Shown here piece after piece: positions 1 to 64,000 of a stretch of DNA of 64,000 nucleotides. The stretch's first letter is position 1; every line of letters begins with the position of its first letter. The stretch is from Hydrogenothermus marinus (lineage in GTDB: Bacteria > Aquificota > Aquificia > Aquificales > Hydrogenothermaceae), in assembly GCF_003688665.1 (NCBI RefSeq), contig NZ_REFO01000012.1:124001-188000 (forward strand), read 5' to 3'. The notes under the pieces were generated by a model. It was not told the DNA's origin. It worked only from the letters and a program-made list of their open reading frames with translations, and ran no database searches. The translations under genes and the position numbers were made by a program.

Positions 1-1256
1 AATGCGTTATCTTTTATAACTGTTTTATGTTTTTTTACTCCATCATAATTACAGGTTATTGTTCCAGCTCCAATATTTACATTTTTTCCTATTTCTGCAT
101 CTCCAAGATATGTTAAATGTTTTGCTGTAGTGTTTTCTCCAACCGTAGAGTTTTTAATCTCTACAAAATTTCCAATAGATACATTTTTTCCTATAACTGT
201 ATTATTTCTAATTCTTGCAAAAGGTCCTATTTCTGCATTATCTTCTATTATGCTATCTTCAATTACTGTATTTGGATAGATCTTTACATTTTTTCCTATT
301 TTGCAGTTTTTTATTACACAGTTTTCATAAATAATAGTTCCATCATCTATTTCTGTATTTCCTTTTATAGAACAGCCTTGAAAAATCTCTATATCTTTTC
401 CAAAAGTAGCATCAAACTCTATATAAATAGTTTCAGGATTATGAAAGGTAGTACCATTTAAAGCCCAAAAATAGATAAACTGATTTTTTAGTATATTTTC
501 TGCCTGAGAAAGTTGCCATCTATCATTTACTCCTAATATCTGAGTTGGATCTCCAACATTGAAAGTATAAAACTTTTTATCTTCTTCTTTTAAAATTTTA
601 ACAATATCAGTTAAATAGTACTCTTTTTGAGCATTATTGTTATTTAGTTTTTCTAAAGCTTCTTTTAAATATGGTGCATAAACTATATATATCCCTGAAT
701 TTACTTCCTTTATCTGTTTTTCTGTAAATGATGCATCTTTTTCTTCAACTATTTTTTCTACAACTCCAGCTTTTTCTTTTACTATTCTTCCATATCCATA
801 TGGATTTTCTACAGTAGCAGTTAATATTAGTCCAGCAATCTCTTTATTTTGATAATTTTTATCTTTTATATTTCTTCCTTCGTAATTTATAAGAGCTTGT
901 AGATAGTTTATTGCCTCTTTTAAAGTCTCTCCTTTTATTAAAGGCGTATCTCCATTTATTATAAGTATATATCCATCAAAATCTTTAAAATACTTTATTG
1001 CTTGAATTACTGCATGTCCTGTCCCAAGCTGATGTTTTTGTTCTACAAATTTACAAGAATCACAGTTTATCTCTTTTATAACTTCATCTTTTTTATGTCC
1101 AACTATAAAAATAATTTCTTCTGGATTTACCCATTCTACTGCTGATTTAACATAAAAAATCATAGGTTTTCCAAGTATTTTATGTAAAACTTTTGGTTTT
1201 TCTGACTTAAATCTGGTTCCTTTTCCTGCTGCAAGAATTACAGCTTTTAGCCTCAT
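1..1256 (-). CDS. glmU: GlmU, bifunctional UDP-GlcNAc pyrophosphorylase / GlcN-1-P acetyltransferase (3' end cut by window edge)
   Basis: Makes UDP-N-acetylglucosamine for peptidoglycan and lipid A in the cytoplasm. The minus-strand reading frame is open from ATG at 1256 to the window edge, about 418 codons of the family's usual ~455. The N-terminus reads MRLKAVILAAGKGTRF, the nucleotidyltransferase signature LxxGxGTRM with F in place of M. Further on are the uridyltransferase motifs QLGTGHAV and NGDTPL. The C-terminal part is the left-handed beta-helix acetyltransferase, seen as hexapeptide repeats and the YLGDAEIGKNVNIGAG region. The gene follows hisG with no gap (hisG stop 1257-1259, glmU ATG 1254-1256), so the two are probably translationally coupled at the end of the minC operon. 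The last ~35 residues lie outside the window. Confidence 0.95.
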   Translation of the reverse strand, partial: MRLKAVILAAGKGTRFKSEKPKVLHKILGKPMIFYVKSAVEWVNPEEIIFIVGHKKDEVIKEINCDSCKFVEQKHQLGTGHAVIQAIKYFKDFDGYILIINGDTPLIKGETLKEAINYLQALINYEGRNIKDKNYQNKEIAGLILTATVENPYGYGRIVKEKAGVVEKIVEEKDASFTEKQIKEVNSGIYIVYAPYLKEALEKLNNNNAQKEYYLTDIVKILKEEDKKFYTFNVGDPTQILGVNDRWQLSQAENILKNQFIYFWALNGTTFHNPETIYIEFDATFGKDIEIFQGCSIKGNTEIDDGTIIYENCVIKNCKIGKNVKIYPNTVIEDSIIEDNAEIGPFARIRNNTVIGKNVSIGNFVEIKNSTVGENTTAKHLTYLGDAEIGKNVNIGAGTITCNYDGVKKHKTVIKDNA

Positions 1257-1883
1257 TTATAATACCTTCTCAAGTTTATTTATAAACTCAGATATTTTTT
1301 CATTATTAGTTTTATAACTTGCCCTATTTATTATAAGTTTTGCAGAAGATGGTCTAATATCATCAATTACAACAAGGCCATTTTCTCTTAATGTTGTTCC
1401 TGTTTCTACAATATCTACAATATAATCTGTAAGTCCAAGAATTGGTGCAAGTTCTACTGAGCCATAAAGCTCTATAATAGAAGCATTTATCCCTTTTTCT
1501 TTAAAGAAATTTTCTGCAATTTTTGGATACTTAGTAGCAACTTTTATTTCTGTTAAATTATGACTATATTTTTCTTTACTTTCTGGAAGCCCTGCCACAA
1601 CAATTCTACAAGCTCCTATTTTTAAATCCGTAGGAATATAAACATCTGGATTTTTCTCAAGTAAAACATCATCCCCTGCAACCCCAATATCTGCAACTCC
1701 ATACTCAACATAAGTAGGAACATCCTTAGCTCTTACAAGTAAAAAAATGAAATCTTCTGATTCGACTGTAAGTTTTCTACTTTCCGGTTTTACTTCTTCT
1801 TTAAGAATATCTGCTTTTTTTAAAATTTCTATTGTCTGTCCAAATAATCTTCCTTTTGGAACTGCTATTATTATTCTCTCCAT
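1257..1883 (-). CDS. hisG: HisG, ATP phosphoribosyltransferase catalytic subunit, short form
   Basis: First step of histidine synthesis: condenses ATP with PRPP. It is 208 residues, the short HisG class that lacks the C-terminal regulatory ACT-like domain and normally needs HisZ (a HisRS paralogue); no hisZ lies in this window. Recognisable stretches are IIAVPKGRLFGQTIEIL at the N-terminus, GVAGDDVLLE near the middle and the PRPP-binding loop VDIVETGTTLRENGL. It sits 3 bp after minE and abuts glmU, so it looks like a passenger in the cell-division operon. No other his genes are nearby, which is usual for lineages with scattered his genes. Confidence 0.95.
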   Translation of the reverse strand: MERIIIAVPKGRLFGQTIEILKKADILKEEVKPESRKLTVESEDFIFLLVRAKDVPTYVEYGVADIGVAGDDVLLEKNPDVYIPTDLKIGACRIVVAGLPESKEKYSHNLTEIKVATKYPKIAENFFKEKGINASIIELYGSVELAPILGLTDYIVDIVETGTTLRENGLVVIDDIRPSSAKLIINRASYKTNNEKISEFINKLEKVL

Positions 1884-1886
1884 ATA

Positions 1887-2129
1887 CTATCCTTTAAATG
1901 GAATACTTATCCAAAGTTGATCTTTACCATTTTCTTCTTTTAGCTCAACTTCCACATTATTAGAATCAAATTGAGGATATTTTTTAAATAATCCTTTCAA
2001 ATCCTCTTGTAAAATACTGGCAAAATTAGGAGGTAGACCTTTTCTCTCATATTCTAAAACCATCTGAAGTCTTTTTTTTGCAACTTCTGAAGAAGTATTT
2101 TTTTTAGTAAAAAAATCAAACAAACCCAT
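1887..2129 (-). CDS. minE: MinE, cell division topological specificity factor
   Basis: Stimulates the MinD ATPase at the membrane and drives Min oscillation or gradient formation. At 80 residues it has the usual family length. The N-terminus MGLFDFFTKK is the amphipathic membrane-targeting segment. The segment RLQMVLEYERKGLPPNF corresponds to the MinD-contact helix/beta region, and the C-terminal half is the dimerisation domain. It lies directly after minD (6 bp gap) in a complete minC-minD-minE set. Assignment rests on conserved sequence pattern and operon position. Confidence 0.93.
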   Translation of the reverse strand: MGLFDFFTKKNTSSEVAKKRLQMVLEYERKGLPPNFASILQEDLKGLFKKYPQFDSNNVEVELKEENGKDQLWISIPFKG

Positions 2130-2135
2130 ATTTAG

Positions 2136-2918
2136 CTACCTCCCCAAAAGCCAGCCAAGAATACCTTTTTTTTCTTCTAATTCATTAAATGGTATATTCT
2201 CACCTTCTAGTCTTCTAGCAACATTTCTTAAAGCTTGTCCAGCTTTATAACCTTCTTCAAGTACTATTGGCTCGCCTTTATTTGTAAAATCAACCATTTT
2301 TTCTTCATCAGGAATTATACCTATTTTTGGTATTTGAAGTATTTCTTCTATATCTTCAACTGATAACATTTCTCCTTTTTTGACTTGATGGAGTTTTATT
2401 CTATTAATAACAAGATTCATTTTTTGTTTTTCCATAGATTCTAATAAACCTATTATTCTATCTGCATCTCTTACAGAGGATACTTCTGGATTTGTTACTA
2501 TTAAAGCTTCCTCTGCAGGAGCTGCTGCAGTTTTAAAGCCACCTTCAATTCCTGCAGGAGAATCTATAAAAATATAATCAAATTTTTCTTTTACAGTTTC
2601 AACTATATCTACCATTTGATCTGGTTTTACTGCATCTTTATCTTTTGTTTGAGCCGCAGGAAGTAGATAAAGAGAAAGTCCTCTTTTATCTTTAACAAAG
2701 GCTTTTTCTGGAGGAACTCTTCCTTCAACAACATCTACTATGTCATAAACAATTCTATTTTCAAGACCTAAAATCATATCAAGATTTCTAAGACCTATAT
2801 CTGCGTCTATTGTAAGAACCTTTTTACCAAGTCTGGCTAGAGCAGTTGCTATATTTGCTGTTATTGTTGTTTTTCCTACTCCGCCTTTACCTGAAGTTAC
2901 AACTATAACTCGTGCCAT
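2136..2918 (-). CDS. minD: MinD, septum-site determining ATPase
   Basis: Membrane-binding P-loop ATPase that recruits MinC and is cycled by MinE. The deviant Walker A KGGVGKTT sits at residues 11-18, with the signature lysine at 11. Family segments DADIGLRNLD and DSPAGIEGGF follow. The C-terminus KKGILGWLLGR is the amphipathic helix that docks to the membrane. Length 260 residues is typical. The ATG at 2918 is preceded by AGGTAA. It lies between minC and minE, in the canonical order. Confidence 0.96.
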   Translation of the reverse strand: MARVIVVTSGKGGVGKTTITANIATALARLGKKVLTIDADIGLRNLDMILGLENRIVYDIVDVVEGRVPPEKAFVKDKRGLSLYLLPAAQTKDKDAVKPDQMVDIVETVKEKFDYIFIDSPAGIEGGFKTAAAPAEEALIVTNPEVSSVRDADRIIGLLESMEKQKMNLVINRIKLHQVKKGEMLSVEDIEEILQIPKIGIIPDEEKMVDFTNKGEPIVLEEGYKAGQALRNVARRLEGENIPFNELEEKKGILGWLLGR

Positions 2919-2932
2919 TTTTAATTACCTCA

Positions 2933-3538
2933 TTATATTTTTTCAATATATATCTGATTATCTTCTATATATGCTTTTTCGGGATACTCAGGTTCTTCTA
3001 TAACATCTGGAGAGCGAGAAAAAAAGCTTGCTATTCTAAGTTGCTGTGGCATAAGCTTTAAAGCAAGAACAATAGCAGTTTCATCTCCATTTGCTCCTGC
3101 ATGAACTATACCTCTTAGTTTACCCATAACTATAACATTACCTGAAGCTATTATATAAGCATCAGGATTTACATCTCCAAGTATGAGAATATCTCCATCA
3201 TATTCTATTCTTTGTCCACTTCTTACTGTTTTATTAACTATTTTTAGAGCTTTTTTTTCAATTATTTTATTTATTTCTTTTCTATTATTATCTTTTTCTG
3301 TTTTATGGAACTTATACCCAAGTATTTTAGAATTATATTTTTTTAAAATATCTTCTAATTTATCAATTTGCTCTTTTGTTAAGTTTAAATCTTGATAATC
3401 TATTACTGCATAAGAATTTTCAAAAAAAGCAGAAGAAAGCTTTTCTTCTAATTCTTTTAAATTTTCTTCAAAACTTTTTTCTTTATCTAATTTTATTAAA
3501 AGAGCAGGTACAGTAATACCTTTTAACTCAAGTCCCAA
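2933..3538 (-). CDS. minC: MinC, septum-site determining protein
   Basis: Inhibits FtsZ polymerisation away from mid-cell in partnership with MinD. The C-terminal beta-helix domain is clear from about residue 105 (SGQRIEYDGDILILGDVNPDA, then GNVIVMGKLRGIVHAGANGD). The N-terminal FtsZ-binding domain is less conserved, as is usual. The start appears to be TTG at 3536-3538, with a weak GAGAG ribosome-binding sequence upstream; no ATG fits better. It heads the leftward operon minC-minD-minE-hisG-glmU and is divergent from lysA, sharing an 87-bp AT-rich promoter region. Confidence 0.93.
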   Translation of the reverse strand: MGLELKGITVPALLIKLDKEKSFEENLKELEEKLSSAFFENSYAVIDYQDLNLTKEQIDKLEDILKKYNSKILGYKFHKTEKDNNRKEINKIIEKKALKIVNKTVRSGQRIEYDGDILILGDVNPDAYIIASGNVIVMGKLRGIVHAGANGDETAIVLALKLMPQQLRIASFFSRSPDVIEEPEYPEKAYIEDNQIYIEKI

Positions 3539-3625
3539 TTTAATTCTCTCAATAATTTTAGGTTTAATTTATTATATAATAATTTTTCTGAAATTTTATA
3601 ATAATTGTTTTATGGTAGGGAATTT

Positions 3626-4888
3626 ATGGAAAATTTTAACGAATATTTTAGATATAAAGATGGAAAACTTTATTGTGAAGAAGTACCTTTAGAAAAAATT
3701 GCCGAAAAAGTAGGTACTCCTTTTTATGTTTATAGTAAAACAGCTATAGAAGATAAAATTAATCAGTATAAAGAAGCTTTTAAAGATTATCCAACTTTAA
3801 TCTGTTATGCAGTTAAAGCAAATTCTAATTTGTCTATTCTCAAAATAATAGAAAAAAATGATATTGGAGTAGATATTGTTTCTGGAGGAGAGTTATTTAA
3901 AGCAAGAGAAGCAGGAATTCCTCCAAATAAAATAGTATATGCAGGAGTTGGAAAAACAGATTTTGAACTTTCTTATGCTGTAAGAGAAGAGATTTTAGCT
4001 TTTAATGTTGAAAGCTTTCAAGAGTTAGAAGTAATTGATAAAATAGCAAAAGATAGAAAAAAGAAAGCAAGAATATCTATAAGAGTAAATCCAGATGTTA
4101 ATCCTAAAACTCATCCTTATATATCAACAGGATTAAGGGCAAGTAAATTTGGAATAGATATAAATGAAGCTTTAGATGCATACAGATATGCCTCAAAGCT
4201 AGAAAATTTAGAGATTGTAGGAGTTCATTGTCATATTGGTTCTCAGATAATGGATATATCTCCTTATAAAGAAGCAGTTGAAAAAGTAGCAGAATTAGTA
4301 TTTGATCTAAAAAAGGAAGGAATAGAACTACAATATTTTGATATAGGAGGTGGCTTAGGTATTAAATATAAGCCTGAAGATAAACCTCCTCATCCAAAAG
4401 AACTTGCAGATATTGTAATTCCAATCGTAAAACAGACAGGATTAAAACTAATAATAGAACCGGGAAGATCTTTAATTGGAGAAGCGGGAGCATTAGTATC
4501 TCAAGTTATTTTTACAAAAAATAAAAAAGATAAGCATTTTATAATTGTTGATAGTGGAATGAATGATCTTTTAAGGCCTGCCATGTATAATGCCTATCAT
4601 CATATATTACCAGTCAATAAAAAAGATAAAAAAGTAGTTGCTGATATTGTAGGACCTATATGTGAAACAGGAGATTTTTTTGCTCTTGATAGAGAAATAG
4701 ACGATTTACAAAGAGGTGATTATTTAGCTGTAATGAGTGCAGGGGCATATGGATCTTCCATGTCTTCTAATTATAATGTAAGACCAAGAGCTGCTGAAGT
4801 ATTAGTTGAAAAAGATAAGTTTAATATAATAAGAGAAAGGGAAGATTATAATTATTTAATAATTCCTGAAGAAAAAGGAGAAATATAA
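3626..4888 (+). CDS. lysA: LysA, diaminopimelate decarboxylase
   Basis: Last step of lysine synthesis: PLP-dependent decarboxylation of meso-diaminopimelate. An upstream in-frame TTG (3605) exists, but the ATG at 3626 is preferred because GGTAGGGA precedes it at good spacing; this gives 420 residues. The PLP-lysine motif CYAVKANSN is near residue 60. Further family motifs are HCHIGSQI, the glycine-rich DIGGGLGIKY, EPGRSLIGEAGALVSQV and the active-site cysteine region GPICETGDFFA. Its stop is immediately followed by the purD ATG, so the two are co-transcribed. Confidence 0.96.
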   Translation: MENFNEYFRYKDGKLYCEEVPLEKIAEKVGTPFYVYSKTAIEDKINQYKEAFKDYPTLICYAVKANSNLSILKIIEKNDIGVDIVSGGELFKAREAGIPPNKIVYAGVGKTDFELSYAVREEILAFNVESFQELEVIDKIAKDRKKKARISIRVNPDVNPKTHPYISTGLRASKFGIDINEALDAYRYASKLENLEIVGVHCHIGSQIMDISPYKEAVEKVAELVFDLKKEGIELQYFDIGGGLGIKYKPEDKPPHPKELADIVIPIVKQTGLKLIIEPGRSLIGEAGALVSQVIFTKNKKDKHFIIVDSGMNDLLRPAMYNAYHHILPVNKKDKKVVADIVGPICETGDFFALDREIDDLQRGDYLAVMSAGAYGSSMSSNYNVRPRAAEVLVEKDKFNIIREREDYNYLIIPEEKGEI

Positions 4889-6169
4889 ATGAAAGTTCTA
4901 GTTGTAGGTAATGGTGGTAGAGAACATGCATTAGCTTGGAAGATAAAACAAAGTCCAGTTGTAGATAGATTATATGTTGCAAGAGGAAATGCAGGTATAT
5001 GGCAGATAGCAGAAAAAGTAGATATATCTCCGACAGATATACCAGCTTTAGTAAAATTTGCTAAAGAAGAAAAAATAGATTTAACAGTCGTTGGGCCAGA
5101 ACAACCTCTTTCAGAAGGTATAGTTGATGTATTTGAGGAAGAAAATTTAAAAATATTTGGACATAGAAAATCTTCTGCAATTCTTGAAGCTTCCAAAGTA
5201 TTTGCAAAAAACTTTATGAAAAAGTATGGGATACCTACTGCCTTTTATGAAACTTTTGACAATGAAAAAGATGCTATAGATTTTGTAAAAAAACAGCAAA
5301 TGCCAATAGTAATAAAAGCTGATGGTCTTGCAGCAGGAAAAGGAGTAATAATAGCTAATACCTTAGATGAAGCTATCCAAACTATAAAAGATATGTTTAG
5401 AGGAAAATTTGGAGAAGCCTCAAAAAGAATAGTTATAGAAGAGTTTTTAGACGGTGAAGAAGCATCTTATATTGCTATGGTAAAAGGCGAAAAACTTGTT
5501 CCTATGGCAACTTCTCAAGATCATAAAAGAGTTTTTGATGGAGATAAAGGTCCAAATACTGGTGGAATGGGAGCATATTCACCAGCACCTATAGTAGATG
5601 AAAAGATTGAACAAGAGATTCTTGAAAAGATTATGTATCCTACTTTAAAAGGTATGAAAAAAGAAGGTAGGGAACTTTGCGGATTTTTATATGCAGGTCT
5701 TATGATAGGAAGTAAAGGAATAAATGTTTTAGAATTCAATGTAAGAATGGGTGATCCTGAAACTCAACCTATAATGAGAAGATTAGAATCAGATTTAGTT
5801 CAACATATTCTTGATATATTAGATGGAAATATTGACAAGGTAAAACCAAAATGGAGTAATAAATACTCTATTGGTGTTGTAATGGCATCAAAAGGATATC
5901 CAGGAAAGTATGAAAAAGGATTTGAGATAACAGGCATAGAAGAGGCAGAAAAAGATCCAGATATAGTTGTTTTCCATTCAGGAACAGATATAAAAGATGG
6001 CAAATTAGTAACAAATGGTGGTAGAGTTTTAACAGTTACTGCAGTAGCAGAAACATTAAAAAAAGCTAAAGAAAAGGTTTATAAGGCAGTAGAAAAAATA
6101 CATTTTAAAGGAGCTCATTATAGAAAAGATATTGGAGATAAAGGTATAAAAAGGTTAGAAAATATATAA
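4889..6169 (+). CDS. purD: PurD, phosphoribosylamine-glycine ligase (GARS)
   Basis: ATP-grasp ligase forming glycinamide ribonucleotide in purine synthesis. It is 426 residues, a normal monofunctional length. Key stretches are NGGREHALAWKI at the N-terminus, VVGPEQPLSEGIVD, the ATP-grasp core KADGLAAGKGV, the glycine-rich GPNTGGMGAYSPAP, and the metal-binding FNVRMGDPETQ. The ATG follows the lysA stop codon directly with GGAG upstream inside lysA. No other pur gene is adjacent; purL lies about 15 kb away on the other strand. Confidence 0.97.
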   Translation: MKVLVVGNGGREHALAWKIKQSPVVDRLYVARGNAGIWQIAEKVDISPTDIPALVKFAKEEKIDLTVVGPEQPLSEGIVDVFEEENLKIFGHRKSSAILEASKVFAKNFMKKYGIPTAFYETFDNEKDAIDFVKKQQMPIVIKADGLAAGKGVIIANTLDEAIQTIKDMFRGKFGEASKRIVIEEFLDGEEASYIAMVKGEKLVPMATSQDHKRVFDGDKGPNTGGMGAYSPAPIVDEKIEQEILEKIMYPTLKGMKKEGRELCGFLYAGLMIGSKGINVLEFNVRMGDPETQPIMRRLESDLVQHILDILDGNIDKVKPKWSNKYSIGVVMASKGYPGKYEKGFEITGIEEAEKDPDIVVFHSGTDIKDGKLVTNGGRVLTVTAVAETLKKAKEKVYKAVEKIHFKGAHYRKDIGDKGIKRLENI

Positions 6170-6219
6170 AAATATGTTTTATAATAAAAAAATGCTTGAA
6201 TCAAATAGGAGGATATCTA

Positions 6220-7929
6220 ATGTTAAGTTATGATGTTTTAATTGTTGGAGCTGGTGGTGGTGGTTTAATGGCTGCTTTAGAAGCAAATAAAAACAAAAAT
6301 GTAAAAGTTGGAGTAATAACAAAAGTTTATCCTACTAGATCCCATACAGGTGCAGCACAAGGTGGAATAAATGCTGCATTAGCGAATGTTGATCCATCTG
6401 ACAGTCCAGAAGTTCACGCATTTGATACAGTTAAAGGTTCAGACTATCTTGGAGATCAAGATGCAATAGAATTTATGTGTGAAGAAGCACCAAAAAGAAT
6501 ATATGAACTTGAGCATATGGGAGTTCCTTTTTCAAGACTTCCAGACGGAAGAATAGCTCAAAGACCTTTTGGTGGTGCAGGTTTCCCAAGAACATGTTAT
6601 GCAGCAGATAAAACTGGACACGTTATGCTTCACACAATGTATGAGCAATGTTTAAAAAATGGTGTTGAGTTTTTAAACGAATGGTATGTTAAAGAGCTTT
6701 TAATTGACAATAATGAAGCAAAAGGTGTTATTGCTATAGATATAAGAAATGGAGAAGTTCATGTAATAAAAGCTAAAGCTATAATATTTGCAACAGGTGG
6801 ATATGCAAGAGTTTACTGGGTAAGAAACTCAAATGCAATTGGCTCTACAGGTGATGGTATTGCAATAGCTTATAGAGCTGGAATTCCAATAAAAGATATA
6901 GAATTTGTTCAGTTTCATCCTACAGGATTAAGATCAACAGGAATCCTTGTTACAGAAGGAGCAAGAGGAGAAGGTGGATATCTTATAAATAACAAAGGTG
7001 AAAGATTTATGAAAAATTATGCTCCAAATAAAATGGAGCTTGCTCCAAGAGATATGGTTGCAAGAGCTATAGAGACAGAAATCCTTGAAGGTAGAGGATG
7101 GGGAGAAGGAATGAATGCTTATGTTCATCTTGATCTTAGACATCTTGGAGCCGCTAAAATTAAAGAAAGACTTCCACAGATTAGAATGCTTGCAATAGAT
7201 TTTGAAGGTATTGATCCTATAGAAGAACCTATCCCAGTAAGACCGACTGCTCATTATTCAATGGGTGGAATTCATGTTGAAGACTATAAAACTTCTATGA
7301 CTCCTGTTAAAGGGGTATATGCAGTTGGAGAGTGTGCTTGTGTTTCTGTTCATGGAGCAAATAGACTTGGTGGAAACTCTTTACTTGATATTGTTGTATT
7401 TGGAAAACCTGCAGGAGCAGCAGCTGCAGAATATGCAGAGAATATACCTGAAGATACTTCATATAACTATAAAGCTGAAGAAGAAAGAGCAAGAAAAGAG
7501 ATAGAAGAACTTCTAAAGAAAGAAGGAACAGAAAATATAAATGATATAAGAACAGAAATGGCTCAAACAATGTGGGATAAAGTAGGAATATTTAGAGAAG
7601 AAAAACCAATGCAAGAAGCTATTGAAAAAATAAAAGAATTAAAAGAAAGATATAAAAATCTTGCACCAGGAGATAGTAGCAAACTATTTAACACTGCTTT
7701 AATAAACTATCTGGAGCTTGGAAATCTATTAGATTTAGCAGAAGCAATAGCTGTAACTGCAGAAATGAGAAAAGAGTCAAGAGGAGCTCATGCAAGAAGA
7801 GATTATCCTGAAAGAGATGACGAAAACTTCCTTAAACATTCTTTAGCATATTACACTGAAGATGGACCAAAAGTAGAATATACAGAAGTAAGAATTACTA
7901 AATATCAACCACAAGAAAGAAAATACTAA
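6220..7929 (+). CDS. sdhA: SdhA/FrdA, succinate dehydrogenase / fumarate reductase flavoprotein subunit
   Basis: FAD-binding catalytic subunit interconverting succinate and fumarate, used in the oxidative or reductive TCA cycle. The ATG at 6220 is chosen because AGGAGG lies at 6207-6212; length is 569 residues. It shows the dinucleotide-binding VGAGGGGLMAALEA, the FAD-attachment region SHTGAAQGGINAA, the catalytic stretch QFHPTGL...TEGARGEGGYL, HYSMGGI, and GANRLGGNSLLDIVVFG. The C-terminus has the usual R-x-E-SRGAHARRDYPERDD motif. No FeS (B) or membrane anchor subunits are adjacent, so partners are encoded elsewhere. Direction of physiological use (reverse TCA or oxidative) cannot be read from the sequence. 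Confidence 0.93.
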   Translation: MLSYDVLIVGAGGGGLMAALEANKNKNVKVGVITKVYPTRSHTGAAQGGINAALANVDPSDSPEVHAFDTVKGSDYLGDQDAIEFMCEEAPKRIYELEHMGVPFSRLPDGRIAQRPFGGAGFPRTCYAADKTGHVMLHTMYEQCLKNGVEFLNEWYVKELLIDNNEAKGVIAIDIRNGEVHVIKAKAIIFATGGYARVYWVRNSNAIGSTGDGIAIAYRAGIPIKDIEFVQFHPTGLRSTGILVTEGARGEGGYLINNKGERFMKNYAPNKMELAPRDMVARAIETEILEGRGWGEGMNAYVHLDLRHLGAAKIKERLPQIRMLAIDFEGIDPIEEPIPVRPTAHYSMGGIHVEDYKTSMTPVKGVYAVGECACVSVHGANRLGGNSLLDIVVFGKPAGAAAAEYAENIPEDTSYNYKAEEERARKEIEELLKKEGTENINDIRTEMAQTMWDKVGIFREEKPMQEAIEKIKELKERYKNLAPGDSSKLFNTALINYLELGNLLDLAEAIAVTAEMRKESRGAHARRDYPERDDENFLKHSLAYYTEDGPKVEYTEVRITKYQPQERKY

Positions 7930-7935
7930 AAAAAA

Positions 7936-7952
7936 GGGGACTTTATGTCCCC
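7936..7952 (-). terminator. Intrinsic terminator between sdhA and the MFS gene
   Basis: A perfect 6-bp stem GGGGAC/GTCCCC with a 5-nt loop lies between two converging genes. Read leftward it is followed by eight U residues (A-run 7928-7935 on the plus strand), so it is a strong terminator for the minus-strand operon. Rightward it is followed only by AGATTTT, so termination of sdhA would be weaker. Confidence 0.8.
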
Positions 7953-9100
7953 AGATTTTCTAAAAATTTGTTATAAATAAAAAAGCCTATCAATGGAAAA
8001 ACTGACAGAACCAATACTGATAACTTATAAGAAAAAATAGAATCATTAAATGTATAAGTAATAATTCCCCATATTAAAGGCGATAAAATACTTGCAAATT
8101 TTGAAGATGCTGAAAAAATGGCAAACCTTGATGAAAGTTGCTCTGAAGGAGAAATCTTTATTAAAATAACTCTAAGTAAAGTCCAGCTTGATGCAATAAG
8201 AATTCCAAAAATAGCACCTATAATATAAATTAGATATTTATTTGAAATTATAAGAGCTAAAAATCCAAAAAACCAAAAAAGAATAATATATTTTAAAGAC
8301 TTTATAGGATTAAAAATATAATCACATAATTTTCCAATAAATGGGGCAGAGATAACTGCAAAAATTCCTGCAAGAGCAATTACTGAAATAACTTGTCCTG
8401 TTTCAAAAGCAAATACTTTGTGAAGATAAAGAGACATAAATATAATAACTCCATGAATAGCATCTGTTAGAAAGAATATAGATATTATAAAAAGCAAAAA
8501 AGTTTTATCTTTTAATAAAGATTTTAAGGAAAAATTCATATTTAATTTTGGAATATCCATTTTAAGTAAAAATAAAGAAGGAAATGAAAATATGGCGAAA
8601 ATTATAGCTGTAAACATAAGAATATTATGAGGCTCTTTTTGAGTCAAATTAGTAATAACTAAAGCTAAAATACCTCCTATATATCCTATCCCTACTCCTA
8701 ATCCAGATATAAAACTGATATTATTTTTCTTAGACAAATTATTAAGAATAGAGTTATAAAATATAAGTGCTGTTTGATAGCTAATGTTTAATATAAAGAA
8801 TATAAAAAGAGCATAAATTAAGTTATTTGCAAAAGATAAAGCTACCAGCAAAGAAAATATAGCTAATATACTAATTTTAAAAATTTTTAGTTTTAAACCA
8901 TGTTTATCAGCAAATTTACCTAAGATTAATCCAATAAAAATAGCAAATACTATAGATAAAGAATAAGTAAAAGAGTAATGATAACTTTTTCCTCCAAAAT
9001 AGGAAACAATAATTAAAGGAAAAAATACAGAGATTATATTCGCTGAGAATATAGTCTCTGCAAAATCAAATAAAGCCCAAGAAAGAATATTTTTATTCAA
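7943..9100 (-). CDS. MFS permease, UMF1-like family
   Basis: Integral membrane protein of 385 residues with about 11-12 hydrophobic segments across its length. The N-terminus NILSWALFDFAETIFSANI matches the SWALFDFA opening of the UMF1 (Atg22-like) major facilitator group, and the MFS loop GKFADKHGLKLK follows the second segment. Substrate is unknown. The start is TTG at 9098-9100, overlapping the stop of the upstream hydrolase gene (TTGA). The gene is therefore last in the four-gene operon headed by the PhnD-like binding protein, which suggests efflux or uptake of something linked to the signal that operon senses. Substrate assignment would be a guess. Confidence 0.75.
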   Translation of the reverse strand: MNKNILSWALFDFAETIFSANIISVFFPLIIVSYFGGKSYHYSFTYSLSIVFAIFIGLILGKFADKHGLKLKIFKISILAIFSLLVALSFANNLIYALFIFFILNISYQTALIFYNSILNNLSKKNNISFISGLGVGIGYIGGILALVITNLTQKEPHNILMFTAIIFAIFSFPSLFLLKMDIPKLNMNFSLKSLLKDKTFLLFIISIFFLTDAIHGVIIFMSLYLHKVFAFETGQVISVIALAGIFAVISAPFIGKLCDYIFNPIKSLKYIILFWFFGFLALIISNKYLIYIIGAIFGILIASSWTLLRVILIKISPSEQLSSRFAIFSASSKFASILSPLIWGIITYTFNDSIFSYKLSVLVLSVFPLIGFFIYNKFLENLGT

Positions 9101-10014
9101 AATTCAAAATCTAAATCATTATAAATTTTATATATATTTTTAAAGTGAAATGCCTTAAATTGAGGATATTTTTTCCATTTAACATTACTTAATTTTTCTT
9201 TTATTTCATCATAAGATAAATCTTCATCTTTCATTTTTGATATTTCGTTTCTTAAAAATTTTATATAGTCATATGTAAAATCTATAGCAGATTTATCTAA
9301 AGGTTTATTATGTCCATTATATATAACTTTAATATCCACATTTTTTAATTTTTCTAATACTTTTAGCCAGTTTTTACTATTAGAACCACTATCTCCTACA
9401 AATGGTATTCTATTTTTTACTACTAAATCCCCAACAAATATTATTTTATCTTCTGGTATATAGATAATAATATCTGAACTTGTATGAGCAGGAGCAACAT
9501 TTTCTATAATATACTTCTTGCCATCTATAGTAAATACTCTTTTATCTTTAATAACAATATCCGGTTTTACAAGCTTTACATTTTCAAATATACCTTTAAA
9601 AGAGTTTTTTATACCATTTAAATATAAATCTGCTTTACCTGAAGTATAAAAATCTTCTAATCCTTTACTTCCTATTATTTTAGCCCCTTCTTTTTTAAAT
9701 TCTGATGCTCCAAAATAATGATCTAAATGATAATGAGTAATAAAAACATATTTTATAGGTTTATTACTTACTCCTTTTAGCTTAGAAATAAATTCTTTTG
9801 CAAGTTCAGGTGTTGATAGTGTATCTACAACTATCCAACCTTCAGATGTTAAAATACCATAAGCATTAGATATAAAACCTTTATTCTCTTTGGAAGGAAG
9901 CCCAATATTACCTTCTACCATATATATATTTTTATTTACCTTTTTTAGCTCCATTGAGAAAGAAAAAGAATTTATAAAAATTAACAGAAGTAGTAAAACA
10001 GATAATCTTTTCAT
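9097..10014 (-). CDS. Exported metallo-beta-lactamase-fold hydrolase (SoxH-like)
   Basis: Protein of 305 residues with an N-terminal signal peptide (KRLSVLLLLLIFINSFSFS). The metal-binding motif THYHLDHYFGASEF (HxHxDH) lies near residue 95. Further ligands appear as AHTSSDI and FVGDLV, and a late histidine in NGHNKP. The closest description is the SoxH-like / quinoprotein-relay zinc hydrolase group of exported MBL-fold proteins; the true substrate is unknown and could be a thiol-containing sulfur compound. ATG at 10014 is preceded by AGGAGG. It lies 12 bp after the histidine kinase and overlaps the MFS gene, so it is part of the sensory operon. Confidence 0.75.
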   Translation of the reverse strand: MKRLSVLLLLLIFINSFSFSMELKKVNKNIYMVEGNIGLPSKENKGFISNAYGILTSEGWIVVDTLSTPELAKEFISKLKGVSNKPIKYVFITHYHLDHYFGASEFKKEGAKIIGSKGLEDFYTSGKADLYLNGIKNSFKGIFENVKLVKPDIVIKDKRVFTIDGKKYIIENVAPAHTSSDIIIYIPEDKIIFVGDLVVKNRIPFVGDSGSNSKNWLKVLEKLKNVDIKVIYNGHNKPLDKSAIDFTYDYIKFLRNEISKMKDEDLSYDEIKEKLSNVKWKKYPQFKAFHFKNIYKIYNDLDFEF

Positions 10015-10026
10015 GTCTTATCCTCC

Positions 10027-11621
10027 TTATATTTTAAAAATTATAGTAAATTTAGTTCCTTTACCATATTCAGAATGCATATTTATAATCCCTTTATGAC
10101 TAAATATGATTTTATATACCATTGGAAGTCCAAGACCAGTTCCTTTCTGTTTGGTAGTAAAAAACGGCTTAAAAATCTTTTCTTTATCCTCATCTTTTAT
10201 ACCTATACCATTATCTTCTATTTCAAGAATTACAAATCTTTGTCCTTTTTCTTCTTTCTGATATGTAGAAATTTTTATATATCTTTCTTTATCTCCTTTT
10301 TCTTTTATTGCATCTATAGAGTTTAAAAGTAGATTAAATAAAACTTGTTTTATCATATTTTTATCAAACTCAAAATCTGGAATTTCACCTAAATTAGTTA
10401 TTGTTTTTATATTTTCTTCTTCAAAATCATCTTTTAAAAGATTTAATGTTCTTTTTATTTCTGTATTTAGATTATTTAACTTAAAATTTGGCTCTATCAA
10501 TTTAGAAAAGTTCAAAAATGTGATAGTCATCTCATTTAGTCTATTTACTTCCTCTTTTATTACAGATGAAAACTCTTTTACAATCTCATTATCTATGCTA
10601 TGTTTTAAATAACTTGCTGCATTTCCTATTGCATACAAAGAATTTTTTACTTCATGGGCTATTTTTGCACTCATTTCACCCATTGCTGCCATACAGTTTA
10701 AAGTTTCTCTTTCTTTATGGGCTTCTTCAAGTTTCTTTAAAAAATCTTTTAAAGAAGCTGTCATCATATAAAAACTAAAAGAAAGCTCTTCTATCTCATC
10801 TTTTGCTAAAGAATGGAATTTTTCACATTTTGAACATTCCTTAATTGAAAGGCCCCCTATATTCTCCAGTATTTTTTCTGGATTTTCAGCTACTATCCAG
10901 CATTCTTCAGATATACTTTTTGTACATTTTTTATCTTTTTCTTTCTTTAGAGGTTTATTTAGTATATTTTTATACTGAAAGTCATCAGTTGAAATTCCAA
11001 TAAGTTTGTCCTTTAATTCCTTTATAGGTCTTATTATTAAACCAGTTATAAAAAAAGTTCCTAAGAAAGAAGCAATAATTACAAAAATAGCTATACTTCC
11101 TGTTTGGAATATAACAGACATTATTTCTTTATCAGCTGATTTTTTTATCATATTTTGATTATAGATAGATACCACATATCCTATTGGTTCATTATCTATT
11201 TTTACTGGATAGAAGAAATAAGTTTTTTCTTTTATATCTTCTATAAAACTTTTATTTCCTTTTGATAGAAACTTTGTCAAAGCATTTCTATCTACTTTGC
11301 CAAGTTCTTCAATATTACTATTTCCTATAATCTTTCCATCTATATCAAGAATTTTTACATTTTCTACTGCTTATTTTCTTTTATCTTTTGTATCATCTCA
11401 TCTAATTTATCCATCTGTCTTAAAACAAAGCTATCTATATAACTATCAATTATGCTTTTTATATTTTCAATAGTAGCTATATTTTTCTCATTTATTAATT
11501 TTTTTTCAAACCCTAATGCAGTTAAAAATATAGAACCAAATAAAAGTATTAATATGTATATTGATGTTGCTAATGATGTTTTCCATTGAATAGAAAGCTT
11601 TCTTAAATTTAATTTTTTCAT
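10027..11621 (-). pseudogene. Sensor histidine kinase, broken by a -1 frameshift
   Basis: Two overlapping pieces make one kinase. The N-terminal piece (11621 to stop 11364) carries TM1 (ATSIYILILLFGSIFLTAL). The C-terminal piece is read from about 11370 in another frame. It holds a sensor-domain end (VKILDIDGKIIGNS), TM2, HAMP, a four-cysteine insert (C/CW/CSKC), H-box GEMSAKIAHEVKNSL, N-box LLLNSIDAI and ATP lid DNGIGI...GTGLGLPM. One extra A near 11371-11372 would restore a 531-residue protein. Without it the kinase half would need re-initiation, e.g. TTG at 11280, and would lack TM1. The N-terminal ATG overlaps the stop of the binding-protein gene (ATGA). This could be a real mutation or a sequencing error; the kinase core itself is intact. 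Confidence 0.85.
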
Positions 11622-12442
11622 CTTAAAAATGGATATTTATCAAGTATTTCTTTATAATCTTTTATAACTTCAAACATATATTCTTTAGCTTCAACAAAAC
11701 CATCTATCCCTGCTTTTTTTAATAAATGTTTATCATGTAAAGAAAATAAAACATTTTTTATATTTATTATTTCATTTTCATCTAAATTAGAAGATGCAGA
11801 GATTACATATCTTGGCACATAAGGGGTTCTTGCTATTATTTTTATACCTTTATCAATATATTTTTTTGCACTTTCTTCTTTTACTCCTGCTGCATCTGCA
11901 AGACCAGCAAGCACATTTAAAATAGCGGCTTTATCTGTTCCCGAACTCCACATATCTGGAATATCTTTATAAGTAATACCTTCTTTACTTAAAACATAAA
12001 GAGGCATTACACAATTACTTGCACATACAGAACTACCAAGAGTTATTTTTTTCCCTACTAAATCTTTAATACTCTTTATATTGCTATCATTTCTTACTAT
12101 CCATACGCCTGTTTCTAATATTTTATTATTGATTTTTAAAACGGCTAAATCTTTAGCATTATACTTTTCTTTAAGTTCAAAAAAAACAACAGGACATGTC
12201 ACTGCAATATCAATTTTTCTATCTTTATAAAGAGTTAAAAACTTTTCTACTTTTTTTACTATTATAAGTTGTACAGGCTTTTTTAATATATTAGATAAAT
12301 ACCTTACCAGAACTTTATATCTTTTATACTCTTGTATTGGACTTTCAGATGAAAGAACAGCAAAAGTATAAAAATCTTTACCGTAAGAAAAAGAGGCAAA
12401 TATTAAGATGAATAATAAACTACTCAAAAACTTTTTTATCAT
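11618..12442 (-). CDS. PhnD-like periplasmic oxyanion-binding protein, probable sensor partner
   Basis: Periplasmic binding protein of 274 residues with signal peptide MIKKFLSSLLFILIFASFSYG. The fold is the phosphate/phosphonate PhnD-like type: LSSESPIQEYKRYKVLVRYLSNIL at the start, DIAVTCPVVFFEL, and DLVGKKITLGSSVC. A CxxxC pair (C140, C144, VCASNC) sits in the loop where this family closes over its ligand. No ABC permease or ATPase is present. Instead the gene overlaps a histidine kinase and is divergent from an NtrC-type regulator, the arrangement known for the arsenite sensor AioX-AioS-AioR. I infer it is a sensory ligand-binding subunit for an oxyanion or thiol-reactive species; the ligand is unknown. 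Confidence 0.8.
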   Translation of the reverse strand: MIKKFLSSLLFILIFASFSYGKDFYTFAVLSSESPIQEYKRYKVLVRYLSNILKKPVQLIIVKKVEKFLTLYKDRKIDIAVTCPVVFFELKEKYNAKDLAVLKINNKILETGVWIVRNDSNIKSIKDLVGKKITLGSSVCASNCVMPLYVLSKEGITYKDIPDMWSSGTDKAAILNVLAGLADAAGVKEESAKKYIDKGIKIIARTPYVPRYVISASSNLDENEIINIKNVLFSLHDKHLLKKAGIDGFVEAKEYMFEVIKDYKEILDKYPFLR

Positions 12443-12522
12443 AGTTTTTCCTTTTTTGCAATTTACAAAATTTATATTATATATAATAATTATAAAGAAA
12501 AATATAACAAGGTAGGTTTAGT

Positions 12523-13863
12523 ATGGCAGATATTTTACTTATAGAAGATGAGAAAAACATTATAAAAATCCTGCAAAAGATATTAACAGAAAAAGGTTTT
12601 AATGTTGATGTTGTAACAAATAAAATTCAAGCTATCTCAAAATTAAATGCAAAACAGTACGATATTATTCTAAGTGATTATAAACTTTCCGATGGTACAG
12701 GAATAGAAATTTTAGAAACATTTAGGAAACAAGATAGTATTACTCCTTTTATTATTATTACTGCTTATGGTTCTATAAATGGTGCAGTTGAAGCAATGAA
12801 AAAAGGTGCAAACCATTATTTACCAAAACCTATAGATTTCAATAATCTACTAAAAATTTTATCTTTTTATATAGAAAAAAAAGGAAAAAGTATAGATACA
12901 GAAAATTTTCATGGAATTGTTGGAAAAAGTCAGAAAATGAAAGAGCTTTTTAAGGAAATCTCTATTGTTAGTAAAAGTGATTCAACTATTTTAATAGAAG
13001 GTGAAAGTGGCACAGGAAAAGAAAAAGTAGCTAAAGCTATACATAAACTTTCCAAAAGAGCAGAATTTCCTTTTATAGCTATAAATTGTAGTGCTATACC
13101 AGTTGATCTTTTTGAAAATGAGCTTTTTGGACATGAAAAAGGAGCTTATACAGGAGCTTCAAATAAAGAAATAGGTAAAATAGAACTTGCAGGAGAAGGA
13201 ACTTTATTTTTAGATGAGATTGGAGAGCTTAATTTAGTTTCTCAAGCAAAACTTCTCAGAGTATTACAAGAAAAGGAGTTTTTTAGGGTTGGAGGATCTA
13301 ATTTAATTCCTGCAAAATGTAGATTTATATCTGCTACAAATAGAAATTTAGAAGAAATGGTAGAAAAAGGTAAATTTAGAGAAGACTTATTTTATAGAAT
13401 AAATGTAGTTCATATAAGAATACCTCCTTTAAGAGAAAGGAAGGAAGATATTCCTTTACTTGTACAACATTTTATTGATAAATTTTCCAAAATAGATAAT
13501 AAAGAGATTTTCTCAATTGATGATGAAGCAATGAATATTCTTCTTGATTATGACTGGCCAGGTAATGTTAGAGAACTGGAAAATGCTATTGAAAGAGCTG
13601 TTGTTATGTGCCAAGAAGGAATAATTAAAGCTCAACATCTTCCTCCAAGAATTTTAAAGAAAAAAGAAAGTTCTAAAAAGGAATCTATAGAAACTACAAA
13701 TCTTATAGAATTAGAAAGAAAAATTATCAAGAAAGTTTTAGAAGAGGAAAATTGGAATCAAACAAGAGCAGCAAAAAAATTAGGAATATCAAGAAAACAA
13801 CTTAGAACAAAAATGAAAAATTTAGGTCTTTTAGAAAATCTGTCCCAAAAAGAACAAAACTAA
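12523..13863 (+). CDS. NtrC-family sigma-54-dependent response regulator
   Basis: Transcription activator of 446 residues with all three expected domains. The receiver has the acidic pocket EDE at 8-10, phospho-acceptor D52 in LSDYKLSDG, and the conserved TAYG and KP residues. The AAA+ domain has Walker A GESGTGKE, the sigma-54 contact loop GAYTGA (Y variant of GAFTGA), Walker B LFLDEIGEL and the RLRE-like PPLRERKEDIPLL. The C-terminal Fis-type helix-turn-helix ends with WNQTRAAKKLGISRKQLRTKMK. ATG at 12523 follows AAGGTAGG. It is divergent from the binding-protein/kinase operon and lies just upstream of a sigma-54 promoter driving sox, so sox is its likely target. Confidence 0.93.
   Translation: MADILLIEDEKNIIKILQKILTEKGFNVDVVTNKIQAISKLNAKQYDIILSDYKLSDGTGIEILETFRKQDSITPFIIITAYGSINGAVEAMKKGANHYLPKPIDFNNLLKILSFYIEKKGKSIDTENFHGIVGKSQKMKELFKEISIVSKSDSTILIEGESGTGKEKVAKAIHKLSKRAEFPFIAINCSAIPVDLFENELFGHEKGAYTGASNKEIGKIELAGEGTLFLDEIGELNLVSQAKLLRVLQEKEFFRVGGSNLIPAKCRFISATNRNLEEMVEKGKFREDLFYRINVVHIRIPPLRERKEDIPLLVQHFIDKFSKIDNKEIFSIDDEAMNILLDYDWPGNVRELENAIERAVVMCQEGIIKAQHLPPRILKKKESSKKESIETTNLIELERKIIKKVLEEENWNQTRAAKKLGISRKQLRTKMKNLGLLENLSQKEQN
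13841..13856. promoter_or_regulatory. Putative activator (EBP) binding site 1
   Basis: Inverted repeat TGTCCCAAAAAGAACA in the last codons of the regulator gene. It has the form TGTYC-N6-GRACA and matches site 2 in arm sequence, length and A-rich spacer. Its centre is 33 bp, about three helical turns, from that of site 2. It lies about 130 bp upstream of the sigma-54 promoter, a usual enhancer distance. Function is inferred. Confidence 0.6.
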
Positions 13864-13873
13864 AATTTAAAAT

Positions 13874-13889
13874 TGTTCCAAATGGGACA
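13874..13889. promoter_or_regulatory. Putative activator (EBP) binding site 2
   Basis: Inverted repeat TGTTCCAAATGGGACA, 16 bp, same TGTYC-N6-GRACA architecture as site 1, in the intergenic region 88 bp before the -24 element. Two such phased dyads upstream of a -24/-12 promoter are what an NtrC-type activator dimer pair would bind. No protein-binding evidence is available from sequence alone. Confidence 0.65.
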
Positions 13890-13975
13890 ATTATTTAATA
13901 TAAAAAAATATGTTTCCACTTAGCTGATATATGTAAAAACTAAGTTTATAAGGCGATTTAATTCAAATTTAAAAA

Positions 13976-13992
13976 TTGGCACACTGTTTGCA
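13976..13992 (+). promoter_or_regulatory. Sigma-54 (-24/-12) promoter of the sox operon
   Basis: TTGGCACACTGTTTGCA contains the invariant GG (13978-13979) and GC (13990-13991) separated by exactly 10 nt. It closely matches the sigma-54 consensus TGGCAC-N5-TTGCA. The soxX ATG lies 38 bp further on, with AAGGAGG in between. The adjacent upstream gene is a sigma-54 activator. Confidence 0.88.
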
Positions 13993-14029
13993 TAAATAAA
14001 AATCCAGAGTATAAAAAAGGAGGTTTATT

Positions 14030-14571
14030 ATGAAACCAAAAAAGTTTTACTTTCAAGTCTTATTCTGGGAGGCTTTGTTTATTTTTCAGATGTTAATGCT
14101 CAAGACTGTCCAGGAGTACAGTACCCAGATGCAAAAAAAATAATGTTAAAAGATGTTAATCCACCTCCAAGATTATATGCAATACCTGAGAACTGTAAAC
14201 TAGACAATCCTAAATTTATAGCAAAGAAAGCAAAAGAAGGAAAAAAGATATTTAATAACAAAAAATTAGCAAACTGTGTAGCTTGTCATAATGCACCTGG
14301 TTCAATAAATGCTGGGGATATAGGGCCTGATTTAACTGGATATATGAATGGTTTATTTAAAGCTAAAGATTTAAGAGGACAGAAAAAGACTATAGATTGG
14401 ATATATCAAAGAATAGCAGATTATAGGGTTCAAGTTCCTAAGGAAATGAGAGATCCAAAATCACCAAAATTTGTACCTTATTACAACATAATGACAGTAA
14501 ACCTTACAACAAGAGCATTAAATTACGATCAAGTTTGTGCATTAACTGCATTTTTAATGACATTAAAATAA
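14030..14571 (+). CDS. soxX: SoxX, c-type cytochrome of SoxAX (signal peptide frameshifted)
   Basis: Monoheme partner of SoxA that couples thiosulfate to the SoxY cysteine in the periplasm. The mature part is clear: heme motif CVACH in NCVACHNAPGSINAGDIGPDLTGY, followed by DWIYQRI and NIMTVNL (candidate distal Met). A good ribosome site (AAGGAGG) and ATG at 14030 open a frame that stops early. From codon 14041 another frame reads a typical signal peptide (KVLLSSLILGGFVYFSDVNA) straight into the mature protein. One extra A in the A6 run at 14038-14043 would join them (180 residues). No alternative in-frame start with a ribosome site is visible. First gene of the sox operon. Confidence 0.88.
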
Positions 14572-14581
14572 TGAGGAAAAA

Positions 14582-15016
14582 GTGATAAGAGTATTTATTA
14601 TGGTAGCTATATTAACTGTTTCAGCTTTTGCAGATATAAAATGGCAACCTTATGAAGAAGCTTTTAAAAAAGCAAAAGAGCAAAATAAATTAGTAATGAT
14701 ATATATATTTTCTCCAAGTTGCCATTACTGCAAGAGAATGGAAGCTACGACTTTTAAAGATAAGAAAGTTCAAGAAATAGTTAATAAATACTTTATTCCT
14801 GTAAAAATTAGAAAATGTTCAAAAATAGGACAAGAAGTAAGAAAAGAATACGGATATTTAGGAACCCCTACTTTTCACTTTATAGAATCTTCTGGTAAAA
14901 AAGTAAAAAGTATATTTGGTGCTTGGAAAAAAGAAGATTTTTTAAAAATCCTTAAATATTTTTATGAAGGACATTATAAAAAGAAATCAATGACTGATTA
15001 TTTCTTAGAAGAATAA
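14582..15016 (+). CDS. soxW: SoxW-like periplasmic thioredoxin
   Basis: Protein of 144 residues with a short signal peptide (IRVFIMVAILTVSAFA) and a thioredoxin fold. The redox motif is SPSCHYCKRMEATTF (C47, C50), and the cis-proline region is YLGTPTFHF. In sox clusters such proteins keep the SoxY carrier cysteine reduced. The start is GTG at 14582, with AGGAAAAA just upstream; soxX ends 10 bp before. The symbol is by context and fold, since related DsbD-dependent thioredoxins look alike. Lies between soxX and soxY in a tightly packed operon. Confidence 0.75.
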   Translation: MIRVFIMVAILTVSAFADIKWQPYEEAFKKAKEQNKLVMIYIFSPSCHYCKRMEATTFKDKKVQEIVNKYFIPVKIRKCSKIGQEVRKEYGYLGTPTFHFIESSGKKVKSIFGAWKKEDFLKILKYFYEGHYKKKSMTDYFLEE

Positions 15017-15032
15017 AAAGGAGGTTATATTC

Positions 15033-15500
15033 ATGAACAGGAGAAAATTTTTAAAAGGTGTTGCTATCTCAGGAGTATTAGTTGCTATATCTCCTAAAAT
15101 TTTACCAAATTCTGTTGCAAGAGCAGAAAATAAACCAAAGAAAAAATCTTTTGAAGAGGCAGTTAAAGAAGTTTTAGGAGTAGATGCATCTAAACTTGAA
15201 GCATCTTCAGATATTAAACTTATAGCTCCTTCTATTGCAGAAAATGGGGCAGTAGTTCCTGTTAAAGTACAAGTAAATCTTCCAATAGAACAGGTTAAAT
15301 CAATTCATATTTTTGCAACTAAAAATACAGACCCTCATACATTAAGCATGTTTTTAAGTCCTGCAAATGGTAAAGCTTATCTCTCAACAAGAATAAGACT
15401 TGCTAAAACTATGCCAGTAGTAGCAGTAGCTGTTTTAAAAGATGGAAGAACTATTAAAGCTGAAAAACCTATAAAAGTAACAATTGGTGGTTGTGGTTAA
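15033..15500 (+). CDS. soxY: SoxY, sulfur-carrier protein
   Basis: Carries sulfur intermediates on its C-terminal cysteine in the SoxYZ heterodimer. The N-terminus MNRRKFLKGVAISG is a twin-arginine export signal, so the protein is folded with SoxZ before export. The body has the immunoglobulin-like SoxY segments, with AENGAVVPVKVQVNLP typical. The C-terminus is IGGCG, with C154 second to last. Most SoxY end in GGCGG, so this arm is one glycine shorter. Preceded by AAGGAGG and followed 32 bp later by soxZ. Confidence 0.93.
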   Translation: MNRRKFLKGVAISGVLVAISPKILPNSVARAENKPKKKSFEEAVKEVLGVDASKLEASSDIKLIAPSIAENGAVVPVKVQVNLPIEQVKSIHIFATKNTDPHTLSMFLSPANGKAYLSTRIRLAKTMPVVAVAVLKDGRTIKAEKPIKVTIGGCG

Positions 15501-15532
15501 TTTATTAAATAAAAAATAAGGAGGAATTTAAA

Positions 15533-15865
15533 ATGCCAAGAGTAGCAATGATTAGAGTATCACCAAGAAGGTATAAAAAAGGAGATATTGTAAAAGTTAA
15601 ATCAATTATAATGCATCCAATGCATACAGGTCTAACAAAAGATAAAAAAACAGGGAAAATTATTCCTGCAGATTATATAAACAAAGTTGAAGTTTATTAT
15701 GGTGATGAAAAAATAACTACTTTTGATTTAAAAGGTTCTGTTAGTGCAAATCCTTTCTTGGAATTTTATATAAAAGCAGACAAAAAAGCTCCTTTAAAAA
15801 TGGTATGGAAAGATATTACTGGAGATGTAACTGAAAAGACTATCCAAATAAAACCTAAAGGGTAG
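15533..15865 (+). CDS. soxZ: SoxZ, SoxY partner
   Basis: Forms the SoxYZ carrier complex. 110 residues, no signal peptide of its own, consistent with co-export with SoxY on the Tat route. Typical SoxZ segments are RVSPRRYKKGDIVKVKSIIMHPMHTG, with the conserved HPM, and the C-terminal LKMVWKDITGDV. GGAGG precedes the ATG. It lies between soxY and soxA, the standard order. Confidence 0.93.
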   Translation: MPRVAMIRVSPRRYKKGDIVKVKSIIMHPMHTGLTKDKKTGKIIPADYINKVEVYYGDEKITTFDLKGSVSANPFLEFYIKADKKAPLKMVWKDITGDVTEKTIQIKPKG

Positions 15866-15878
15866 GAGGAATTTAGTT

Positions 15879-16670
15879 ATGAGAATGAAAAAATTTTTAA
15901 TGGCTTCTGCTATTATTGCTGCTTCTACATCAATGGCAGCAGAAGTAATTTCACCAGAAGACTGGAAACTTTATCAAGAAGGTATTAACCCAGGAGAGAT
16001 TTTTGCAGAAGAAGTAGGTGGGAAATTATTTAATAAACCTATGGGACCTGAAGGTAAATCTTGTGCTTCTTGCCATACTAAAAATGGAGAAGTAGAGGAA
16101 AAAGTGGCAACTGCAGCAGCTTATTATCCAAAATATGACAAATCTTGTGGTAAGGTTATCAATTTAGAGCAAAGAATTCAGCTTTGCCAAGCTAAGTACC
16201 AAAAAGTAAAACCTTTTTCTTTAAAAAGTAAAGAAAATGTTGCATTAACTACATATCTTTACTACTTAGCTGCTGGAACACCTATAAAAATAGATTTATC
16301 TGAACCTCATGTAAAAGAGTATCATGATTATGGAAGATATGTATTTACCTTAAAAAGAGGAAAAAGAAATCTTTCATGTCAGGTTTGTCATGAATTTGCA
16401 GTAGGCCATGTTTTAAGAATGCAACCTCTTTATCCCCTTGGAACACAAACTATAAATGGTTCAAAAGGAAAAGCAAATGCTTCTTTATGGCCAGCATATA
16501 GAATGACAAAAGATAAAGTTTTTACTCTACAACAAAGATTCTTAGGCTGCCAAAAACAAGCAGGTCAGAAAAAATTACCATTAGGTTCAAAGGAAATGGT
16601 AGCTCTTGAAGTTTATATAAAATCATTAGCTAATGGTGTAGAACTAAAAACTCCAGGACTTAGAAGATAA
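15879..16670 (+). CDS. soxA: SoxA, diheme c-type cytochrome of SoxAX
   Basis: Catalyses, with SoxX, oxidative attachment of thiosulfate to SoxY. 263 residues with a signal peptide ending near SMAA. Two heme motifs are present, CASCH (62-66) and CQVCH (167-171), so this is a diheme SoxA. C224 in QQRFLGCQKQ is in the position of the cysteine persulfide heme ligand that forms the active site. GGAGG lies 10 nt upstream of the ATG. The gene is between soxZ and soxB. Confidence 0.93.
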   Translation: MRMKKFLMASAIIAASTSMAAEVISPEDWKLYQEGINPGEIFAEEVGGKLFNKPMGPEGKSCASCHTKNGEVEEKVATAAAYYPKYDKSCGKVINLEQRIQLCQAKYQKVKPFSLKSKENVALTTYLYYLAAGTPIKIDLSEPHVKEYHDYGRYVFTLKRGKRNLSCQVCHEFAVGHVLRMQPLYPLGTQTINGSKGKANASLWPAYRMTKDKVFTLQQRFLGCQKQAGQKKLPLGSKEMVALEVYIKSLANGVELKTPGLRR

Positions 16671-16684
16671 TTAGGAGGTAATTT

Positions 16685-18424
16685 ATGAACCTTACAAGAA
16701 GAGACTTTTTAGAACTTGCAGCTATAGCAGGTATATCTTTAACATCAGGAGATGCTTTAGCTAAGCTAAATAATATGTCTCCTGAAGAGTTAATGTCTTT
16801 CAAATCTGTTGGAAATATTACTTTACTTCATATATGTGATATGCATGCTCATTTAAGACCTTTATACTGGAGAGAACCATCAACTTTAGTTTCTCATCCT
16901 AAACTTGTAGGAAAACCTGGATTTTTATGTGGAGAAGCTTATCTCAAATATTACGATATTACTCCTGGAACAATAAGAGCTTATTTTGATACATACTTAG
17001 ATTTTCCAGAACTTGCCCATAAATATGGGAAAATGGGTGGAGTTGCCCATATGGCAACACTTGTTAAACAGATAGTTGCAGAAAGAGGAAAGGATAAAGT
17101 TTTATTTATGGATTCTGGAGATACATGGCAAGGAACAGCTATAGGTTTATTCACTAAAGGAAAAGCTATAGTAGATGCTCAAAACCTACTTGGTATAGAT
17201 ATTATGGTAGGTCATTGGGAGTTTACTTACGGAAAAGAAAGAGTTCTTGAACTTGTAAATAATCATCTAAATGCAGAATTTATAGCTCAAAACATAAAAG
17301 ACTCAATGTGGGAAGAGCTTGTATTTAAACCTTATACTATAAGAGAAGTAAACGGTGTAAAAATAGGAATAATAGGAAATGCTTTCCCATACACACCAAT
17401 AGCAAATCCAAAAGAGTTTGTAAAAGGATGGACTTTTGGTATTCAACCAGAAAGTTTACAGCAATATGTAGATGAGCTTAGAGAAGATAAGAAAGTTGAT
17501 CTTGTAGTTCTTTTATCTCATGATGGTTTTTCTTTAGATCAAGCTTTAGCAAAAATGGTAAATGGAATTGATATTATATTCAGTGGACATACTCATAATC
17601 CAGCTCCAAAACCAATTTTTGTAAATAACACAATGATTGTTATTGCAGGCTCACATGGTAAATATCTTGGAAGATTAGACCTTGATGTAAAAAATGGAAA
17701 AATTAGAAAATACAACTATAAGTTAATTCCTATAGCTTCTAATTTTATAAAACCTGATCCAGAAGTAGAAAAATTTGTTGAAAAAGCATATGAACCTTAT
17801 AAAGACAAATTAGATCAAGTAATAGGAAAAACAGAAACTCTTTTATACAAGAGAGATACATTCTACTCAACATTTGATAGACTCATTGGAGAGGCTATAA
17901 GAGATAGAACAGATGCAGAGATAGTATTTACCCCAGGATATAGATGGGGAACAACTATTTTACCTGGCCAAGATATTACAGTTGATAATGTTTATGAAAT
18001 GACAGCTATTACTTATCCAGATGTTTACACTTTTGAAATGACTGGTGAACAGATAAAAATGATTCTTGAAGATATAGCTGATAATGCATTTAATGAAAAT
18101 CCACTTTATCAACAAGGTGGAGATATGAGTAGGCTTTTAGGTTTAGAATATGAGATTAAACTTGGAGCTCCAAGAGGAAAAAGACTTAGAAATATCAAAG
18201 TAAATGGTAAAGATCTTGATCCAAAAAGATCTTATGTTGTTTCAGCTTGGGGTGGAAACTTATACAGAGTAGGTAAAAATGTAAGACCAGATCATCCCCC
18301 AGTTTATGAAGTTGTAATTGACTACATTAAAAAGCAGAAAATTATAAAAGTTCCTTATGAATCTAATGTAAAAATTCTTGATGTTAAATGTGGATGTCCT
18401 ATGGAAGGTGGAATATGCCCGTAA
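16685..18424 (+). CDS. soxB: SoxB, thiol sulfate hydrolase
   Basis: Dimanganese hydrolase that releases sulfate from SoxY-bound S-sulfonate. 579 residues in two domains of the 5'-nucleotidase type. The N-terminus LTRRDFLELAAIAG is a Tat-type signal. Metal-site motifs are HICDMHAHL (about 49-57), MDSGDTWQGT, GHWEFTYG, LSHDGF and SGHTHNP. The family histidine region, the C-terminal DNVYEMTAITYPDVYTFEMTG and GGDMSRL segments are present. It overlaps the following lipoprotein gene, whose ATG lies 8 bp before the soxB stop. No soxCD follows. Confidence 0.96.
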   Translation: MNLTRRDFLELAAIAGISLTSGDALAKLNNMSPEELMSFKSVGNITLLHICDMHAHLRPLYWREPSTLVSHPKLVGKPGFLCGEAYLKYYDITPGTIRAYFDTYLDFPELAHKYGKMGGVAHMATLVKQIVAERGKDKVLFMDSGDTWQGTAIGLFTKGKAIVDAQNLLGIDIMVGHWEFTYGKERVLELVNNHLNAEFIAQNIKDSMWEELVFKPYTIREVNGVKIGIIGNAFPYTPIANPKEFVKGWTFGIQPESLQQYVDELREDKKVDLVVLLSHDGFSLDQALAKMVNGIDIIFSGHTHNPAPKPIFVNNTMIVIAGSHGKYLGRLDLDVKNGKIRKYNYKLIPIASNFIKPDPEVEKFVEKAYEPYKDKLDQVIGKTETLLYKRDTFYSTFDRLIGEAIRDRTDAEIVFTPGYRWGTTILPGQDITVDNVYEMTAITYPDVYTFEMTGEQIKMILEDIADNAFNENPLYQQGGDMSRLLGLEYEIKLGAPRGKRLRNIKVNGKDLDPKRSYVVSAWGGNLYRVGKNVRPDHPPVYEVVIDYIKKQKIIKVPYESNVKILDVKCGCPMEGGICP

Positions 18425-19029
18425 AGATTTTAAATATTTTTTCTATCTTTTTAATAAGCATGTTTTTATCATCCTGTGGAATTGAGTATATATCTATGTC
18501 AGAACATGATCCATGGGATGATGAAGATAATGTAAAAATCAAAAAAGTTTCTACTAAAGAAAAACATATAAAAGAAAAAAAGCTACCAGAATCTGCAAAA
18601 GAGGAAGCTGAAGAGATAGTAGAACTTCCAGATATATATGAAATTAGTTGTGAATTATCACTTGAAGAAGCTGATTTATTACTAAAATCTGCCCTGGAAG
18701 AAAGAAATTTCAAAATTATTAAAGTGTCTCATGTCACAAGAGGAATGAAAGAACAAGGAAGAACAGATTTTTGGGAAGATATGAATATCTATATGGTTTG
18801 CAGACTTTCTGATGGTTATTTTGTGCTAAAGCATAATCCATGGCTTGTAGGAATGTGTCCTTTAAGAATCTATACATATAGAAATAAAGAAAATAAGCTT
18901 GTGATTGGATTTTTTAGACCATCTTTAGCAATGAAATGGATGGGAAATCCAGATTTAAAAGCAATAAAAATATTAAAACTTTATGATAAACAGCTAAAAG
19001 AAGCTGTTGATACAGTTTGTAGTAAATAA
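18415..19029 (+). CDS. Sox-associated lipoprotein with a DUF302-like domain
   Basis: Starts at ATG 18415 inside the end of soxB (GGAAGGTGGA upstream), giving 204 residues. The lipobox FLSSC ends a 20-residue hydrophobic leader, so the protein should be a lipoprotein. A charged Glu/Lys linker follows, then a domain from about residue 78 (CELSLEEADLLLKSALEERNF...). Its helix pattern, the two cysteines (YMVCRL, GMCPLRIYTY) and the ending fit DUF302, a fold often found near sulfur genes. Function is unknown; its overlap with soxB argues for a role in periplasmic sulfur oxidation. The domain call is by pattern only. Confidence 0.65.
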   Translation: MPVKILNIFSIFLISMFLSSCGIEYISMSEHDPWDDEDNVKIKKVSTKEKHIKEKKLPESAKEEAEEIVELPDIYEISCELSLEEADLLLKSALEERNFKIIKVSHVTRGMKEQGRTDFWEDMNIYMVCRLSDGYFVLKHNPWLVGMCPLRIYTYRNKENKLVIGFFRPSLAMKWMGNPDLKAIKILKLYDKQLKEAVDTVCSK

Positions 19030-19057
19030 AAACAAAAAACCTTAAGGAGGAGTAGTC

Positions 19058-20272
19058 ATGAAAAAAGTTGTAGCATCAGCATTAGTAGGTCTTGGAGCAG
19101 CAGCATTATTTAATGCTCCATCAGCAAATGCAGCACCAACATTTTATTTTGGAGATGGAAAAAAATTAACGATTTTCCAGATGGTACAGGTATGGAATGT
19201 TTATACTCTAAAAAATGATCCTTTTAACAAGGATATAGATGCAAGAAATGATATTTATATCAGAAGAGGTAGAATTGGTGTAAAAGGTAAATTAAGAAAA
19301 GATATCTCTTTCAAAGTATGGTTTGCGTATGATAATCTTGGTAAAAATGAGGCATCTGCATCTACCGGAACAGCGAATGCCAATTCTGCCCATGAAAATA
19401 GAGAGTTTTATATATGGGATGCTCTTTGGACATGGCATTTAGATCCAGAGTGGGCTAATATTTCTATTGGATATTTCAGACCTCAAGTTGGTAGAGAAAG
19501 TATTACTACTGCATTTAAGGTAATATCTTTCCAAAAAGCTTTAACAAACTTTGATGTAAGAAAGCATATAGTAGGTAGAGGTCCTGGTAGAGAAACAGGT
19601 ATTAATATTGGTGGATTAGCATTAAATAAACAGCTAAATTATAATTTTGGTATTTTTGATACTAATAGTACAAAAATAGTTAAGGATATAGGTGGAAAAT
19701 CTGATAAAGTTGGTGATGGTAAAAAATGGTCTCCTCTGTTTGCAGTAAGAGTTGCTTGGTCATTTAGAGATCCTGAGCATAAAAAATATAAAATGGGTTA
19801 TACACAAACTTATTATGGAAAAAGAAATGGTGTAACAGTAGGATTAAACTATACTTATCAAGGAGAAACAGATGTATTTAAATCAAATAGTTTAAGAGGT
19901 GTTGATCTTCTTGCAAACTTTGGTCCTGTAGACTTTGTTGCTGAATATGATTGGTTATATAGAAAGCTTCAAACTGGAGAAAGTGGTACAGATACTGTTT
20001 GGTCTGTAAAAGCAGGATATAACATAAAATTAGCTAATGGACAGATTGTAAGACCTTCTGTAATGGCTTCTAAAGAAGATATTGATAAAGAAGATCCTAA
20101 TAATGCCAAAGAAAGTCTCACTGGACCAGCTATTAAACAAGAAGTTTATGAAATAAGTTTAAACTGGTTAATTAACAAAGATAAATTCAAATTAAACTTA
20201 TCTTATGACTGGGGTAAGAAAAAAGATAAAGACTTTTCTTATATTGGTGTAGGATTCCAGTTTATCTATTAA
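19058..20272 (+). CDS. Outer-membrane porin, phosphate-selective O/P-like
   Basis: Protein of 404 residues with signal peptide ending at ANAAP. The rest is an alternating beta-strand protein with aromatic girdles, ending in the outer-membrane signature IGVGFQFIY with a C-terminal aromatic. Segments such as RRGRIGVKGKLRKDISFKVWFAYD, IGYFRPQVGRE and VRVAWSFRDPE resemble the OprO/OprP-type porin family of 16-stranded anion channels. Being in the sox operon, a likely role is entry of thiosulfate or exit of sulfate, but this is inference. AAGGAGGAG precedes the ATG. A 10-bp-stem hairpin follows. Confidence 0.8.
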   Translation: MKKVVASALVGLGAAALFNAPSANAAPTFYFGDGKKLTIFQMVQVWNVYTLKNDPFNKDIDARNDIYIRRGRIGVKGKLRKDISFKVWFAYDNLGKNEASASTGTANANSAHENREFYIWDALWTWHLDPEWANISIGYFRPQVGRESITTAFKVISFQKALTNFDVRKHIVGRGPGRETGINIGGLALNKQLNYNFGIFDTNSTKIVKDIGGKSDKVGDGKKWSPLFAVRVAWSFRDPEHKKYKMGYTQTYYGKRNGVTVGLNYTYQGETDVFKSNSLRGVDLLANFGPVDFVAEYDWLYRKLQTGESGTDTVWSVKAGYNIKLANGQIVRPSVMASKEDIDKEDPNNAKESLTGPAIKQEVYEISLNWLINKDKFKLNLSYDWGKKKDKDFSYIGVGFQFIY

Positions 20273-20276
20273 TATC

Positions 20277-20301
20277 TTAAAGGGGCATAAAGCCCCTTTA
20301 A
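20277..20301 (+). terminator. Hairpin after the porin gene
   Basis: TTAAAGGGGC, loop ATAAA, GCCCCTTTAA form a 10-bp perfect stem after the porin stop. It is followed by A residues rather than U, so it may be a weak terminator or an RNA-stability hairpin that lets some transcripts continue into the next two genes. Confidence 0.5.
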
Positions 20302-20323
20302 AAAAACAAGAAAGGAGGAATAT

Positions 20324-20839
20324 ATGATTAGATTATTAAGCTTATCTGCAATTTTTACACTTCTTATAAGTTTAAACTCATTTGGATGGCAACCTGAAAC
20401 AGGAGGTTCTGGAAAAGGACTTGATATTTTTAAAGTAGAAATGGATGCAGATCAATTAGTTATAGTTTTAAAATCAAATCTTGAAGCATATCAAATAACC
20501 CTTGTTGATACTACAAATCCAGTTGCTCCACTTTCAAACAATGTAAACCTCTTTCCAGATTTTGATAAGCTAAAAATTTCTTTTATTCAGAACTTCTTAG
20601 TAACAAGTATTACAACTTTATATAAAATCTATACAACTGATCCAAATGCTATAGTTTTATCTCCATGGGTAATAACAATTTATCAAAGAGAAGATGATGA
20701 TTATTCCTATATAGTAGTAGCTAAGGGATCTATGTTATTAGATGGTACAAAATTTCCAAAAGTAAAAAAAGCAGCAGAAGAGTTAGAAAGTAGAATAGAA
20801 CAAGCAATAAAAGATTTAGGTGCAGTAAAAGTTCAATAA
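20324..20839 (+). CDS. Exported protein of unknown function, DUF302-like fold suspected
   Basis: 171 residues with a signal peptide (SLSAIFTLLISLNSFG). After it come an N-terminal strand-helix unit (DIFKVEMDADQLVIVLKSNLE), a central segment with NAIVLSPWVITIYQRED, and a final amphipathic helix (AAEELESRIEQAIKDLG). This order resembles DUF302 and the lipoprotein downstream of soxB, but the usual cysteine of the LPC motif is replaced by SPW and the mature protein has no cysteine. The similarity is weak. AAGGAGG precedes the ATG. It lies 15 bp before the DsrE-like gene, suggesting joint function. Confidence 0.5.
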   Translation: MIRLLSLSAIFTLLISLNSFGWQPETGGSGKGLDIFKVEMDADQLVIVLKSNLEAYQITLVDTTNPVAPLSNNVNLFPDFDKLKISFIQNFLVTSITTLYKIYTTDPNAIVLSPWVITIYQREDDDYSYIVVAKGSMLLDGTKFPKVKKAAEELESRIEQAIKDLGAVKVQ

Positions 20840-20854
20840 AAAAGAGGTTATAAA

Positions 20855-21382
20855 ATGAAAACCTTAAAAATATTAATAATTTTTCCTTTGATCTTTTTAT
20901 TTTCTATATCCTATGCAAAAGAAAAAAAGTTAGCTACATTTGAAGTTTCAGAAGAAACATATCCAACAATAAAAGTTGTATATGATTGGAATTTATCGTC
21001 ACCAGAAGATGTTAATCAAGCCTTAAACTATATATCAAACCATATTAAAGCATATACTCAATATGCTCCTTTTTCAGAACTTAAAATTGTTGTAGTAAGT
21101 CATGGTCCAGAAGCTGTTATATTTGCAAAACAAAATAAAGATAAGTTTAAGCAGATTTTAGAAAGAATAAAATCTTTTCATGATGCTTATGGAGTTAAGT
21201 TTTATGTATGTAATAATATTTTAAAATTTATGGGTTTTAAAAGAGAAGATATACAACCATTTGCTATTATAACACCTGCAGGTGTTGCAAAACTTGCCGC
21301 TTTACAAGAAGAAGGATATAGACTTGTTCCTGCTGTTGTTCATAATTTAAAAGCGATAAAAGAAAAATACGGAAAAAAATAG
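20855..21382 (+). CDS. Exported DsrE-family protein
   Basis: 175 residues with a signal peptide (LKILIIFPLIFLFSISYA), so periplasmic, unlike cytoplasmic DsrEFH. The DsrE fold shows as VVYDWNLSSPEDVNQALNYI, LKIVVVSHGPEAVIFA, the cysteine-bearing turn VKFYVCNNILKFMG, and TPAGVAKLAALQEEGYRLVP. The single mature cysteine (VCNN) is in the position that carries persulfide in active DsrE-type proteins. It ends the sulfur-oxidation run and faces purL across a terminator. A role in handling sulfane sulfur left by a Sox system without SoxCD is inferred. Confidence 0.8.
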   Translation: MKTLKILIIFPLIFLFSISYAKEKKLATFEVSEETYPTIKVVYDWNLSSPEDVNQALNYISNHIKAYTQYAPFSELKIVVVSHGPEAVIFAKQNKDKFKQILERIKSFHDAYGVKFYVCNNILKFMGFKREDIQPFAIITPAGVAKLAALQEEGYRLVPAVVHNLKAIKEKYGKK

Positions 21383-21392
21383 ATTTTTAAGA

Positions 21393-21420
21393 GGTAAAGG
21401 TAAAATGCCTTTACCTTTTT
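21393..21420. terminator. Terminator between dsrE-like gene and purL
   Basis: GGTAAAGG, loop TAAAATG-type, CCTTTACC, an 8-bp stem followed by TTTTT (21416-21420) in the rightward direction. It separates two converging genes; the last bases touch the purL stop codon. Confidence 0.85.
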
Positions 21421-23675
21421 TAATCAAGCATTTTTTTAAGTCTATTTTCCCATAAATCTCTTAATAAATTCATATCTTCTTCTATTTTAATACCATTAAT
21501 ATTAAGATTTAGTTTTTCATCAGCCTTTACTTTTCCAATAATCTTAAATCCTATTCCTTCTTTTTCAGCAATATCTTTAAGTTTATTTATACTTTCTTTA
21601 TCTGCAGATATTACTACCAAACTTCTCATTTCATCAAAAAGTTCAAAATCTGGCCTATATGTAGTATCTATATTTAAATCAATTCCGAAAGTTTTTTCAT
21701 TAATAAATGCAGATTCTAAAGTGGCAGTTATTAATCCACCATCTGAAACATCATGAGCAGATTTTATTAAATCTTTATTTTCTCTAATAAATTTTGAAAG
21801 CTTCAACTCTATGTCTAAATCTATTGGTGGAATATCTCCTTCTACTTTTCCATAAACTTCTTTCAAGTACTCACTGCCATTTATAGTTGGCTTTTTATCA
21901 ACTTCTCCAATTATAGCTATAATGTCTTCTTCATCTTGATAAAAAGAAGGTATAGCATCTTCTGGATTGTCTAAAACACCAACAGCTACAACTACAGGTG
22001 TTGGATATATATTAATTCTTTTATCTTCTAAAACTGTTTCATTATAAAGAGAAACATTTCCACCAATTACAGGTGTATTCAATTTTTTACAAGCATCAGC
22101 CATACCTTTTGTAGCTTGTTCAAACTGCCACATAATTTCTGGATTTTCAGGATTTCCCCAGTTTAAACAATCTGTAATAGCTAAAGGTTTTGCTCCAGAA
22201 ACATAAACATTCCTAACTGCTTCAGCTACAACTCTTTTACCACCTTCATATGGATTTAAATATACCCATCTACCATTTCCATCAGAAGATATTGCTACTG
22301 CTTTTTTTGAGTTTATTTCAGGTTTTACAGCCCATCTTACTCTTAAAACTGCTGAATCACTACCTGGCTTAACAATAGTGTTAACTCCAACTTCATGATC
22401 ATACTGACTATATATCCAATCTTTTTTTGCTATTGTTGGAGAAGATAAAACTTTTTTTATTGATTCTTTTATATCTTTTTCAGGAAGTTTATTTTCATCA
22501 AACTCTTTTACTTTATCTAAATAATCTGGTTTTTTTCTTGGTCTATTATAAACAGGGGCATCATCAACTATTGCAGAGATAGGAAGATCAACAACTTTTT
22601 CACCTTTATAAAAAACTTCCATTCTTTTAGTATCTGTAGTCTCTCCAATATCTGCCGCTTCAAGTCCATAAAATTTTGCTATTTTTATCACTTCATCAAC
22701 TTTATCTTTATCTACAGCATAAAGCATTCTTTCTTGAGATTCTGAAAGAAGAATTTCGTAAGGTGTCATTCCTTCTTCTCTTAATGGCACATTCTCAAGA
22801 TAAACTTTTACTCCCATACCAGATTTAGCACCAAATTCAGAAGTAGAACCTGCGAGCCCTGCTGCTCCAAAATCTTGACATCCAACAATTAAACCTTTTT
22901 GCATAACTTCTAATGTACATTCAACAAGTCTTTTACCAAAGAAAGGATCCCCTATCTGAACATTTGGTCTTTTGTCTTCTGTTTCTTCTGAAAATTCAGC
23001 AGATGCCATTGTAGCACCATGTATTCCATCTCTACCTGTAGCAGAGCCTACCATTACCATTCTTTGACCTACTTTTGTAGCTCTTGCTTTGAAGATTTTA
23101 TCTTTTTCTAAGATTCCAATACAAAAAGCATTTACTAAAGGATTTCCAGCATAAACTTCATCAAATACGGCTTCTCCACCAATTGTAGGTACACCTATAC
23201 AATTTCCATAAAATCCTATTCCTTTAACAACTCCCTTTATTATAGGTTTTGAATCTTTTATATTTTTTCTATTTCCATCATTTCTTGGATCTCCAAACCT
23301 TAAACTATCAAATGCAGCTACAGGCCTTGCTCCCATAGATAAAATATCTCTTATTATTCCACCTACTCCTGTAGCGGCTCCATGGAAAGGTTCTATATAA
23401 GATGGATGATTATGACTTTCTACTTTAAAAGCTACTGCATATTTATCATCTATTTCTACAACCCCTGCATTTTCACCTGGGCCTTGTATTACCCAAGGTG
23501 CTTCTGTAGGAAATACTTTCAAAAATGGTTTTGAAGATTTATAAGAGCAGTGCTCACTCCATAATGCTCCAAATATTCCAAGTTCTATCTCATTAGGCTC
23601 TCTATTTATTAACTGGATAATTCTTTTATATTCTTCAAGGTTTAAACCATGGGCAGATAAAATTTTTTCGTCCAT
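21420..23675 (-). CDS. purL: PurL, phosphoribosylformylglycinamidine synthase subunit II
   Basis: ATP-dependent amidotransferase subunit in purine synthesis. 751 residues is the small PurL class that works with separate PurS and PurQ. Family stretches are LFGALWSEHCSYKSSKP (here IFGALWSEHCSYKSS) near residue 35, KVESHNHPSYIEPFHGAATGVGG, GRDGIHGATMASAEF, and a second AIRS-like repeat with SDGNGRWVYLNPYEGG and SAHDVSDGGL. ATG at 23675. Neither purS nor purQ is adjacent. Intact. Confidence 0.96.
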   Translation of the reverse strand: MDEKILSAHGLNLEEYKRIIQLINREPNEIELGIFGALWSEHCSYKSSKPFLKVFPTEAPWVIQGPGENAGVVEIDDKYAVAFKVESHNHPSYIEPFHGAATGVGGIIRDILSMGARPVAAFDSLRFGDPRNDGNRKNIKDSKPIIKGVVKGIGFYGNCIGVPTIGGEAVFDEVYAGNPLVNAFCIGILEKDKIFKARATKVGQRMVMVGSATGRDGIHGATMASAEFSEETEDKRPNVQIGDPFFGKRLVECTLEVMQKGLIVGCQDFGAAGLAGSTSEFGAKSGMGVKVYLENVPLREEGMTPYEILLSESQERMLYAVDKDKVDEVIKIAKFYGLEAADIGETTDTKRMEVFYKGEKVVDLPISAIVDDAPVYNRPRKKPDYLDKVKEFDENKLPEKDIKESIKKVLSSPTIAKKDWIYSQYDHEVGVNTIVKPGSDSAVLRVRWAVKPEINSKKAVAISSDGNGRWVYLNPYEGGKRVVAEAVRNVYVSGAKPLAITDCLNWGNPENPEIMWQFEQATKGMADACKKLNTPVIGGNVSLYNETVLEDKRINIYPTPVVVAVGVLDNPEDAIPSFYQDEEDIIAIIGEVDKKPTINGSEYLKEVYGKVEGDIPPIDLDIELKLSKFIRENKDLIKSAHDVSDGGLITATLESAFINEKTFGIDLNIDTTYRPDFELFDEMRSLVVISADKESINKLKDIAEKEGIGFKIIGKVKADEKLNLNINGIKIEEDMNLLRDLWENRLKKMLD

Positions 23676-23718
23676 AAAAAACTCCTAAATCAAGTTTGAA
23701 ATATATTTTATCATTGAT

Positions 23719-24984
23719 TTAGACAAATATTATAAAAAATCCACAAATAATGGTAATAACAGTTAAAAATATAAGCATATTTTTAGAAAGTGTTTTATTT
23801 CCAAAAGCAAATATATAACCATATTTGAAAAAACTATTTGATATAACAGCAATTAAAATTCCTTTTATTGCAATTTCAAGAAATGAAGGATTATCTTTAA
23901 CCATTTGAGATAAAGACAATGTGATAGCATCAACATCAATAACTCCAGATATAAAACTTCCAATATAAATTCCTGTACTACCTATATAAAATTTAAGAGC
24001 TTTAATTACAAATAAGACAACAGCATAAATTATCCCAAATTGAATAGCAGACCAAATATCATACGGATTTTCAATATTTATCTCCTTTTGTGTTTCTTTT
24101 TTATAAATAAACTCATCTTTATATTTTACAAAGATAATAACTAAATATATTAAAGTTGTTATTAATAAAGGAATAGCTAAACTTTTTGTAAGTTCATAAG
24201 AAAATAAACTTGATAATACTAAAACTCTAATATTCATAATAGCCCAAGCTAAAGCTATACCAACAGTTGTAGATTCAGTAATTGAAGGTATTTCTTTTGA
24301 TTTTTTGGCAAGTTCATAACTTACTGCAGTACTTGATACAAGACCTCCAATTACTCCAGTTATCCATATTACTTTCCCACCTTTCCATTTTAAAAGTACA
24401 TATCCAATAAAGTCTAATGTAGAAACTATAATTACTACTTTCCAAATATCTTTTAAATTAAAAGCATTAAAAGGCCCAAAATCTTTATCAGGAAGTAATG
24501 GATATACAACTATAGTAATAAGAATAAATTTTAAAATAGAGAATATATCTTCTTGAGATAAACCTTTTGCAAAAGTTTCAAGTCGTGTTTTTAAGGCTAA
24601 TAAGAAAGTAATTATTATTGTTAAAAAAACTGCTATATAGATATAGTTATAATAGGTTAAAACACCAATTAAAAAAGATATTATTGCCGTTACTTCTGTT
24701 GTAACACCTCTATCACGAGAAAAATCTAAGTAAAATTTTATTATTGTAAATAAAATTAAAGCTCCAAACGTAAAATAAAAAATACCTTCAAAATAATTTT
24801 CATAGATTAAAGCTGATAAACAGCCAAGAACTGTAATTAATGGAAATGTTCTTATTCCAACAAAAACTTCTTTTTCTTCTTTAGCTTTATGTTCTCTTTC
24901 TAATCCAATTATTAATCCTAATAAAATAGATAATATTATTTTGATAAGTAATTCTTTATCTAAAGAATATGAAATAAATTCCAT
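23719..24984 (-). CDS. MgtC/SapB-like membrane protein with DUF4010 domain
   Basis: 421 residues with about 12 hydrophobic segments. The N-terminal third carries the MgtC signature LLGLIIGLEREHKAKEEKEVFVGIRTFPLITVLG, with the conserved ERE. The remainder matches the DUF4010 extension, with GLVSSTAVSYELAKKS and the final transmembrane block ISGVIDVDAITLSL. Such two-domain proteins are common, but their function (possibly Mg2+ or membrane homeostasis) is not settled. It lies between purL and a RusA gene, with no clear functional link to either. Confidence 0.75.
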   Translation of the reverse strand: MEFISYSLDKELLIKIILSILLGLIIGLEREHKAKEEKEVFVGIRTFPLITVLGCLSALIYENYFEGIFYFTFGALILFTIIKFYLDFSRDRGVTTEVTAIISFLIGVLTYYNYIYIAVFLTIIITFLLALKTRLETFAKGLSQEDIFSILKFILITIVVYPLLPDKDFGPFNAFNLKDIWKVVIIVSTLDFIGYVLLKWKGGKVIWITGVIGGLVSSTAVSYELAKKSKEIPSITESTTVGIALAWAIMNIRVLVLSSLFSYELTKSLAIPLLITTLIYLVIIFVKYKDEFIYKKETQKEINIENPYDIWSAIQFGIIYAVVLFVIKALKFYIGSTGIYIGSFISGVIDVDAITLSLSQMVKDNPSFLEIAIKGILIAVISNSFFKYGYIFAFGNKTLSKNMLIFLTVITIICGFFIIFV

Positions 24985-25037
24985 TGATCTCTTTCCTTAT
25001 ATATTTAATTTTTTTTAAAAGTATTAATTTTATTTAT

Positions 25038-25463
25038 TCATACATTATGAATATCTTCTTTAAACTCATTTAAACTTTCTATAAAACTATTAATTTTTTT
25101 TATATTTTGTTTATATTTCTTAATATCAATAATTATGCCTTCCTTATTAGGAATTATTATTTTTTCAAGTTTTTGCTTATATATAAGATTATCGTCTTTC
25201 AAGATTTTCGCATAAACCATACAATCACCTACGGTTTTCATTATGTTATCTAAGTCTCTTCTTCTTTTATTAGGCAATATAAAGGTTATATCAACCTCTA
25301 CAGGCACTAAAAACGTTTTATTTATTTTCTCTTGCTGTTTTTGAAGTTCCCATATTGCTCTATTTATTTTTAGGCTTACATCTTTTGGAATTATATAGCG
25401 CTTATTTTTTATTTTTACCCTATTAGCTTTTGAAGGAGGTATAAAAGATAAAAAATATCTCAA
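25038..25463 (-). CDS. rusA: RusA-type Holliday junction resolvase
   Basis: 141 residues matching the RusA family: N-terminal PPSKANR, then the acidic catalytic signature RRRDLDNIMKTVGDCMVYAKILKDDNLI, where the aspartates of RDLDN and KDDN bind metal. RusA proteins resolve four-way DNA junctions and are often phage-derived, but no phage genes surround it. RuvC is also encoded in this window (52327-52782), so the organism has two resolvases. The start is TTG at 25461-25463, with AAGAGGT upstream. Single gene, followed by the MgtC-like gene 53 bp downstream. Confidence 0.8.
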   Translation of the reverse strand: MRYFLSFIPPSKANRVKIKNKRYIIPKDVSLKINRAIWELQKQQEKINKTFLVPVEVDITFILPNKRRRDLDNIMKTVGDCMVYAKILKDDNLIYKQKLEKIIIPNKEGIIIDIKKYKQNIKKINSFIESLNEFKEDIHNV

Positions 25464-25491
25464 CTAAACCTCTTGCTTTTTTAATTTTTTT

Positions 25492-25506
25492 ATGATTAAT
25501 AATCAT
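25492..25506. promoter_or_regulatory. Palindromic operator-like site upstream of the rhodanese operon
   Basis: ATGATTAATAATCAT is a perfect 7-bp inverted repeat around one central base. It lies 29 bp from the rusA start and 183 bp from the rhodanese ATG in the 225-bp divergent region. The style resembles metal-regulator or winged-helix operators. Binding protein unknown. Confidence 0.35.
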
Positions 25507-25688
25507 ATTACAGTTAGAAAGCTAATTAAAGTTAGTTGTTGTTAACTTAAAATTTGTGATGTATATTTAGAAAATTAGGATATTAATATGAAGCAAAAAT
25601 GTAATGAAATGAGCTTTAAATACGTAAACATGTTCAGAAAAGGATCCAATCTTTATCAAATAAAAATTTATCAAGGAGGTATTTTCCA

Positions 25689-26687
25689 ATGAGAAATTTC
25701 AAAAAATTTTCTCTTTCTGTAGCAGCAGGATTAGCAGCATCAGCAGGTATTGCTTTAGCAGCAGATAAACCTGCAAACCCTAATATGCTCATATGGGTTG
25801 ATGATGCGAAAAAAGTTTTCGATTCAAAAGGAGCAGTTTTTGTAAGTGGAGATTCAGACAAAATGTTCAAACAAGGTCATATTCCAGGTTCAGCACATGC
25901 ATTTGCTCATGATTTACACCTTTTAAATGATATTAAAAAATGTAATGGTCTTCCAATGTGTAAAGAAAGAGCTGAAAAATTCATTGGTAGTCTTGGGATA
26001 GATAATAATACAAAAGTAATAGCTTATGATGATGGTAGAGGTCCTAACGCATCTGGTGTATGGTATTTCTTATGGCTCTATGGTATTGATGGTTTAAACG
26101 GACAAAATAGAATGATGGATGGTGGATTCAAAACTTGGGAGAAAAAAGGATATCCAGTAGAAACTGGTGAAGGTTCTAAACCTGCACCTAAAACTTTTAA
26201 AGCTAACATAAATTGGGATATCTTAGCTACAAAAGAAGAAGTTTTAAAAGCAGTAGAAGATATTAAGAAAAATGGTAAAAAATCAAAATATTTCATACTT
26301 GATGCAAGAAGATTCAATGAATATGTTGGAAAGGCTCAACTTGAAGCTCTTGCAGAACCTGGAAAACATGAAAAAGTTAAAAGAGGTGGACATATCCCAG
26401 GAGCAGTATTCTTTGAATGGAAAAAAGTTGCAGGTAATGCAAATGGTAAACCTGGAAAACATTTATTCAAAAAAGTTAAAAAACTTAAAAAAGTATTCTA
26501 CAAAAAGCTAAAGAAGAAAGGATTTGACCCTGAAACAGATACACTTATTACATATTGTCACGTAGGAACAGGTAGAGGTTCATTCATATTTGCAGCTGCT
26601 AAATATATTGGTATAAAAAATGCTAAAGTTTATATTGGTTCATGGGATGAATGGGGTAATGATCCTTCTTTACCAATTGCAAAATAA
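25689..26687 (+). CDS. Exported tandem-domain rhodanese (thiosulfate/3-mercaptopyruvate sulfurtransferase type)
   Basis: Sulfurtransferase of 332 residues with a signal peptide (KKFSLSVAAGLAASAGIALAAD), so it acts in the periplasm. Two rhodanese domains are present: an inactive N-terminal one (about 34-158) and a catalytic C-terminal one (from about 180). The active-site loop is TYCHVGTGRGS with C290. HIPGSAH and HIPGAVFFEW mark the two domains. It forms or transfers persulfides from thiosulfate or polysulfide. AAGGAGG precedes the ATG. First gene of the molybdoenzyme operon, separated from the YeeE gene by a hairpin that may lower downstream expression. Confidence 0.9.
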   Translation: MRNFKKFSLSVAAGLAASAGIALAADKPANPNMLIWVDDAKKVFDSKGAVFVSGDSDKMFKQGHIPGSAHAFAHDLHLLNDIKKCNGLPMCKERAEKFIGSLGIDNNTKVIAYDDGRGPNASGVWYFLWLYGIDGLNGQNRMMDGGFKTWEKKGYPVETGEGSKPAPKTFKANINWDILATKEEVLKAVEDIKKNGKKSKYFILDARRFNEYVGKAQLEALAEPGKHEKVKRGGHIPGAVFFEWKKVAGNANGKPGKHLFKKVKKLKKVFYKKLKKKGFDPETDTLITYCHVGTGRGSFIFAAAKYIGIKNAKVYIGSWDEWGNDPSLPIAK

Positions 26688-26689
26688 TT

Positions 26690-26713
26690 TCAAAGGGGTA
26701 TTTACCCCTTTGA
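26690..26713 (+). terminator. Intercistronic hairpin after the rhodanese gene
   Basis: TCAAAGGGGTA, loop TT, TACCCCTTTGA: a stem of about 10-11 bp, followed by TTTAAAA. It lies 22 bp before the next ATG in the same direction. It could be a partial terminator or an mRNA-processing/stability element giving more rhodanese than downstream proteins. Confidence 0.6.
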
Positions 26714-26735
26714 TTTAAAAAAGGAGGTTTAAGTT

Positions 26736-27854
26736 ATGGAATATATGCATCCTTTAATAATGGGTCTAATCACAGGAGCCTTATTTGGTATTGTTCTTCA
26801 TAAAGTTGGAGCTATTAGATACTCAAGGGTTGAAGGTCTTTTACTTCTTAGAGATTTAAAAATAATGAAATTTGCATTTACTGCTATTGCAACTGCTTCT
26901 ATTATTTATGGACTTGTTGATATTTTTGGACTTGCTGAACAAACAAATATAATCCCAAGGATTATGCCATTTATGGGTATTGCTCACCTTGTTGGTGGAT
27001 TTTTATTTGGTATTTCTATGGGAGCAGCAGGATTTTGTCCTGGTACTTGTGTTGCAAGAGTAGGAGCAGGTAAGTTTATAGCTATTGGTGGAGTAATAGG
27101 TTTAATATTAGGTATTGTACTTTATAGTATGACTCAACCAGCTCTTGTAGAAGCAGGAATCCTTGGAACTAAAGAAAAATTAACTCTTTACGGACTTTTA
27201 GGTGTTCCATATGGTACTTTAGCAGTAGCTTGGGGCACTTTATTCTTAATATTTGCCCTTATAGCAAACTGGCTTGATCCTGCTAAAAAATTTGAAGAAG
27301 GTAAACCTTTCCTTTCAATAAAAGAAGAATGGCACTGGCTTCCATCTGGAATAGCTGCTGGATTAATAATTACATGGGCAACTGCTCAAGGGGAATATCT
27401 TGGATTTTCTGGAGCTACACTTGCTCTGGTTGGATGGATATCTCATGCAATAGGGCATCCTTTAGCTGTAGTTCCTAGAATTAATGAAGGAATTATTTGG
27501 CATGCAGGATTAATTATAGGTGTTTTGCCGGGAGCATTTTTAAGTGCAATAATATCAAGAACATTCAAATTTGATGTTGTTCCACCTTCTTTTGCAGAAA
27601 CAGTTACTCCAATTCCATGGGTAAGAATACTTCTTGTATTCTTTGCAGGAATCGGTCTTGCATATGGTGCTATGATTGGTGGTGGATGTACAACAGGTGC
27701 ATTCATATCTGCATATCCCACTTTATCAATAGGTTCTATGGCAATGAGTGCTACTTACTTTATTGTAGGGATCTTAACAGCACATCTTATTTACTTTGGA
27801 AGATGGAGCAAGTTCTTAGAAACTAAACCTGATGCTGATAAAGTTTATGACTAA
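26736..27854 (+). CDS. YeeE/YedE-family sulfur-compound permease (TsuA-like)
   Basis: Inner-membrane protein of 372 residues with about nine to ten hydrophobic segments. It has the two internal Sul_transp repeats of the family. The cysteines expected to pass thiosulfate sit in GAAGFCPGTC (C101, C105) and IGGGCTTGAF (C318). TsuA of this family imports thiosulfate. Here, beside an exported rhodanese, it probably moves thiosulfate or related sulfane sulfur; direction and substrate are inferred. AAGGAGG precedes the ATG. The next gene, a 43-residue membrane protein, begins 18 bp on. Confidence 0.85.
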   Translation: MEYMHPLIMGLITGALFGIVLHKVGAIRYSRVEGLLLLRDLKIMKFAFTAIATASIIYGLVDIFGLAEQTNIIPRIMPFMGIAHLVGGFLFGISMGAAGFCPGTCVARVGAGKFIAIGGVIGLILGIVLYSMTQPALVEAGILGTKEKLTLYGLLGVPYGTLAVAWGTLFLIFALIANWLDPAKKFEEGKPFLSIKEEWHWLPSGIAAGLIITWATAQGEYLGFSGATLALVGWISHAIGHPLAVVPRINEGIIWHAGLIIGVLPGAFLSAIISRTFKFDVVPPSFAETVTPIPWVRILLVFFAGIGLAYGAMIGGGCTTGAFISAYPTLSIGSMAMSATYFIVGILTAHLIYFGRWSKFLETKPDADKVYD

Positions 27855-27872
27855 TACAAGAGAGGTGAGAAA

Positions 27873-28004
27873 ATGAGCAATATAGAAAGATTTTTATACT
27901 GGATAGCAATAGTTGTATTAATAGTGGCAATAATTGGAGTTAAAGGAAATATCTCAAAATTAGAACAGGTAGCTACTCAAGTTTCATCACAAGTGGAGGA
28001 ATAA
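27873..28004 (+). CDS. Small single-pass membrane protein, 43 residues
   Basis: A short open frame with AGAGGTGAG upstream and tight spacing on both sides (18 bp after the permease, 3 bp before the next gene). One hydrophobic segment (YWIAIVVLIVAIIGV) is followed by a polar tail (SKLEQVATQVSSQVEE) that could be amphipathic. No family is recognised. The position and ribosome site make it a credible gene. It may be a subunit or stabiliser of the permease or the anchored rhodanese. Confidence 0.7.
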   Translation: MSNIERFLYWIAIVVLIVAIIGVKGNISKLEQVATQVSSQVEE

Positions 28005-28007
28005 AAA

Positions 28008-28508
28008 ATGAATCCAAAAGTAGAGCGTGCTATTTATATAGGAATAATTTTTGTGCTTGCAATAATACTGGTAAGTTTTGGAAAAAAACAAACTGAGCTT
28101 CAAGCTAGTATTCCTCTTACAGTTGAACAACTTTATAAAAAGTTACAAAATCCAAAATTAAATATACAGATTATTGATGTTAGACCTTATGAACCTTCAG
28201 AAGAAGAAGAGGATGATGCTGAAGATTATGAGTTTTATACATTAACTCATATTCCAGGAGCTATACCTTTACCTGATTGTGATGAAAGTAAAGCACCAAA
28301 GGAAGCTTTAGACCATATAAACTACTATTTACCAACAGTTATTGTTTCAAAAGAAGGAGATCCTAAAATTTTTGAAAAGTGTAAAAAGAAATTTAAGATA
28401 TCTCAGAACTTAGCTGGTGGTATGCAAGCTTGGAATGACGCAGGATATCCAACAGAAGAAGATGAATATGTACCTCCAAAAGCTGGTGGTGGTGGAGGTT
28501 GTTTATAA
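28008..28508 (+). CDS. Membrane-anchored, catalytically dead rhodanese with C-terminal GGGGGCL tail
   Basis: 166 residues. Residues 8-24 form an N-terminal membrane anchor (no cleavage site seen), leaving a periplasmic rhodanese domain: IIDVRPYEPSEEEEDD (57-70), HIPGAIPLP (81-89), AGGMQAWNDAGYP (136-148). At the active-site loop the sequence is VIVSKEGDP, with S114 where the catalytic cysteine should be, so classic sulfurtransfer is unlikely. The C-terminus is an acidic linker and PPKAGGGGGCL, placing C165 on a flexible glycine arm. This recalls the SoxY GGCGG carrier arm. Following genes encode a molybdoenzyme. A carrier role is inferred. Confidence 0.8.
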   Translation: MNPKVERAIYIGIIFVLAIILVSFGKKQTELQASIPLTVEQLYKKLQNPKLNIQIIDVRPYEPSEEEEDDAEDYEFYTLTHIPGAIPLPDCDESKAPKEALDHINYYLPTVIVSKEGDPKIFEKCKKKFKISQNLAGGMQAWNDAGYPTEEDEYVPPKAGGGGGCL

Positions 28509-28523
28509 TAAATATTACTAGAG

Positions 28524-28545
28524 AGGGGTCCTTACCCCTTTTTTT
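28524..28545 (+). terminator. Intrinsic terminator before the molybdoenzyme genes
   Basis: AGGGGT, loop CCTT, ACCCCT followed by a run of seven T (28539-28545). It lies after the GGGGGCL-protein stop and 43 bp before the molybdoenzyme ATG, so the enzyme genes may depend on read-through or a separate promoter in the short AT-rich gap. Confidence 0.8.
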
Positions 28546-28587
28546 AGTAAATTTTAATATTATACTTTTAATAAGGAGGTTAAGCTA

Positions 28588-31547
28588 ATGGCCTTATCAA
28601 GAAGAAACTTTTTAAAAGCTCTTAGCATAACAGGAGCAGGCCTTACAGTAGGTGGCAATGCTGCCTTTGCAAAAGATAAAGCTCTTATAGTAGAAGATCC
28701 TAGAGCTTCTTATCCTAATAGCTCTTTTGTTGAAAATATGTATAGAAAAGAGTTTGCTTATACTTATGGGAAAAAAGAGGAGCATGGAACAGCTTATCAC
28801 TGTGTTAACTGTCAGGGTAATTGTGCTTGGGATGTATGGGTTGATAATGGAATAGTTACAAGAGAAAACCAAGTAGCAAACTATCCACAAATCAATGCAA
28901 AAATACCTGACTTTAACCCAAGAGGTTGTAATAAAGGGGTTCAACACTCACAAATAATGTATGAAAAGGATAGAATCTTATATCCTCTTAAGAGAGTTGG
29001 TAAAAGAGGAGAAGGTAAATGGAAAAGAATTACATGGGATGAAGCTATTACAGAAATAGCAGAAAATATTTACAATACACAGAAATAGCAGAAAATATTT
29101 ACAATACTATGTTAACTAAAGGACCAGAAGGTCTCTATGTTCACGTTGGTGCAGGAATGCTTACTGAAGCAAGAGCAGCATCAGGTAAAAGACTTGGAAC
29201 ACAGCTTGGAGCACAAAGACCATACATAGCATCTTATGTTGGTGATATGTTTGCGGGTGTTACAGTTGTTTATGGTGAAGGTAATGTAGGATGTACTTGG
29301 GATTATTACTATACTGTTAATACTCAAGTTTGGTGGGGAATGAACCCTAATACTTCAAGAATCCCTGATGCTCACTTTGTATGGGAAGGTAAATATAATG
29401 GTGCTAAAGTAATAGTTATATCTCCTGAATTTAACTCAACAGCTATACACGCTGATTTATGGATTCCTGTAAAAGCAGGATATGATGCACATCTTGCAAT
29501 GGCTGTAATTGATGAAATTATCCAAAATAAACTATACAAACCGGAGTTTGTAAAACATTTCACAGATTTACCATTCTTAGTAAGACTTGATAACAAAAAA
29601 TTATTAAGACTTTCTGATATAGATGTAGAAAATCCACCTGCTGAGCTTGATGAAGAAGTATATAAAACATTTGAAGATCATGCAGAAGGTGGAGAGTTTG
29701 AACCAGAAAGTTGTTTCTTCTCTTGGAATACAAAAACAAATAAATTAACAATTATGCCTGGAACAGAAGGAAATCCTGTAAAAACTTTAAGACTTCATGA
29801 TGTAGCTTGGGATATAGATCCAGCTCTTGAAGGAACTTGGGAAGTTACATTAAAAGATGGTAGCAAAATAAAAGTAACAACAGTATTTGAACTTCTTAAA
29901 AAAGAAGCAAGAAAATTTAGCAAAGAAAAAATATGGAAAATAACAGGTGTTCATCCAAAAATGGTTGAACAACTTGCAAGAGATATAGCTCTTCCAAAAG
30001 TTGTTCAAATTACAGTAGGTTTCTCCCTTGGAAAATACTTTAATGGTGTATTAACTCATAGAGCTATAGCTTCAATCCCTGGATTAACAGGAAGACTTGG
30101 ACCATTTGGTGGCTTATCAACAGAAAATGAAGTTGCTATATCTGGAATGGGTAAACTTTCTGGATTTGCAGGCAAATACAAACAAAGATTTGCATCTGGT
30201 TTTGTAAGTGAGTTTGTTTATGGAAACTTGCTTGAAGATGCAGAAAAACTTTATGATGATGAAGATGTAAGAAGAGCAACAGGTCTTTCAAAAGAAGAAT
30301 ATTTCAAAAGAGTTAGAGAGATACTTGACAACTTTGGAAATGATGAAAAATGGAAAGAAAATTTACATGAAAAAGATGGAAAACCTTACTGGGATACATT
30401 TGAAACTGTTTTACTTTTTGCAGATTCAAGATTTAGAAGAAATAAAGGTATGACTTATAAAAAAGCATTCCTTGAAAGAGCTAAATTCTTTGCTTATGTT
30501 GACTTTAGAATGAACTCTACAGCACAATATGCAGATATAGTTTTACCAGCTAAATCTCATTATGAAGTATGGGACTTAAGAACAAACCCTGGATACCATA
30601 GATTTGCAAATTTAGCACAACCACCTGCAAATTTAAAACCAGTTGGAGAATCAAAATCAGAATGGGAAATATGTACATTAATCGCAGAAAAACTACAGGA
30701 AATTGCCCTCAAAAGATTTGAAGAAGCTAAGAAAAAAGGAGAACCAAATCCTGAAAAATATATAAAAATACCAGATCCTACTCACTCAAAAACTGGATAT
30801 AGAGACCTTGCAAACTTTGTAAAAGAGTTTACACAAGATGGAAAAGTTAGAACAGATAAAGATGCAGTTGAATTTGCTCTTGAAAATGTTGAACAGTTCC
30901 AACCTAATACTATTGAGTCAATGAGAAAAAGAGGTGGATTCCTTGTTTTAAACGAAAAAGCAGGAAAATCTTCTCCACTCTATCCAGATAAACCTTATAA
31001 CTCATTTGAAAATAACTTATATATGTTTGAAAGATTTGAAACATTATCAGGAAGACTTACTTACTATGTAGATCATCCAATTTGGATAGAACTTGGCGCT
31101 GCTGTACCTACTGCAAAAGATCCTATAAGACCTAAGAGATTTCCATTTGTATTAATGACTCCTCACGCAAGATGGTCAATTCACTCTACATATAAAACAT
31201 CTACACTCTTACTTAGACTTCAAAGAGGAAAACCTTATGTAATGATTAACCCTGAAATTGCTAAGAAAAAAGGAATTAAAGATGGTGATGAAGTAAGAGT
31301 ATTTAATGATCTTGGGGACTTCTATGCAATGGCAAAACTTTATCCATCAGCTCCTAAGGATGCAATTCTATTAGAGCATGGATGGGAACCTTTAATGTTT
31401 AAATTCAATAGAAACCATAATGCAGTAGTTGGTGATCTACTCAACCTCCTGGAACTTTCAGATGGTTGGGGACATCTTAAATTTGGTGGAAACTGGGATG
31501 GTAACCAACATGCTTATACTACTTCAGTAGATATAGAAAAAGCTTAA
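28588..31547 (+). pseudogene. Type II DMSO-reductase-family molybdenum catalytic subunit, interrupted by a 29-bp duplication
   Basis: Exported Mo-bisMGD subunit. The N-terminus LSRRNFLKALSITG is a Tat signal. The FS0 cluster is of the NarG/SerA/EbdA type: H71-x3-C75-x3-C79 and C114 (HCVNCQGNC ... NPRGC). TWDYYY near 29300 may hold the aspartate Mo ligand; this is inferred. As sequenced the frame from 28588 stops at 29088 inside a second copy of a 29-bp direct repeat. The rest (from ATG 29109) is open to 31547. Removing one copy restores 976 residues. FeS and heme subunits follow. Relatives act on nitrate, selenate, chlorate, DMS or ethylbenzene; rhodanese and YeeE neighbours suggest a sulfur substrate here. 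Could be a real mutation or an assembly error. Confidence 0.85.
29050..29107 (+). repeat. Perfect 29-bp tandem duplication
   Basis: Bases 29050-29078 and 29079-29107 are identical with no gap. Each unit begins ACAGAAATAGCAG and ends TTTACAATAC. Because 29 is not a multiple of three, the duplication shifts the reading frame of the molybdoenzyme gene; deleting either copy restores one continuous frame. No other signs of decay appear in the gene. Confidence 0.97.
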
Positions 31548-31565
31548 TTTTAAGGAGGTAAAAAA

Positions 31566-32702
31566 ATGTCAAAAAGACAACTTGCAATGGTAATGGATTT
31601 AAATAAATGTATAGGTTGTCAAACTTGTACAGTAGCATGTAAGACTCAATGGACAAATAGAAATGGTAGAGAATATATGTACTGGAACAATGTTGAAACT
31701 CAACCAGGAGCAGGATATCCAAGAAACTGGATGGAAGCAGGTGGTGGATTTGATGAAAATGGAAACCTTCAAGATGGTATAATCCCAGATATGGTACTTG
31801 ATTATGGAGTACCTTGGGATTATAACCATGATGAACTTTTTGGAAATGCTGATACTGATATTTTACAACCTGATTCAGATCCAGTATGGGGGCCAAACTG
31901 GGATGAAGATGTAGGTGCTGGAGATTGGCCAAACTCATACTACTTCTATTTACCAAGAATATGTAATCATTGTTCAAACCCAGGATGTCTCGCAGCTTGT
32001 CCAAGGGATGCAATATTTAAAAGAGAGCAAGACGGTATAGTTCTTGTTGACCTTGATAGATGTCAAGGATATAGATACTGTATAGCAGGATGTCCTTACA
32101 AAAAAATCTATTTCAATCCTAAACTTTCTAAATCAGAAAAATGTATATTCTGTTTCCCAAGAATTGAAAGAGGACTTCCTCCAGCATGTGCTCATCAATG
32201 TGTAGGAAGAATTAGATTTGTAGGATTCTTAGATGATGAAGAATCACAAGTTTATAAACTTGTTCATAAATATAAAGTAGCATTACCTTTAAGACCAGAT
32301 TTTGGAACACAACCTAATGTATACTATGTGCCACCAGTACTTGCACCTCCTCAAATAGATGAAAGTGGAGCTCCTATTGAAGGTTCAGAAAGAATACCTA
32401 TGGAATTCTTAGAAAAATTATTTGGACCAGGAGTTCATGAAGCAGCTAAAACTTTAAAAGCTGAAATGGAAAAAAGAAAAAGAGGCGAAGAATCTGAATT
32501 AATGGATATCCTTATAGCTTATAATCACAAAGATATGTTTAGACTTGATGAGAACTACTATCAAGAATTAGCAAAAGAACAAGGATTAAAAGGAACAGAG
32601 TTCTTCAAAATAATAGATTACAGATATGTTCAAGGTGCGAATACACCAAAAATGGAAGTAAAAGCATATTTTGATGTTAAAGAGAGTTCTCACGAGGGGT
32701 AA
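31566..32702 (+). CDS. Iron-sulfur (beta) subunit of the type II molybdoenzyme
   Basis: Electron-transfer subunit, 378 residues, NarH/SerB/DdhB-like. Four cysteine groups for three 4Fe-4S and one other cluster are present: CIGCQTCTVACK at 17-28, CNHCSNPGCLAACP around 137-150, CQGYRYCIAGCPYKK, and CIFCFPRIERGLPPACAHQCVGR. The third group has Y in a usual cysteine spacing (CQGYRYC), close to the type II pattern where a tryptophan or other residue gives a 3Fe-4S cluster. There is no signal peptide, as expected for co-export with a Tat-bearing partner. AAGGAGG precedes the ATG. It lies 18 bp after the catalytic subunit. Confidence 0.9.
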   Translation: MSKRQLAMVMDLNKCIGCQTCTVACKTQWTNRNGREYMYWNNVETQPGAGYPRNWMEAGGGFDENGNLQDGIIPDMVLDYGVPWDYNHDELFGNADTDILQPDSDPVWGPNWDEDVGAGDWPNSYYFYLPRICNHCSNPGCLAACPRDAIFKREQDGIVLVDLDRCQGYRYCIAGCPYKKIYFNPKLSKSEKCIFCFPRIERGLPPACAHQCVGRIRFVGFLDDEESQVYKLVHKYKVALPLRPDFGTQPNVYYVPPVLAPPQIDESGAPIEGSERIPMEFLEKLFGPGVHEAAKTLKAEMEKRKRGEESELMDILIAYNHKDMFRLDENYYQELAKEQGLKGTEFFKIIDYRYVQGANTPKMEVKAYFDVKESSHEG

Positions 32703-32716
32703 TTACCCCTCCTTTT
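32694..32716 (+). terminator. Intercistronic hairpin at the end of the FeS subunit gene
   Basis: GAGGGGTAATTACCCCTC is a perfect 18-bp palindrome (32694-32711) spanning the stop codon and followed by CTTTT. It resembles the hairpins after the rhodanese and the GGGGGCL-protein genes. A partial terminator or RNA-stability element is likely. Confidence 0.5.
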
Positions 32717-32748
32717 AAAATTATGAAAACCTAAGGAGGACAACGATA

Positions 32749-33933
32749 ATGAAAAAATGGTTTGCAACTGCCTTATCAGGATTTGCAGCTTTAACTACTG
32801 TAGCTATGGCTTCCGAATATAGTGCATTTTACAAATATGAAGTATTAAATGCTAAAAAGGTTTCTTCTAAGCTTACAGCTGATCCTTCATCATCTGTATG
32901 GAAAACAGTTCCAGGCAAATATGTATATCTATATCCTCAAGTTTCAGTAAGATTAAATGATAAAAAAGCAAACTCTTTAATTCCTAAAAAAAGTTTACAA
33001 AGAGCTTTAGTAAAAGTTGCTTATAATAATGAAGTTTTAGCAGTATATGTTCAATGGAAAGATAATACTCCTTCAACTCAAGCAAAATATAATACTGATA
33101 GCTATGCAGATGGTGTAAGTATTGAAGTGCCAAATAAATTTGGAAGAGGAATTACACTTCCTTATATTGGAATGGGAGATGAAAACCATCCAGTAACTGT
33201 TTATCTCCAAAAAACTGTAGCAGGTAGAGATTATCAAAAAGTATTTGTTTCAGAAGGATTTGGTTCTTTAACAGAGATTAAAGAAGAAGGTTCTGATATA
33301 TCTATGAAATATAATAAACAAAAACATCTTTGGACTGCAGTATTTGTAAGACCTTTAAAAACTGAAAACTCAAATCTTAAAGCAGGTCTTGTACCTATAG
33401 CATTTGCTATATGGGATGGTAAATATATGGAAAGAGATGGAAACAAATCTCTTTCAAGATGGAAATTTATAAGACTTCCAAGTTATAGCCTTGATAAAGA
33501 ATATTTAAAATATGTAGCATGGGGAATACCTTATAAAAGCATAGGAAATCCTGCAAGAGGAAAGCAGTTAATGAAACAAAATGGATGTAATGGATGCCAT
33601 AGATATGATGATCAACAAACAGCACCTCCAGGAATGGCGCCAAACTTATCTGATATTGGTGGAATAGCAAATGCTCCTTATTTAAGAGAATCTATAATAA
33701 ACCCAAGTGATGTTGTAATAAGAAACTTAAATCCAAATAGACATTACAATAAATTTGCTAAACCAGATAAATTTAATGCTTATCCAAATAATGATATGTA
33801 CACTTGGTATACAGTTGGACCTGATGGTAAAAAAATGTCAAAAATGCCTCCATACTCTCATTTATCTGAAAAAGATATTAATGACATAGTTGCATACTTG
33901 AAAAGTTTAAGAAATTGGAAGAATTTTAAGTAA
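32749..33933 (+). CDS. Heme-b (ethylbenzene-dehydrogenase-type gamma) subunit fused to a c-type cytochrome
   Basis: Exported protein of 394 residues; signal peptide ends at VAMASE. Residues about 30-260 match the heme-b-binding gamma subunit of type II enzymes (EB_dh fold): DPSSSVWKTVPGKYVYLYPQ, LVKVAYNNEVLAVYVQWKD, and FAIWDGKYMERDGNKSLSRW. After about residue 270 a c-type cytochrome domain is fused, with CNGCH at 278-282 and candidate distal Met in MSKMPPYSHLS. The fusion would pass electrons from the heme-b directly to a periplasmic cytochrome pool, so no quinone-reactive anchor is needed. AAGGAGG precedes the ATG. Confidence 0.85.
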   Translation: MKKWFATALSGFAALTTVAMASEYSAFYKYEVLNAKKVSSKLTADPSSSVWKTVPGKYVYLYPQVSVRLNDKKANSLIPKKSLQRALVKVAYNNEVLAVYVQWKDNTPSTQAKYNTDSYADGVSIEVPNKFGRGITLPYIGMGDENHPVTVYLQKTVAGRDYQKVFVSEGFGSLTEIKEEGSDISMKYNKQKHLWTAVFVRPLKTENSNLKAGLVPIAFAIWDGKYMERDGNKSLSRWKFIRLPSYSLDKEYLKYVAWGIPYKSIGNPARGKQLMKQNGCNGCHRYDDQQTAPPGMAPNLSDIGGIANAPYLRESIINPSDVVIRNLNPNRHYNKFAKPDKFNAYPNNDMYTWYTVGPDGKKMSKMPPYSHLSEKDINDIVAYLKSLRNWKNFK

Positions 33934-33957
33934 GATCTAATTAGGAGGTGATATATT

Positions 33958-34413
33958 ATGAGCTTAAAAAAATTATTGGCTTTATTTTTAGCTATAATAG
34001 CTATATCTGTTTATAATCCTGCAGTTGCTGAAGAAGATGATGAAGATAATGAAATTGATTTAACAAGTGCTGTAATTACTGCAGAGTCTTGTGCTAAAGA
34101 AGCTGAAGAAACTGGAGAATTTTCTGTTCTTTCATCATGTCCACCTCATAAAGCTTTTGAAGGAATTCCTGCAGATAAAATATATACAGCAGCTCCAAAG
34201 GTAGTTGTTTTTGATGTTACAGAAGGAGAATATTACTACGTAAAACCAACAAAAGATGGAGTTACATACTCAGAGCTCCTTGAAGGTTTTGGTGGTACAT
34301 TAGATGGAAGTGGTGTAATAGTTGGTGAAAAAAATGGAATTTCTATAGTTAAGTTTGAAGAGGTAGACATTACTCCTAAACCAAAACCTGGATTCTTTAA
34401 AGGTTGTTTATAA
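33958..34413 (+). CDS. Exported protein of unknown function with C-terminal GCL tail
   Basis: 151 residues with signal peptide ending VAEE. The mature protein starts with an acidic stretch (EEDDEDNEIDL), has a cysteine pair at 45 and 61, and a small beta-rich part (KVVVFDVTEGEYYYVKPT ... GSGVIVGEKNGISIVKFEEV). It ends in a proline/lysine linker and FFKGCL, so C150 is the second-last residue. No family is recognised. The tail matches that of the dead rhodanese upstream (GGGGGCL) and recalls SoxY. It is the last gene of the operon, before a strong terminator, preceded by AGGAGG. A thiol carrier or substrate-presenting role is inferred. Confidence 0.75.
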   Translation: MSLKKLLALFLAIIAISVYNPAVAEEDDEDNEIDLTSAVITAESCAKEAEETGEFSVLSSCPPHKAFEGIPADKIYTAAPKVVVFDVTEGEYYYVKPTKDGVTYSELLEGFGGTLDGSGVIVGEKNGISIVKFEEVDITPKPKPGFFKGCL

Positions 34414-34441
34414 TCTGATTTTAATTAATTATTAATTTTTG

Positions 34442-34472
34442 AAGGGATACTTTTAAAGTATCCCTTTTTTTA
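34442..34472 (+). terminator. Intrinsic terminator closing the first molybdoenzyme operon
   Basis: AAGGGATACTTT/AAAGTATCCCTT forms a stem of about 12 bp around a minimal loop, followed by seven T. It separates the GCL-tail gene from the next operon. Confidence 0.9.
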
Positions 34473-34541
34473 TTAAAAAAAATATGTTAAATATAGATAA
34501 TATATGACAATATATAATCAAACCTTTAGGAGGATGGCCAA

Positions 34542-35177
34542 ATGAGATTAGGTTTTTTAGTGGATCTTAGCCGATGCATGGGATGTATGGCCTGTGCTGT
34601 ATCATGTAAGGCCGAAAATAATGTTCCTTTGCACAGCTGGAGGCTCAGAGTAAAATACATAGATCAAGGAGAGTTTCCAGAGACCAAAAGACATTTTGTT
34701 CCTTTAAGATGTAATCATTGTGATAATGCTCCTTGTGAAAGAATCTGTCCTGTTTCAGCTCTTCACTATCTACCAAATGGAATTGTTAATGTTGATCATG
34801 AAAGATGTATTGGATGTGCTTCATGTATGATGGCTTGTCCTTATAATGCTATCTATCTTGATCCAATTACAAACTCTGCTGATAAATGTACTTACTGTGC
34901 TCATAGAATAGAAGTTGGTATGATGCCTGCTTGTGTTGTTGCATGTCCAACTCATGCTAATATCTTTGGAGATCTTGATGATCCTGAATCTGAAATTTCT
35001 AAGTACTTACAAGAACACAGAGATGTAATGGTTAGAAAACCAGAGCTTAATACTCATCCTAAGCATTTCTATGTAAGAGGTTCTACAGTAGCTCTTGATC
35101 CTTTAGCTTCAGAAAGACCTGAAGGATATACTTTATTTACAGATGTAGAATTTTTAGATCATATAGGAGGGCATTAA
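34542..35177 (+). CDS. 4Fe-4S electron-transfer subunit of the second molybdoenzyme (PsrB/SreB-like)
   Basis: 211 residues with four 4Fe-4S cysteine groups: CMGCMACAVSCK (12-23), CNHCDNAPCERICP, CIGCASCMMACPYNA and CTYCAHR...CVVACP. This is the DmsB/PsrB/PhsB/TtrB layout. No export signal, consistent with co-export with the Tat-bearing catalytic subunit. It opens an operon ordered B-C-A followed by a TorD chaperone. AGGAGG precedes the ATG. The start of the operon lies 128 bp after the previous gene, beyond a terminator, so it has its own promoter. Confidence 0.9.
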   Translation: MRLGFLVDLSRCMGCMACAVSCKAENNVPLHSWRLRVKYIDQGEFPETKRHFVPLRCNHCDNAPCERICPVSALHYLPNGIVNVDHERCIGCASCMMACPYNAIYLDPITNSADKCTYCAHRIEVGMMPACVVACPTHANIFGDLDDPESEISKYLQEHRDVMVRKPELNTHPKHFYVRGSTVALDPLASERPEGYTLFTDVEFLDHIGGH

Positions 35178-35178
35178 A

Positions 35179-36063
35179 ATGTTAGGAGCAGAAGTAACTT
35201 TTGATGTTGCACTACCTAAGGTAGTGTGGGGATGGCTTGTTTCAACAAATATGTGGGCAAAAAGTATAGCAACAGGAACATTTTTACTTGGACTTTATTT
35301 CATAAAAAAATATCCAGAACAAGATAATTTCTTTAGAAAATGGCTTCCAATACTTGGAATAATATTTATAGGTATTACTCTTTTAGTTACTGTTTTAGAT
35401 TTACACCATATGTTTAGATTTTGGAAAATATTTGTATTTGCACACTTTACTTCAGCAGTTACCTTAGGTGCATGGGTAGTTTCAGCTTTTGTAATTGTTC
35501 TTCTTATAGCATTTTGGTCATGGGTAACTGGAAATAAAAAACTTTTAGATAGAATTATGATTCCTGGATTTATTTTGGCATTTTTTTCAACTATTTATAC
35601 TGCTGGAATAATGGGAGAAGCTACGGCAAGAGAAGTTTGGGTATTTCCTGCTGAAATGATCTCTATGCTTTTAAGTGCAATGATAGCTGGTTCTGCAGCT
35701 TATTTAGTAGTTGATGCAATTTATGGAAATGTTTTAAAAGAAGAAATAAGAAGAGAGCTTGGATATATACTTTTCGGTAGTGCAGGATTAGCAGCTGCAA
35801 TGTTTATTGGAGAGCTTTTCTTTGCAAAAATTCATAGTGAGTTTGCATATAAGACAATAGAAATACTTGCTTTTGGTGATGTTGCTCCATTTTTCTGGGG
35901 TGGAATGTTTTTGACATTTATAATACCGATGGTATTGGTAGGCATAGCAAATGAAAATAAAAAATATCAGTATGCTTTCTTAGGTGCATTAAGTGCAATT
36001 GTAGGACTTTGGCTTATAAAACATGCTTGGTTAATTGCTCCACAATATTTACCATTAAGTTAA
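35179..36063 (+). CDS. NrfD/PsrC-like membrane anchor subunit
   Basis: Integral membrane protein of 294 residues with about eight hydrophobic segments, the NrfD/PolySulfide-reductase-C type that exchanges electrons with quinones. The family feature GTFLLGLYF after the first segment, the VLDLHHMFRFWKIF loop and the region TAGIMGEATAREVW are visible. It begins 1 bp after the FeS subunit stop and is followed by the catalytic subunit, which implies a three-subunit quinone-linked complex on the periplasmic face of the inner membrane. Confidence 0.88.
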   Translation: MLGAEVTFDVALPKVVWGWLVSTNMWAKSIATGTFLLGLYFIKKYPEQDNFFRKWLPILGIIFIGITLLVTVLDLHHMFRFWKIFVFAHFTSAVTLGAWVVSAFVIVLLIAFWSWVTGNKKLLDRIMIPGFILAFFSTIYTAGIMGEATAREVWVFPAEMISMLLSAMIAGSAAYLVVDAIYGNVLKEEIRRELGYILFGSAGLAAAMFIGELFFAKIHSEFAYKTIEILAFGDVAPFFWGGMFLTFIIPMVLVGIANENKKYQYAFLGALSAIVGLWLIKHAWLIAPQYLPLS

Positions 36064-36080
36064 TTAGGAGGGTAGCATAA

Positions 36081-39000
36081 ATGAAGACAACAAGAAGAAA
36101 TTTTCTTAAAACTGTTGCTGCAGCTGTAGGTGGTGCTGCTCTTGTAAAAGGAGCAGTAGAAAAAGCTTCAACAGATGCAGTAGCATCAGAAAATTCAAAT
36201 TTAACTTTTACACCAAAACATTTAGATTATTATCCACCGTTTGATAAGTGGAATGATTGGAAAGAACCTGCAGGAGATGTGTGGAAAGAAAAGGGAGGAG
36301 CTTTAAGAGGTGGTGTAAAGCTTATTAATTACATGATTATTCCTACTGTTTGTTCAAACTGTGAAGCAGCATGTGGTCTTACTGCTTGGGTAGATAAAGA
36401 TAATCTTACAGTTAGAAAATTTATGGGAAACCCTTTCCATACAGGTTCAAGAGGAAGAAATTGTGCTAAAGGATATGCAACTCTTTCTCAGATGTATGAT
36501 CCTGATAGAATTCCTTTCCCACTTAAAAGAGCTCCAGGTTCTAAAAGAGGAGAAGGAAAATGGGTAAGAACAACATGGGATGAGGCTCTTGAAACAATCG
36601 GAAAAAGAATGAGAGAAGTTATTAAAAAAGCTAAAAATGGAAATGAATATGCTAAAAAGATGATAATGTACCATGTTGGAAGACCTAACTATAATGGATT
36701 CCAGCCAAGAGTAGTTTGGTCATGGGGTGGAGATTACCATAACTCTCATACCAACTTCTGTTCTTCAGGAGGAAGACTTGGTTCTATAACTTGGTCAGGT
36801 GATGATAGAACTTCTCCAGATTTTGCTAATTCAAGATTAATATTCTTATCTTCTTCTCATGCTGCAGATGCAGGTCACTATTATCAACAGCACGCAGGTT
36901 ATATAGCAGATGCAAGAGCTAAAGGTGCAAAATTAGTTGTAATGGATCCAAGACTTTCAAACTCTGCAGGTATGGCAGATTTATGGATACCTACATGGCC
37001 TGGTACAGAAGCTGCAGTATTCTTAGCTATGGCAAGCAGATTATTACAAGAAGATAAATATAATAGAAAATTTGTAGAAAGATGGTTTAACTGGAAAACA
37101 TTTATAAAAGATAAAGATTATCTAAACTTCCTTAAAAAAGAAGGTATTATCTCAAAAATACCTGAAGGTGAAACATTTGATGATTTCATATCTGTATTAA
37201 AAGAGATTTATGCACCATATACTTTTGAATGGGCGGCAGAAGAAACAAAAGTACCTGTTGAAAAATTAGAAAAACTATATGAAATGATTTTATGGGCAGG
37301 AGATAGAATTACTTCTTACTTCTGGAGAGCTCAAGCTGCTGGAAACCGTGGTGGATGGATGCAGGCAGGAAGAACAGGTAACTTTTTACTTGCATTAACA
37401 GGCTCTATCGGAGGAGTTGGTGGAACAGGATGGCACCACTGGCATGGACTTGGTGTAGGTAATAATGGTGGAGCTTCAACATTAGCAGATAAACCTGAAC
37501 CTGTAGATGCTTGGAGTGAGTTATTATGGCCTCCAGAATGGCCTATATCATCTTATGAACTTAGTATAATCCTACCTCATTTACTTTCTGATGAAGAATG
37601 GAGAAAGAAATGGGAAGCAAGAGGGTTAAAAATACCAAATAAAATAGAAGTTTGGTTTGGTAGAATATATAATCCAGTTTGGACAAATCCAGATGGATTT
37701 AGATGGATAGAAACTTTAACAGATGAAAATAAATTTGGTTTAACAGTTCATCTATCTCCAACATGGTCTGAAACAAGCTGGTTTGTTGATTATATCCTTC
37801 CTGTTGGACTTGCAGGTGAAAGACATGATAATCAAACAGCAGAAACAAAACCTGAAAGATGGACAGCATTTAGACAACCTGTATTAAGAGTAGCATTACA
37901 GAAATTAGGTTGGAAACCTCAAAATCCTGCAAGAGCAACATTAGAGGCTCATAAAAAAGCTGGACTTGGTGAAGTTTGGGAAGATGATGAGTTTTGGATA
38001 AATCTTGCATGGGCTATAGATCCAGATGGAAGTCTTGGAATTAGAAAATACTGGGAATCTAAGAAAAATCCAGGACAACCTGTAACTGTAGAAGAATGGT
38101 ACAATGCGGCATTTAGCACAATACCAGGGCTTAAGAAAATATGTGAAAAAATGGGAATTACTCCTTATGAATATATGAGAGATAGAGGTGCTTGGACAGA
38201 AGAAACAAATGTTTATAATGTAATGGATAGAGAAGTTCCTTATGATCCTGTGAAAAATGCAATAAAAGTAAAAGGAAAATGGATACCACTTTCAGAATGT
38301 GATATAGATGAAAATGGTGCAGTATTCTTAAAACATAATAATGCTAAAGAATATCACTCTGAAAGACATATATTAGCAGTTAAAAAAGATGGTAAATTTG
38401 TAAAAGGATTCCATACTCCAACAGGTCATCTTGAGTTCTACTCAAAAACACTTGTTGAGTTTAAATGGCCTGAATATGCAATTCCAATATATCCAAGAAC
38501 AGATGAGCAAAGAAGAAAATGGATACATATACTCTCTCATGTTCACCATTCATATATGAAAGAAGATAATGCATTCTGTTTAAATCCAATATTTAGACTT
38601 CCTTATAACATTCACACAAGATCTGTAAATGCAAAATGGTTAATGGAAATATCTCAAAACCATAACCCTGTATGGATATATGAAGGTGATGCAAAAAGAC
38701 TTGGAATTAAAAGAGGAGATCCTATTAAATTAAGAGTAATAGATACTTTAACAGGAATAGAAACAGGATACTTTGTAGGAATGGCAATGCCAACTCAGGC
38801 AGTTAGACCTGGAGTTGTAGCTTGTTCTCACCACCAAGGAAGATGGAGAGTTAAAAACTTTGTAAATGTAGAAGGATTTGATCAACCTCTTGGAATTATG
38901 ACATTTGGTTCTACAAGAGTAGATATTCAAAGACAAGGAAATACATGGAGTATGAGAACTGTAGAAGGAACTCTTCCAAGAGAAGTGGAAATTAAACATA

Positions 39001-39368
39001 AAGACAAAAACCTACAATGGCCATATCCAGAATTTAACAAAGATATTAAAGATGTGTGGTGGAAAGGAACAACAGGTGTATGGCAAAATGCAGTATTCCC
39101 ACCAAACCCTGATCCACTTTCAGGAATGCAGTGCTGGCATAAGAAAGTATTAATAGAAAAAGCAGGACCAGATGATAAAATTGGAGATGTTGTAGTAAAT
39201 ACAGATGCAACATTTAAAGTATTCCAAGCATGGAGAGACCAACTTACAAGACCAGCTCCAGGACCAAATGGATTAAGAAGACCTAAATGGATGCCAAGAC
39301 CATGGTATCCACATACAGATAGTTCATATAGAATGCCAGGTACTGGACATTCAAGTCATGAAGGATAA
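36081..39368 (+). CDS. Molybdopterin catalytic subunit of a CISM complex (sulfur/tetrathionate/sulfite type)
   Basis: Large Mo-bisMGD oxidoreductase, 1095 residues. The N-terminus MKTTRRNFLKTVAAAVGG is a Tat signal, so the enzyme faces the periplasm. FS0 ligands are CSNCEAAC at 91-98 plus C128 in GRNCAKG (Cx2Cx3CxnC, the PsrA/PhsA/TtrA group, unlike the His-type FS0 of the other enzyme). C227 in HTNFCSSGGR is the likely Mo ligand. Later motifs VVMDPRLSNSAGMADLWIPTWPGTEAA and the C-terminal beta-barrel fit the superfamily. Neighbours suggest polysulfide, tetrathionate, thiosulfate or sulfite as substrate; SreA, TtrA and SoeA are all possible. Arsenic oxyanions cannot be excluded. Confidence 0.85.
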   Translation: MKTTRRNFLKTVAAAVGGAALVKGAVEKASTDAVASENSNLTFTPKHLDYYPPFDKWNDWKEPAGDVWKEKGGALRGGVKLINYMIIPTVCSNCEAACGLTAWVDKDNLTVRKFMGNPFHTGSRGRNCAKGYATLSQMYDPDRIPFPLKRAPGSKRGEGKWVRTTWDEALETIGKRMREVIKKAKNGNEYAKKMIMYHVGRPNYNGFQPRVVWSWGGDYHNSHTNFCSSGGRLGSITWSGDDRTSPDFANSRLIFLSSSHAADAGHYYQQHAGYIADARAKGAKLVVMDPRLSNSAGMADLWIPTWPGTEAAVFLAMASRLLQEDKYNRKFVERWFNWKTFIKDKDYLNFLKKEGIISKIPEGETFDDFISVLKEIYAPYTFEWAAEETKVPVEKLEKLYEMILWAGDRITSYFWRAQAAGNRGGWMQAGRTGNFLLALTGSIGGVGGTGWHHWHGLGVGNNGGASTLADKPEPVDAWSELLWPPEWPISSYELSIILPHLLSDEEWRKKWEARGLKIPNKIEVWFGRIYNPVWTNPDGFRWIETLTDENKFGLTVHLSPTWSETSWFVDYILPVGLAGERHDNQTAETKPERWTAFRQPVLRVALQKLGWKPQNPARATLEAHKKAGLGEVWEDDEFWINLAWAIDPDGSLGIRKYWESKKNPGQPVTVEEWYNAAFSTIPGLKKICEKMGITPYEYMRDRGAWTEETNVYNVMDREVPYDPVKNAIKVKGKWIPLSECDIDENGAVFLKHNNAKEYHSERHILAVKKDGKFVKGFHTPTGHLEFYSKTLVEFKWPEYAIPIYPRTDEQRRKWIHILSHVHHSYMKEDNAFCLNPIFRLPYNIHTRSVNAKWLMEISQNHNPVWIYEGDAKRLGIKRGDPIKLRVIDTLTGIETGYFVGMAMPTQAVRPGVVACSHHQGRWRVKNFVNVEGFDQPLGIMTFGSTRVDIQRQGNTWSMRTVEGTLPREVEIKHKDKNLQWPYPEFNKDIKDVWWKGTTGVWQNAVFPPNPDPLSGMQCWHKKVLIEKAGPDDKIGDVVVNTDATFKVFQAWRDQLTRPAPGPNGLRRPKWMPRPWYPHTDSSYRMPGTGHSSHEG

Positions 39369-39374
39369 ATTTTA

Positions 39375-39400
39375 TAAGGAGGCTTTTGCCTCCTTAATTT
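39375..39400 (+). terminator. Hairpin after the molybdoenzyme catalytic gene
   Basis: TAAGGAGGC, loop TTTT, GCCTCCTTA, then ATTT. A perfect 9-bp stem 18 bp before the TorD gene; the short T tract makes it a partial terminator or stability hairpin. Confidence 0.6.
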
Positions 39401-39417
39401 AATAAAGAGGTAAAACA

Positions 39418-40056
39418 ATGGAAAATATTATTGATATAACTCAAGCAAGAATAAATATGTACGGTTTTTTATCAAGACTTTTCATAGAAGAGATAGATCC
39501 TTTTACTTTGCAAAAAATAAAAGAAAATGAAGATTTACTTGAACTTTTTCCTAATACTAAACAATGGGATAAATTCAAAGAAAAAGATATAATGAAACTT
39601 ATAGAAGAAGATTTAAATGTTGATTATACTACTTTATTTATCTTAAATGTATATCCTTATGAATCTGTATTTGTAAACGATGAAGGACATATTAACCCAA
39701 CAATAACAAATCCAACCCTCGTTTTCTATAGAGAGCATGGTTATGCAATAGACTTAAATAAAACAAGAGCTTTATCTCCTGATCATATAGGTGTAGAACT
39801 TGAGTTTATGATGAACCTAATTCAAGATGAACTAAATGCAATTGCAAGAGAAGATGAAGAAAAAGCTAATGAATATAGAAAAATACAAAAGAAATTTTTA
39901 GAAGAACATCTTGCAAATTGGGGACTTCCTTATTTACTTGCAATAAAGGATATAGCAGAAACACCTTTTTATTATGATGTTGCAGATGCAACATTAGAAT
40001 TTTTAATGTCTGACTTAGAATATTTAAACGAAAAATTAGAATCTCAGGTAAGTTAA
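39418..40056 (+). CDS. TorD/DmsD-family molybdoenzyme chaperone
   Basis: Cytoplasmic all-helical protein of 212 residues that normally binds the Tat signal or apoprotein of a molybdoenzyme until cofactor is inserted. Family features are ARINMYGFLSRLFIEEID at the N-terminus, VYPYESVFVNDEG in the middle, PDHIGVELEFMMNLI with the conserved D-H-x-G/A-x-ELEF motif, and FLEEHLANWGLPYLLAI. It follows the catalytic gene and overlaps none; the next gene begins 1 bp after its stop. Most likely client is the 1095-residue subunit. Confidence 0.9.
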   Translation: MENIIDITQARINMYGFLSRLFIEEIDPFTLQKIKENEDLLELFPNTKQWDKFKEKDIMKLIEEDLNVDYTTLFILNVYPYESVFVNDEGHINPTITNPTLVFYREHGYAIDLNKTRALSPDHIGVELEFMMNLIQDELNAIAREDEEKANEYRKIQKKFLEEHLANWGLPYLLAIKDIAETPFYYDVADATLEFLMSDLEYLNEKLESQVS

Positions 40057-40057
40057 A

Positions 40058-41146
40058 ATGGCAAGATTAAATTTTGATATATATTCTTGTGTTAGAACCT
40101 ATTATAGATTTTCCTCTTGTCAAAAATGTATTGATGTATGCCCAGTAGAAGATGTGCTCTATATAGAAAACGATAAAATTAAAATAAATGAAGAAAAATG
40201 TATATCTTGTGGTGCTTGTGTAGGTGTTTGTCCAACAGAAGCATTTTCATTAAAAGGTTTTGATCTAAAAGAATTTCACCAAAAATTTATAGAAACAGAA
40301 GAACATTTAATCAGTTGTAAATTAAATGTTCCTTGTGTATCTGCAGTAGATAGTCAGTATTTAGTTGCTTTTGTTTTAGAAAAAAATTCAGATATTATTC
40401 TTGATATAGGCCACTGTAGTAGTTGTCAGATAGGAAATTTAAAAGAAAGAATAGAAAATATAGCAAAAGAGGCAAATTATGTTCTTGAGCAGTTAGGTGT
40501 TGAAAATAGAGTAAAACTTGAAGAAATAGCATATGAAAAACCAGAAGAAGAAAAGAAAATAGAAAGTAGAAGAAGTTTCTTAAAAAGATTTACAAAACAA
40601 ACTGCAGGTCTTGCTTTTTGGGCATTAGCTCCTAATATTCCAATAGAAAATGAAGAAAATAATGAAGAAGAAGTAAAAAATTTAGTAGAAGAAAAGGTTG
40701 TTCCATACAAAAGGATAGCTTTTATAAATGCTTTAAAGAACTCAGACATAGATTTTAAAGATAAATATTTAGAAGTAGATAAAATATCTTTTACTTCTGA
40801 AAAATGGATAGACAATAAAAAATGTACTAACTGTTATATCTGTTATCATATGTGTCCAACAGGTGCTTTAAAAGAAGGAAATAATAAACTCTCTATCTTA
40901 TTTGAACCTGCTTTATGCGTAAAATGTAGAATTTGCCATGAAATGTGTCCAGAAGATTGTTTACATTTAGCTGATAAATTAGAGTTTGATACATTTGTAA
41001 ATAAAGTGGAAGTTCTTGCAGAGCATGTAATGATACCTTGTGAAGAATGTATGACTCCTTTTTCATACAAAGGAGATTCAACAATCTGTCCAAGATGTAG
41101 AAAATTAGAAGATGAGATAAAAGATTTACTTAAGATAGGGGACTAA
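40058..41146 (+). CDS. Polyferredoxin-like protein with an internal twin-arginine motif
   Basis: 362 residues in two halves. The N-terminal half has ferredoxin cysteines (CQKCIDVCP at 21-29, CISCGACVGVCP at 48-59) and a further CSSC. The C-terminal half has CTNCYICYHMCP, CVKCRICHEMCP and a rubredoxin-like CEEC...CPRC pair. Between them, residues 170-192 (SRRSFLKRFTKQTAGLAFWAL) look like a Tat signal placed inside the protein, and an acidic linker follows. Either an internal start or cleavage gives an exported C-terminal half, or the motif is an anchor. It follows the TorD gene directly. An electron carrier or maturation role for the second molybdoenzyme is inferred. Confidence 0.75.
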   Translation: MARLNFDIYSCVRTYYRFSSCQKCIDVCPVEDVLYIENDKIKINEEKCISCGACVGVCPTEAFSLKGFDLKEFHQKFIETEEHLISCKLNVPCVSAVDSQYLVAFVLEKNSDIILDIGHCSSCQIGNLKERIENIAKEANYVLEQLGVENRVKLEEIAYEKPEEEKKIESRRSFLKRFTKQTAGLAFWALAPNIPIENEENNEEEVKNLVEEKVVPYKRIAFINALKNSDIDFKDKYLEVDKISFTSEKWIDNKKCTNCYICYHMCPTGALKEGNNKLSILFEPALCVKCRICHEMCPEDCLHLADKLEFDTFVNKVEVLAEHVMIPCEECMTPFSYKGDSTICPRCRKLEDEIKDLLKIGD

Positions 41147-41194
41147 AAAAATTAAATATTAGAAAAACATATATATATTAATAGTTTAAACTAT

Positions 41195-41224
41195 TTGACA
41201 ATAAAATAAAAATATGTTTAATAT
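41195..41224 (+). promoter_or_regulatory. Housekeeping-type promoter upstream of the fadL-like gene
   Basis: TTGACA (41195-41200) and TAATAT (41219-41224) with 18-bp spacing in an AT-rich 120-bp gap. The ATG lies 44 bp downstream. The -35 matches consensus in all six positions. It supports transcription of the fadL-like/SCP2 genes apart from the molybdoenzyme operon. Confidence 0.6.
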
Positions 41225-41267
41225 AAAAAGATATGTAAAATACATTAAGTAATTGGAGGTAAGAAAA

Positions 41268-42527
41268 ATGCGTAAATTGGTAGGTTCGGTAGCAGTTGCA
41301 TCGGCTGTATTATCAACAGCAGCTCTTGCAACAAATGGAGACAACCTGATTGGTGTATCACCTGCATCAAGAGCTATGGGTGGAATTGGTGTAGGTATGC
41401 CAGTAGGAAAAACAGATGCAATTTTTAGAAACCCTGCTTGGATGTCTGCAGAAAAAGGTTTTAATGTAAGTTTTGGCGGAATCTTATTTATGCCTCATGT
41501 AAAAGGAAGAAGTATGGACTCTGGCGGAGATAGTGGTTATATAACATCAGATGCAGATACATTCGTCATCCCAGAAGTAGGTATTGTAAATCAAATTAAT
41601 GATAGTTTAACAGTTGGCATTGGTGCTTTTGGTGTATCTGGTATGGGTGTTGATTACAGGAATAAGGATCCTCGTCTTGCAAATATGCATACAAATTTAC
41701 AGTTTATGAGAGTAATTCCTGCTATTTCTTATAAAGCAATGCCTGGGCTTTCTATTGGGTTTGGTCTTGATTTAGCTTATGGAGCTTTAGATTTAGGGTC
41801 TATAATGCAATATCAAGATCCTAATACAAATCAAATTAAAAAATGGAATGCAGGAGGAGGAGTTTCACAAGATTATGGAATAGGATTCCAATTAGGTTTA
41901 GCATATCAATTAGGAGATATGATATATGCAGGATTTAACTACCAATCACCTATAAGTATGACTTACAAAAAAGTTTTTGATTCTGATGGTAATAGGCAAT
42001 TTGAAGATTTAAAACTAACACAGCCTCAAGAAGTAGCTATTGGTATAGGTGCTAAACCTTTAGATAATTTAAAAGTTGGTTTTGATATAAGATGGATAAA
42101 CTGGTCAAGTGCTAAAGGATATAAAGAGTTTAAATGGGATGATCAATGGGTATTTGCATTAGGTGGAGAATATACAATTGACAAATTAAAATTAAGAGCT
42201 GGTTATAATTATGGAAAATCTCCAATTAAAAGTGGAAGTAATTTAAATATGGGAAATTCTAATAATATTCCTGATTTTGCACAGCCATTCCCAGATTATA
42301 AAGTAGCTTGGTTTAATTTAATTGGATTTCCAGCTATAACTGAACATCATATAACACTTGGTGCAGGCTATCAGTTTACTAAACACTTTACTTTAAATGT
42401 ATCTTATGTACATGCATTTGAGAAAAAAGTTGAATCTACAGCTACTTATATGGCTCCAAATGATTATCTTGCAGGAGCTAAAAACTCTCAAGACTCTATT
42501 GGTGTAGGTCTTGATTGGTCATTTTAA
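41268..42527 (+). CDS. FadL/OmpP1-family outer-membrane transporter
   Basis: Outer-membrane beta-barrel for hydrophobic compounds. ATG at 41268 is chosen because TTGGAGGT lies just upstream; length 419 residues. The signal peptide ends at ALATNG. The mature N-terminus has the FadL opening [31 protein letters not shown], with the NPA motif of the hatch. The C-terminus ends [10 protein letters not shown] with terminal phenylalanine. In fatty-acid users FadL takes up long-chain acids; in a sulfur oxidiser, handling of elemental sulfur or lipids is possible but unproven. A hairpin separates it from the SCP2-like gene. Confidence 0.85.
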
Positions 42528-42536
42528 TGTAAAAGT

Positions 42537-42556
42537 GGAGGCTTTTAGCCTCCTTT
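42537..42556 (+). terminator. Hairpin after the fadL-like gene
   Basis: GGAGGC, loop TTTTA, GCCTCC followed by TTT. A 6-bp GC-rich stem 26 bp before the next ATG; moderate terminator or attenuator. Confidence 0.6.
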
Positions 42557-42581
42557 AATCAATTTTCTATTGGAGGGAGAT

Positions 42582-43079
42582 ATGAAAAAAACTGCATTAT
42601 CTATAGGATTTTCATTAATAGCTACTGCTTCATTTTCGTTTGCACAACCAGCATTTATGTCTCCAGAATATGCTAAAGAGTTTTGTGATTTATGGAATAA
42701 AACTCCTGAACTAACAGAAGGTCTTGCTAAATGGGCTAAGAATATTAAAGAAGGAAAAGAATATAGAAGTATTCAGTTTTACAGAAGTGATTGCGGGGGA
42801 CCTGAAAAAGCAGTAGAAGTTCATATTATTCCAAAAGATGGAAAAGCTATCTGTGTTTATGGAGGAAAAGCAGTAGATCCAAACCCTGACTTTCAAATGT
42901 ATGCAACTGATGAAAACTGGAATTCTCTTGCAAGAGGTGAGTTTGGATTTATGGGTATGGGAATAATGTCAAAAATGACATTTAAAGGTTCTAAATGGGA
43001 AGCTATGCAAAATATGGGTCCATTTAAAGCTTTCTTATTAAACTTAGGTAAAGTTCCTCACACTAATCAATGTCCTTAG
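42582..43079 (+). CDS. Exported SCP2-like (sterol-carrier-type) protein
   Basis: ATG at 42582 follows TGGAGGGAG; length 165 residues with signal peptide ending SFAQP. The C-terminal part DENWNSLARGEFGFMGMGIMSKMTFKGSKWEAMQNMG follows the SCP2 pattern (W-x-x-L-x-x-G-E, then M-x-G-x-M/K-x-x-G-D-x-x-x-A), a small fold with a hydrophobic tunnel. The mature protein has four cysteines (FCDLW, SDCGG, ICVYGG, NQCP), which could form disulfides. Placed right after a FadL-like pore, it may receive a hydrophobic ligand in the periplasm. The family call is by pattern, moderate certainty. Confidence 0.6.
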   Translation: MKKTALSIGFSLIATASFSFAQPAFMSPEYAKEFCDLWNKTPELTEGLAKWAKNIKEGKEYRSIQFYRSDCGGPEKAVEVHIIPKDGKAICVYGGKAVDPNPDFQMYATDENWNSLARGEFGFMGMGIMSKMTFKGSKWEAMQNMGPFKAFLLNLGKVPHTNQCP

Positions 43080-43110
43080 TATTAATTAAAAACTAAATTT
43101 TATAAACTTT

Positions 43111-43140
43111 AAGCTGGGTTATCCTAGCTTCTTTCTTTTT
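43111..43140 (+). terminator. Terminator after the SCP2-like gene
   Basis: AAGCTGGG, loop TTA-type, CCTAGCTT with one G-U pair, followed by a T-rich tract (CTTTCTTTTT). It precedes the putative sulfate exporter, which has its own AT-rich upstream region. Confidence 0.7.
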
Positions 43141-43240
43141 ATATGTCTATATATCTATAGATATTTTTTATTAAAACAAAAATATAGATGTTTTAAAATA
43201 TATTAAATATTTATATTTTCTATATAAAAGGAGTTCCTTA

Positions 43241-44260
43241 ATGGTTAAATATATCCCAGGAGTTTCTGTTGCTGTTTTAATAGCTTTAATTTCTATGTTC
43301 TTAGCAAACTTAGAATTTGTGCAAAAAACATTACATTTTAGTTCTTTAATACTTGCAATTTTATTGGGCGTTGTAATTGGTAATTTAGTAAAATTTCCTG
43401 AAAGCTTCAAACCTGGTATTACTTTTTCATTAAAAAAAATATTAAGAATAGCTATCGTATTTTTAGGTTTTAGATTAACATTCCAAAATGTTATGGAAGT
43501 AGGTTTAGTTGGTTTAATAGTTGATACAATAATGCTTAGCTCTACATTTATACTTGGGGTTTGGATAGCAAGAAAATGGTTTGGTTTAGAAGATAAGATG
43601 GCATATTTAATATCTTCAGGTAGTTCTATATGTGGAGCCTCCGCTGTATTAGCAACTGCTCCTGTAGTAAAAGCAGAAATGCATCATGCAGCAATGGCAG
43701 TTGCAACTGTAACCATATTTGGTACAACGTCTATGTTTTTATATCCAGTAATTTATAAAGCAGGTTTACTCCCAGGATTTGATGATATTTTATATGGAAT
43801 ATGGACAGGCGCTACTGTCCATGAAGTGGCTCAAGTTGTAGCAGCTGGTTTTGCTATATCAGAACCTGCAGGAAATACTGCAACTATAGCAAAACTTACA
43901 AGAGTTATGATGCTTGCACCACTCCTTTTAATTTTAAGTTTTTATTTAGCCAAAAAACATAAAGCTCATGGAACAGGTGTAACACTTAGAGATATTCCTA
44001 TACCTTATTTTGTTTTTGGATTTATTGCTATGGTTGGTTTTAATTCTTTAAATCTTCTTCCGTCAAATATTGTTTCTGGAATTAATTATATTGATGGATT
44101 TTTGTTAACAGTAGCTATGGCTGCAATGGGACTTGAAACAAATGTAAATAAGATAAAAGGCGTTGGAATGAAACCTATATATGCCGCAGCAGTAATATTT
44201 TTATTCCTACTTTTCGGTGGAGCTATTTGTGTTAAACTAATTAGTTCAATACTTGCATAA
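43241..44260 (+). CDS. YeiH-family putative sulfate exporter
   Basis: Inner-membrane protein of 339 residues with about ten hydrophobic segments. The family signature is IAIVFLGFRLTFQNV and SSGSSICGASAVLATAPVVKAE, followed by the WTGATVHEVAQVVAAG repeat-like segment. Proteins of this group (UPF0324) are annotated as sulfate exporters by association with taurine or sulfur catabolism; transport is not widely proven. At the end of a sulfur-oxidation island, export of the product sulfate fits well. AAAGGAG precedes the ATG. Confidence 0.85.
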   Translation: MVKYIPGVSVAVLIALISMFLANLEFVQKTLHFSSLILAILLGVVIGNLVKFPESFKPGITFSLKKILRIAIVFLGFRLTFQNVMEVGLVGLIVDTIMLSSTFILGVWIARKWFGLEDKMAYLISSGSSICGASAVLATAPVVKAEMHHAAMAVATVTIFGTTSMFLYPVIYKAGLLPGFDDILYGIWTGATVHEVAQVVAAGFAISEPAGNTATIAKLTRVMMLAPLLLILSFYLAKKHKAHGTGVTLRDIPIPYFVFGFIAMVGFNSLNLLPSNIVSGINYIDGFLLTVAMAAMGLETNVNKIKGVGMKPIYAAAVIFLFLLFGGAICVKLISSILA

Positions 44261-44280
44261 ATCTAAATCTGATATATATT

Positions 44281-44286
44281 TATAAT
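44281..44286 (+). promoter_or_regulatory. -10 element of the tmRNA gene
   Basis: TATAAT, a perfect -10 hexamer, 12 bp before the first base of mature tmRNA. A -35 is not distinct. Confidence 0.5.
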
Positions 44287-44298
44287 CTAACTGAATAT

Positions 44299-44650
44299 GG
44301 GGTCGATTCGGGTTCGACGGGAACAGTTACGCCGGGTGTGCAGGCCGGAGAAGGTAACTCCGTAAAAAACCAAACAACAACAATTCCCGAACGCGAAATC
44401 GCTCTCGCTGCTTAATTAACGCAGCGACGTCCTCCTAAACTTGCCCGTGGGTTTAGGAAGGGCGACAGATACACGGGATAGGAAAGGGCTGATTTCCCTG
44501 TAAGCTCTTTCCGAAACTTGACAGGGATAGCCTGCAAATACCCTGCCTGTGGGGTCGTTGCAGGTGAAATTTAAAGCACAGGCTAAGCCTGTAGAAAGCC
44601 CGAGCAACGGCTGTTCTCGGACAGGGGTTCGATTCCCCTCGACTCCACCA
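44299..44650 (+). ncRNA. ssrA: tmRNA (SsrA)
   Basis: Rescues stalled ribosomes by trans-translation. About 352 nt, GC-rich. The 5' end GGGGUCGAUUCGG pairs with the 3' end CGACUCCACCA to form the tRNA-like acceptor with an encoded CCA. The T-arm GGTTCGATTCCCC is present near the 3' end. The tag reading frame starts at about GTA 44362 and ends with TAA 44413-44415. It encodes VKNQTTTIPEREIALAA, with the ALAA degradation tail. Several GC stems between tag and T-arm are the pseudoknots. Confidence 0.95.
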
Positions 44651-44666
44651 AATAAAAAAATTCAAT

Positions 44667-45878
44667 CTAACTATTCTTTAAATTTTTATTAGCTCTTGCG
44701 AAAACCTTTAATGGAAGTCCCCAAACTTTTGTAAAGTATTCTCCTGCTTTGTGATCAAATTCATCTTCAGGGCTATAAGTTGCTAAGTTTTCAAAATAAA
44801 GACCATTAGGAGATTTTCTTCCAACAATTGTAGCTAAGCCTTTATAAAGTTTAAATCTAACAGTTCCATTTACAAGTTTTGAAATTTCTGATGTAAATGC
44901 GTCTAAAGCTTCTCTTAATTTTGAAAACCAAAGACCATTATAAACAAGATCAGCATAAGGTTGACTTATATGAGTTAATTTATAATGATATGTAAATCTA
45001 TCCAATACAAGACTTTCAATTTCATCATAAGCTTTTATTAATATTAATCCTGCAGGAGATTCATAAACCTCTCGTGTTTTTATTCCAACAAGCCTATTTT
45101 CAACCATATCAATTCTTCCAACACCATGTTTACCTACTATCTCATTTAAATCCCATATTAATTTCCAAAGCTCATCATATTTATTTCCATTTATTGCAAC
45201 TGGTAATCCTTCTTTGAATTCTATTTCTATATACTCTGGCTTGTCTGGTGCATTTTCAGGATTTACAGTTATTTCAAAAGCATCTTCTGGTGGCTCTTGC
45301 CATATATCTTCAAGAGGACCTGCTTCTATAGCAACACCCCATAAATTTCTATCATAAGAATATGGTTTTTCTTTTGTTGCTTTTACAGGAATGCCATGTT
45401 TTTTTGCATATTCTATCTCTTCATCTCTTGATTTAAATTCCCAATCTCTTACAGGAGCTAAAACTTCTATATTTGGATCTAAAGCCCATACAGATGTTTC
45501 AAATCTTACTTGGTCATTACCTTTTCCTGTAGAACCATGAGCTACATAGTTAGCATTATATTTATGTGCAATTTCTACCAATTTTTTTGATATTAAAGGT
45601 CTTGATAAAGCAGATAAAAGAGTATATCTATTTTCATATAATGCACCGCTTCTCATAAGGGGCATGCAATAATCTTTTGCAAATTCTTCTTTTATATCAT
45701 CTACAATAGCTTCAACAGCTCCTGCTAATTTTGCTTTTTCAGGTATTTCTTTCAGTTCTTCTCCTTGTCCAACATCAGCAGTATATGTAATTACTTCAAA
45801 TCCTTTATCTGTTAACCATCTAACTATTACAGAAGTGTCAAGACCTCCAGAATAAGCAAGAACTACTCTTTTTTTCAA
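44667..45878 (-). CDS. argG: ArgG, argininosuccinate synthase
   Basis: Joins citrulline and aspartate in arginine synthesis. The P-loop VVLAYSGGLDTSVIVRWL is near the N-terminus, and GCTGKGNDQVRFE-like (here GSTGKGNDQVRFE) and YDRNLWGVAIEAGPLED follow. Start: an upstream TTG at 45893 overlaps the ribosome site. TTG at 45876-45878 lies 8 nt after GGAGG and gives MKKRVVLAYSGG, which fits family N-termini better; length 403 residues. Divergent from leuB across about 190 bp; tmRNA lies on its other side. Confidence 0.95.
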   Translation of the reverse strand: MKKRVVLAYSGGLDTSVIVRWLTDKGFEVITYTADVGQGEELKEIPEKAKLAGAVEAIVDDIKEEFAKDYCMPLMRSGALYENRYTLLSALSRPLISKKLVEIAHKYNANYVAHGSTGKGNDQVRFETSVWALDPNIEVLAPVRDWEFKSRDEEIEYAKKHGIPVKATKEKPYSYDRNLWGVAIEAGPLEDIWQEPPEDAFEITVNPENAPDKPEYIEIEFKEGLPVAINGNKYDELWKLIWDLNEIVGKHGVGRIDMVENRLVGIKTREVYESPAGLILIKAYDEIESLVLDRFTYHYKLTHISQPYADLVYNGLWFSKLREALDAFTSEISKLVNGTVRFKLYKGLATIVGRKSPNGLYFENLATYSPEDEFDHKAGEYFTKVWGLPLKVFARANKNLKNS

Positions 45879-46070
45879 AATTTTTTCCTCCAAAATATTT
45901 AATCAAAAAATTATATCAAGAATTTCTTTTAAATTAGTAATTTCTTACATGAAAATTTATAAAATAATATTCAACTATAAATGAATAATAAATATAAAAT
46001 AAAAATATGGAAAAGGCACTAAATTTATTATAAAATTTAAGATTTAATAAATAAATGGAGGATTAACAAA

Positions 46071-47144
46071 TTGAAAAAAGAGTACAAAATTTTAGTACTT
46101 CCTGGTGATGGAATTGGACCTGAAATTACAAAAGCAACTTTAGAAGTTTTAAAAGCAATTGAAAAAAAATATGATGTTAAGTTTGATATTAAAGAAGGGC
46201 TTATAGGCGGTGCTGCAATAGATGAAACTGGAGATCCTTTACCAGAAGAAACATTAAAATTAGCAAAAGAAAGTGATGCAGTTTTACTTGCAGCTGTAGG
46301 TGGAGAAAAATGGGATAACCTCCCAACAGATAAAAGACCAGAAAAAGGACTTTTAAGAATAAGAAAAGAGCTTGATCTTTTTGCTAATATAAGACCTGGA
46401 AAAGCATATACCGCTCTTTTAGATGCTTCACCTTTAAAAGAAAATCTTATAAAAGGTGTTGATCTTTTAGTAATAAGAGAACTTACAGGCGGAATATACT
46501 TTGGAGAGCCAAGAGGAATAGAAGAAAGAAATGGTGAAAAAGTTGGATATAACACAATGATATATTCTGAACATGAAATAGAAAGAATTGCAAAACTTGC
46601 TTTTGAAATTGCAAGAACAAGGAGAAAAAAGGTTACAAGTGTAGATAAAGCAAATGTTCTTGAAGTAAGTGCAGTATGGAGAGAAGTAGTAAATAAAGTA
46701 TGGGCGAATTATCAAGATGTTGAACTTGAGCATATGTATGTTGATAATACAGCTATGCAACTTGTTAGAAGACCAAAAGATTTTGATGTAATAGTTACAG
46801 GTAATCTATTTGGAGATATTATATCTGATGAAGCAGGAGCTTTAACAGGTTCCCTTGGAATGCTACCTTCTGCATCTATTGGAGAAAGATACGCTTTATA
46901 TGAGCCTGTTCATGGTTCAGCACCTGATATTGCAGGTAAAAATATAGCAAATCCAACTGCAATGATTTTATCTGCTGCTATGATGCTTGATATTACATTT
47001 AAAATGCATGATGCAGCTAAGGATATACAAGATGCAGTCGAAAAAGCATTAAATGATGGATATAGAACTGCAGATATATGGCAACCTGGTACTAAAAAAG
47101 TAAATACAGATGAAATGGCACAAGCAATTATTGAAAAATTATGA
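46071..47144 (+). CDS. leuB: LeuB, 3-isopropylmalate dehydrogenase
   Basis: NAD-dependent oxidative decarboxylation in leucine synthesis. 357 residues. Motifs are [16 protein letters not shown], the substrate-binding [13 protein letters not shown] (LeuB-type [10 protein letters not shown]), [33 protein letters not shown] and [15 protein letters not shown]. The start is TTG at 46071, nine bases after GGAGG. The last codons overlap the next gene by 4 bp (ATGA). Promoter probably lies in the AT-rich gap shared with argG. Confidence 0.96.
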
Positions 47145-48394
47145 AGAATTTAGAAAAAAAAGTAGAAAAAGCTTTAGAAATGGTTTTTAATAATTACTTA
47201 AATGATGATTATATGTATGCTATTTTTAAAACTTTTCTTATAAAAAGAGTAAAAAAAGAGATATATAATGGTTTTAACTTTTTGATAAAAGGAAAAAGAG
47301 ATGATGGAAAAAGGGAGTTTTTCAAAGTAGGTGTTTTCTTTTATAAAGAAAATATCCCCTTTTCCTTTTTTTATGATTTTATTGATAGAGTAAGATTGGT
47401 AATAATAAAAGATAAATTACAATCTGAGTTTATAGATAAATTAGAAGATATTTTTCTTTTTATAGAAAATACTTTTTCTTATGGCTATTTATTCCAGTTA
47501 TTAAAAGAAGATAAAGATTGGATAAGAGAAGAGCTAAGATTATTTAAAGGAGAAGATAATCCATCTATTTTAAAACCTTATATATTGGATCATCTAATAT
47601 GGACAAATAAATTGATAGAAGATATAAAAAAATTAAGAACTCAGCCTTCAATAGAGCTTAATTCGAGAAAGTGTAGTTTTGGGCAGAAACTGTCAAAAGG
47701 ACATTTAGATTTAATAATTGGTAAAAATTACTGTCTTAGGATAGAAAAAATACATGATCTTATACATGAAATATCAAATGAGATCTATTTTTATATACAA
47801 AAAAGAAGTTTTAAAAATTTATTAATAGATTATATTAATCTTATTAAGAATGTAGGAAGGCTTATAAATACAATATCTCTTTCAACAGCTGTATTAGCAG
47901 AATTTGAAGCAAAAGTTGATCCTTTAACAGGTGTTTTAAATAGAAGAAGTATGGATATAATCTTGCAAAATCATTTTACAATTTCTAAAGTTGCGAATAC
48001 ATCATTTTCAATAGCTATGATAGATATAGATGATTTTAAAAAAATAAATGATACTTATGGACATTTAATAGGTGATTGCATTTTAAAAGAGGTAGTAAAT
48101 AAAATAAAAAATGTTATAAGAAAATCAGATTTAATTTTTAGATATGGTGGAGAAGAGTTTTTAATCTTATTTCCATATTTAGACAAAGAAGATTTACCAA
48201 AGGTTTTAGAGAAGATAAGAGATGTAGTATCTTCTAAAGAATTTGTATGTGAAGACATTAAATTAAAAATTACAGTTAGTATAGGTGGGGCTACTTTTGA
48301 AGAAAATATAGAATCTGTTAAACAATTAATAAAAAAAGCGGATGAAAATCTATATAAAGCTAAAAAAACTGGAAAAAACAAATTTATTATATAA
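47141..48394 (+). CDS. Diguanylate cyclase (GGDEF domain)
   Basis: 417 residues. The C-terminal GGDEF domain from about residue 265 has [13 protein letters not shown], the metal region [15 protein letters not shown], active-site [14 protein letters not shown] and an RxxD inhibitory site (RKSD) five residues before GGEEF, so it should make c-di-GMP and be product-inhibited. The N-terminal ~260 residues are soluble and mostly helical; they contain HxxDL/HKLI-like pieces reminiscent of chemoreceptor zinc-binding or bacteriohemerythrin-type helices but no domain is firmly recognised. Its ATG overlaps the leuB stop, so it is translated with leuB. Confidence 0.88.
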
Positions 48395-48404
48395 TTTGTA
48401 AATT

Positions 48405-49307
48405 ATGATAAAGTTTAATCAATATCTTAAAGAAAAATATGGTGGAAGAATTCAAAAAATATCCATAGATGCTGGTTTTACCTGTCCAAATAGAGATGGT
48501 ACAAAAGCATCTGGTGGATGTACATTTTGTAATAATATATCTTTTAGTCCTTATGCAATGACTAAGGAAACTGTAGAAAATCAAATAAATCAGGCTATCT
48601 CTTTTTATAAAAAAAGATTTAAAAATATAAAAGGATTTTTAGCATATTTCCAAGCATATACAAATACTTATGCTCCAGTAGAAAAATTAAAAGAAATATA
48701 TGATAAAGCTATGGAATATGATGAAATCATTGGTATGTCCATAGGAACAAGACCTGATGTTGTACCTGAGGAGGTTTTAGATTTAATAGCTACATATACT
48801 ATAAAAAAGCCTGAAATATGGATAGAGTATGGACTTCAAACTGCTAATATAAAAACTTTAAGGGATATTAATAGAGCCCATGGAGTTGCAGATTTTGTAG
48901 ATGCAGTATTAAGAACAAAAAAAAGACCAAATATAAAAGTTTGTGCTCATATGATTGTTGGACTTCCGGGAGATACTTATGAAGATTATATAGAAACTGT
49001 AAAACTTTTCGCTGCACTGCCAATAGATGGAGTAAAAATACATCCTCTTCATATAGTAAAGCATACAATAATGGAAAAACAGTATAAAAATGGAGAAATT
49101 AAACTTCTTGATTTAAAAGAATATGCTGAGATTGTAGCTGATCTTATTCAGTATTTACCTGATGATATTATAGTACATAGATTAACAGGTGAAGCTCCTG
49201 ATGAAGAACTTATTGCTCCTGATTGGTGTAGTCCAAAAAGAAAACAAGAAGTTTTAAAAACTATAGAAGAAAAAATAAAAGAAAAAGAACTTTTAAGATT
49301 AGTCTAA
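48405..49307 (+). CDS. Radical SAM protein, YhcC/TIGR01212 family
   Basis: 300 residues. The cluster motif is TCPNRDGTKASGGCTFCNN, the unusual C-x9-C-x2-C spacing of this family, near residue 25. KISIDAGF precedes it, and GLPGDTYEDYIETVKL and EYGLQTANIKTL are other family segments. Members are widespread; a role in tRNA or other modification is suspected but I do not assign one. Starts 10 bp after the diguanylate cyclase stop without a strong ribosome site. Converges with nadC, overlapping by 4 bp. Confidence 0.85.
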   Translation: MIKFNQYLKEKYGGRIQKISIDAGFTCPNRDGTKASGGCTFCNNISFSPYAMTKETVENQINQAISFYKKRFKNIKGFLAYFQAYTNTYAPVEKLKEIYDKAMEYDEIIGMSIGTRPDVVPEEVLDLIATYTIKKPEIWIEYGLQTANIKTLRDINRAHGVADFVDAVLRTKKRPNIKVCAHMIVGLPGDTYEDYIETVKLFAALPIDGVKIHPLHIVKHTIMEKQYKNGEIKLLDLKEYAEIVADLIQYLPDDIIVHRLTGEAPDEELIAPDWCSPKRKQEVLKTIEEKIKEKELLRLV

Positions 49308-50128
49308 AATTTAAGGCTAATATCAAGCCATTTACTTGAATGGATAGTAGCACCTGTTGAAATAAAATCAACTCCTGTTTGAGCTACTTGTTTTATATTT
49401 TCTAAGGTTATATTTCCTGATGCTTCTGTTAAAGCTTTTCCATTTATTAGTTTTACTGCATCCTTCATCTCTTTTAGAGACATATTATCAAGCATTATAA
49501 TATCTACATCTGATTCTAAAGCTTCTTTTACTTGCTCCAAATTAGAAGTTTCAACTTCTATTTTTACCATTGGAGAAACATTTCTCTTTATTTGATTTAC
49601 TGCTTCTTTAATACTTCCAACTAAGGATATATGATTATCTTTAATCATTACCATATCATAAAGAGCAAACCTATGATTATATCCTCCTCCTATTTTCACT
49701 GCATATTTTTCAAAAGCCCTAAAACCGGGTGTTGTTTTTCTTGTATCTAATAGTTTTGTTTTTGTACCTTCAAGAGCTTTTACAAACTCTCTTGTTTTTG
49801 TTGCTATCCCTGATAATCGTTGGAGTATGTTTAAAGAAAGCCTTTCCCCTTTTAGTATTGATTTTCCGCTACCTTTTATTTCTATTAAAGTTTCTCCTTT
49901 TTTTATTTCTTGTCCTTCTTTTTTTAAGATATTTATCTCTAATGTGTTATCTACCATTAGAAATACTTCTTTTGCAAAAATACCACCTGCAAAAATACCA
50001 TCTTCTTTTGCAATAATTTTTGCCTTTATCTGCTTATCTACAGTTAAGCTATCTGTTGTAATATCTTTATAACCTATATCTTCTAAATAAAATCTTTCAA
50101 GCTGTTTTTTTAAGAATATTCTATCCAT
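49304..50128 (-). CDS. nadC: NadC, nicotinate-nucleotide pyrophosphorylase
   Basis: Converts quinolinate and PRPP to nicotinate mononucleotide in de novo NAD synthesis. 274 residues. Motifs are LNILQRLSGIATKTREFV, DTRKTTPGFRAFEKYAVKIGGGYNHR, MIKDNHI, and the C-terminal EASGNITLENI...GVDFISTGATIHSS. Its ATG shares one base with the hemJ stop (TAATG), implying coupling. Enzyme is complete. Confidence 0.96.
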   Translation of the reverse strand: MDRIFLKKQLERFYLEDIGYKDITTDSLTVDKQIKAKIIAKEDGIFAGGIFAKEVFLMVDNTLEINILKKEGQEIKKGETLIEIKGSGKSILKGERLSLNILQRLSGIATKTREFVKALEGTKTKLLDTRKTTPGFRAFEKYAVKIGGGYNHRFALYDMVMIKDNHISLVGSIKEAVNQIKRNVSPMVKIEVETSNLEQVKEALESDVDIIMLDNMSLKEMKDAVKLINGKALTEASGNITLENIKQVAQTGVDFISTGATIHSSKWLDISLKF

Positions 50129-50556
50129 TAAAATGGCCTTACTATTACCATTATTACAATAATAATCATTAAAATTGTTGGAACTTCGTTATAAAATCTT
50201 AAAAATTTAGAAGAATATTTATAATTTTCTATTTCAAGATTATTTCTAATTACTGCTAAATGGATATAATAAAGTATTAATAAAACAGCAGCAGTTAGTT
50301 TAAGATGTATCCAGCCACCAGTTTTAAATAATGCAGGATTTAGATAAAGTAGTAATAAACCAGTTATTAAAGTCCCCCAAAATGCAGGAATTCCTATAAA
50401 CTTGTGAAGTTTATATTCCATTACTTTAACAACTTTTACAAAATCTTTATTATCTTTATTTTCCGTATGATAAATAAATAATCTTGGAAGATAAAATAAT
50501 ACTGCCATCCAAGATATAATAGATATTACATGAATAGCTTTTATCCATAGATACAT
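50128..50556 (-). CDS. hemJ: HemJ-like protoporphyrinogen oxidase (UPF0093/TIGR00701)
   Basis: Small four-helix membrane protein for the penultimate step of heme synthesis. The ATG at 50556 is chosen because GTGGAGGG precedes it; further upstream bases form the previous gene's terminator. This gives 142 residues: LWIKAIHVISIISWMAVLFYLPRLFIYH with the conserved His, LHKFIGIPAFWGTLITGLLLL, and GWIHLKLTAAVLLILYYIHLAV. Heme is in demand for the many cytochromes coded here. Next gene nadC. Confidence 0.85.
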   Translation of the reverse strand: MYLWIKAIHVISIISWMAVLFYLPRLFIYHTENKDNKDFVKVVKVMEYKLHKFIGIPAFWGTLITGLLLLYLNPALFKTGGWIHLKLTAAVLLILYYIHLAVIRNNLEIENYKYSSKFLRFYNEVPTILMIIIVIMVIVRPF

Positions 50557-50581
50557 TAAAAACCCTCCACAAAATAAAAAA

Positions 50582-50602
50582 GGCAGGGATAAACTCCCTG
50601 CC
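50582..50602 (-). terminator. Terminator of the A-type FeS carrier gene
   Basis: GGCAGGGA/TCCCTGCC, an 8-bp stem with a 5-nt loop. Read leftward it is followed by TTTTTTATTTT. It lies between the FeS carrier gene and hemJ. Confidence 0.9.
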
Positions 50603-50636
50603 TTCATTTTATAATAAGACTAAATTTGTAGTCAAA

Positions 50637-50981
50637 TTAGCAAGAGAAAGAACTTCCACAACCACAAGAACCTGAAGCATTAGGATTTTTAATTGTAAAT
50701 CCACCACCCATAAAATCTGTTACATAATCTAATGTAGCACCTTTTATATAAGGAGCTGAAAATTCATCAACTACAACTTTCACACCATCAACTTCTGTAA
50801 CTTTGTCATTTTCAGTTACTTCTTCATCAAATCCCATTGCATATTGGAACCCTGAACATCCACCAGGAACAACTCTAATTCTTAATATAGGATTTTCAAT
50901 ACCTTGTTCCTCTGCTATTTTCTTAATTTCATTAGCAGCAGATTCTGTAACTATTACTAAGTTTTCTGTTTGTTGTTGCAT
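50637..50981 (-). CDS. A-type iron-sulfur carrier (IscA/ErpA family)
   Basis: 114 residues. The three conserved cysteines are in PGGCSGFQYAMGF and the C-terminal GSCGCGSSFSC. These proteins deliver clusters to apo-enzymes. A glutamine-rich start (MQQQTEN) precedes LVIVTESAANEIKKIAEEQG. TTGGAGG precedes the ATG. Single gene with its own terminator. IscA and ErpA cannot be told apart here, so no symbol is given. Confidence 0.92.
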   Translation of the reverse strand: MQQQTENLVIVTESAANEIKKIAEEQGIENPILRIRVVPGGCSGFQYAMGFDEEVTENDKVTEVDGVKVVVDEFSAPYIKGATLDYVTDFMGGGFTIKNPNASGSCGCGSSFSC

Positions 50982-51054
50982 AACTAAATACCTCCAAAAT
51001 TTTAAATAGTTTCTTATATCTTATATATTTTTTTATTCTTATGTATGAGATTAA

Positions 51055-51885
51055 TCAGAAAGATAGTAAATAATATATTCCAGACTGAAGTCCTAAATCC
51101 AAGTTAATTTTATTTTTTAATAATCTTTCAATAAAACTTTTTTCTTCTCCTATCTGAACTACAACTGCATTTTTTCCTTCTTTACCTATCATTTTCCTTG
51201 CTTCTTGGATAGCATCTTGTAAATTGCCAAGTTTATCAACAAGGCCAAGCTTTAAAGCTTGTCTTCCACTAAATATTCTTCCATCTGCATAAGGTCTTAG
51301 CTTTTCTTTATCTAAATGTCTATACTTTACTACTGCATCTAAAAACTGCTCATAAACATCAATGATAGTTTCTTTTATTAGTTTTGCTTCTTCTGGCTTT
51401 AGTTTATGGTTTGGATAAAGAATATCTTTATTTTTACCACTTTTTATATTATTTATTTTTATCCCTAATTTATTAAGTAAATCTGTAAGGTCTGTATGTT
51501 GAACTATAACTCCAATACTTCCTGTTATTGTTCCAGGGTTTGCATATATAACATTTGCAGCAGAAGATATATAATATCCACCAGATGCAGCAACATTTCC
51601 CATTGAAACTATTACAGGTTTTTTCTTTCTTAATTTTTCTATTGCTCTATATATTTCTTGAGATGCTCCAACTGCACCTCCAGGACTATCTACATTAAGA
51701 ACAACTGCTTTTATGCTACTATCCTTTTGGGCTATGTTTAAATATCTTAAAGTAGGTTTATAATCAGCTATAACTCCTTTTATATCTATTAAAGCTATTT
51801 TAGGAGTAGATTTAGCTTTTATAAAGGAAATTATCCATATCAAAACAATAAAAGTTATAATTCCTATAATTATTTTCTTTTTCAT
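51055..51885 (-). CDS. sppA: SppA, signal peptide peptidase (short form)
   Basis: Membrane-bound serine protease that degrades cleaved signal peptides. 276 residues, the short single-domain form with an N-terminal anchor (IIIGIITFIVLIWIISFI). The catalytic serine is in GNVAASGGYYISSAAN and VLNVDSPGGAVGASQEIYRAI is the family signature. The catalytic lysine would be in KSGKNKD. The C-terminus has ADGRIFSGRQALKLGLVDKLG. A short reading frame and rbfA lie upstream in the same direction. Confidence 0.92.
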   Translation of the reverse strand: MKKKIIIGIITFIVLIWIISFIKAKSTPKIALIDIKGVIADYKPTLRYLNIAQKDSSIKAVVLNVDSPGGAVGASQEIYRAIEKLRKKKPVIVSMGNVAASGGYYISSAANVIYANPGTITGSIGVIVQHTDLTDLLNKLGIKINNIKSGKNKDILYPNHKLKPEEAKLIKETIIDVYEQFLDAVVKYRHLDKEKLRPYADGRIFSGRQALKLGLVDKLGNLQDAIQEARKMIGKEGKNAVVVQIGEEKSFIERLLKNKINLDLGLQSGIYYLLSF

Positions 51886-51900
51886 TATCTTAACCTAACA

Positions 51901-52017
51901 TCATTTTTTTAGTTTTTTTCTAATTTCCTCTACTGCTACAAAAAATATAGCTTGAGTAATTTTAGAAATTGCTTTTTTTACAAGCTTTAAAGCTAAAACT
52001 TTAAAAATCTTTTCCAT
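51901..52017 (-). CDS. Possible 38-residue basic amphipathic peptide
   Basis: An open frame between rbfA and sppA starting 3 bp after the rbfA stop: N-terminal MEKIFKVLALKLVKK, ending EEIRKKLKK, with a hydrophobic middle (ITQAIFFVAV). The ribosome site is poor, but it may be translated by coupling to rbfA. No family is recognised. It could equally be chance in an AT-rich gap. Confidence 0.3.
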   Translation of the reverse strand: MEKIFKVLALKLVKKAISKITQAIFFVAVEEIRKKLKK

Positions 52018-52020
52018 ATA

Positions 52021-52320
52021 CTATACTAGTTTATACTCATCAGGTAAAAATTTTAGTTGCGGTAGTCTTCTTAATTTTAACTTTTTTGAAAGAAGATGTC
52101 TAATATAAGGACTTCTTTTATTTAATGTTTCTACTACTTTATCTATATCTTTTAAAGCAGATACATATACATCTGCTTTATTTAAGTCAGGAGAAGCTAT
52201 AACATACATAACAGTAATAAAATTATCTGCTGAATATTCCATAATTTCTTCTTGAATAATTTCACTTATAGCTTGTTTTAAAGCATTATTTATCTTATCT
52301 GCTTTTATTGATTTTTTCAT
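52021..52320 (-). CDS. rbfA: RbfA, ribosome-binding factor A
   Basis: 30S maturation and cold-adaptation factor. 99 residues with the type II KH-like fold: INNALKQAISEIIQEEI, DLNKADVYVSALKD and HLLSKKLKLRRLPQLKFLPD, the last being the family signature LRxxPxLxFxxD. TAGGAGG precedes the ATG. It is 6 bp after ruvC. Confidence 0.9.
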   Translation of the reverse strand: MKKSIKADKINNALKQAISEIIQEEIMEYSADNFITVMYVIASPDLNKADVYVSALKDIDKVVETLNKRSPYIRHLLSKKLKLRRLPQLKFLPDEYKLV

Positions 52321-52326
52321 AAAAAT

Positions 52327-52782
52327 CTACCTCCTATTTAGAAAATGGCAAAATGCAACTGCAATAGCATCTGATTCATCTGCTGTTTTTACTTTTTTAT
52401 TAAATATTTTTTCTACCATTATCATTACTTGCTCTTTATCTGCCCATCCATAACCAGTAATTGCATTTTTTACTTGTTGAGGAGTATATTCATAAATTGG
52501 AATATTATTTTTAGCAGAAAGTAGTAGTATAACTCCTCTAACCTCTCCTAATCTTATCAAAGATTGAGGATTTTTACCATAGAATGAAGATTCTAAAGCT
52601 ATCTCTTTTGGATTATATTTTTTTATTAATGAGTCTAATCCGTTATAAATTTTATTTAGATTATCAGGTTTTTTTCTACTTTTTATTACTCCTGAATCTA
52701 AAAGTATTGGTTGTTTATTATTTATTTTAATACAAGAAAACCCGGTATTATAGTTTCCCGGGTCAATTCCAAGGATAATCAT
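52327..52782 (-). CDS. ruvC: RuvC, Holliday junction resolvase
   Basis: Cuts Holliday junctions with RuvAB. 151 residues. The acidic active site is D6 in LGIDPGNYNTGFS, E in ALESSFYGKNPQS, and the DESDAIAVAFCH pair at the end. KNAITGYGWADKEQV is the DNA-binding stretch. It starts 3 bp after yebC. A RusA-type resolvase is also encoded (25038-25463). Confidence 0.95.
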   Translation of the reverse strand: MIILGIDPGNYNTGFSCIKINNKQPILLDSGVIKSRKKPDNLNKIYNGLDSLIKKYNPKEIALESSFYGKNPQSLIRLGEVRGVILLLSAKNNIPIYEYTPQQVKNAITGYGWADKEQVMIMVEKIFNKKVKTADESDAIAVAFCHFLNRR

Positions 52783-52784
52783 TT

Positions 52785-53537
52785 TTAAGATATTTTTTCC
52801 ATAAGCTGATCTTCCATTTCAAAGTTAGAATAGACTTTTTGAACATCATCTTGCTCTTCTAAAGCATCAAGAAGTTTCATAAGTTTTTCTGCAGTTTCTG
52901 GATCTTTTATCTCAACAGTTGTTGTTGGTATTTTTGTAAGCTCTGCTTTTTCTATATTGATACCTTCTTTTTCTAAATTTTCTTTAACTGAATATAAATC
53001 TTCTGGTGATGTTCTTATTTCATAATAGTTATCATCTTCTGTAATTACATCTTCTGCACCTGCTTCTATGGCCTTTTCAAAAATTTCTTCTTCTGTTATA
53101 GAATCTTTTGGTACTAAGATAACTCCTTTATCTTCAAATAAGAAGGAAACACAACCTGAAGAACCTAAATTACCTCCATATTTTGAAAAAATATGTCTTA
53201 TTTCACCAGTTGTTCTATTTCTATTGTCTGTAACACATTCAACTATGATTGCAACCCCTTCAGGACCATATCCTTCATAACTTACTTCTTCATAATTTAC
53301 TCCTTCAAGTTCACCAGTACCTCTTTTTATAGCTCTTTCTATATTTTCTGCAGGCATATTATGTTCTTTAGCTTTGTCTATTGCTATTCTTAATCTTGGA
53401 TTAAACTCTGGATCTCCACCACCTTGTCTTGCGGCAATAGTTATTTCTCTTATTAATTTAGTAAATATCTGGCCTCTTTTTGCATCTTGTTTTGCTTTTT
53501 TATGTCTTATATTATGCCATTTACTATGTCCAGCCAT
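52785..53537 (-). CDS. yebC: YebC/PmpR-family regulator or translation factor
   Basis: 250 residues with the hallmark start MAGHSKWHNIRHKKAKQDAKRG and the segments TGEIRHIFSKYGGNLGSSGCVSFLFE. Members have been described as DNA-binding regulators and, for part of the family, as factors relieving ribosome stalling at proline runs. It heads yebC-ruvC-rbfA; yebC-ruvC linkage is common. AGGAGG precedes the ATG. Confidence 0.93.
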   Translation of the reverse strand: MAGHSKWHNIRHKKAKQDAKRGQIFTKLIREITIAARQGGGDPEFNPRLRIAIDKAKEHNMPAENIERAIKRGTGELEGVNYEEVSYEGYGPEGVAIIVECVTDNRNRTTGEIRHIFSKYGGNLGSSGCVSFLFEDKGVILVPKDSITEEEIFEKAIEAGAEDVITEDDNYYEIRTSPEDLYSVKENLEKEGINIEKAELTKIPTTTVEIKDPETAEKLMKLLDALEEQDDVQKVYSNFEMEDQLMEKIS

Positions 53538-53590
53538 TTAAATCCTCCTTTCAAATTTTCAGGGAAAATATATTGGATTTTTTCTATTTT

Positions 53591-54268
53591 TCAACTTTCT
53601 TCCCACATATAACCTATTCCTCTGACTGTCTTTATGTTTTTACCATATTTGCCAAGTTTAGTTCTCAAATTTTTTATATGAACATCAACTGTTCTATCAT
53701 ATACATCTGTATAATTTCCCCATACAGTTTCCAATATATAATTTCTTGATAAAACTTTATTTTCAGAATTTATTAATGCCATTAAAAGCTTAAACTCTTT
53801 TGCAGTAAGATTTATTTTTTTACCATCTACTTTTATCTCAAATTTATTAGGATTTATCTCAAGTCCTGATATATGTTTAATATTATCTTTTTGTTTTAAT
53901 TTAGCTCTTCTTAACACTGCTTTTATTCTAGCTATTAATTCTTTTATTGAAAATGGTTTTGTAATATAGTCATCTGCTCCAAGTTCAAGACCTACAATTT
54001 TATCTATTTCTGTACTTTTAGCAGTTAACATAATAATTGGTATATTTTTTTTATCTTTATCAGATCTGAGTGTTTTACAGACCTCAAGACCATCAATATC
54101 TGGAAGCATTATATCTAAGATTATAATATCTGGAATATCTTTATCTATTGCTTCAAGAACATCTTTTCCACTAAAGTAAGATTTAACTTTAAATCCTTCT
54201 TTTTTTAGATTGTAAGAAAGAAGTTCATTAATATCTTCATCATCTTCAACTATATAAACAAGAGGCAT
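53591..54268 (-). CDS. PhoB/OmpR-family response regulator
   Basis: 225 residues from ATG 54268, chosen because AAGAGGGAA precedes it; upstream codons run into the SRP RNA gene. The receiver has EDDED near residue 7 and phospho-acceptor D in DIIILDIMLPDIDG. The switch residues T (MLTAKS) and K (YITKPFS) follow. The C-terminal winged helix has KEFKLLMALINSENKVLSRNYILETVWG and RTVDVHIKNLRTKLG. No kinase gene is adjacent, so the signal is unknown; phosphate is only a guess from family. Confidence 0.9.
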   Translation of the reverse strand: MPLVYIVEDDEDINELLSYNLKKEGFKVKSYFSGKDVLEAIDKDIPDIIILDIMLPDIDGLEVCKTLRSDKDKKNIPIIMLTAKSTEIDKIVGLELGADDYITKPFSIKELIARIKAVLRRAKLKQKDNIKHISGLEINPNKFEIKVDGKKINLTAKEFKLLMALINSENKVLSRNYILETVWGNYTDVYDRTVDVHIKNLRTKLGKYGKNIKTVRGIGYMWEES

Positions 54269-54292
54269 ATTTTCCCTCTTAATTATTTTTAA

Positions 54293-54386
54293 CCCGGGGA
54301 AACCCATCCGGCGTAGGAAACTGGCTTACCGTTGCTCCCTTCCGGGCCTGGCGGGGTTCACCAGCTCCTACCCGGCGGGACCCGGG
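54293..54386 (-). ncRNA. ffs: SRP RNA, small bacterial type (4.5S)
   Basis: About 94 nt, GC-rich. The minus strand reads CCCGGGTCCC at the 5' end and pairs with GGGTTTCCCCGGG at the 3' end. The conserved apical domain is present: GGTGAACCCCGCCAGGCCCGG, then AAGGGAGCAACGGTAAGCC, matching the symmetric and asymmetric loops bound by Ffh. It lies 26 bp downstream of tRNA-Ser on the same strand. Exact ends are estimated from the terminal stem. Confidence 0.9.
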
Positions 54387-54412
54387 AATTTTTATTTTAT
54401 CACAAATTCTCA

Positions 54413-54503
54413 TGGCGGATGGGGCGGGATTTGAACCCGCGGCACCTTAAAAAGGTGCACAGCATTTCCAGTGCTGCTCCTTCGGCCGCTCGGACACCCA
54501 TCC
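54413..54503 (-). tRNA. tRNA-Ser (GGA)
   Basis: 91 nt including an encoded CCA. The acceptor stem GGATGGG pairs with CCCATCC. The anticodon loop CTGGAAA gives anticodon GGA. The long variable arm (GTGCACC...GGTGC) is typical of class II tRNA-Ser, and the T-arm is GGTTCAAATCC. A -10 hexamer TATAAT lies at 54517-54522 on the minus strand, about 13 bp before the 5' end. SRP RNA follows in the same direction. Confidence 0.95.
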
Positions 54504-54546
54504 AAAGAAGGTTAATATTATAAGCTAATTAAAAGAAATTTCAAAT

Positions 54547-55785
54547 TTAGTTTATTAAAATTCTTTCTATAAGTTTTTCTACTTTTGAAGTTTTATTTAA
54601 TAGTTTAGCTACATCAAGTAAATTTGCTTTATAATATTCATTTAGGGGATTCATACTTACTGCTTTATAAAGATATTTATAACTACCTTCTATATCTTTA
54701 CCTATAAAATGTATAACTCCAAGAATATTATATATAGGTGCTCCTTCATAAATAGATATTACTTCCGGAATGGAAGCTAAAACTTCTTTAGCTTTTCCTT
54801 CTTCTACTGCTTTTTCAAGATTATTTACAATATTTTCTATATTATCTATCTGTTCTTTATATTTTTTTATTTCTTTTTCAGATAATCCTTGTTCTTCTAA
54901 CATATACCTTGCTTTATCAAAATCACCCATCTGGATATATGTATCTATTAAAGATTTTAAAGAATGTTGATTATGGAATGTTAATAAAGCTTTTTTATAA
55001 AACTCTGTAGCATTATATAGGTCTATATATTCTCTTAACCTATCAGCAATTATTGTATAAGCTGTAGCCTTAGCTACTTTTTCCTTTTCCCAGTTTAAAT
55101 TTGGAAATATTTCTTTTTTCCAATCATAAATATTGATAATGTCTCTTAAATTTTTAGAATGAAAAGAAGTATCAATAAAAGTTTGAAAAATTTTTCTTTT
55201 TATAAAGCTAAATTCTGATAGCTTTAATTTTAAATTTTTTATGTTTAAACTTATAAATCTATAAAACTCATAATCTTCAAAATTTTCATCAAACTTTCCA
55301 AATTTTTCAAATATTTCTTTTTTTGTTAAAACTCCAAACTCTGGTAAATATTTTTCTAATGTTATTCCTTGCAAAAGTTCTATTTCTTTTTTATACCAAT
55401 CGTTAAATGTTCTTGTATTTTCTTCATTATTAAAATCAATTAATATCTCATTTGGATATATAATATCTACATCTGGAAACTCTTTTAAAACTTCTTTGTA
55501 TTCTTCTAAGGTTTCTTCTTCAAGAATAGATTCATTTGAAAGCCATAAAATATACTGACTATCTTTTGATTCTTCTAAAATCTTGTTTCTAATATAGGCT
55601 TTATTTTCACTTTCTATATTTAATGGAATTACTTCTAAATCTATTGGAAAATTTTCAATATCCTCTTTTTTTCCTGAATATAAAACTTTATCTATATATT
55701 CTTTATTTTTTTCTAAACTTTCTAAAGTTTCATTTGAAATTTTTTCTTTTTGTGATAGGTTTATCAAACCAACTGTGAATTTCAT
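54547..55785 (-). CDS. Glycosyltransferase-like N-terminus with C-terminal TPR-type helices
   Basis: 412 residues, no signal or membrane segment. Residues 1-200 follow a degenerate GT-A pattern: a first strand FTVGLINLS, a spaced acidic region (DSQYILWLSNESILEEETLEEY), DIIYPNEILID and GKFDENFEDYEFYRFIS, typical of glycosyltransferase family 2. The strict DxD is replaced (WLSNES), so activity is doubtful. From about residue 245 there are paired helices typical of tetratricopeptide repeats (FYKKALLTFHNQHSLKSLID..., YNILGVIHFIGKDIEGSYKYLYKAV). Role unknown. Located between tRNA-Ser and mscS. Confidence 0.6.
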   Translation of the reverse strand: MKFTVGLINLSQKEKISNETLESLEKNKEYIDKVLYSGKKEDIENFPIDLEVIPLNIESENKAYIRNKILEESKDSQYILWLSNESILEEETLEEYKEVLKEFPDVDIIYPNEILIDFNNEENTRTFNDWYKKEIELLQGITLEKYLPEFGVLTKKEIFEKFGKFDENFEDYEFYRFISLNIKNLKLKLSEFSFIKRKIFQTFIDTSFHSKNLRDIINIYDWKKEIFPNLNWEKEKVAKATAYTIIADRLREYIDLYNATEFYKKALLTFHNQHSLKSLIDTYIQMGDFDKARYMLEEQGLSEKEIKKYKEQIDNIENIVNNLEKAVEEGKAKEVLASIPEVISIYEGAPIYNILGVIHFIGKDIEGSYKYLYKAVSMNPLNEYYKANLLDVAKLLNKTSKVEKLIERILIN

Positions 55786-55816
55786 TAAAAAACTCCATTT
55801 TATGTTTTTATATATT

Positions 55817-56824
55817 TTAACTTTCGGTAATATTCAACTTTTTGATAATATCTTCATCTATACTTCTTACATGAAGATCTCTTTGAGGGAATGGAATTTC
55901 AATATTGTTTTCATTTAATGTTTTATAAATTAAGATTAAAAATCTTGATTTTGTTCTTTTCGGATATGAAATTTCAGGGCCTTGAATCCAAACAAAAAGT
56001 TCAAAATTTATACTACTATCTCCAAATCCTGTCATTACAACTCTTGTTTTTTTATCTGGGGTATCAATAACATCTGGGAAATTACTTTTCTTAACAGCTT
56101 CTTCTATTACAGTTATTACTTTTTGAGGATCTGTACCATAAGCTACTCCAAAAGGAATTTCAAATCTTCTAATCATATCTTCCATAGTCCAGTTAATTAC
56201 ATTGTTTTGAATAAAGTACTGATTAGGAATAATAATATCTATATTAGAGTTAGTTGTGATTGTTATTGATCTCATTCTAATATCTTTAACGCGACCTTTT
56301 ATACCATCTGATAGTTCTATGTAGTCTCCTATTTTAATGCTATGCTCAAACATTAATATAATTCCTGAAATAAAGTTAGAAACTACATTCTGTAAGCCAA
56401 AACCAATTCCAACTGATAAAGCTCCTGCAATTAAAGCTATAGAAGAAAGATTAATTCCTAAAATATTTAAGCCAATAAAGAAAGCAAAAATAATAATAAG
56501 ATAATAACCAATGTTTGAAATAATTGTAAGGGTTGATCTATTTATTGAAGTATATTTATGTGTAATTTTTTTTATGTTTTTTTTATAAAGTTTTCCTATT
56601 ATAAATCCAGCAGAAAAAATTAAAATAGCAATAATTATATTAAGTATGCTTATAGATGTATTACCAATTTTAAATATTGGGTTTACTAAAATTTTCCAAA
56701 ACATAGATATTAAATCATTAAGATCTTTTGATATAGAGATTTCACTTAAATAGAATAAAGAAATTGAGATAAGTATTATTATGAATAGTATTATAGAAAT
56801 ATATTTAATAGCTAATTTTTTCAT
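55817..56824 (-). CDS. MscS-family mechanosensitive ion channel
   Basis: 335 residues. Three to four N-terminal membrane segments are followed by the pore-lining helix and beta domain: ALSVGIGFGLQNVVSNFISGIILMFEHSIKIGDYIEL, the family signature, then GRVKDIRMRSITITT and NIDIIIPNQYFIQNNVINWT. The C-terminal ends with PFPQRDLHVRS. It protects against hypo-osmotic shock. Single gene; 278 bp of AT-rich DNA without a convincing gene lies upstream. Confidence 0.92.
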   Translation of the reverse strand: MKKLAIKYISIILFIIILISISLFYLSEISISKDLNDLISMFWKILVNPIFKIGNTSISILNIIIAILIFSAGFIIGKLYKKNIKKITHKYTSINRSTLTIISNIGYYLIIIFAFFIGLNILGINLSSIALIAGALSVGIGFGLQNVVSNFISGIILMFEHSIKIGDYIELSDGIKGRVKDIRMRSITITTNSNIDIIIPNQYFIQNNVINWTMEDMIRRFEIPFGVAYGTDPQKVITVIEEAVKKSNFPDVIDTPDKKTRVVMTGFGDSSINFELFVWIQGPEISYPKRTKSRFLILIYKTLNENNIEIPFPQRDLHVRSIDEDIIKKLNITES

Positions 56825-57102
56825 TTTTCATATACCCTTTGGGTGATAAATTATAAAAATTATACTCTGAATTATCTGAAATTTTTAAAGTTATAGCTAT
56901 TTCTTTTGGATTATCTCCGAAGGTAGGTAGAAAACCTAAATATAAGAAGATTTGAAATCCGGCTGAAATTTATAAATAAAAATTAGCTATACTTTAATCT
57001 TCCTAATAAATCTCTATATTCTCTAAAAGTAGGAGGAAATAAAAATAAGAAGAACTATATTGAAATTCAAAAAGATAATCAAAGGTTTATAGAGTTCTAT
57101 TC

Positions 57103-57825
57103 CTAATTTTTCTCTTTTAGTTTTTTATAAGCTTTACTTGCGGCTTTATTTTCTGCTTCTTTTTTAGATTTTCCTTTCCCAATAGTTTCTACTATATCTT
57201 CTACTTTACAAAGGACTGTAAATTCTTTTTCATGTTCAGGACCTTTTGCTTCAACTAAGATATATTTAGGAATAGTTTTTAAATGTTTTTGAGTATAAAC
57301 TTGTAGTATAGATTTATAATCTCTTGGAATTTCATTATTTTCTATACTCTTAATAAGAAAATCTTTAAATAACCTATTAAAAACCTGCCTTGGAGGATCT
57401 ATATAATATCCACAATCAGTGTATATAGCTCCAAAAACTGCCTCAAATACATCACAAAGTAAAGACTCTCTTTCCATTCCTTTTTGAGCTATCTCTCCTC
57501 GGCTTAAAAGAACAAGTTCATTTAACTTTATCATCTTGGCAAGTTTTGCTAAGAAAGCTTCACTGATTACAGAAGATCTTATTTTGGATAGTTCTCCTTC
57601 TCTTGCTTTTGGATATTGTTTGATTAAAATCTCACTTACTATAAGTGATAAAACAGAATCTCCAAGAAATTCTAATACTTCATAATCTTTTATATCTTTT
57701 TTATATTCTGAAACAAAAGAAGAATGAGTTAATGCAGTTAAGGGATACTCTTTATTTTTAAAGGTATATCCTAAAATCTCTTCTAACTTTTCAATCCTTT
57801 TTAAAAACTTTTCTGGATAAGTCAT
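57103..57825 (-). CDS. rnc: Ribonuclease III
   Basis: Cleaves double-stranded RNA in rRNA and mRNA processing. 240 residues. The catalytic signature YEVLEFLGDSVLSLIVSEIL holds the E and D metal ligands, and DVFEAVFGAIYTDCGY the second acidic pair. The C-terminal dsRNA-binding domain ends KSKKEAENKAASKAYKKLKE. It lies 8 bp after fabF in the order fabG-acpP-fabF-rnc, a common arrangement. Confidence 0.95.
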   Translation of the reverse strand: MTYPEKFLKRIEKLEEILGYTFKNKEYPLTALTHSSFVSEYKKDIKDYEVLEFLGDSVLSLIVSEILIKQYPKAREGELSKIRSSVISEAFLAKLAKMIKLNELVLLSRGEIAQKGMERESLLCDVFEAVFGAIYTDCGYYIDPPRQVFNRLFKDFLIKSIENNEIPRDYKSILQVYTQKHLKTIPKYILVEAKGPEHEKEFTVLCKVEDIVETIGKGKSKKEAENKAASKAYKKLKEKN

Positions 57826-57833
57826 CTAAATTT

Positions 57834-59078
57834 TTAGTCTTCAAATTTTTTGAAAGCTAAACAAGCATTTGTTCCACCAAAACCAAAAGAGTTAGAAATA
57901 GCCGCTTTTACAGGATATTCTATTGCTTTATTTGGTACATAATCTAAATCACAATCATGATCAGGATGCTCATAATTTATAGTTGGAGGAATTATCCCAG
58001 TTTCTATAGTTTTAGCTGTTGCAACTGCTTCAACACCACCTGCTGCACCAAGTAAATGACCAATCATAGATTTAATAGAACTAACTTTTAATTTATAGGC
58101 ATGATCTTTAAATACTTCTTTTATTGCTAAGGTTTCTACTTTATCATTTAAAGGTGTAGATGTACCATGGGCATTTATATAATCTATTTCTTCTGGATTT
58201 AATCTTGCATCATTTAAAGCCATTGATATTACTCTTTTAGCACCATCTGCATCTGAACAAGGAGCAGTTATATGGTAAGCATCTCCTGTCATTCCATATC
58301 CAACTACTTCTGCATATATTTTTGCTCCTCTTTTTTTTGCATGCTCTAATTCTTCTAATACTAAAATACCAGCTCCTTCTCCCATAACAAAACCATCTCT
58401 TTCTGCATCAAAAGGCCTTGAAGCTTTTTGAGGTTCACCATTTCTTGTAGAAAGAGCTTTCATATTTGCAAATCCTGCTATTCCAAGAGGTGTAATAGCA
58501 CTTTCTGTGCCACCAGCTATCATTATATCTGCATCGCCTCTTTGGATAATTTTAAAAGCATCACCTATAGAATGGGTTCCTGTTGCACATGCAGTAACAA
58601 CACAGCTATTTGGACCTTTAAAACCAAACTCTATGGATATATATCCTGAAGCCATATTTGAAATTCCAGAAGGAATAAAGAAAGGAGAAACCCTTCTGGC
58701 ACCTTTTTCTAAAAGAATTTGTTGTTGATCTTCAATATCTCTAAGCCCGCCAATACCGGTTCCCACTATAACACCTGCTTTTGTAGGATCTATTTTATCA
58801 ACTTCTAATCCTGAGTCTTTAACTGCTTCTTTTGCTGCAACAACAGCAAACTTTACAAAATCACTCATTCTTTTTACATCTTTTTTATCAAGATACTGGG
58901 TAGGATCAAAATCCTTTACTTCTCCTGCTATTACGACAGGAAGTTTATAAGAGTAAGGATCAAATCTTTTTATTACATCAATACCACTTTTTCCTTCAAT
59001 AAGACCTTGCCAAAAATCTTGAACATTATTTCCAAGAGGTGTTATAGCTCCTAAACCGGTAATGACGACTCTTCTCAT
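57834..59078 (-). CDS. fabF: FabF, 3-oxoacyl-ACP synthase II
   Basis: Elongates acyl-ACP in fatty-acid synthesis. 414 residues. The catalytic cysteine is in [17 protein letters not shown], the two histidines in [14 protein letters not shown] and [15 protein letters not shown], and the C-terminal glycine loop is [12 protein letters not shown]. Start [14 protein letters not shown] is typical. AGAGG precedes the ATG. Adjacent to acpP and rnc. Confidence 0.97.
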
Positions 59079-59091
59079 TTAAAAACCTCTA

Positions 59092-59331
59092 TTATCCTTG
59101 TTTTTGTGCAATATAATCTAAAACATCTTGTACCGTAGCTATTTTTTCTGCATCTTCATCAGGTATTTCTACACCAAACTCTTCTTCAAAAGCCATTATA
59201 AGTTCTACAACATCTAAAGAATCTGCACCTAAATCATCAACAAATCTTGATTCAGGTTTAATCTGATCTAAAGAAACTCCAAGTTGATCAGCAATAATTT
59301 CTTTTACTCTTTCTTCGATATTTTCAGCCAT
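59092..59331 (-). CDS. acpP: Acyl carrier protein
   Basis: 79 residues, acidic. The phosphopantetheine serine is in [23 protein letters not shown] precedes the ATG. Located between fabG and fabF, the usual place. Confidence 0.97.
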
Positions 59332-59358
59332 TTTTGACCTCCTGTGTTTTTTTAATTA

Positions 59359-60093
59359 TTAATACATTCCACCATTCACATGGATTGTTTCACCTGTAAT
59401 ATAAGAAGCTAAATCAGAAGCTAAAAATAAAACTGCATAAGCCACATCTTCAGGTTTTCCAAATCTACCAACTGGTATCTGTTTAATGTAGTTTTCCTTA
59501 ATTTCTGGTGATAAATTTTCTGTCATATCTGTTTCTATAAACCCAGGTGCTACTGCATTTACAGTTATATTTCTTGAAGCAAGTTCCTTAGCTAAGGATT
59601 TTGTAAATCCTATTAATCCTGCTTTAGACGTTGAGTAATTAACCTGCCCTACATTACCAGTAAAGCCAACTATTGAAGATATATTTATAATTTTACCGTA
59701 TTTTTTTCTTATCATTTTTTTAACTGCAAGTTGAGTAATTTTAAATGTACCAGTAAGATTAGTATTTATAACTTCATTCCAGTCTTCTTCTTTCATCCTA
59801 ATAAAAAGGGTATCTCTTGTAATCCCTGCATTATTTACTAATATATCTGGTATATCTATGTAATTTTCTATCTCTTTCCAGCTTTCTGAAATATCCTTAG
59901 AAAAATCAAGCTCTACACCATAAGCATCAACACCAAATTCTGAGGATATATTTTTTGCAACAACTTCAGCATTTGCCTTATCTCTACCAGTAATTACTAC
60001 TGTAGCTCCTCTTTTTGCAAACTCTACTGCTATAGCTTTTCCTATCCCTCTTGTTGAGCCTGTAATTATAGCTTTTTTACCTTTAAAATCCAA
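59359..60093 (-). CDS. fabG: FabG, 3-oxoacyl-ACP reductase
   Basis: NADPH-dependent SDR reductase of fatty-acid synthesis. 244 residues. The nucleotide-binding motif is ITGSTRGIGKAIA, the NNAG motif is present, and the catalytic Ser-Tyr-Lys is in NISSIVGFTGNVGQVNYSTSKAG. The start is TTG at 60091-60093 with AGAGGT upstream. First gene of the fabG-acpP-fabF-rnc run. The 234 bp upstream holds no gene I can support. Confidence 0.95.
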   Translation of the reverse strand: MDFKGKKAIITGSTRGIGKAIAVEFAKRGATVVITGRDKANAEVVAKNISSEFGVDAYGVELDFSKDISESWKEIENYIDIPDILVNNAGITRDTLFIRMKEEDWNEVINTNLTGTFKITQLAVKKMIRKKYGKIINISSIVGFTGNVGQVNYSTSKAGLIGFTKSLAKELASRNITVNAVAPGFIETDMTENLSPEIKENYIKQIPVGRFGKPEDVAYAVLFLASDLASYITGETIHVNGGMY

Positions 60094-60327
60094 AATCTAC
60101 CTCTTTTTTAAGAAAAAATATTTAGTATTATATCATATTTATACTTTAAGTGAGAAATGGTATTTATTCTTTTTGAAGACTTAAAAATTGATTAAGAGTT
60201 ATTTATTAGAGATATTTGTTGTTAGTAAAAGTTATCATCTATTGTGTTGAATACCGATTTTAAATTTTTTTTAATATTTTTTTCACTAAAATTTCTTTAA
60301 ATAAAATGGGTATATTTTCTCTGCTTT

Positions 60328-60993
60328 TTAAATTTTCATATTTTCTTTTAAAGTTTTTATATTTTCCTCTATATTTCCTTTAAATACTGCACTTCCTGCA
60401 ACAAATATATTGACTCCTTCTCTTGAAATTTTATTTATATTATCTTTATTTATTCCTCCATCCATCTCTATTAATATATCTGTTCTACCTGTAGTTTCCA
60501 TAAGATTTTTTAATTTCTTAACTTTTAAAAGAGTTTGAGGAATAAATTTTTGTCCACCAAATCCTGGGTTAACAGACATTATTAACACATAATCTACATA
60601 ATAAATAATTTCTTCTAATGTATTAACTGGTGTTGCTGGATTTAAAACAACCCCTGCTTTTGCTCCAAGAGATTTTATTTTTTCAACAAGTCTATGAGAA
60701 TGAATAGTTGCATCCATATGAAAAGAGATCATATCTACTCCAGCTTTTATAAAATCAGCAACATATTTTTCAGGTTCTACTATCATAAGATGTGCATCAA
60801 ATGGAAGTTTAGTTAAAGGTCTTATTTTTTCAATTATTGGCATTCCAAAGGTAATATTTGGTACATATCTACCATCCATAACATCAAGATGTATTATATC
60901 TGCTCCTGCATTTTCTGCTATTTTTATCTGCTTTCCAAGTTTTGAAAAATCTGCTGAAAGTATTGAAGGTGCAAGTAATTTTTTATTTTCCAA
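60328..60993 (-). CDS. rpe: Ribulose-phosphate 3-epimerase
   Basis: Interconverts ribulose-5-P and xylulose-5-P. About 221 residues with TIM-barrel motifs: LLAPSILSADFSKLG, DIIHLDVMDGRYVPN (metal-binding HxDxMDG), LPFDAHLMI, MSVNPGFGGQKFI and MDGGINKDNI. An ATG at 61008 is in frame, but TTG at 60991-60993 lies 7-8 nt after GGAGG and fits family N-termini, so it is preferred. Divergent from lolC/E. Confidence 0.94.
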   Translation of the reverse strand: MENKKLLAPSILSADFSKLGKQIKIAENAGADIIHLDVMDGRYVPNITFGMPIIEKIRPLTKLPFDAHLMIVEPEKYVADFIKAGVDMISFHMDATIHSHRLVEKIKSLGAKAGVVLNPATPVNTLEEIIYYVDYVLIMSVNPGFGGQKFIPQTLLKVKKLKNLMETTGRTDILIEMDGGINKDNINKISREGVNIFVAGSAVFKGNIEENIKTLKENMKI

Positions 60994-61063
60994 AGGAAAT
61001 TCCTCCATTTAAAAATACTAGATAATAGTATAATAGAATTAAACTCAAGATAAGAGAGGTTTT

Positions 61064-62281
61064 ATGCCTTTATATATAAAAATTGCTCTAAGATATTTAT
61101 TCTCATTAAAAAGTAAAGCCCTTTCTTTTATGAGTATTATCTCACTAATAGGTATTGTTGTTGGAGTTTCTGCTCTTTTAGTTACCCTTGCTGTAATGAA
61201 TGGTTTCCAATATGGTTTAAAAAAGAAAATATTAGAAACTACTCCTCAAGTAATTATTATGAAACTTGCAAATAGTTTTTGGGAAGAAGATTATGAAAAG
61301 CTACAAAATAAACTAAAAAAAATAGAGGATATTAAAAATTTTCAGCCATTTATATATTCTCAAGCTCTTGCTTCTGTTGGTTCTACAGTCCAATCAATAT
61401 TTGTTAGGGGAGTATATCCAGATAAAGACAAAAAGATAATGAAAACAAATACTAAAATTATAAAAGGTAGCTATGATTCTATTAAAAATCCAAAAACTGT
61501 TTTAATAGGAAAAGATTTAGCTTTGATACTTGGTGTTGATGTTGGAGACAAAATAACTCTTATATCCCCTTACGGAAGAAAAACAGCAATAGGATATATA
61601 CCTAAGGTAATGAAAGTTAAGATAGGTGGAATTGTTAATTTTGGATTATACGAATATGACTCAAGCTATGTTCAGATGAATATAAAAGATGCTCAAAAAT
61701 TTTTAGATTATCAAGATAGAATAACTGGTATACAACTTAATCTAAAAGATCCATATAAGGCTGATATTGTTAAGAAAAAATTAGAAGAAATTTTAGATCC
61801 AATATATATTGTTAAAACTTGGATAGATATGAATAAAACTTTATTTCAAGCCTTACAACTTGAAGAACTTGCAATGTTTTTAGTAATAGCATTAATAGTT
61901 TTAGTTGCATCTTTTAATATTTCAAGTCTTTTAATTACAAAATCAAGGGAAAAAAGAAAAGATATAGCAATATTAAAAACTATTGGTGCAAATAATAGAT
62001 TTATACTTAAGATTTTCTTATGGCAAGGAATGATAATAGGAATCGTAGGAACCATAATTGGATTAATCATTGGCCTTACAATTATTTATATTGGAGATAC
62101 TTATCATCTTGTAAAACTAAATCCTGAAGTTTATATGATGGAGTATTTACCACTAAAAATAAATATTTTTCATATATTAGCTGTAAGTATTTCTTCTCTT
62201 GTAATCTGTTTTATATCTTCTATAATTCCTTCATATTTTGCATCAAAAGAGATACCAGCAAAAATTTTAAGGTATGAGTGA
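61064..62281 (+). CDS. lolC: LolC/LolE-type lipoprotein-releasing permease
   Basis: Inner-membrane subunit that extracts lipoproteins for transfer to LolA. 405 residues: an N-terminal membrane helix (SFMSIISLIGIVVGVSALLVTLAVMNGF), a large periplasmic domain and three C-terminal helices (ITKSREKRKDIAILKTIGAN precedes one). MacB-like core. One permease gene is seen, so a homodimeric LolF-like form with LolD is plausible; C and E cannot be told apart. Its stop overlaps the lolD start. Confidence 0.88.
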   Translation: MPLYIKIALRYLFSLKSKALSFMSIISLIGIVVGVSALLVTLAVMNGFQYGLKKKILETTPQVIIMKLANSFWEEDYEKLQNKLKKIEDIKNFQPFIYSQALASVGSTVQSIFVRGVYPDKDKKIMKTNTKIIKGSYDSIKNPKTVLIGKDLALILGVDVGDKITLISPYGRKTAIGYIPKVMKVKIGGIVNFGLYEYDSSYVQMNIKDAQKFLDYQDRITGIQLNLKDPYKADIVKKKLEEILDPIYIVKTWIDMNKTLFQALQLEELAMFLVIALIVLVASFNISSLLITKSREKRKDIAILKTIGANNRFILKIFLWQGMIIGIVGTIIGLIIGLTIIYIGDTYHLVKLNPEVYMMEYLPLKINIFHILAVSISSLVICFISSIIPSYFASKEIPAKILRYE

Positions 62282-62961
62282 TGGCTTTTATAAAAGTAGA
62301 AAATTTAAAAAAGATTTATAAAACTGAAGAAGGACAGGTTGAAGCTTTAAAAGGTATTAACTTTCAAGCTGAAAAAGGAAGTATGATTGCAATAATGGGA
62401 CCTTCTGGTTCAGGAAAAAGTACATTTTTACATTTAATAGGTGCAATTGACAAACCTACAGAAGGTAAAGTTTTTATTGATGGAAAAGATATTTATAGCA
62501 TTTCCGAGGAACAGCTTGCATTATTTAGAAATAAAAAACTTGGCTTTGTTTTTCAGTTCCATTATCTACTACCAGAATTTACTGCTTTAGAAAATGTTGC
62601 TATGCCTATGCTTATATATGAAAATAATGAAAAAAAACCATATGAGAAGGCAAAAGATATTTTAAAAAAACTAAACTTAGAAGATAGATTAAATCATAAA
62701 CCTTCTCAGCTTTCAGGAGGCCAACAACAAAGAGTAGCAATAGCAAGAGCTTTAATAAACAATCCAGAAATAATAATAGCAGATGAGCCAACTGGAAATT
62801 TAGATAGTGAAAATAGTAGAATAGTAATGGAAATACTTAAAAACTTGAATAAAGAGCATAATGTGAGTATTATCATTGCTACCCATGATATTGACATAGC
62901 AAGATATTGTAATGATATTTATTATATGAAAGATGGTTTATTATATGATTATTATTCTTGA
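62281..62961 (+). CDS. lolD: LolD, lipoprotein-releasing ABC ATPase
   Basis: 226 residues. Walker [10 protein letters not shown], the signature [15 protein letters not shown], and Walker [13 protein letters not shown] are complete, and the LolD-type [20 protein letters not shown] follows the Q-loop. A GTG three bases earlier is possible; the ATG overlapping the lolC stop (TGATG) is preferred. Works with the upstream permease. Confidence 0.93.
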
Positions 62962-62973
62962 AATTTTTTCAAA

Positions 62974-62993
62974 TTTGCCAATTTTATGGCAAA
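62974..62993. terminator. Hairpin between lolD and clpC
   Basis: TTTGCCA, loop ATTTTA, TGGCAAA: a perfect 7-bp inverted repeat 22 bp before the clpC ATG. It is followed by A residues, so it is either a weak terminator or a dyad bound by a regulator of clpC. The latter is speculative. Confidence 0.4.
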
Positions 62994-63015
62994 AATAAAA
63001 AAGAGGTAAAAAGTT

Positions 63016-64000
63016 ATGTTTGAAAAATTTACAGAAAGAGCTAGGAAAGCAATATTAAATGCAAGAGAAATAGCTTTAGAATATAGAAGTAATTATTTAG
63101 GAAGTGAGCATCTTCTTTTATCTTTACTTGAAGAAGAGGATATTCCTATACTTGTTTTATCAAGATTTGGATTAACAGTAGAAAAAGTAAAAAGAACATT
63201 AACTTCTCAAATGGTAAAAGGTTCCCATGTTGGAGAAGTTTTATTTGCTCCTGATGCAAAAAGAGTTTTAGAATATGCAGTTGAAGAATCAAGAATACTA
63301 CATCACCAGTTTGTAGGGCCTGAGCATCTTTTAATAGGTGTTGTAAGAGAAAAAACTGGACTTGGCGGAAGAGTTTTAAGAGGATTTGGTATAGATGAAT
63401 ACTCTATACGAAGAGAAATACTTCAAATACTTGGAGAAATACCACCTCAAGAACAACAAAAGCAAGTACCTACTCCAAATACAGATAGATTCTCAAGAGA
63501 TTTAACAGCTTTAGCAAAAGAAGGAAAATTAGATCCAGTAATAGGAAGAGATAAAGAGATAGATAGGGTTATACAAATTCTTGCAAGAAGAAGAAAAAAT
63601 AATCCAGTTTTAATAGGTGAGCCAGGTGTTGGTAAAACATCTATAGTTGAAGGTCTTGCTCAAAGAATAGCTAATAAAGAAGTTCCAGAACCTTTACTTG
63701 GGAAAAGAGTTGTAGCTTTAGATTTAGCAGCATTAGTTGCAGGTACAAAATATAGAGGTCAGTTTGAAGAAAGATTAAAAAATATATTAAAAGAGTTAGA
63801 AAAAGCACCTCATATAATATTATTTATAGATGAGCTTCATACACTTGTTGGGGCAGGTGCAGCAGAAGGTTCAATAGATGCTTCAAATATGTTAAAGCCT
63901 GCTTTAGCAAGAGGAGAAATTCAGTTAATTGGTGCTACAACAATAGATGAATATAGAAAATATATAGAGAAAGATGGTGCTTTAGAAAGAAGATTCCAAC
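63016..64000 (+). CDS. clpC: ClpC-type ATPase (3' end beyond the window)
   Basis: Hsp100 unfoldase that feeds ClpP. The first 328 codons are present. The N-domain starts [22 protein letters not shown] and [16 protein letters not shown], with a second repeat [24 protein letters not shown]. The linker leads to the first AAA+ domain with [43 protein letters not shown] and Walker [28 protein letters not shown] precedes the ATG. ClpC is preferred to ClpA/B by the N-terminus. Confidence 0.93.

Follow-up and report, generated by a model that had tools for sequence, protein, structure and literature searches.

A rhodanese domain without its catalytic cysteine as candidate sulfur carrier for an exported molybdenum enzyme in Hydrogenothermaceae

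The window analysed here, a stretch of 64,000 nucleotides from Hydrogenothermus marinus, encodes a small protein, designated RhdX, that raises a mechanistic question: what is the use of a rhodanese domain in which serine stands in the place of the catalytic cysteine, while a different cysteine is presented on a glycine arm at the extreme C-terminus? An earlier note on this DNA had read the protein as a dead, membrane-tethered rhodanese with a SoxY-like cysteine arm, and the features concerned are the following.

28008–28508, + strand: RhdX, 166 amino acids; membrane-anchored rhodanese domain without catalytic cysteine, C-terminus GGGGGCL
28347–28349, + strand: codon of Ser114, at the rhodanese catalytic-cysteine position according to the alignment to active rhodaneses; invariantly serine
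28485–28505, + strand: GGGGGCL tail, with the C165 codon at 28500–28502; invariant as protein, variable in its codons

The rhodanese nature of the protein body is well supported. The Pfam Rhodanese model (PF00581) matches residues 38–144 with E = 9.6e-8, above the gathering score, and it is the one Pfam family matched by the RhdX alignment, in 27 of 27 sequences (that of the window together with 26 orthologues from 9 genera of Hydrogenothermaceae, a family of hot-vent bacteria, 59–83% identical to it). A structure model built with this alignment as input (mean pLDDT 83) adopts the rhodanese fold, its best Foldseek matches being rhodaneses (best E = 1.9e-5). By family model and by predicted fold alike, RhdX thus belongs to the rhodanese superfamily, as the earlier note had supposed. 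It does not qualify as an active rhodanese or sulfurtransferase, which carries a catalytic cysteine in the loop where RhdX has the invariant Ser114. When RhdX is aligned with active single-domain rhodaneses from related genomes, membrane-anchored or secreted (hhalign profile match, probability 98%), its segment VIVSKEGDPK falls gap-free over their IVYC[KR]SGNRS, from which it follows that the arginine and serine of the loop were lost as well as the cysteine. The PspE-like single-domain rhodaneses of Hydrogenothermaceae hence share the domain with RhdX, are homologous to it by profile comparison and in several cases have an N-terminal anchor; however, they keep C[KR]SGNRS and have no tail, whereas RhdX has lost the loop Cys, Arg and Ser and gained GGGGGCL. 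The N-terminal hydrophobic helix of RhdX is a clear membrane tether, again as first noted. Since the charges flanking this helix are ambiguous, the likely periplasmic side of the domain is deduced from the neighbouring genes.

The open reading frame ends PPKAGGGGGCL-stop, and Ser114, the two further cysteines C91 and C125 and all seven residues of the tail are invariant in the 27 aligned sequences, down to 59% identity. The tail is spelled in 21 different ways at the DNA level among the 27 genes; with the codons varying while the protein stays fixed, selection acts on the protein. The structure model gives residues 160–166 a pLDDT under 50, as would suit a flexible tail. Homologues lacking the tail cysteine or having an intact active-site cysteine, either of which the earlier note had named as speaking against its reading, were sought among the orthologues, and none was found. 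Full-length RhdX occurs in 28 of the 61 genomes searched, all from one family, with none in the other families of the order. A profile search of 136 genomes of the phylum added RhdX sequences from Hydrogenothermaceae only, the 95 other Aquificota genomes giving none. When about 85,000 species genomes were scanned with patterns from the RhdX protein body, which would miss distant relatives, the matches were confined to Hydrogenothermaceae/Aquificota records (Hydrogenothermaceae, Persephonella, Hydrogenothermus, Sulfurihydrogenibium). RhdX was not found on plasmids, nor was a published description of the system found in the open-licence literature.

The likeness to SoxY proposed in the earlier note holds for the glycine-rich C-terminal cysteine arm but does not extend to homology, and the arm resembles that of DsrC as much. 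In SoxY, the arm-bound sulfur is oxidised by the molybdenum enzyme SoxCD (PMC5336275); an exported carrier, a cysteine on a glycine-rich C-terminal arm and a cytochrome c-coupled molybdenum enzyme recur here (PMC5336275, PMC6067878), the cargo on RhdX being putative. The differences are a rhodanese fold, GGGGGCL instead of GGCGG and a membrane anchor, and on the enzyme side SoxC is of the sulfite oxidase family whereas the enzyme beside RhdX is of the DMSO reductase family. RhdX gave no match to the SoxY model (NCBIfam, E up to 0.01) and is not a member of that family; the true SoxY of the window (15033–15500) scores 157 bits. DsrC/TusE has in common with RhdX a flexible C-terminal arm with a penultimate cysteine, the working cysteine in DsrC, which is persulfidated at that residue only (PMC3397948). 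It differs from RhdX in its fold, in its cytoplasmic location and in working for DsrAB or in tRNA thiolation; PF00581 is the one family that RhdX matches, without a match to the DsrC/TusE model, so that the penultimate cysteine is the only common element. On these comparisons, RhdX probably works like a SoxY/DsrC arm while belonging to neither family.

What such an arm might serve is suggested by the genes around it. Twenty relatives show one fixed order (in one of them, the contig stops just past RhdX): active two-domain sulfurtransferase, TsuA-like transporter, small membrane peptide, RhdX, alpha, beta, gamma and GCL2.

25689–26687, + strand: TST, exported rhodanese of two domains whose catalytic loop reads CHVGTG (PF00581, 3-mercaptopyruvate sulfurtransferase-like); proposed sulfur donor
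26736–27854, + strand: TsuA/YeeE-like sulfur transporter (PF04143, E = 2e-28; TsuA model, E = 8e-17, under cut-off)
27873–28004, + strand: 43-amino-acid single-helix membrane peptide, kept in the operon of relatives
28588–31547, + strand: alpha, putative type II DMSO reductase family member with Tat signal (TIGR03479); split into reading frames 28588–29088 and 29109–31547
31566–32702, + strand: beta, iron-sulfur protein (TIGR03478, over cut-off)
32749–33933, + strand: gamma, heme b domain fused to cytochrome c (TIGR03477 below cut-off; PF09459, PF00034)
33958–34413, + strand: GCL2, secreted protein of no recognised family that invariably ends GFFKGCL, its C150 codon at 34405–34407

The observation of the earlier note thus holds, on firmer ground than it had claimed: RhdX is conserved and keeps constant company with a molybdenum enzyme. 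Its setting is that expected of a carrier: an invariant cysteine on an arm that is flexible in the model, with sulfurtransferase and oxidoreductase genes adjoining. The catalytic cysteine of TST is present in 20 of 20 relatives and the CxxCH of gamma in 19 of 19. For alpha, TIGR03479 is the best-scoring family, yet the score stays below the curated cut-off in all 136 genomes (maximum 841 of 984.75 bits), so the substrate is not readable from homology. The region of the Asp molybdenum ligand and the Fe-S residues are conserved in the relatives, and the Asp-bearing GD motif aligns to both of the closest type II PDB entries, namely 4ydd/5e7o, which we take to be perchlorate reductase, and 2ivf, ethylbenzene dehydrogenase. 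With the Pcr, Clr and Ebd enzymes of the type II family the system shares the alpha-beta-gamma composition, the Asp-ligand region and a heme b gamma subunit; it differs in an alpha under the TIGR03479 cut-off, in the fusion of gamma to cytochrome c and in the two tail-cysteine proteins alongside.

The second of these proteins, GCL2, has a signal-like N-terminus, three invariant cysteines and, in the relatives, the invariant C-terminus PKPK[PA]GFFKGCL; searches of Pfam, NCBIfam and Foldseek returned no family and no confident fold match. Downstream of GCL2 lies a second molybdenum enzyme cluster (FeS, NrfD-like, alpha, TorD-like). In one relative (G006), GCL2 follows gamma without that cluster, and it is for this reason assigned to the type II enzyme. 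A scan of the whole 1.6-Mb genome for Gly-Cys-(Leu/Phe)-stop returned 16 sites, with real reading frames at RhdX and GCL2 only; the idea of a general C-terminal signal was rejected on this ground.

In the mechanism that our analysis supports best, and to which we assign a probability of about one half, RhdX would carry protein-bound sulfur to the exported type II molybdenum oxidoreductase encoded next to it. It draws its support from the invariance of the tail and of Ser114, from the flexibility of the tail in the model, and from an operon into which RhdX is locked together with an active sulfurtransferase, a protein resembling thiosulfate transporters and the exported oxidoreductase. GCL2, bearing a -GCL arm of its own in that operon, adds to this, as does the restriction of such endings in the genome to these two real reading frames; the arms of SoxY and DsrC are precedents. 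TST would draw sulfane sulfur from a compound such as thiosulfate and pass it to RhdX, whose rhodanese fold would be retained merely as a docking body. On the flexible glycine arm, the penultimate residue C165 would hold the sulfur as a persulfide or a sulfonate; the membrane anchor would keep RhdX close to the molybdenum enzyme, and the arm would reach into the active site of alpha, where the sulfur would be converted. Beta would pass the electrons on to gamma with its heme b and cytochrome c, and GCL2, acting as a parallel or a product carrier, might offer another such arm. The anatomy of RhdX, its invariance, the fixed gene order and the families of the neighbouring genes are established; the sulfur load on C165, the direction, for which oxidation is preferred, the docking of RhdX and the part played by GCL2 we infer. 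The molybdenum enzyme as likely client and GCL2 as second arm protein go beyond the earlier note. The ergothioneine molybdenum enzyme, considered as a match, was rejected, for it uses a fused desulfurase domain and not a rhodanese arm (PMC9516567).

Invariant C91 and C125 have no place in this carrier scheme and count against it, as do an alpha whose substrate homology does not reveal and a periplasmic side of RhdX that is deduced from its neighbours. Both cysteines figure in the strongest rival, unlikely in our estimate, which assigns a redox or assembly function to the -GCL arms of the two proteins: disulfides joining C165 and C150 to each other, or to C91/C125 and C45/C61, would hold, mature or regulate the molybdenum enzyme, no sulfur substrate being carried. 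That RhdX and GCL2 each keep two further invariant cysteines, and that both arm genes flank alpha-beta-gamma in all relatives, would suit this proposal; but it leaves the co-conserved active sulfurtransferase and the TsuA-like transporter unexplained, and a five-glycine arm with a penultimate cysteine is the layout of known carriers and not the usual one of structural disulfides.

A clearly smaller chance is given to the operon handling a non-sulfur oxyanion, such as selenate or chlorate, the rhodanese proteins then dealing with the reduced product or with stress. Alpha is related to perchlorate reductase, and its nearest plasmid relatives are chlorate reductases of about 37% identity; TST weakly matches the selenite/tellurite rhodanese ExtH, and relatives of YeeE/YedE include selenium transporters. 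Against this stand a best TsuA-family match that is a thiosulfate transporter, the lack of a noticed chlorite dismutase among the neighbouring genes and the near-universal presence of the module in a family of sulfur oxidisers.

RhdX could also be an extra carrier mainly within the Sox pathway, passing on sulfur from SoxY. The Sox cluster of the window (14143–18424) comprises the true SoxY, ending IGGCG, SoxZ, a SoxA-like protein and SoxB, without SoxCD. These genes lie 7–11 kb upstream of the operon, and RhdX and SoxB occur together in 18 of 23 high-quality genomes of the family; the association falls short of significance, however (Fisher p = 0.067), and a strict link is therefore unsupported. 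One genome (G018) has the module with SoxB not found, another (G024) the reverse, and the module is hence not dependent on Sox. With RhdX tied to the alpha operon instead, a role centred on Sox appears improbable. Least credible is removal of the terminal Cys-Leu to expose a poly-glycine end for ThiS/MoaD-like thiocarboxylate activation: RhdX shares a Gly-Gly-Cys-Leu ending with such precursors, QbsE being a ThiS/MoaD-like carrier with a trailing dipeptide, but the RhdX fold is rhodanese and not beta-grasp, the operon showed neither an E1-like gene nor one for a JAMM protease, and GCL2 has a single glycine before its Cys-Leu.

The carrier role preferred for RhdX can be set in a broader, more tentative frame. 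SoxC was rejected as the enzyme, there being no match over cut-off in 41 genomes of the family, which leaves the job for another molybdenum enzyme; a relative has likewise been described with Sox but without soxC and soxD (PMC4912159). It is conceivable, if doubtful, that Hydrogenothermaceae possess an undescribed periplasmic sulfur-oxidising system that functionally replaces SoxCD, in which a decommissioned rhodanese and the unrelated GCL2 present sulfur on Gly-Cys-Leu arms to a type II molybdenum enzyme. Were this true, the swinging-arm handling of sulfur known from SoxY, DsrC and LbpA would have re-arisen on a rhodanese scaffold by loss of the catalytic cysteine and gain of a tail cysteine, the substrates of type II molybdenum enzymes would come to include one bound to a protein, and there would be a concrete answer to how a family that runs Sox without SoxCD uses sulfane sulfur. 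C165 and C150 are the two cysteines to target by mutation.

Alpha itself is broken in the window; the relatives' frames are intact.

29050–29107, + strand: alpha reading frame disrupted by a perfect tandem duplication of 29 bp

The duplication may be a lesion or an assembly error. With alpha broken, the system may be inactive in this strain; the stated inability of Hydrogenothermus to use nitrate or sulfur (PMC6775965) would fit, as a correlation only. That the window keeps RhdX despite the broken alpha counts against the carrier reading. In a second genome (G027), the 5' part of alpha is missing, and neither the membrane peptide nor RhdX remains. A third alpha (G109, L106:2-892) has serine in place of the Asp molybdenum ligand and has diverged to about 50–57% identity with the other alphas, whose lowest pairwise identity is 76%; the usual upstream genes including RhdX are absent at that place, in a genome only 70% complete, and the gene may encode an enzyme of changed chemistry or may be decaying. 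Of the three damaged or altered alphas, two thus have no RhdX at the expected position, which speaks for the carrier reading, the window being the exception.

Some minor observations concern the neighbouring genes. The 43-amino-acid peptide directly 5' of RhdX has an ER-aromatic start that resembles the RhdX anchor; the similarity is weak in a shuffle test (mean z 2.6, some pairs below 0), and duplication of the anchor was not retained as its origin. The second exported molybdenum cluster (34542–41146: FeS, NrfD-like, 1095-amino-acid alpha, TorD-like, FeS) scores far below all curated NCBIfam cut-offs. In one genome (G009, L049:10166-13602), TST and RhdX are separated by three TsuA-like genes in a row, where the others have one.
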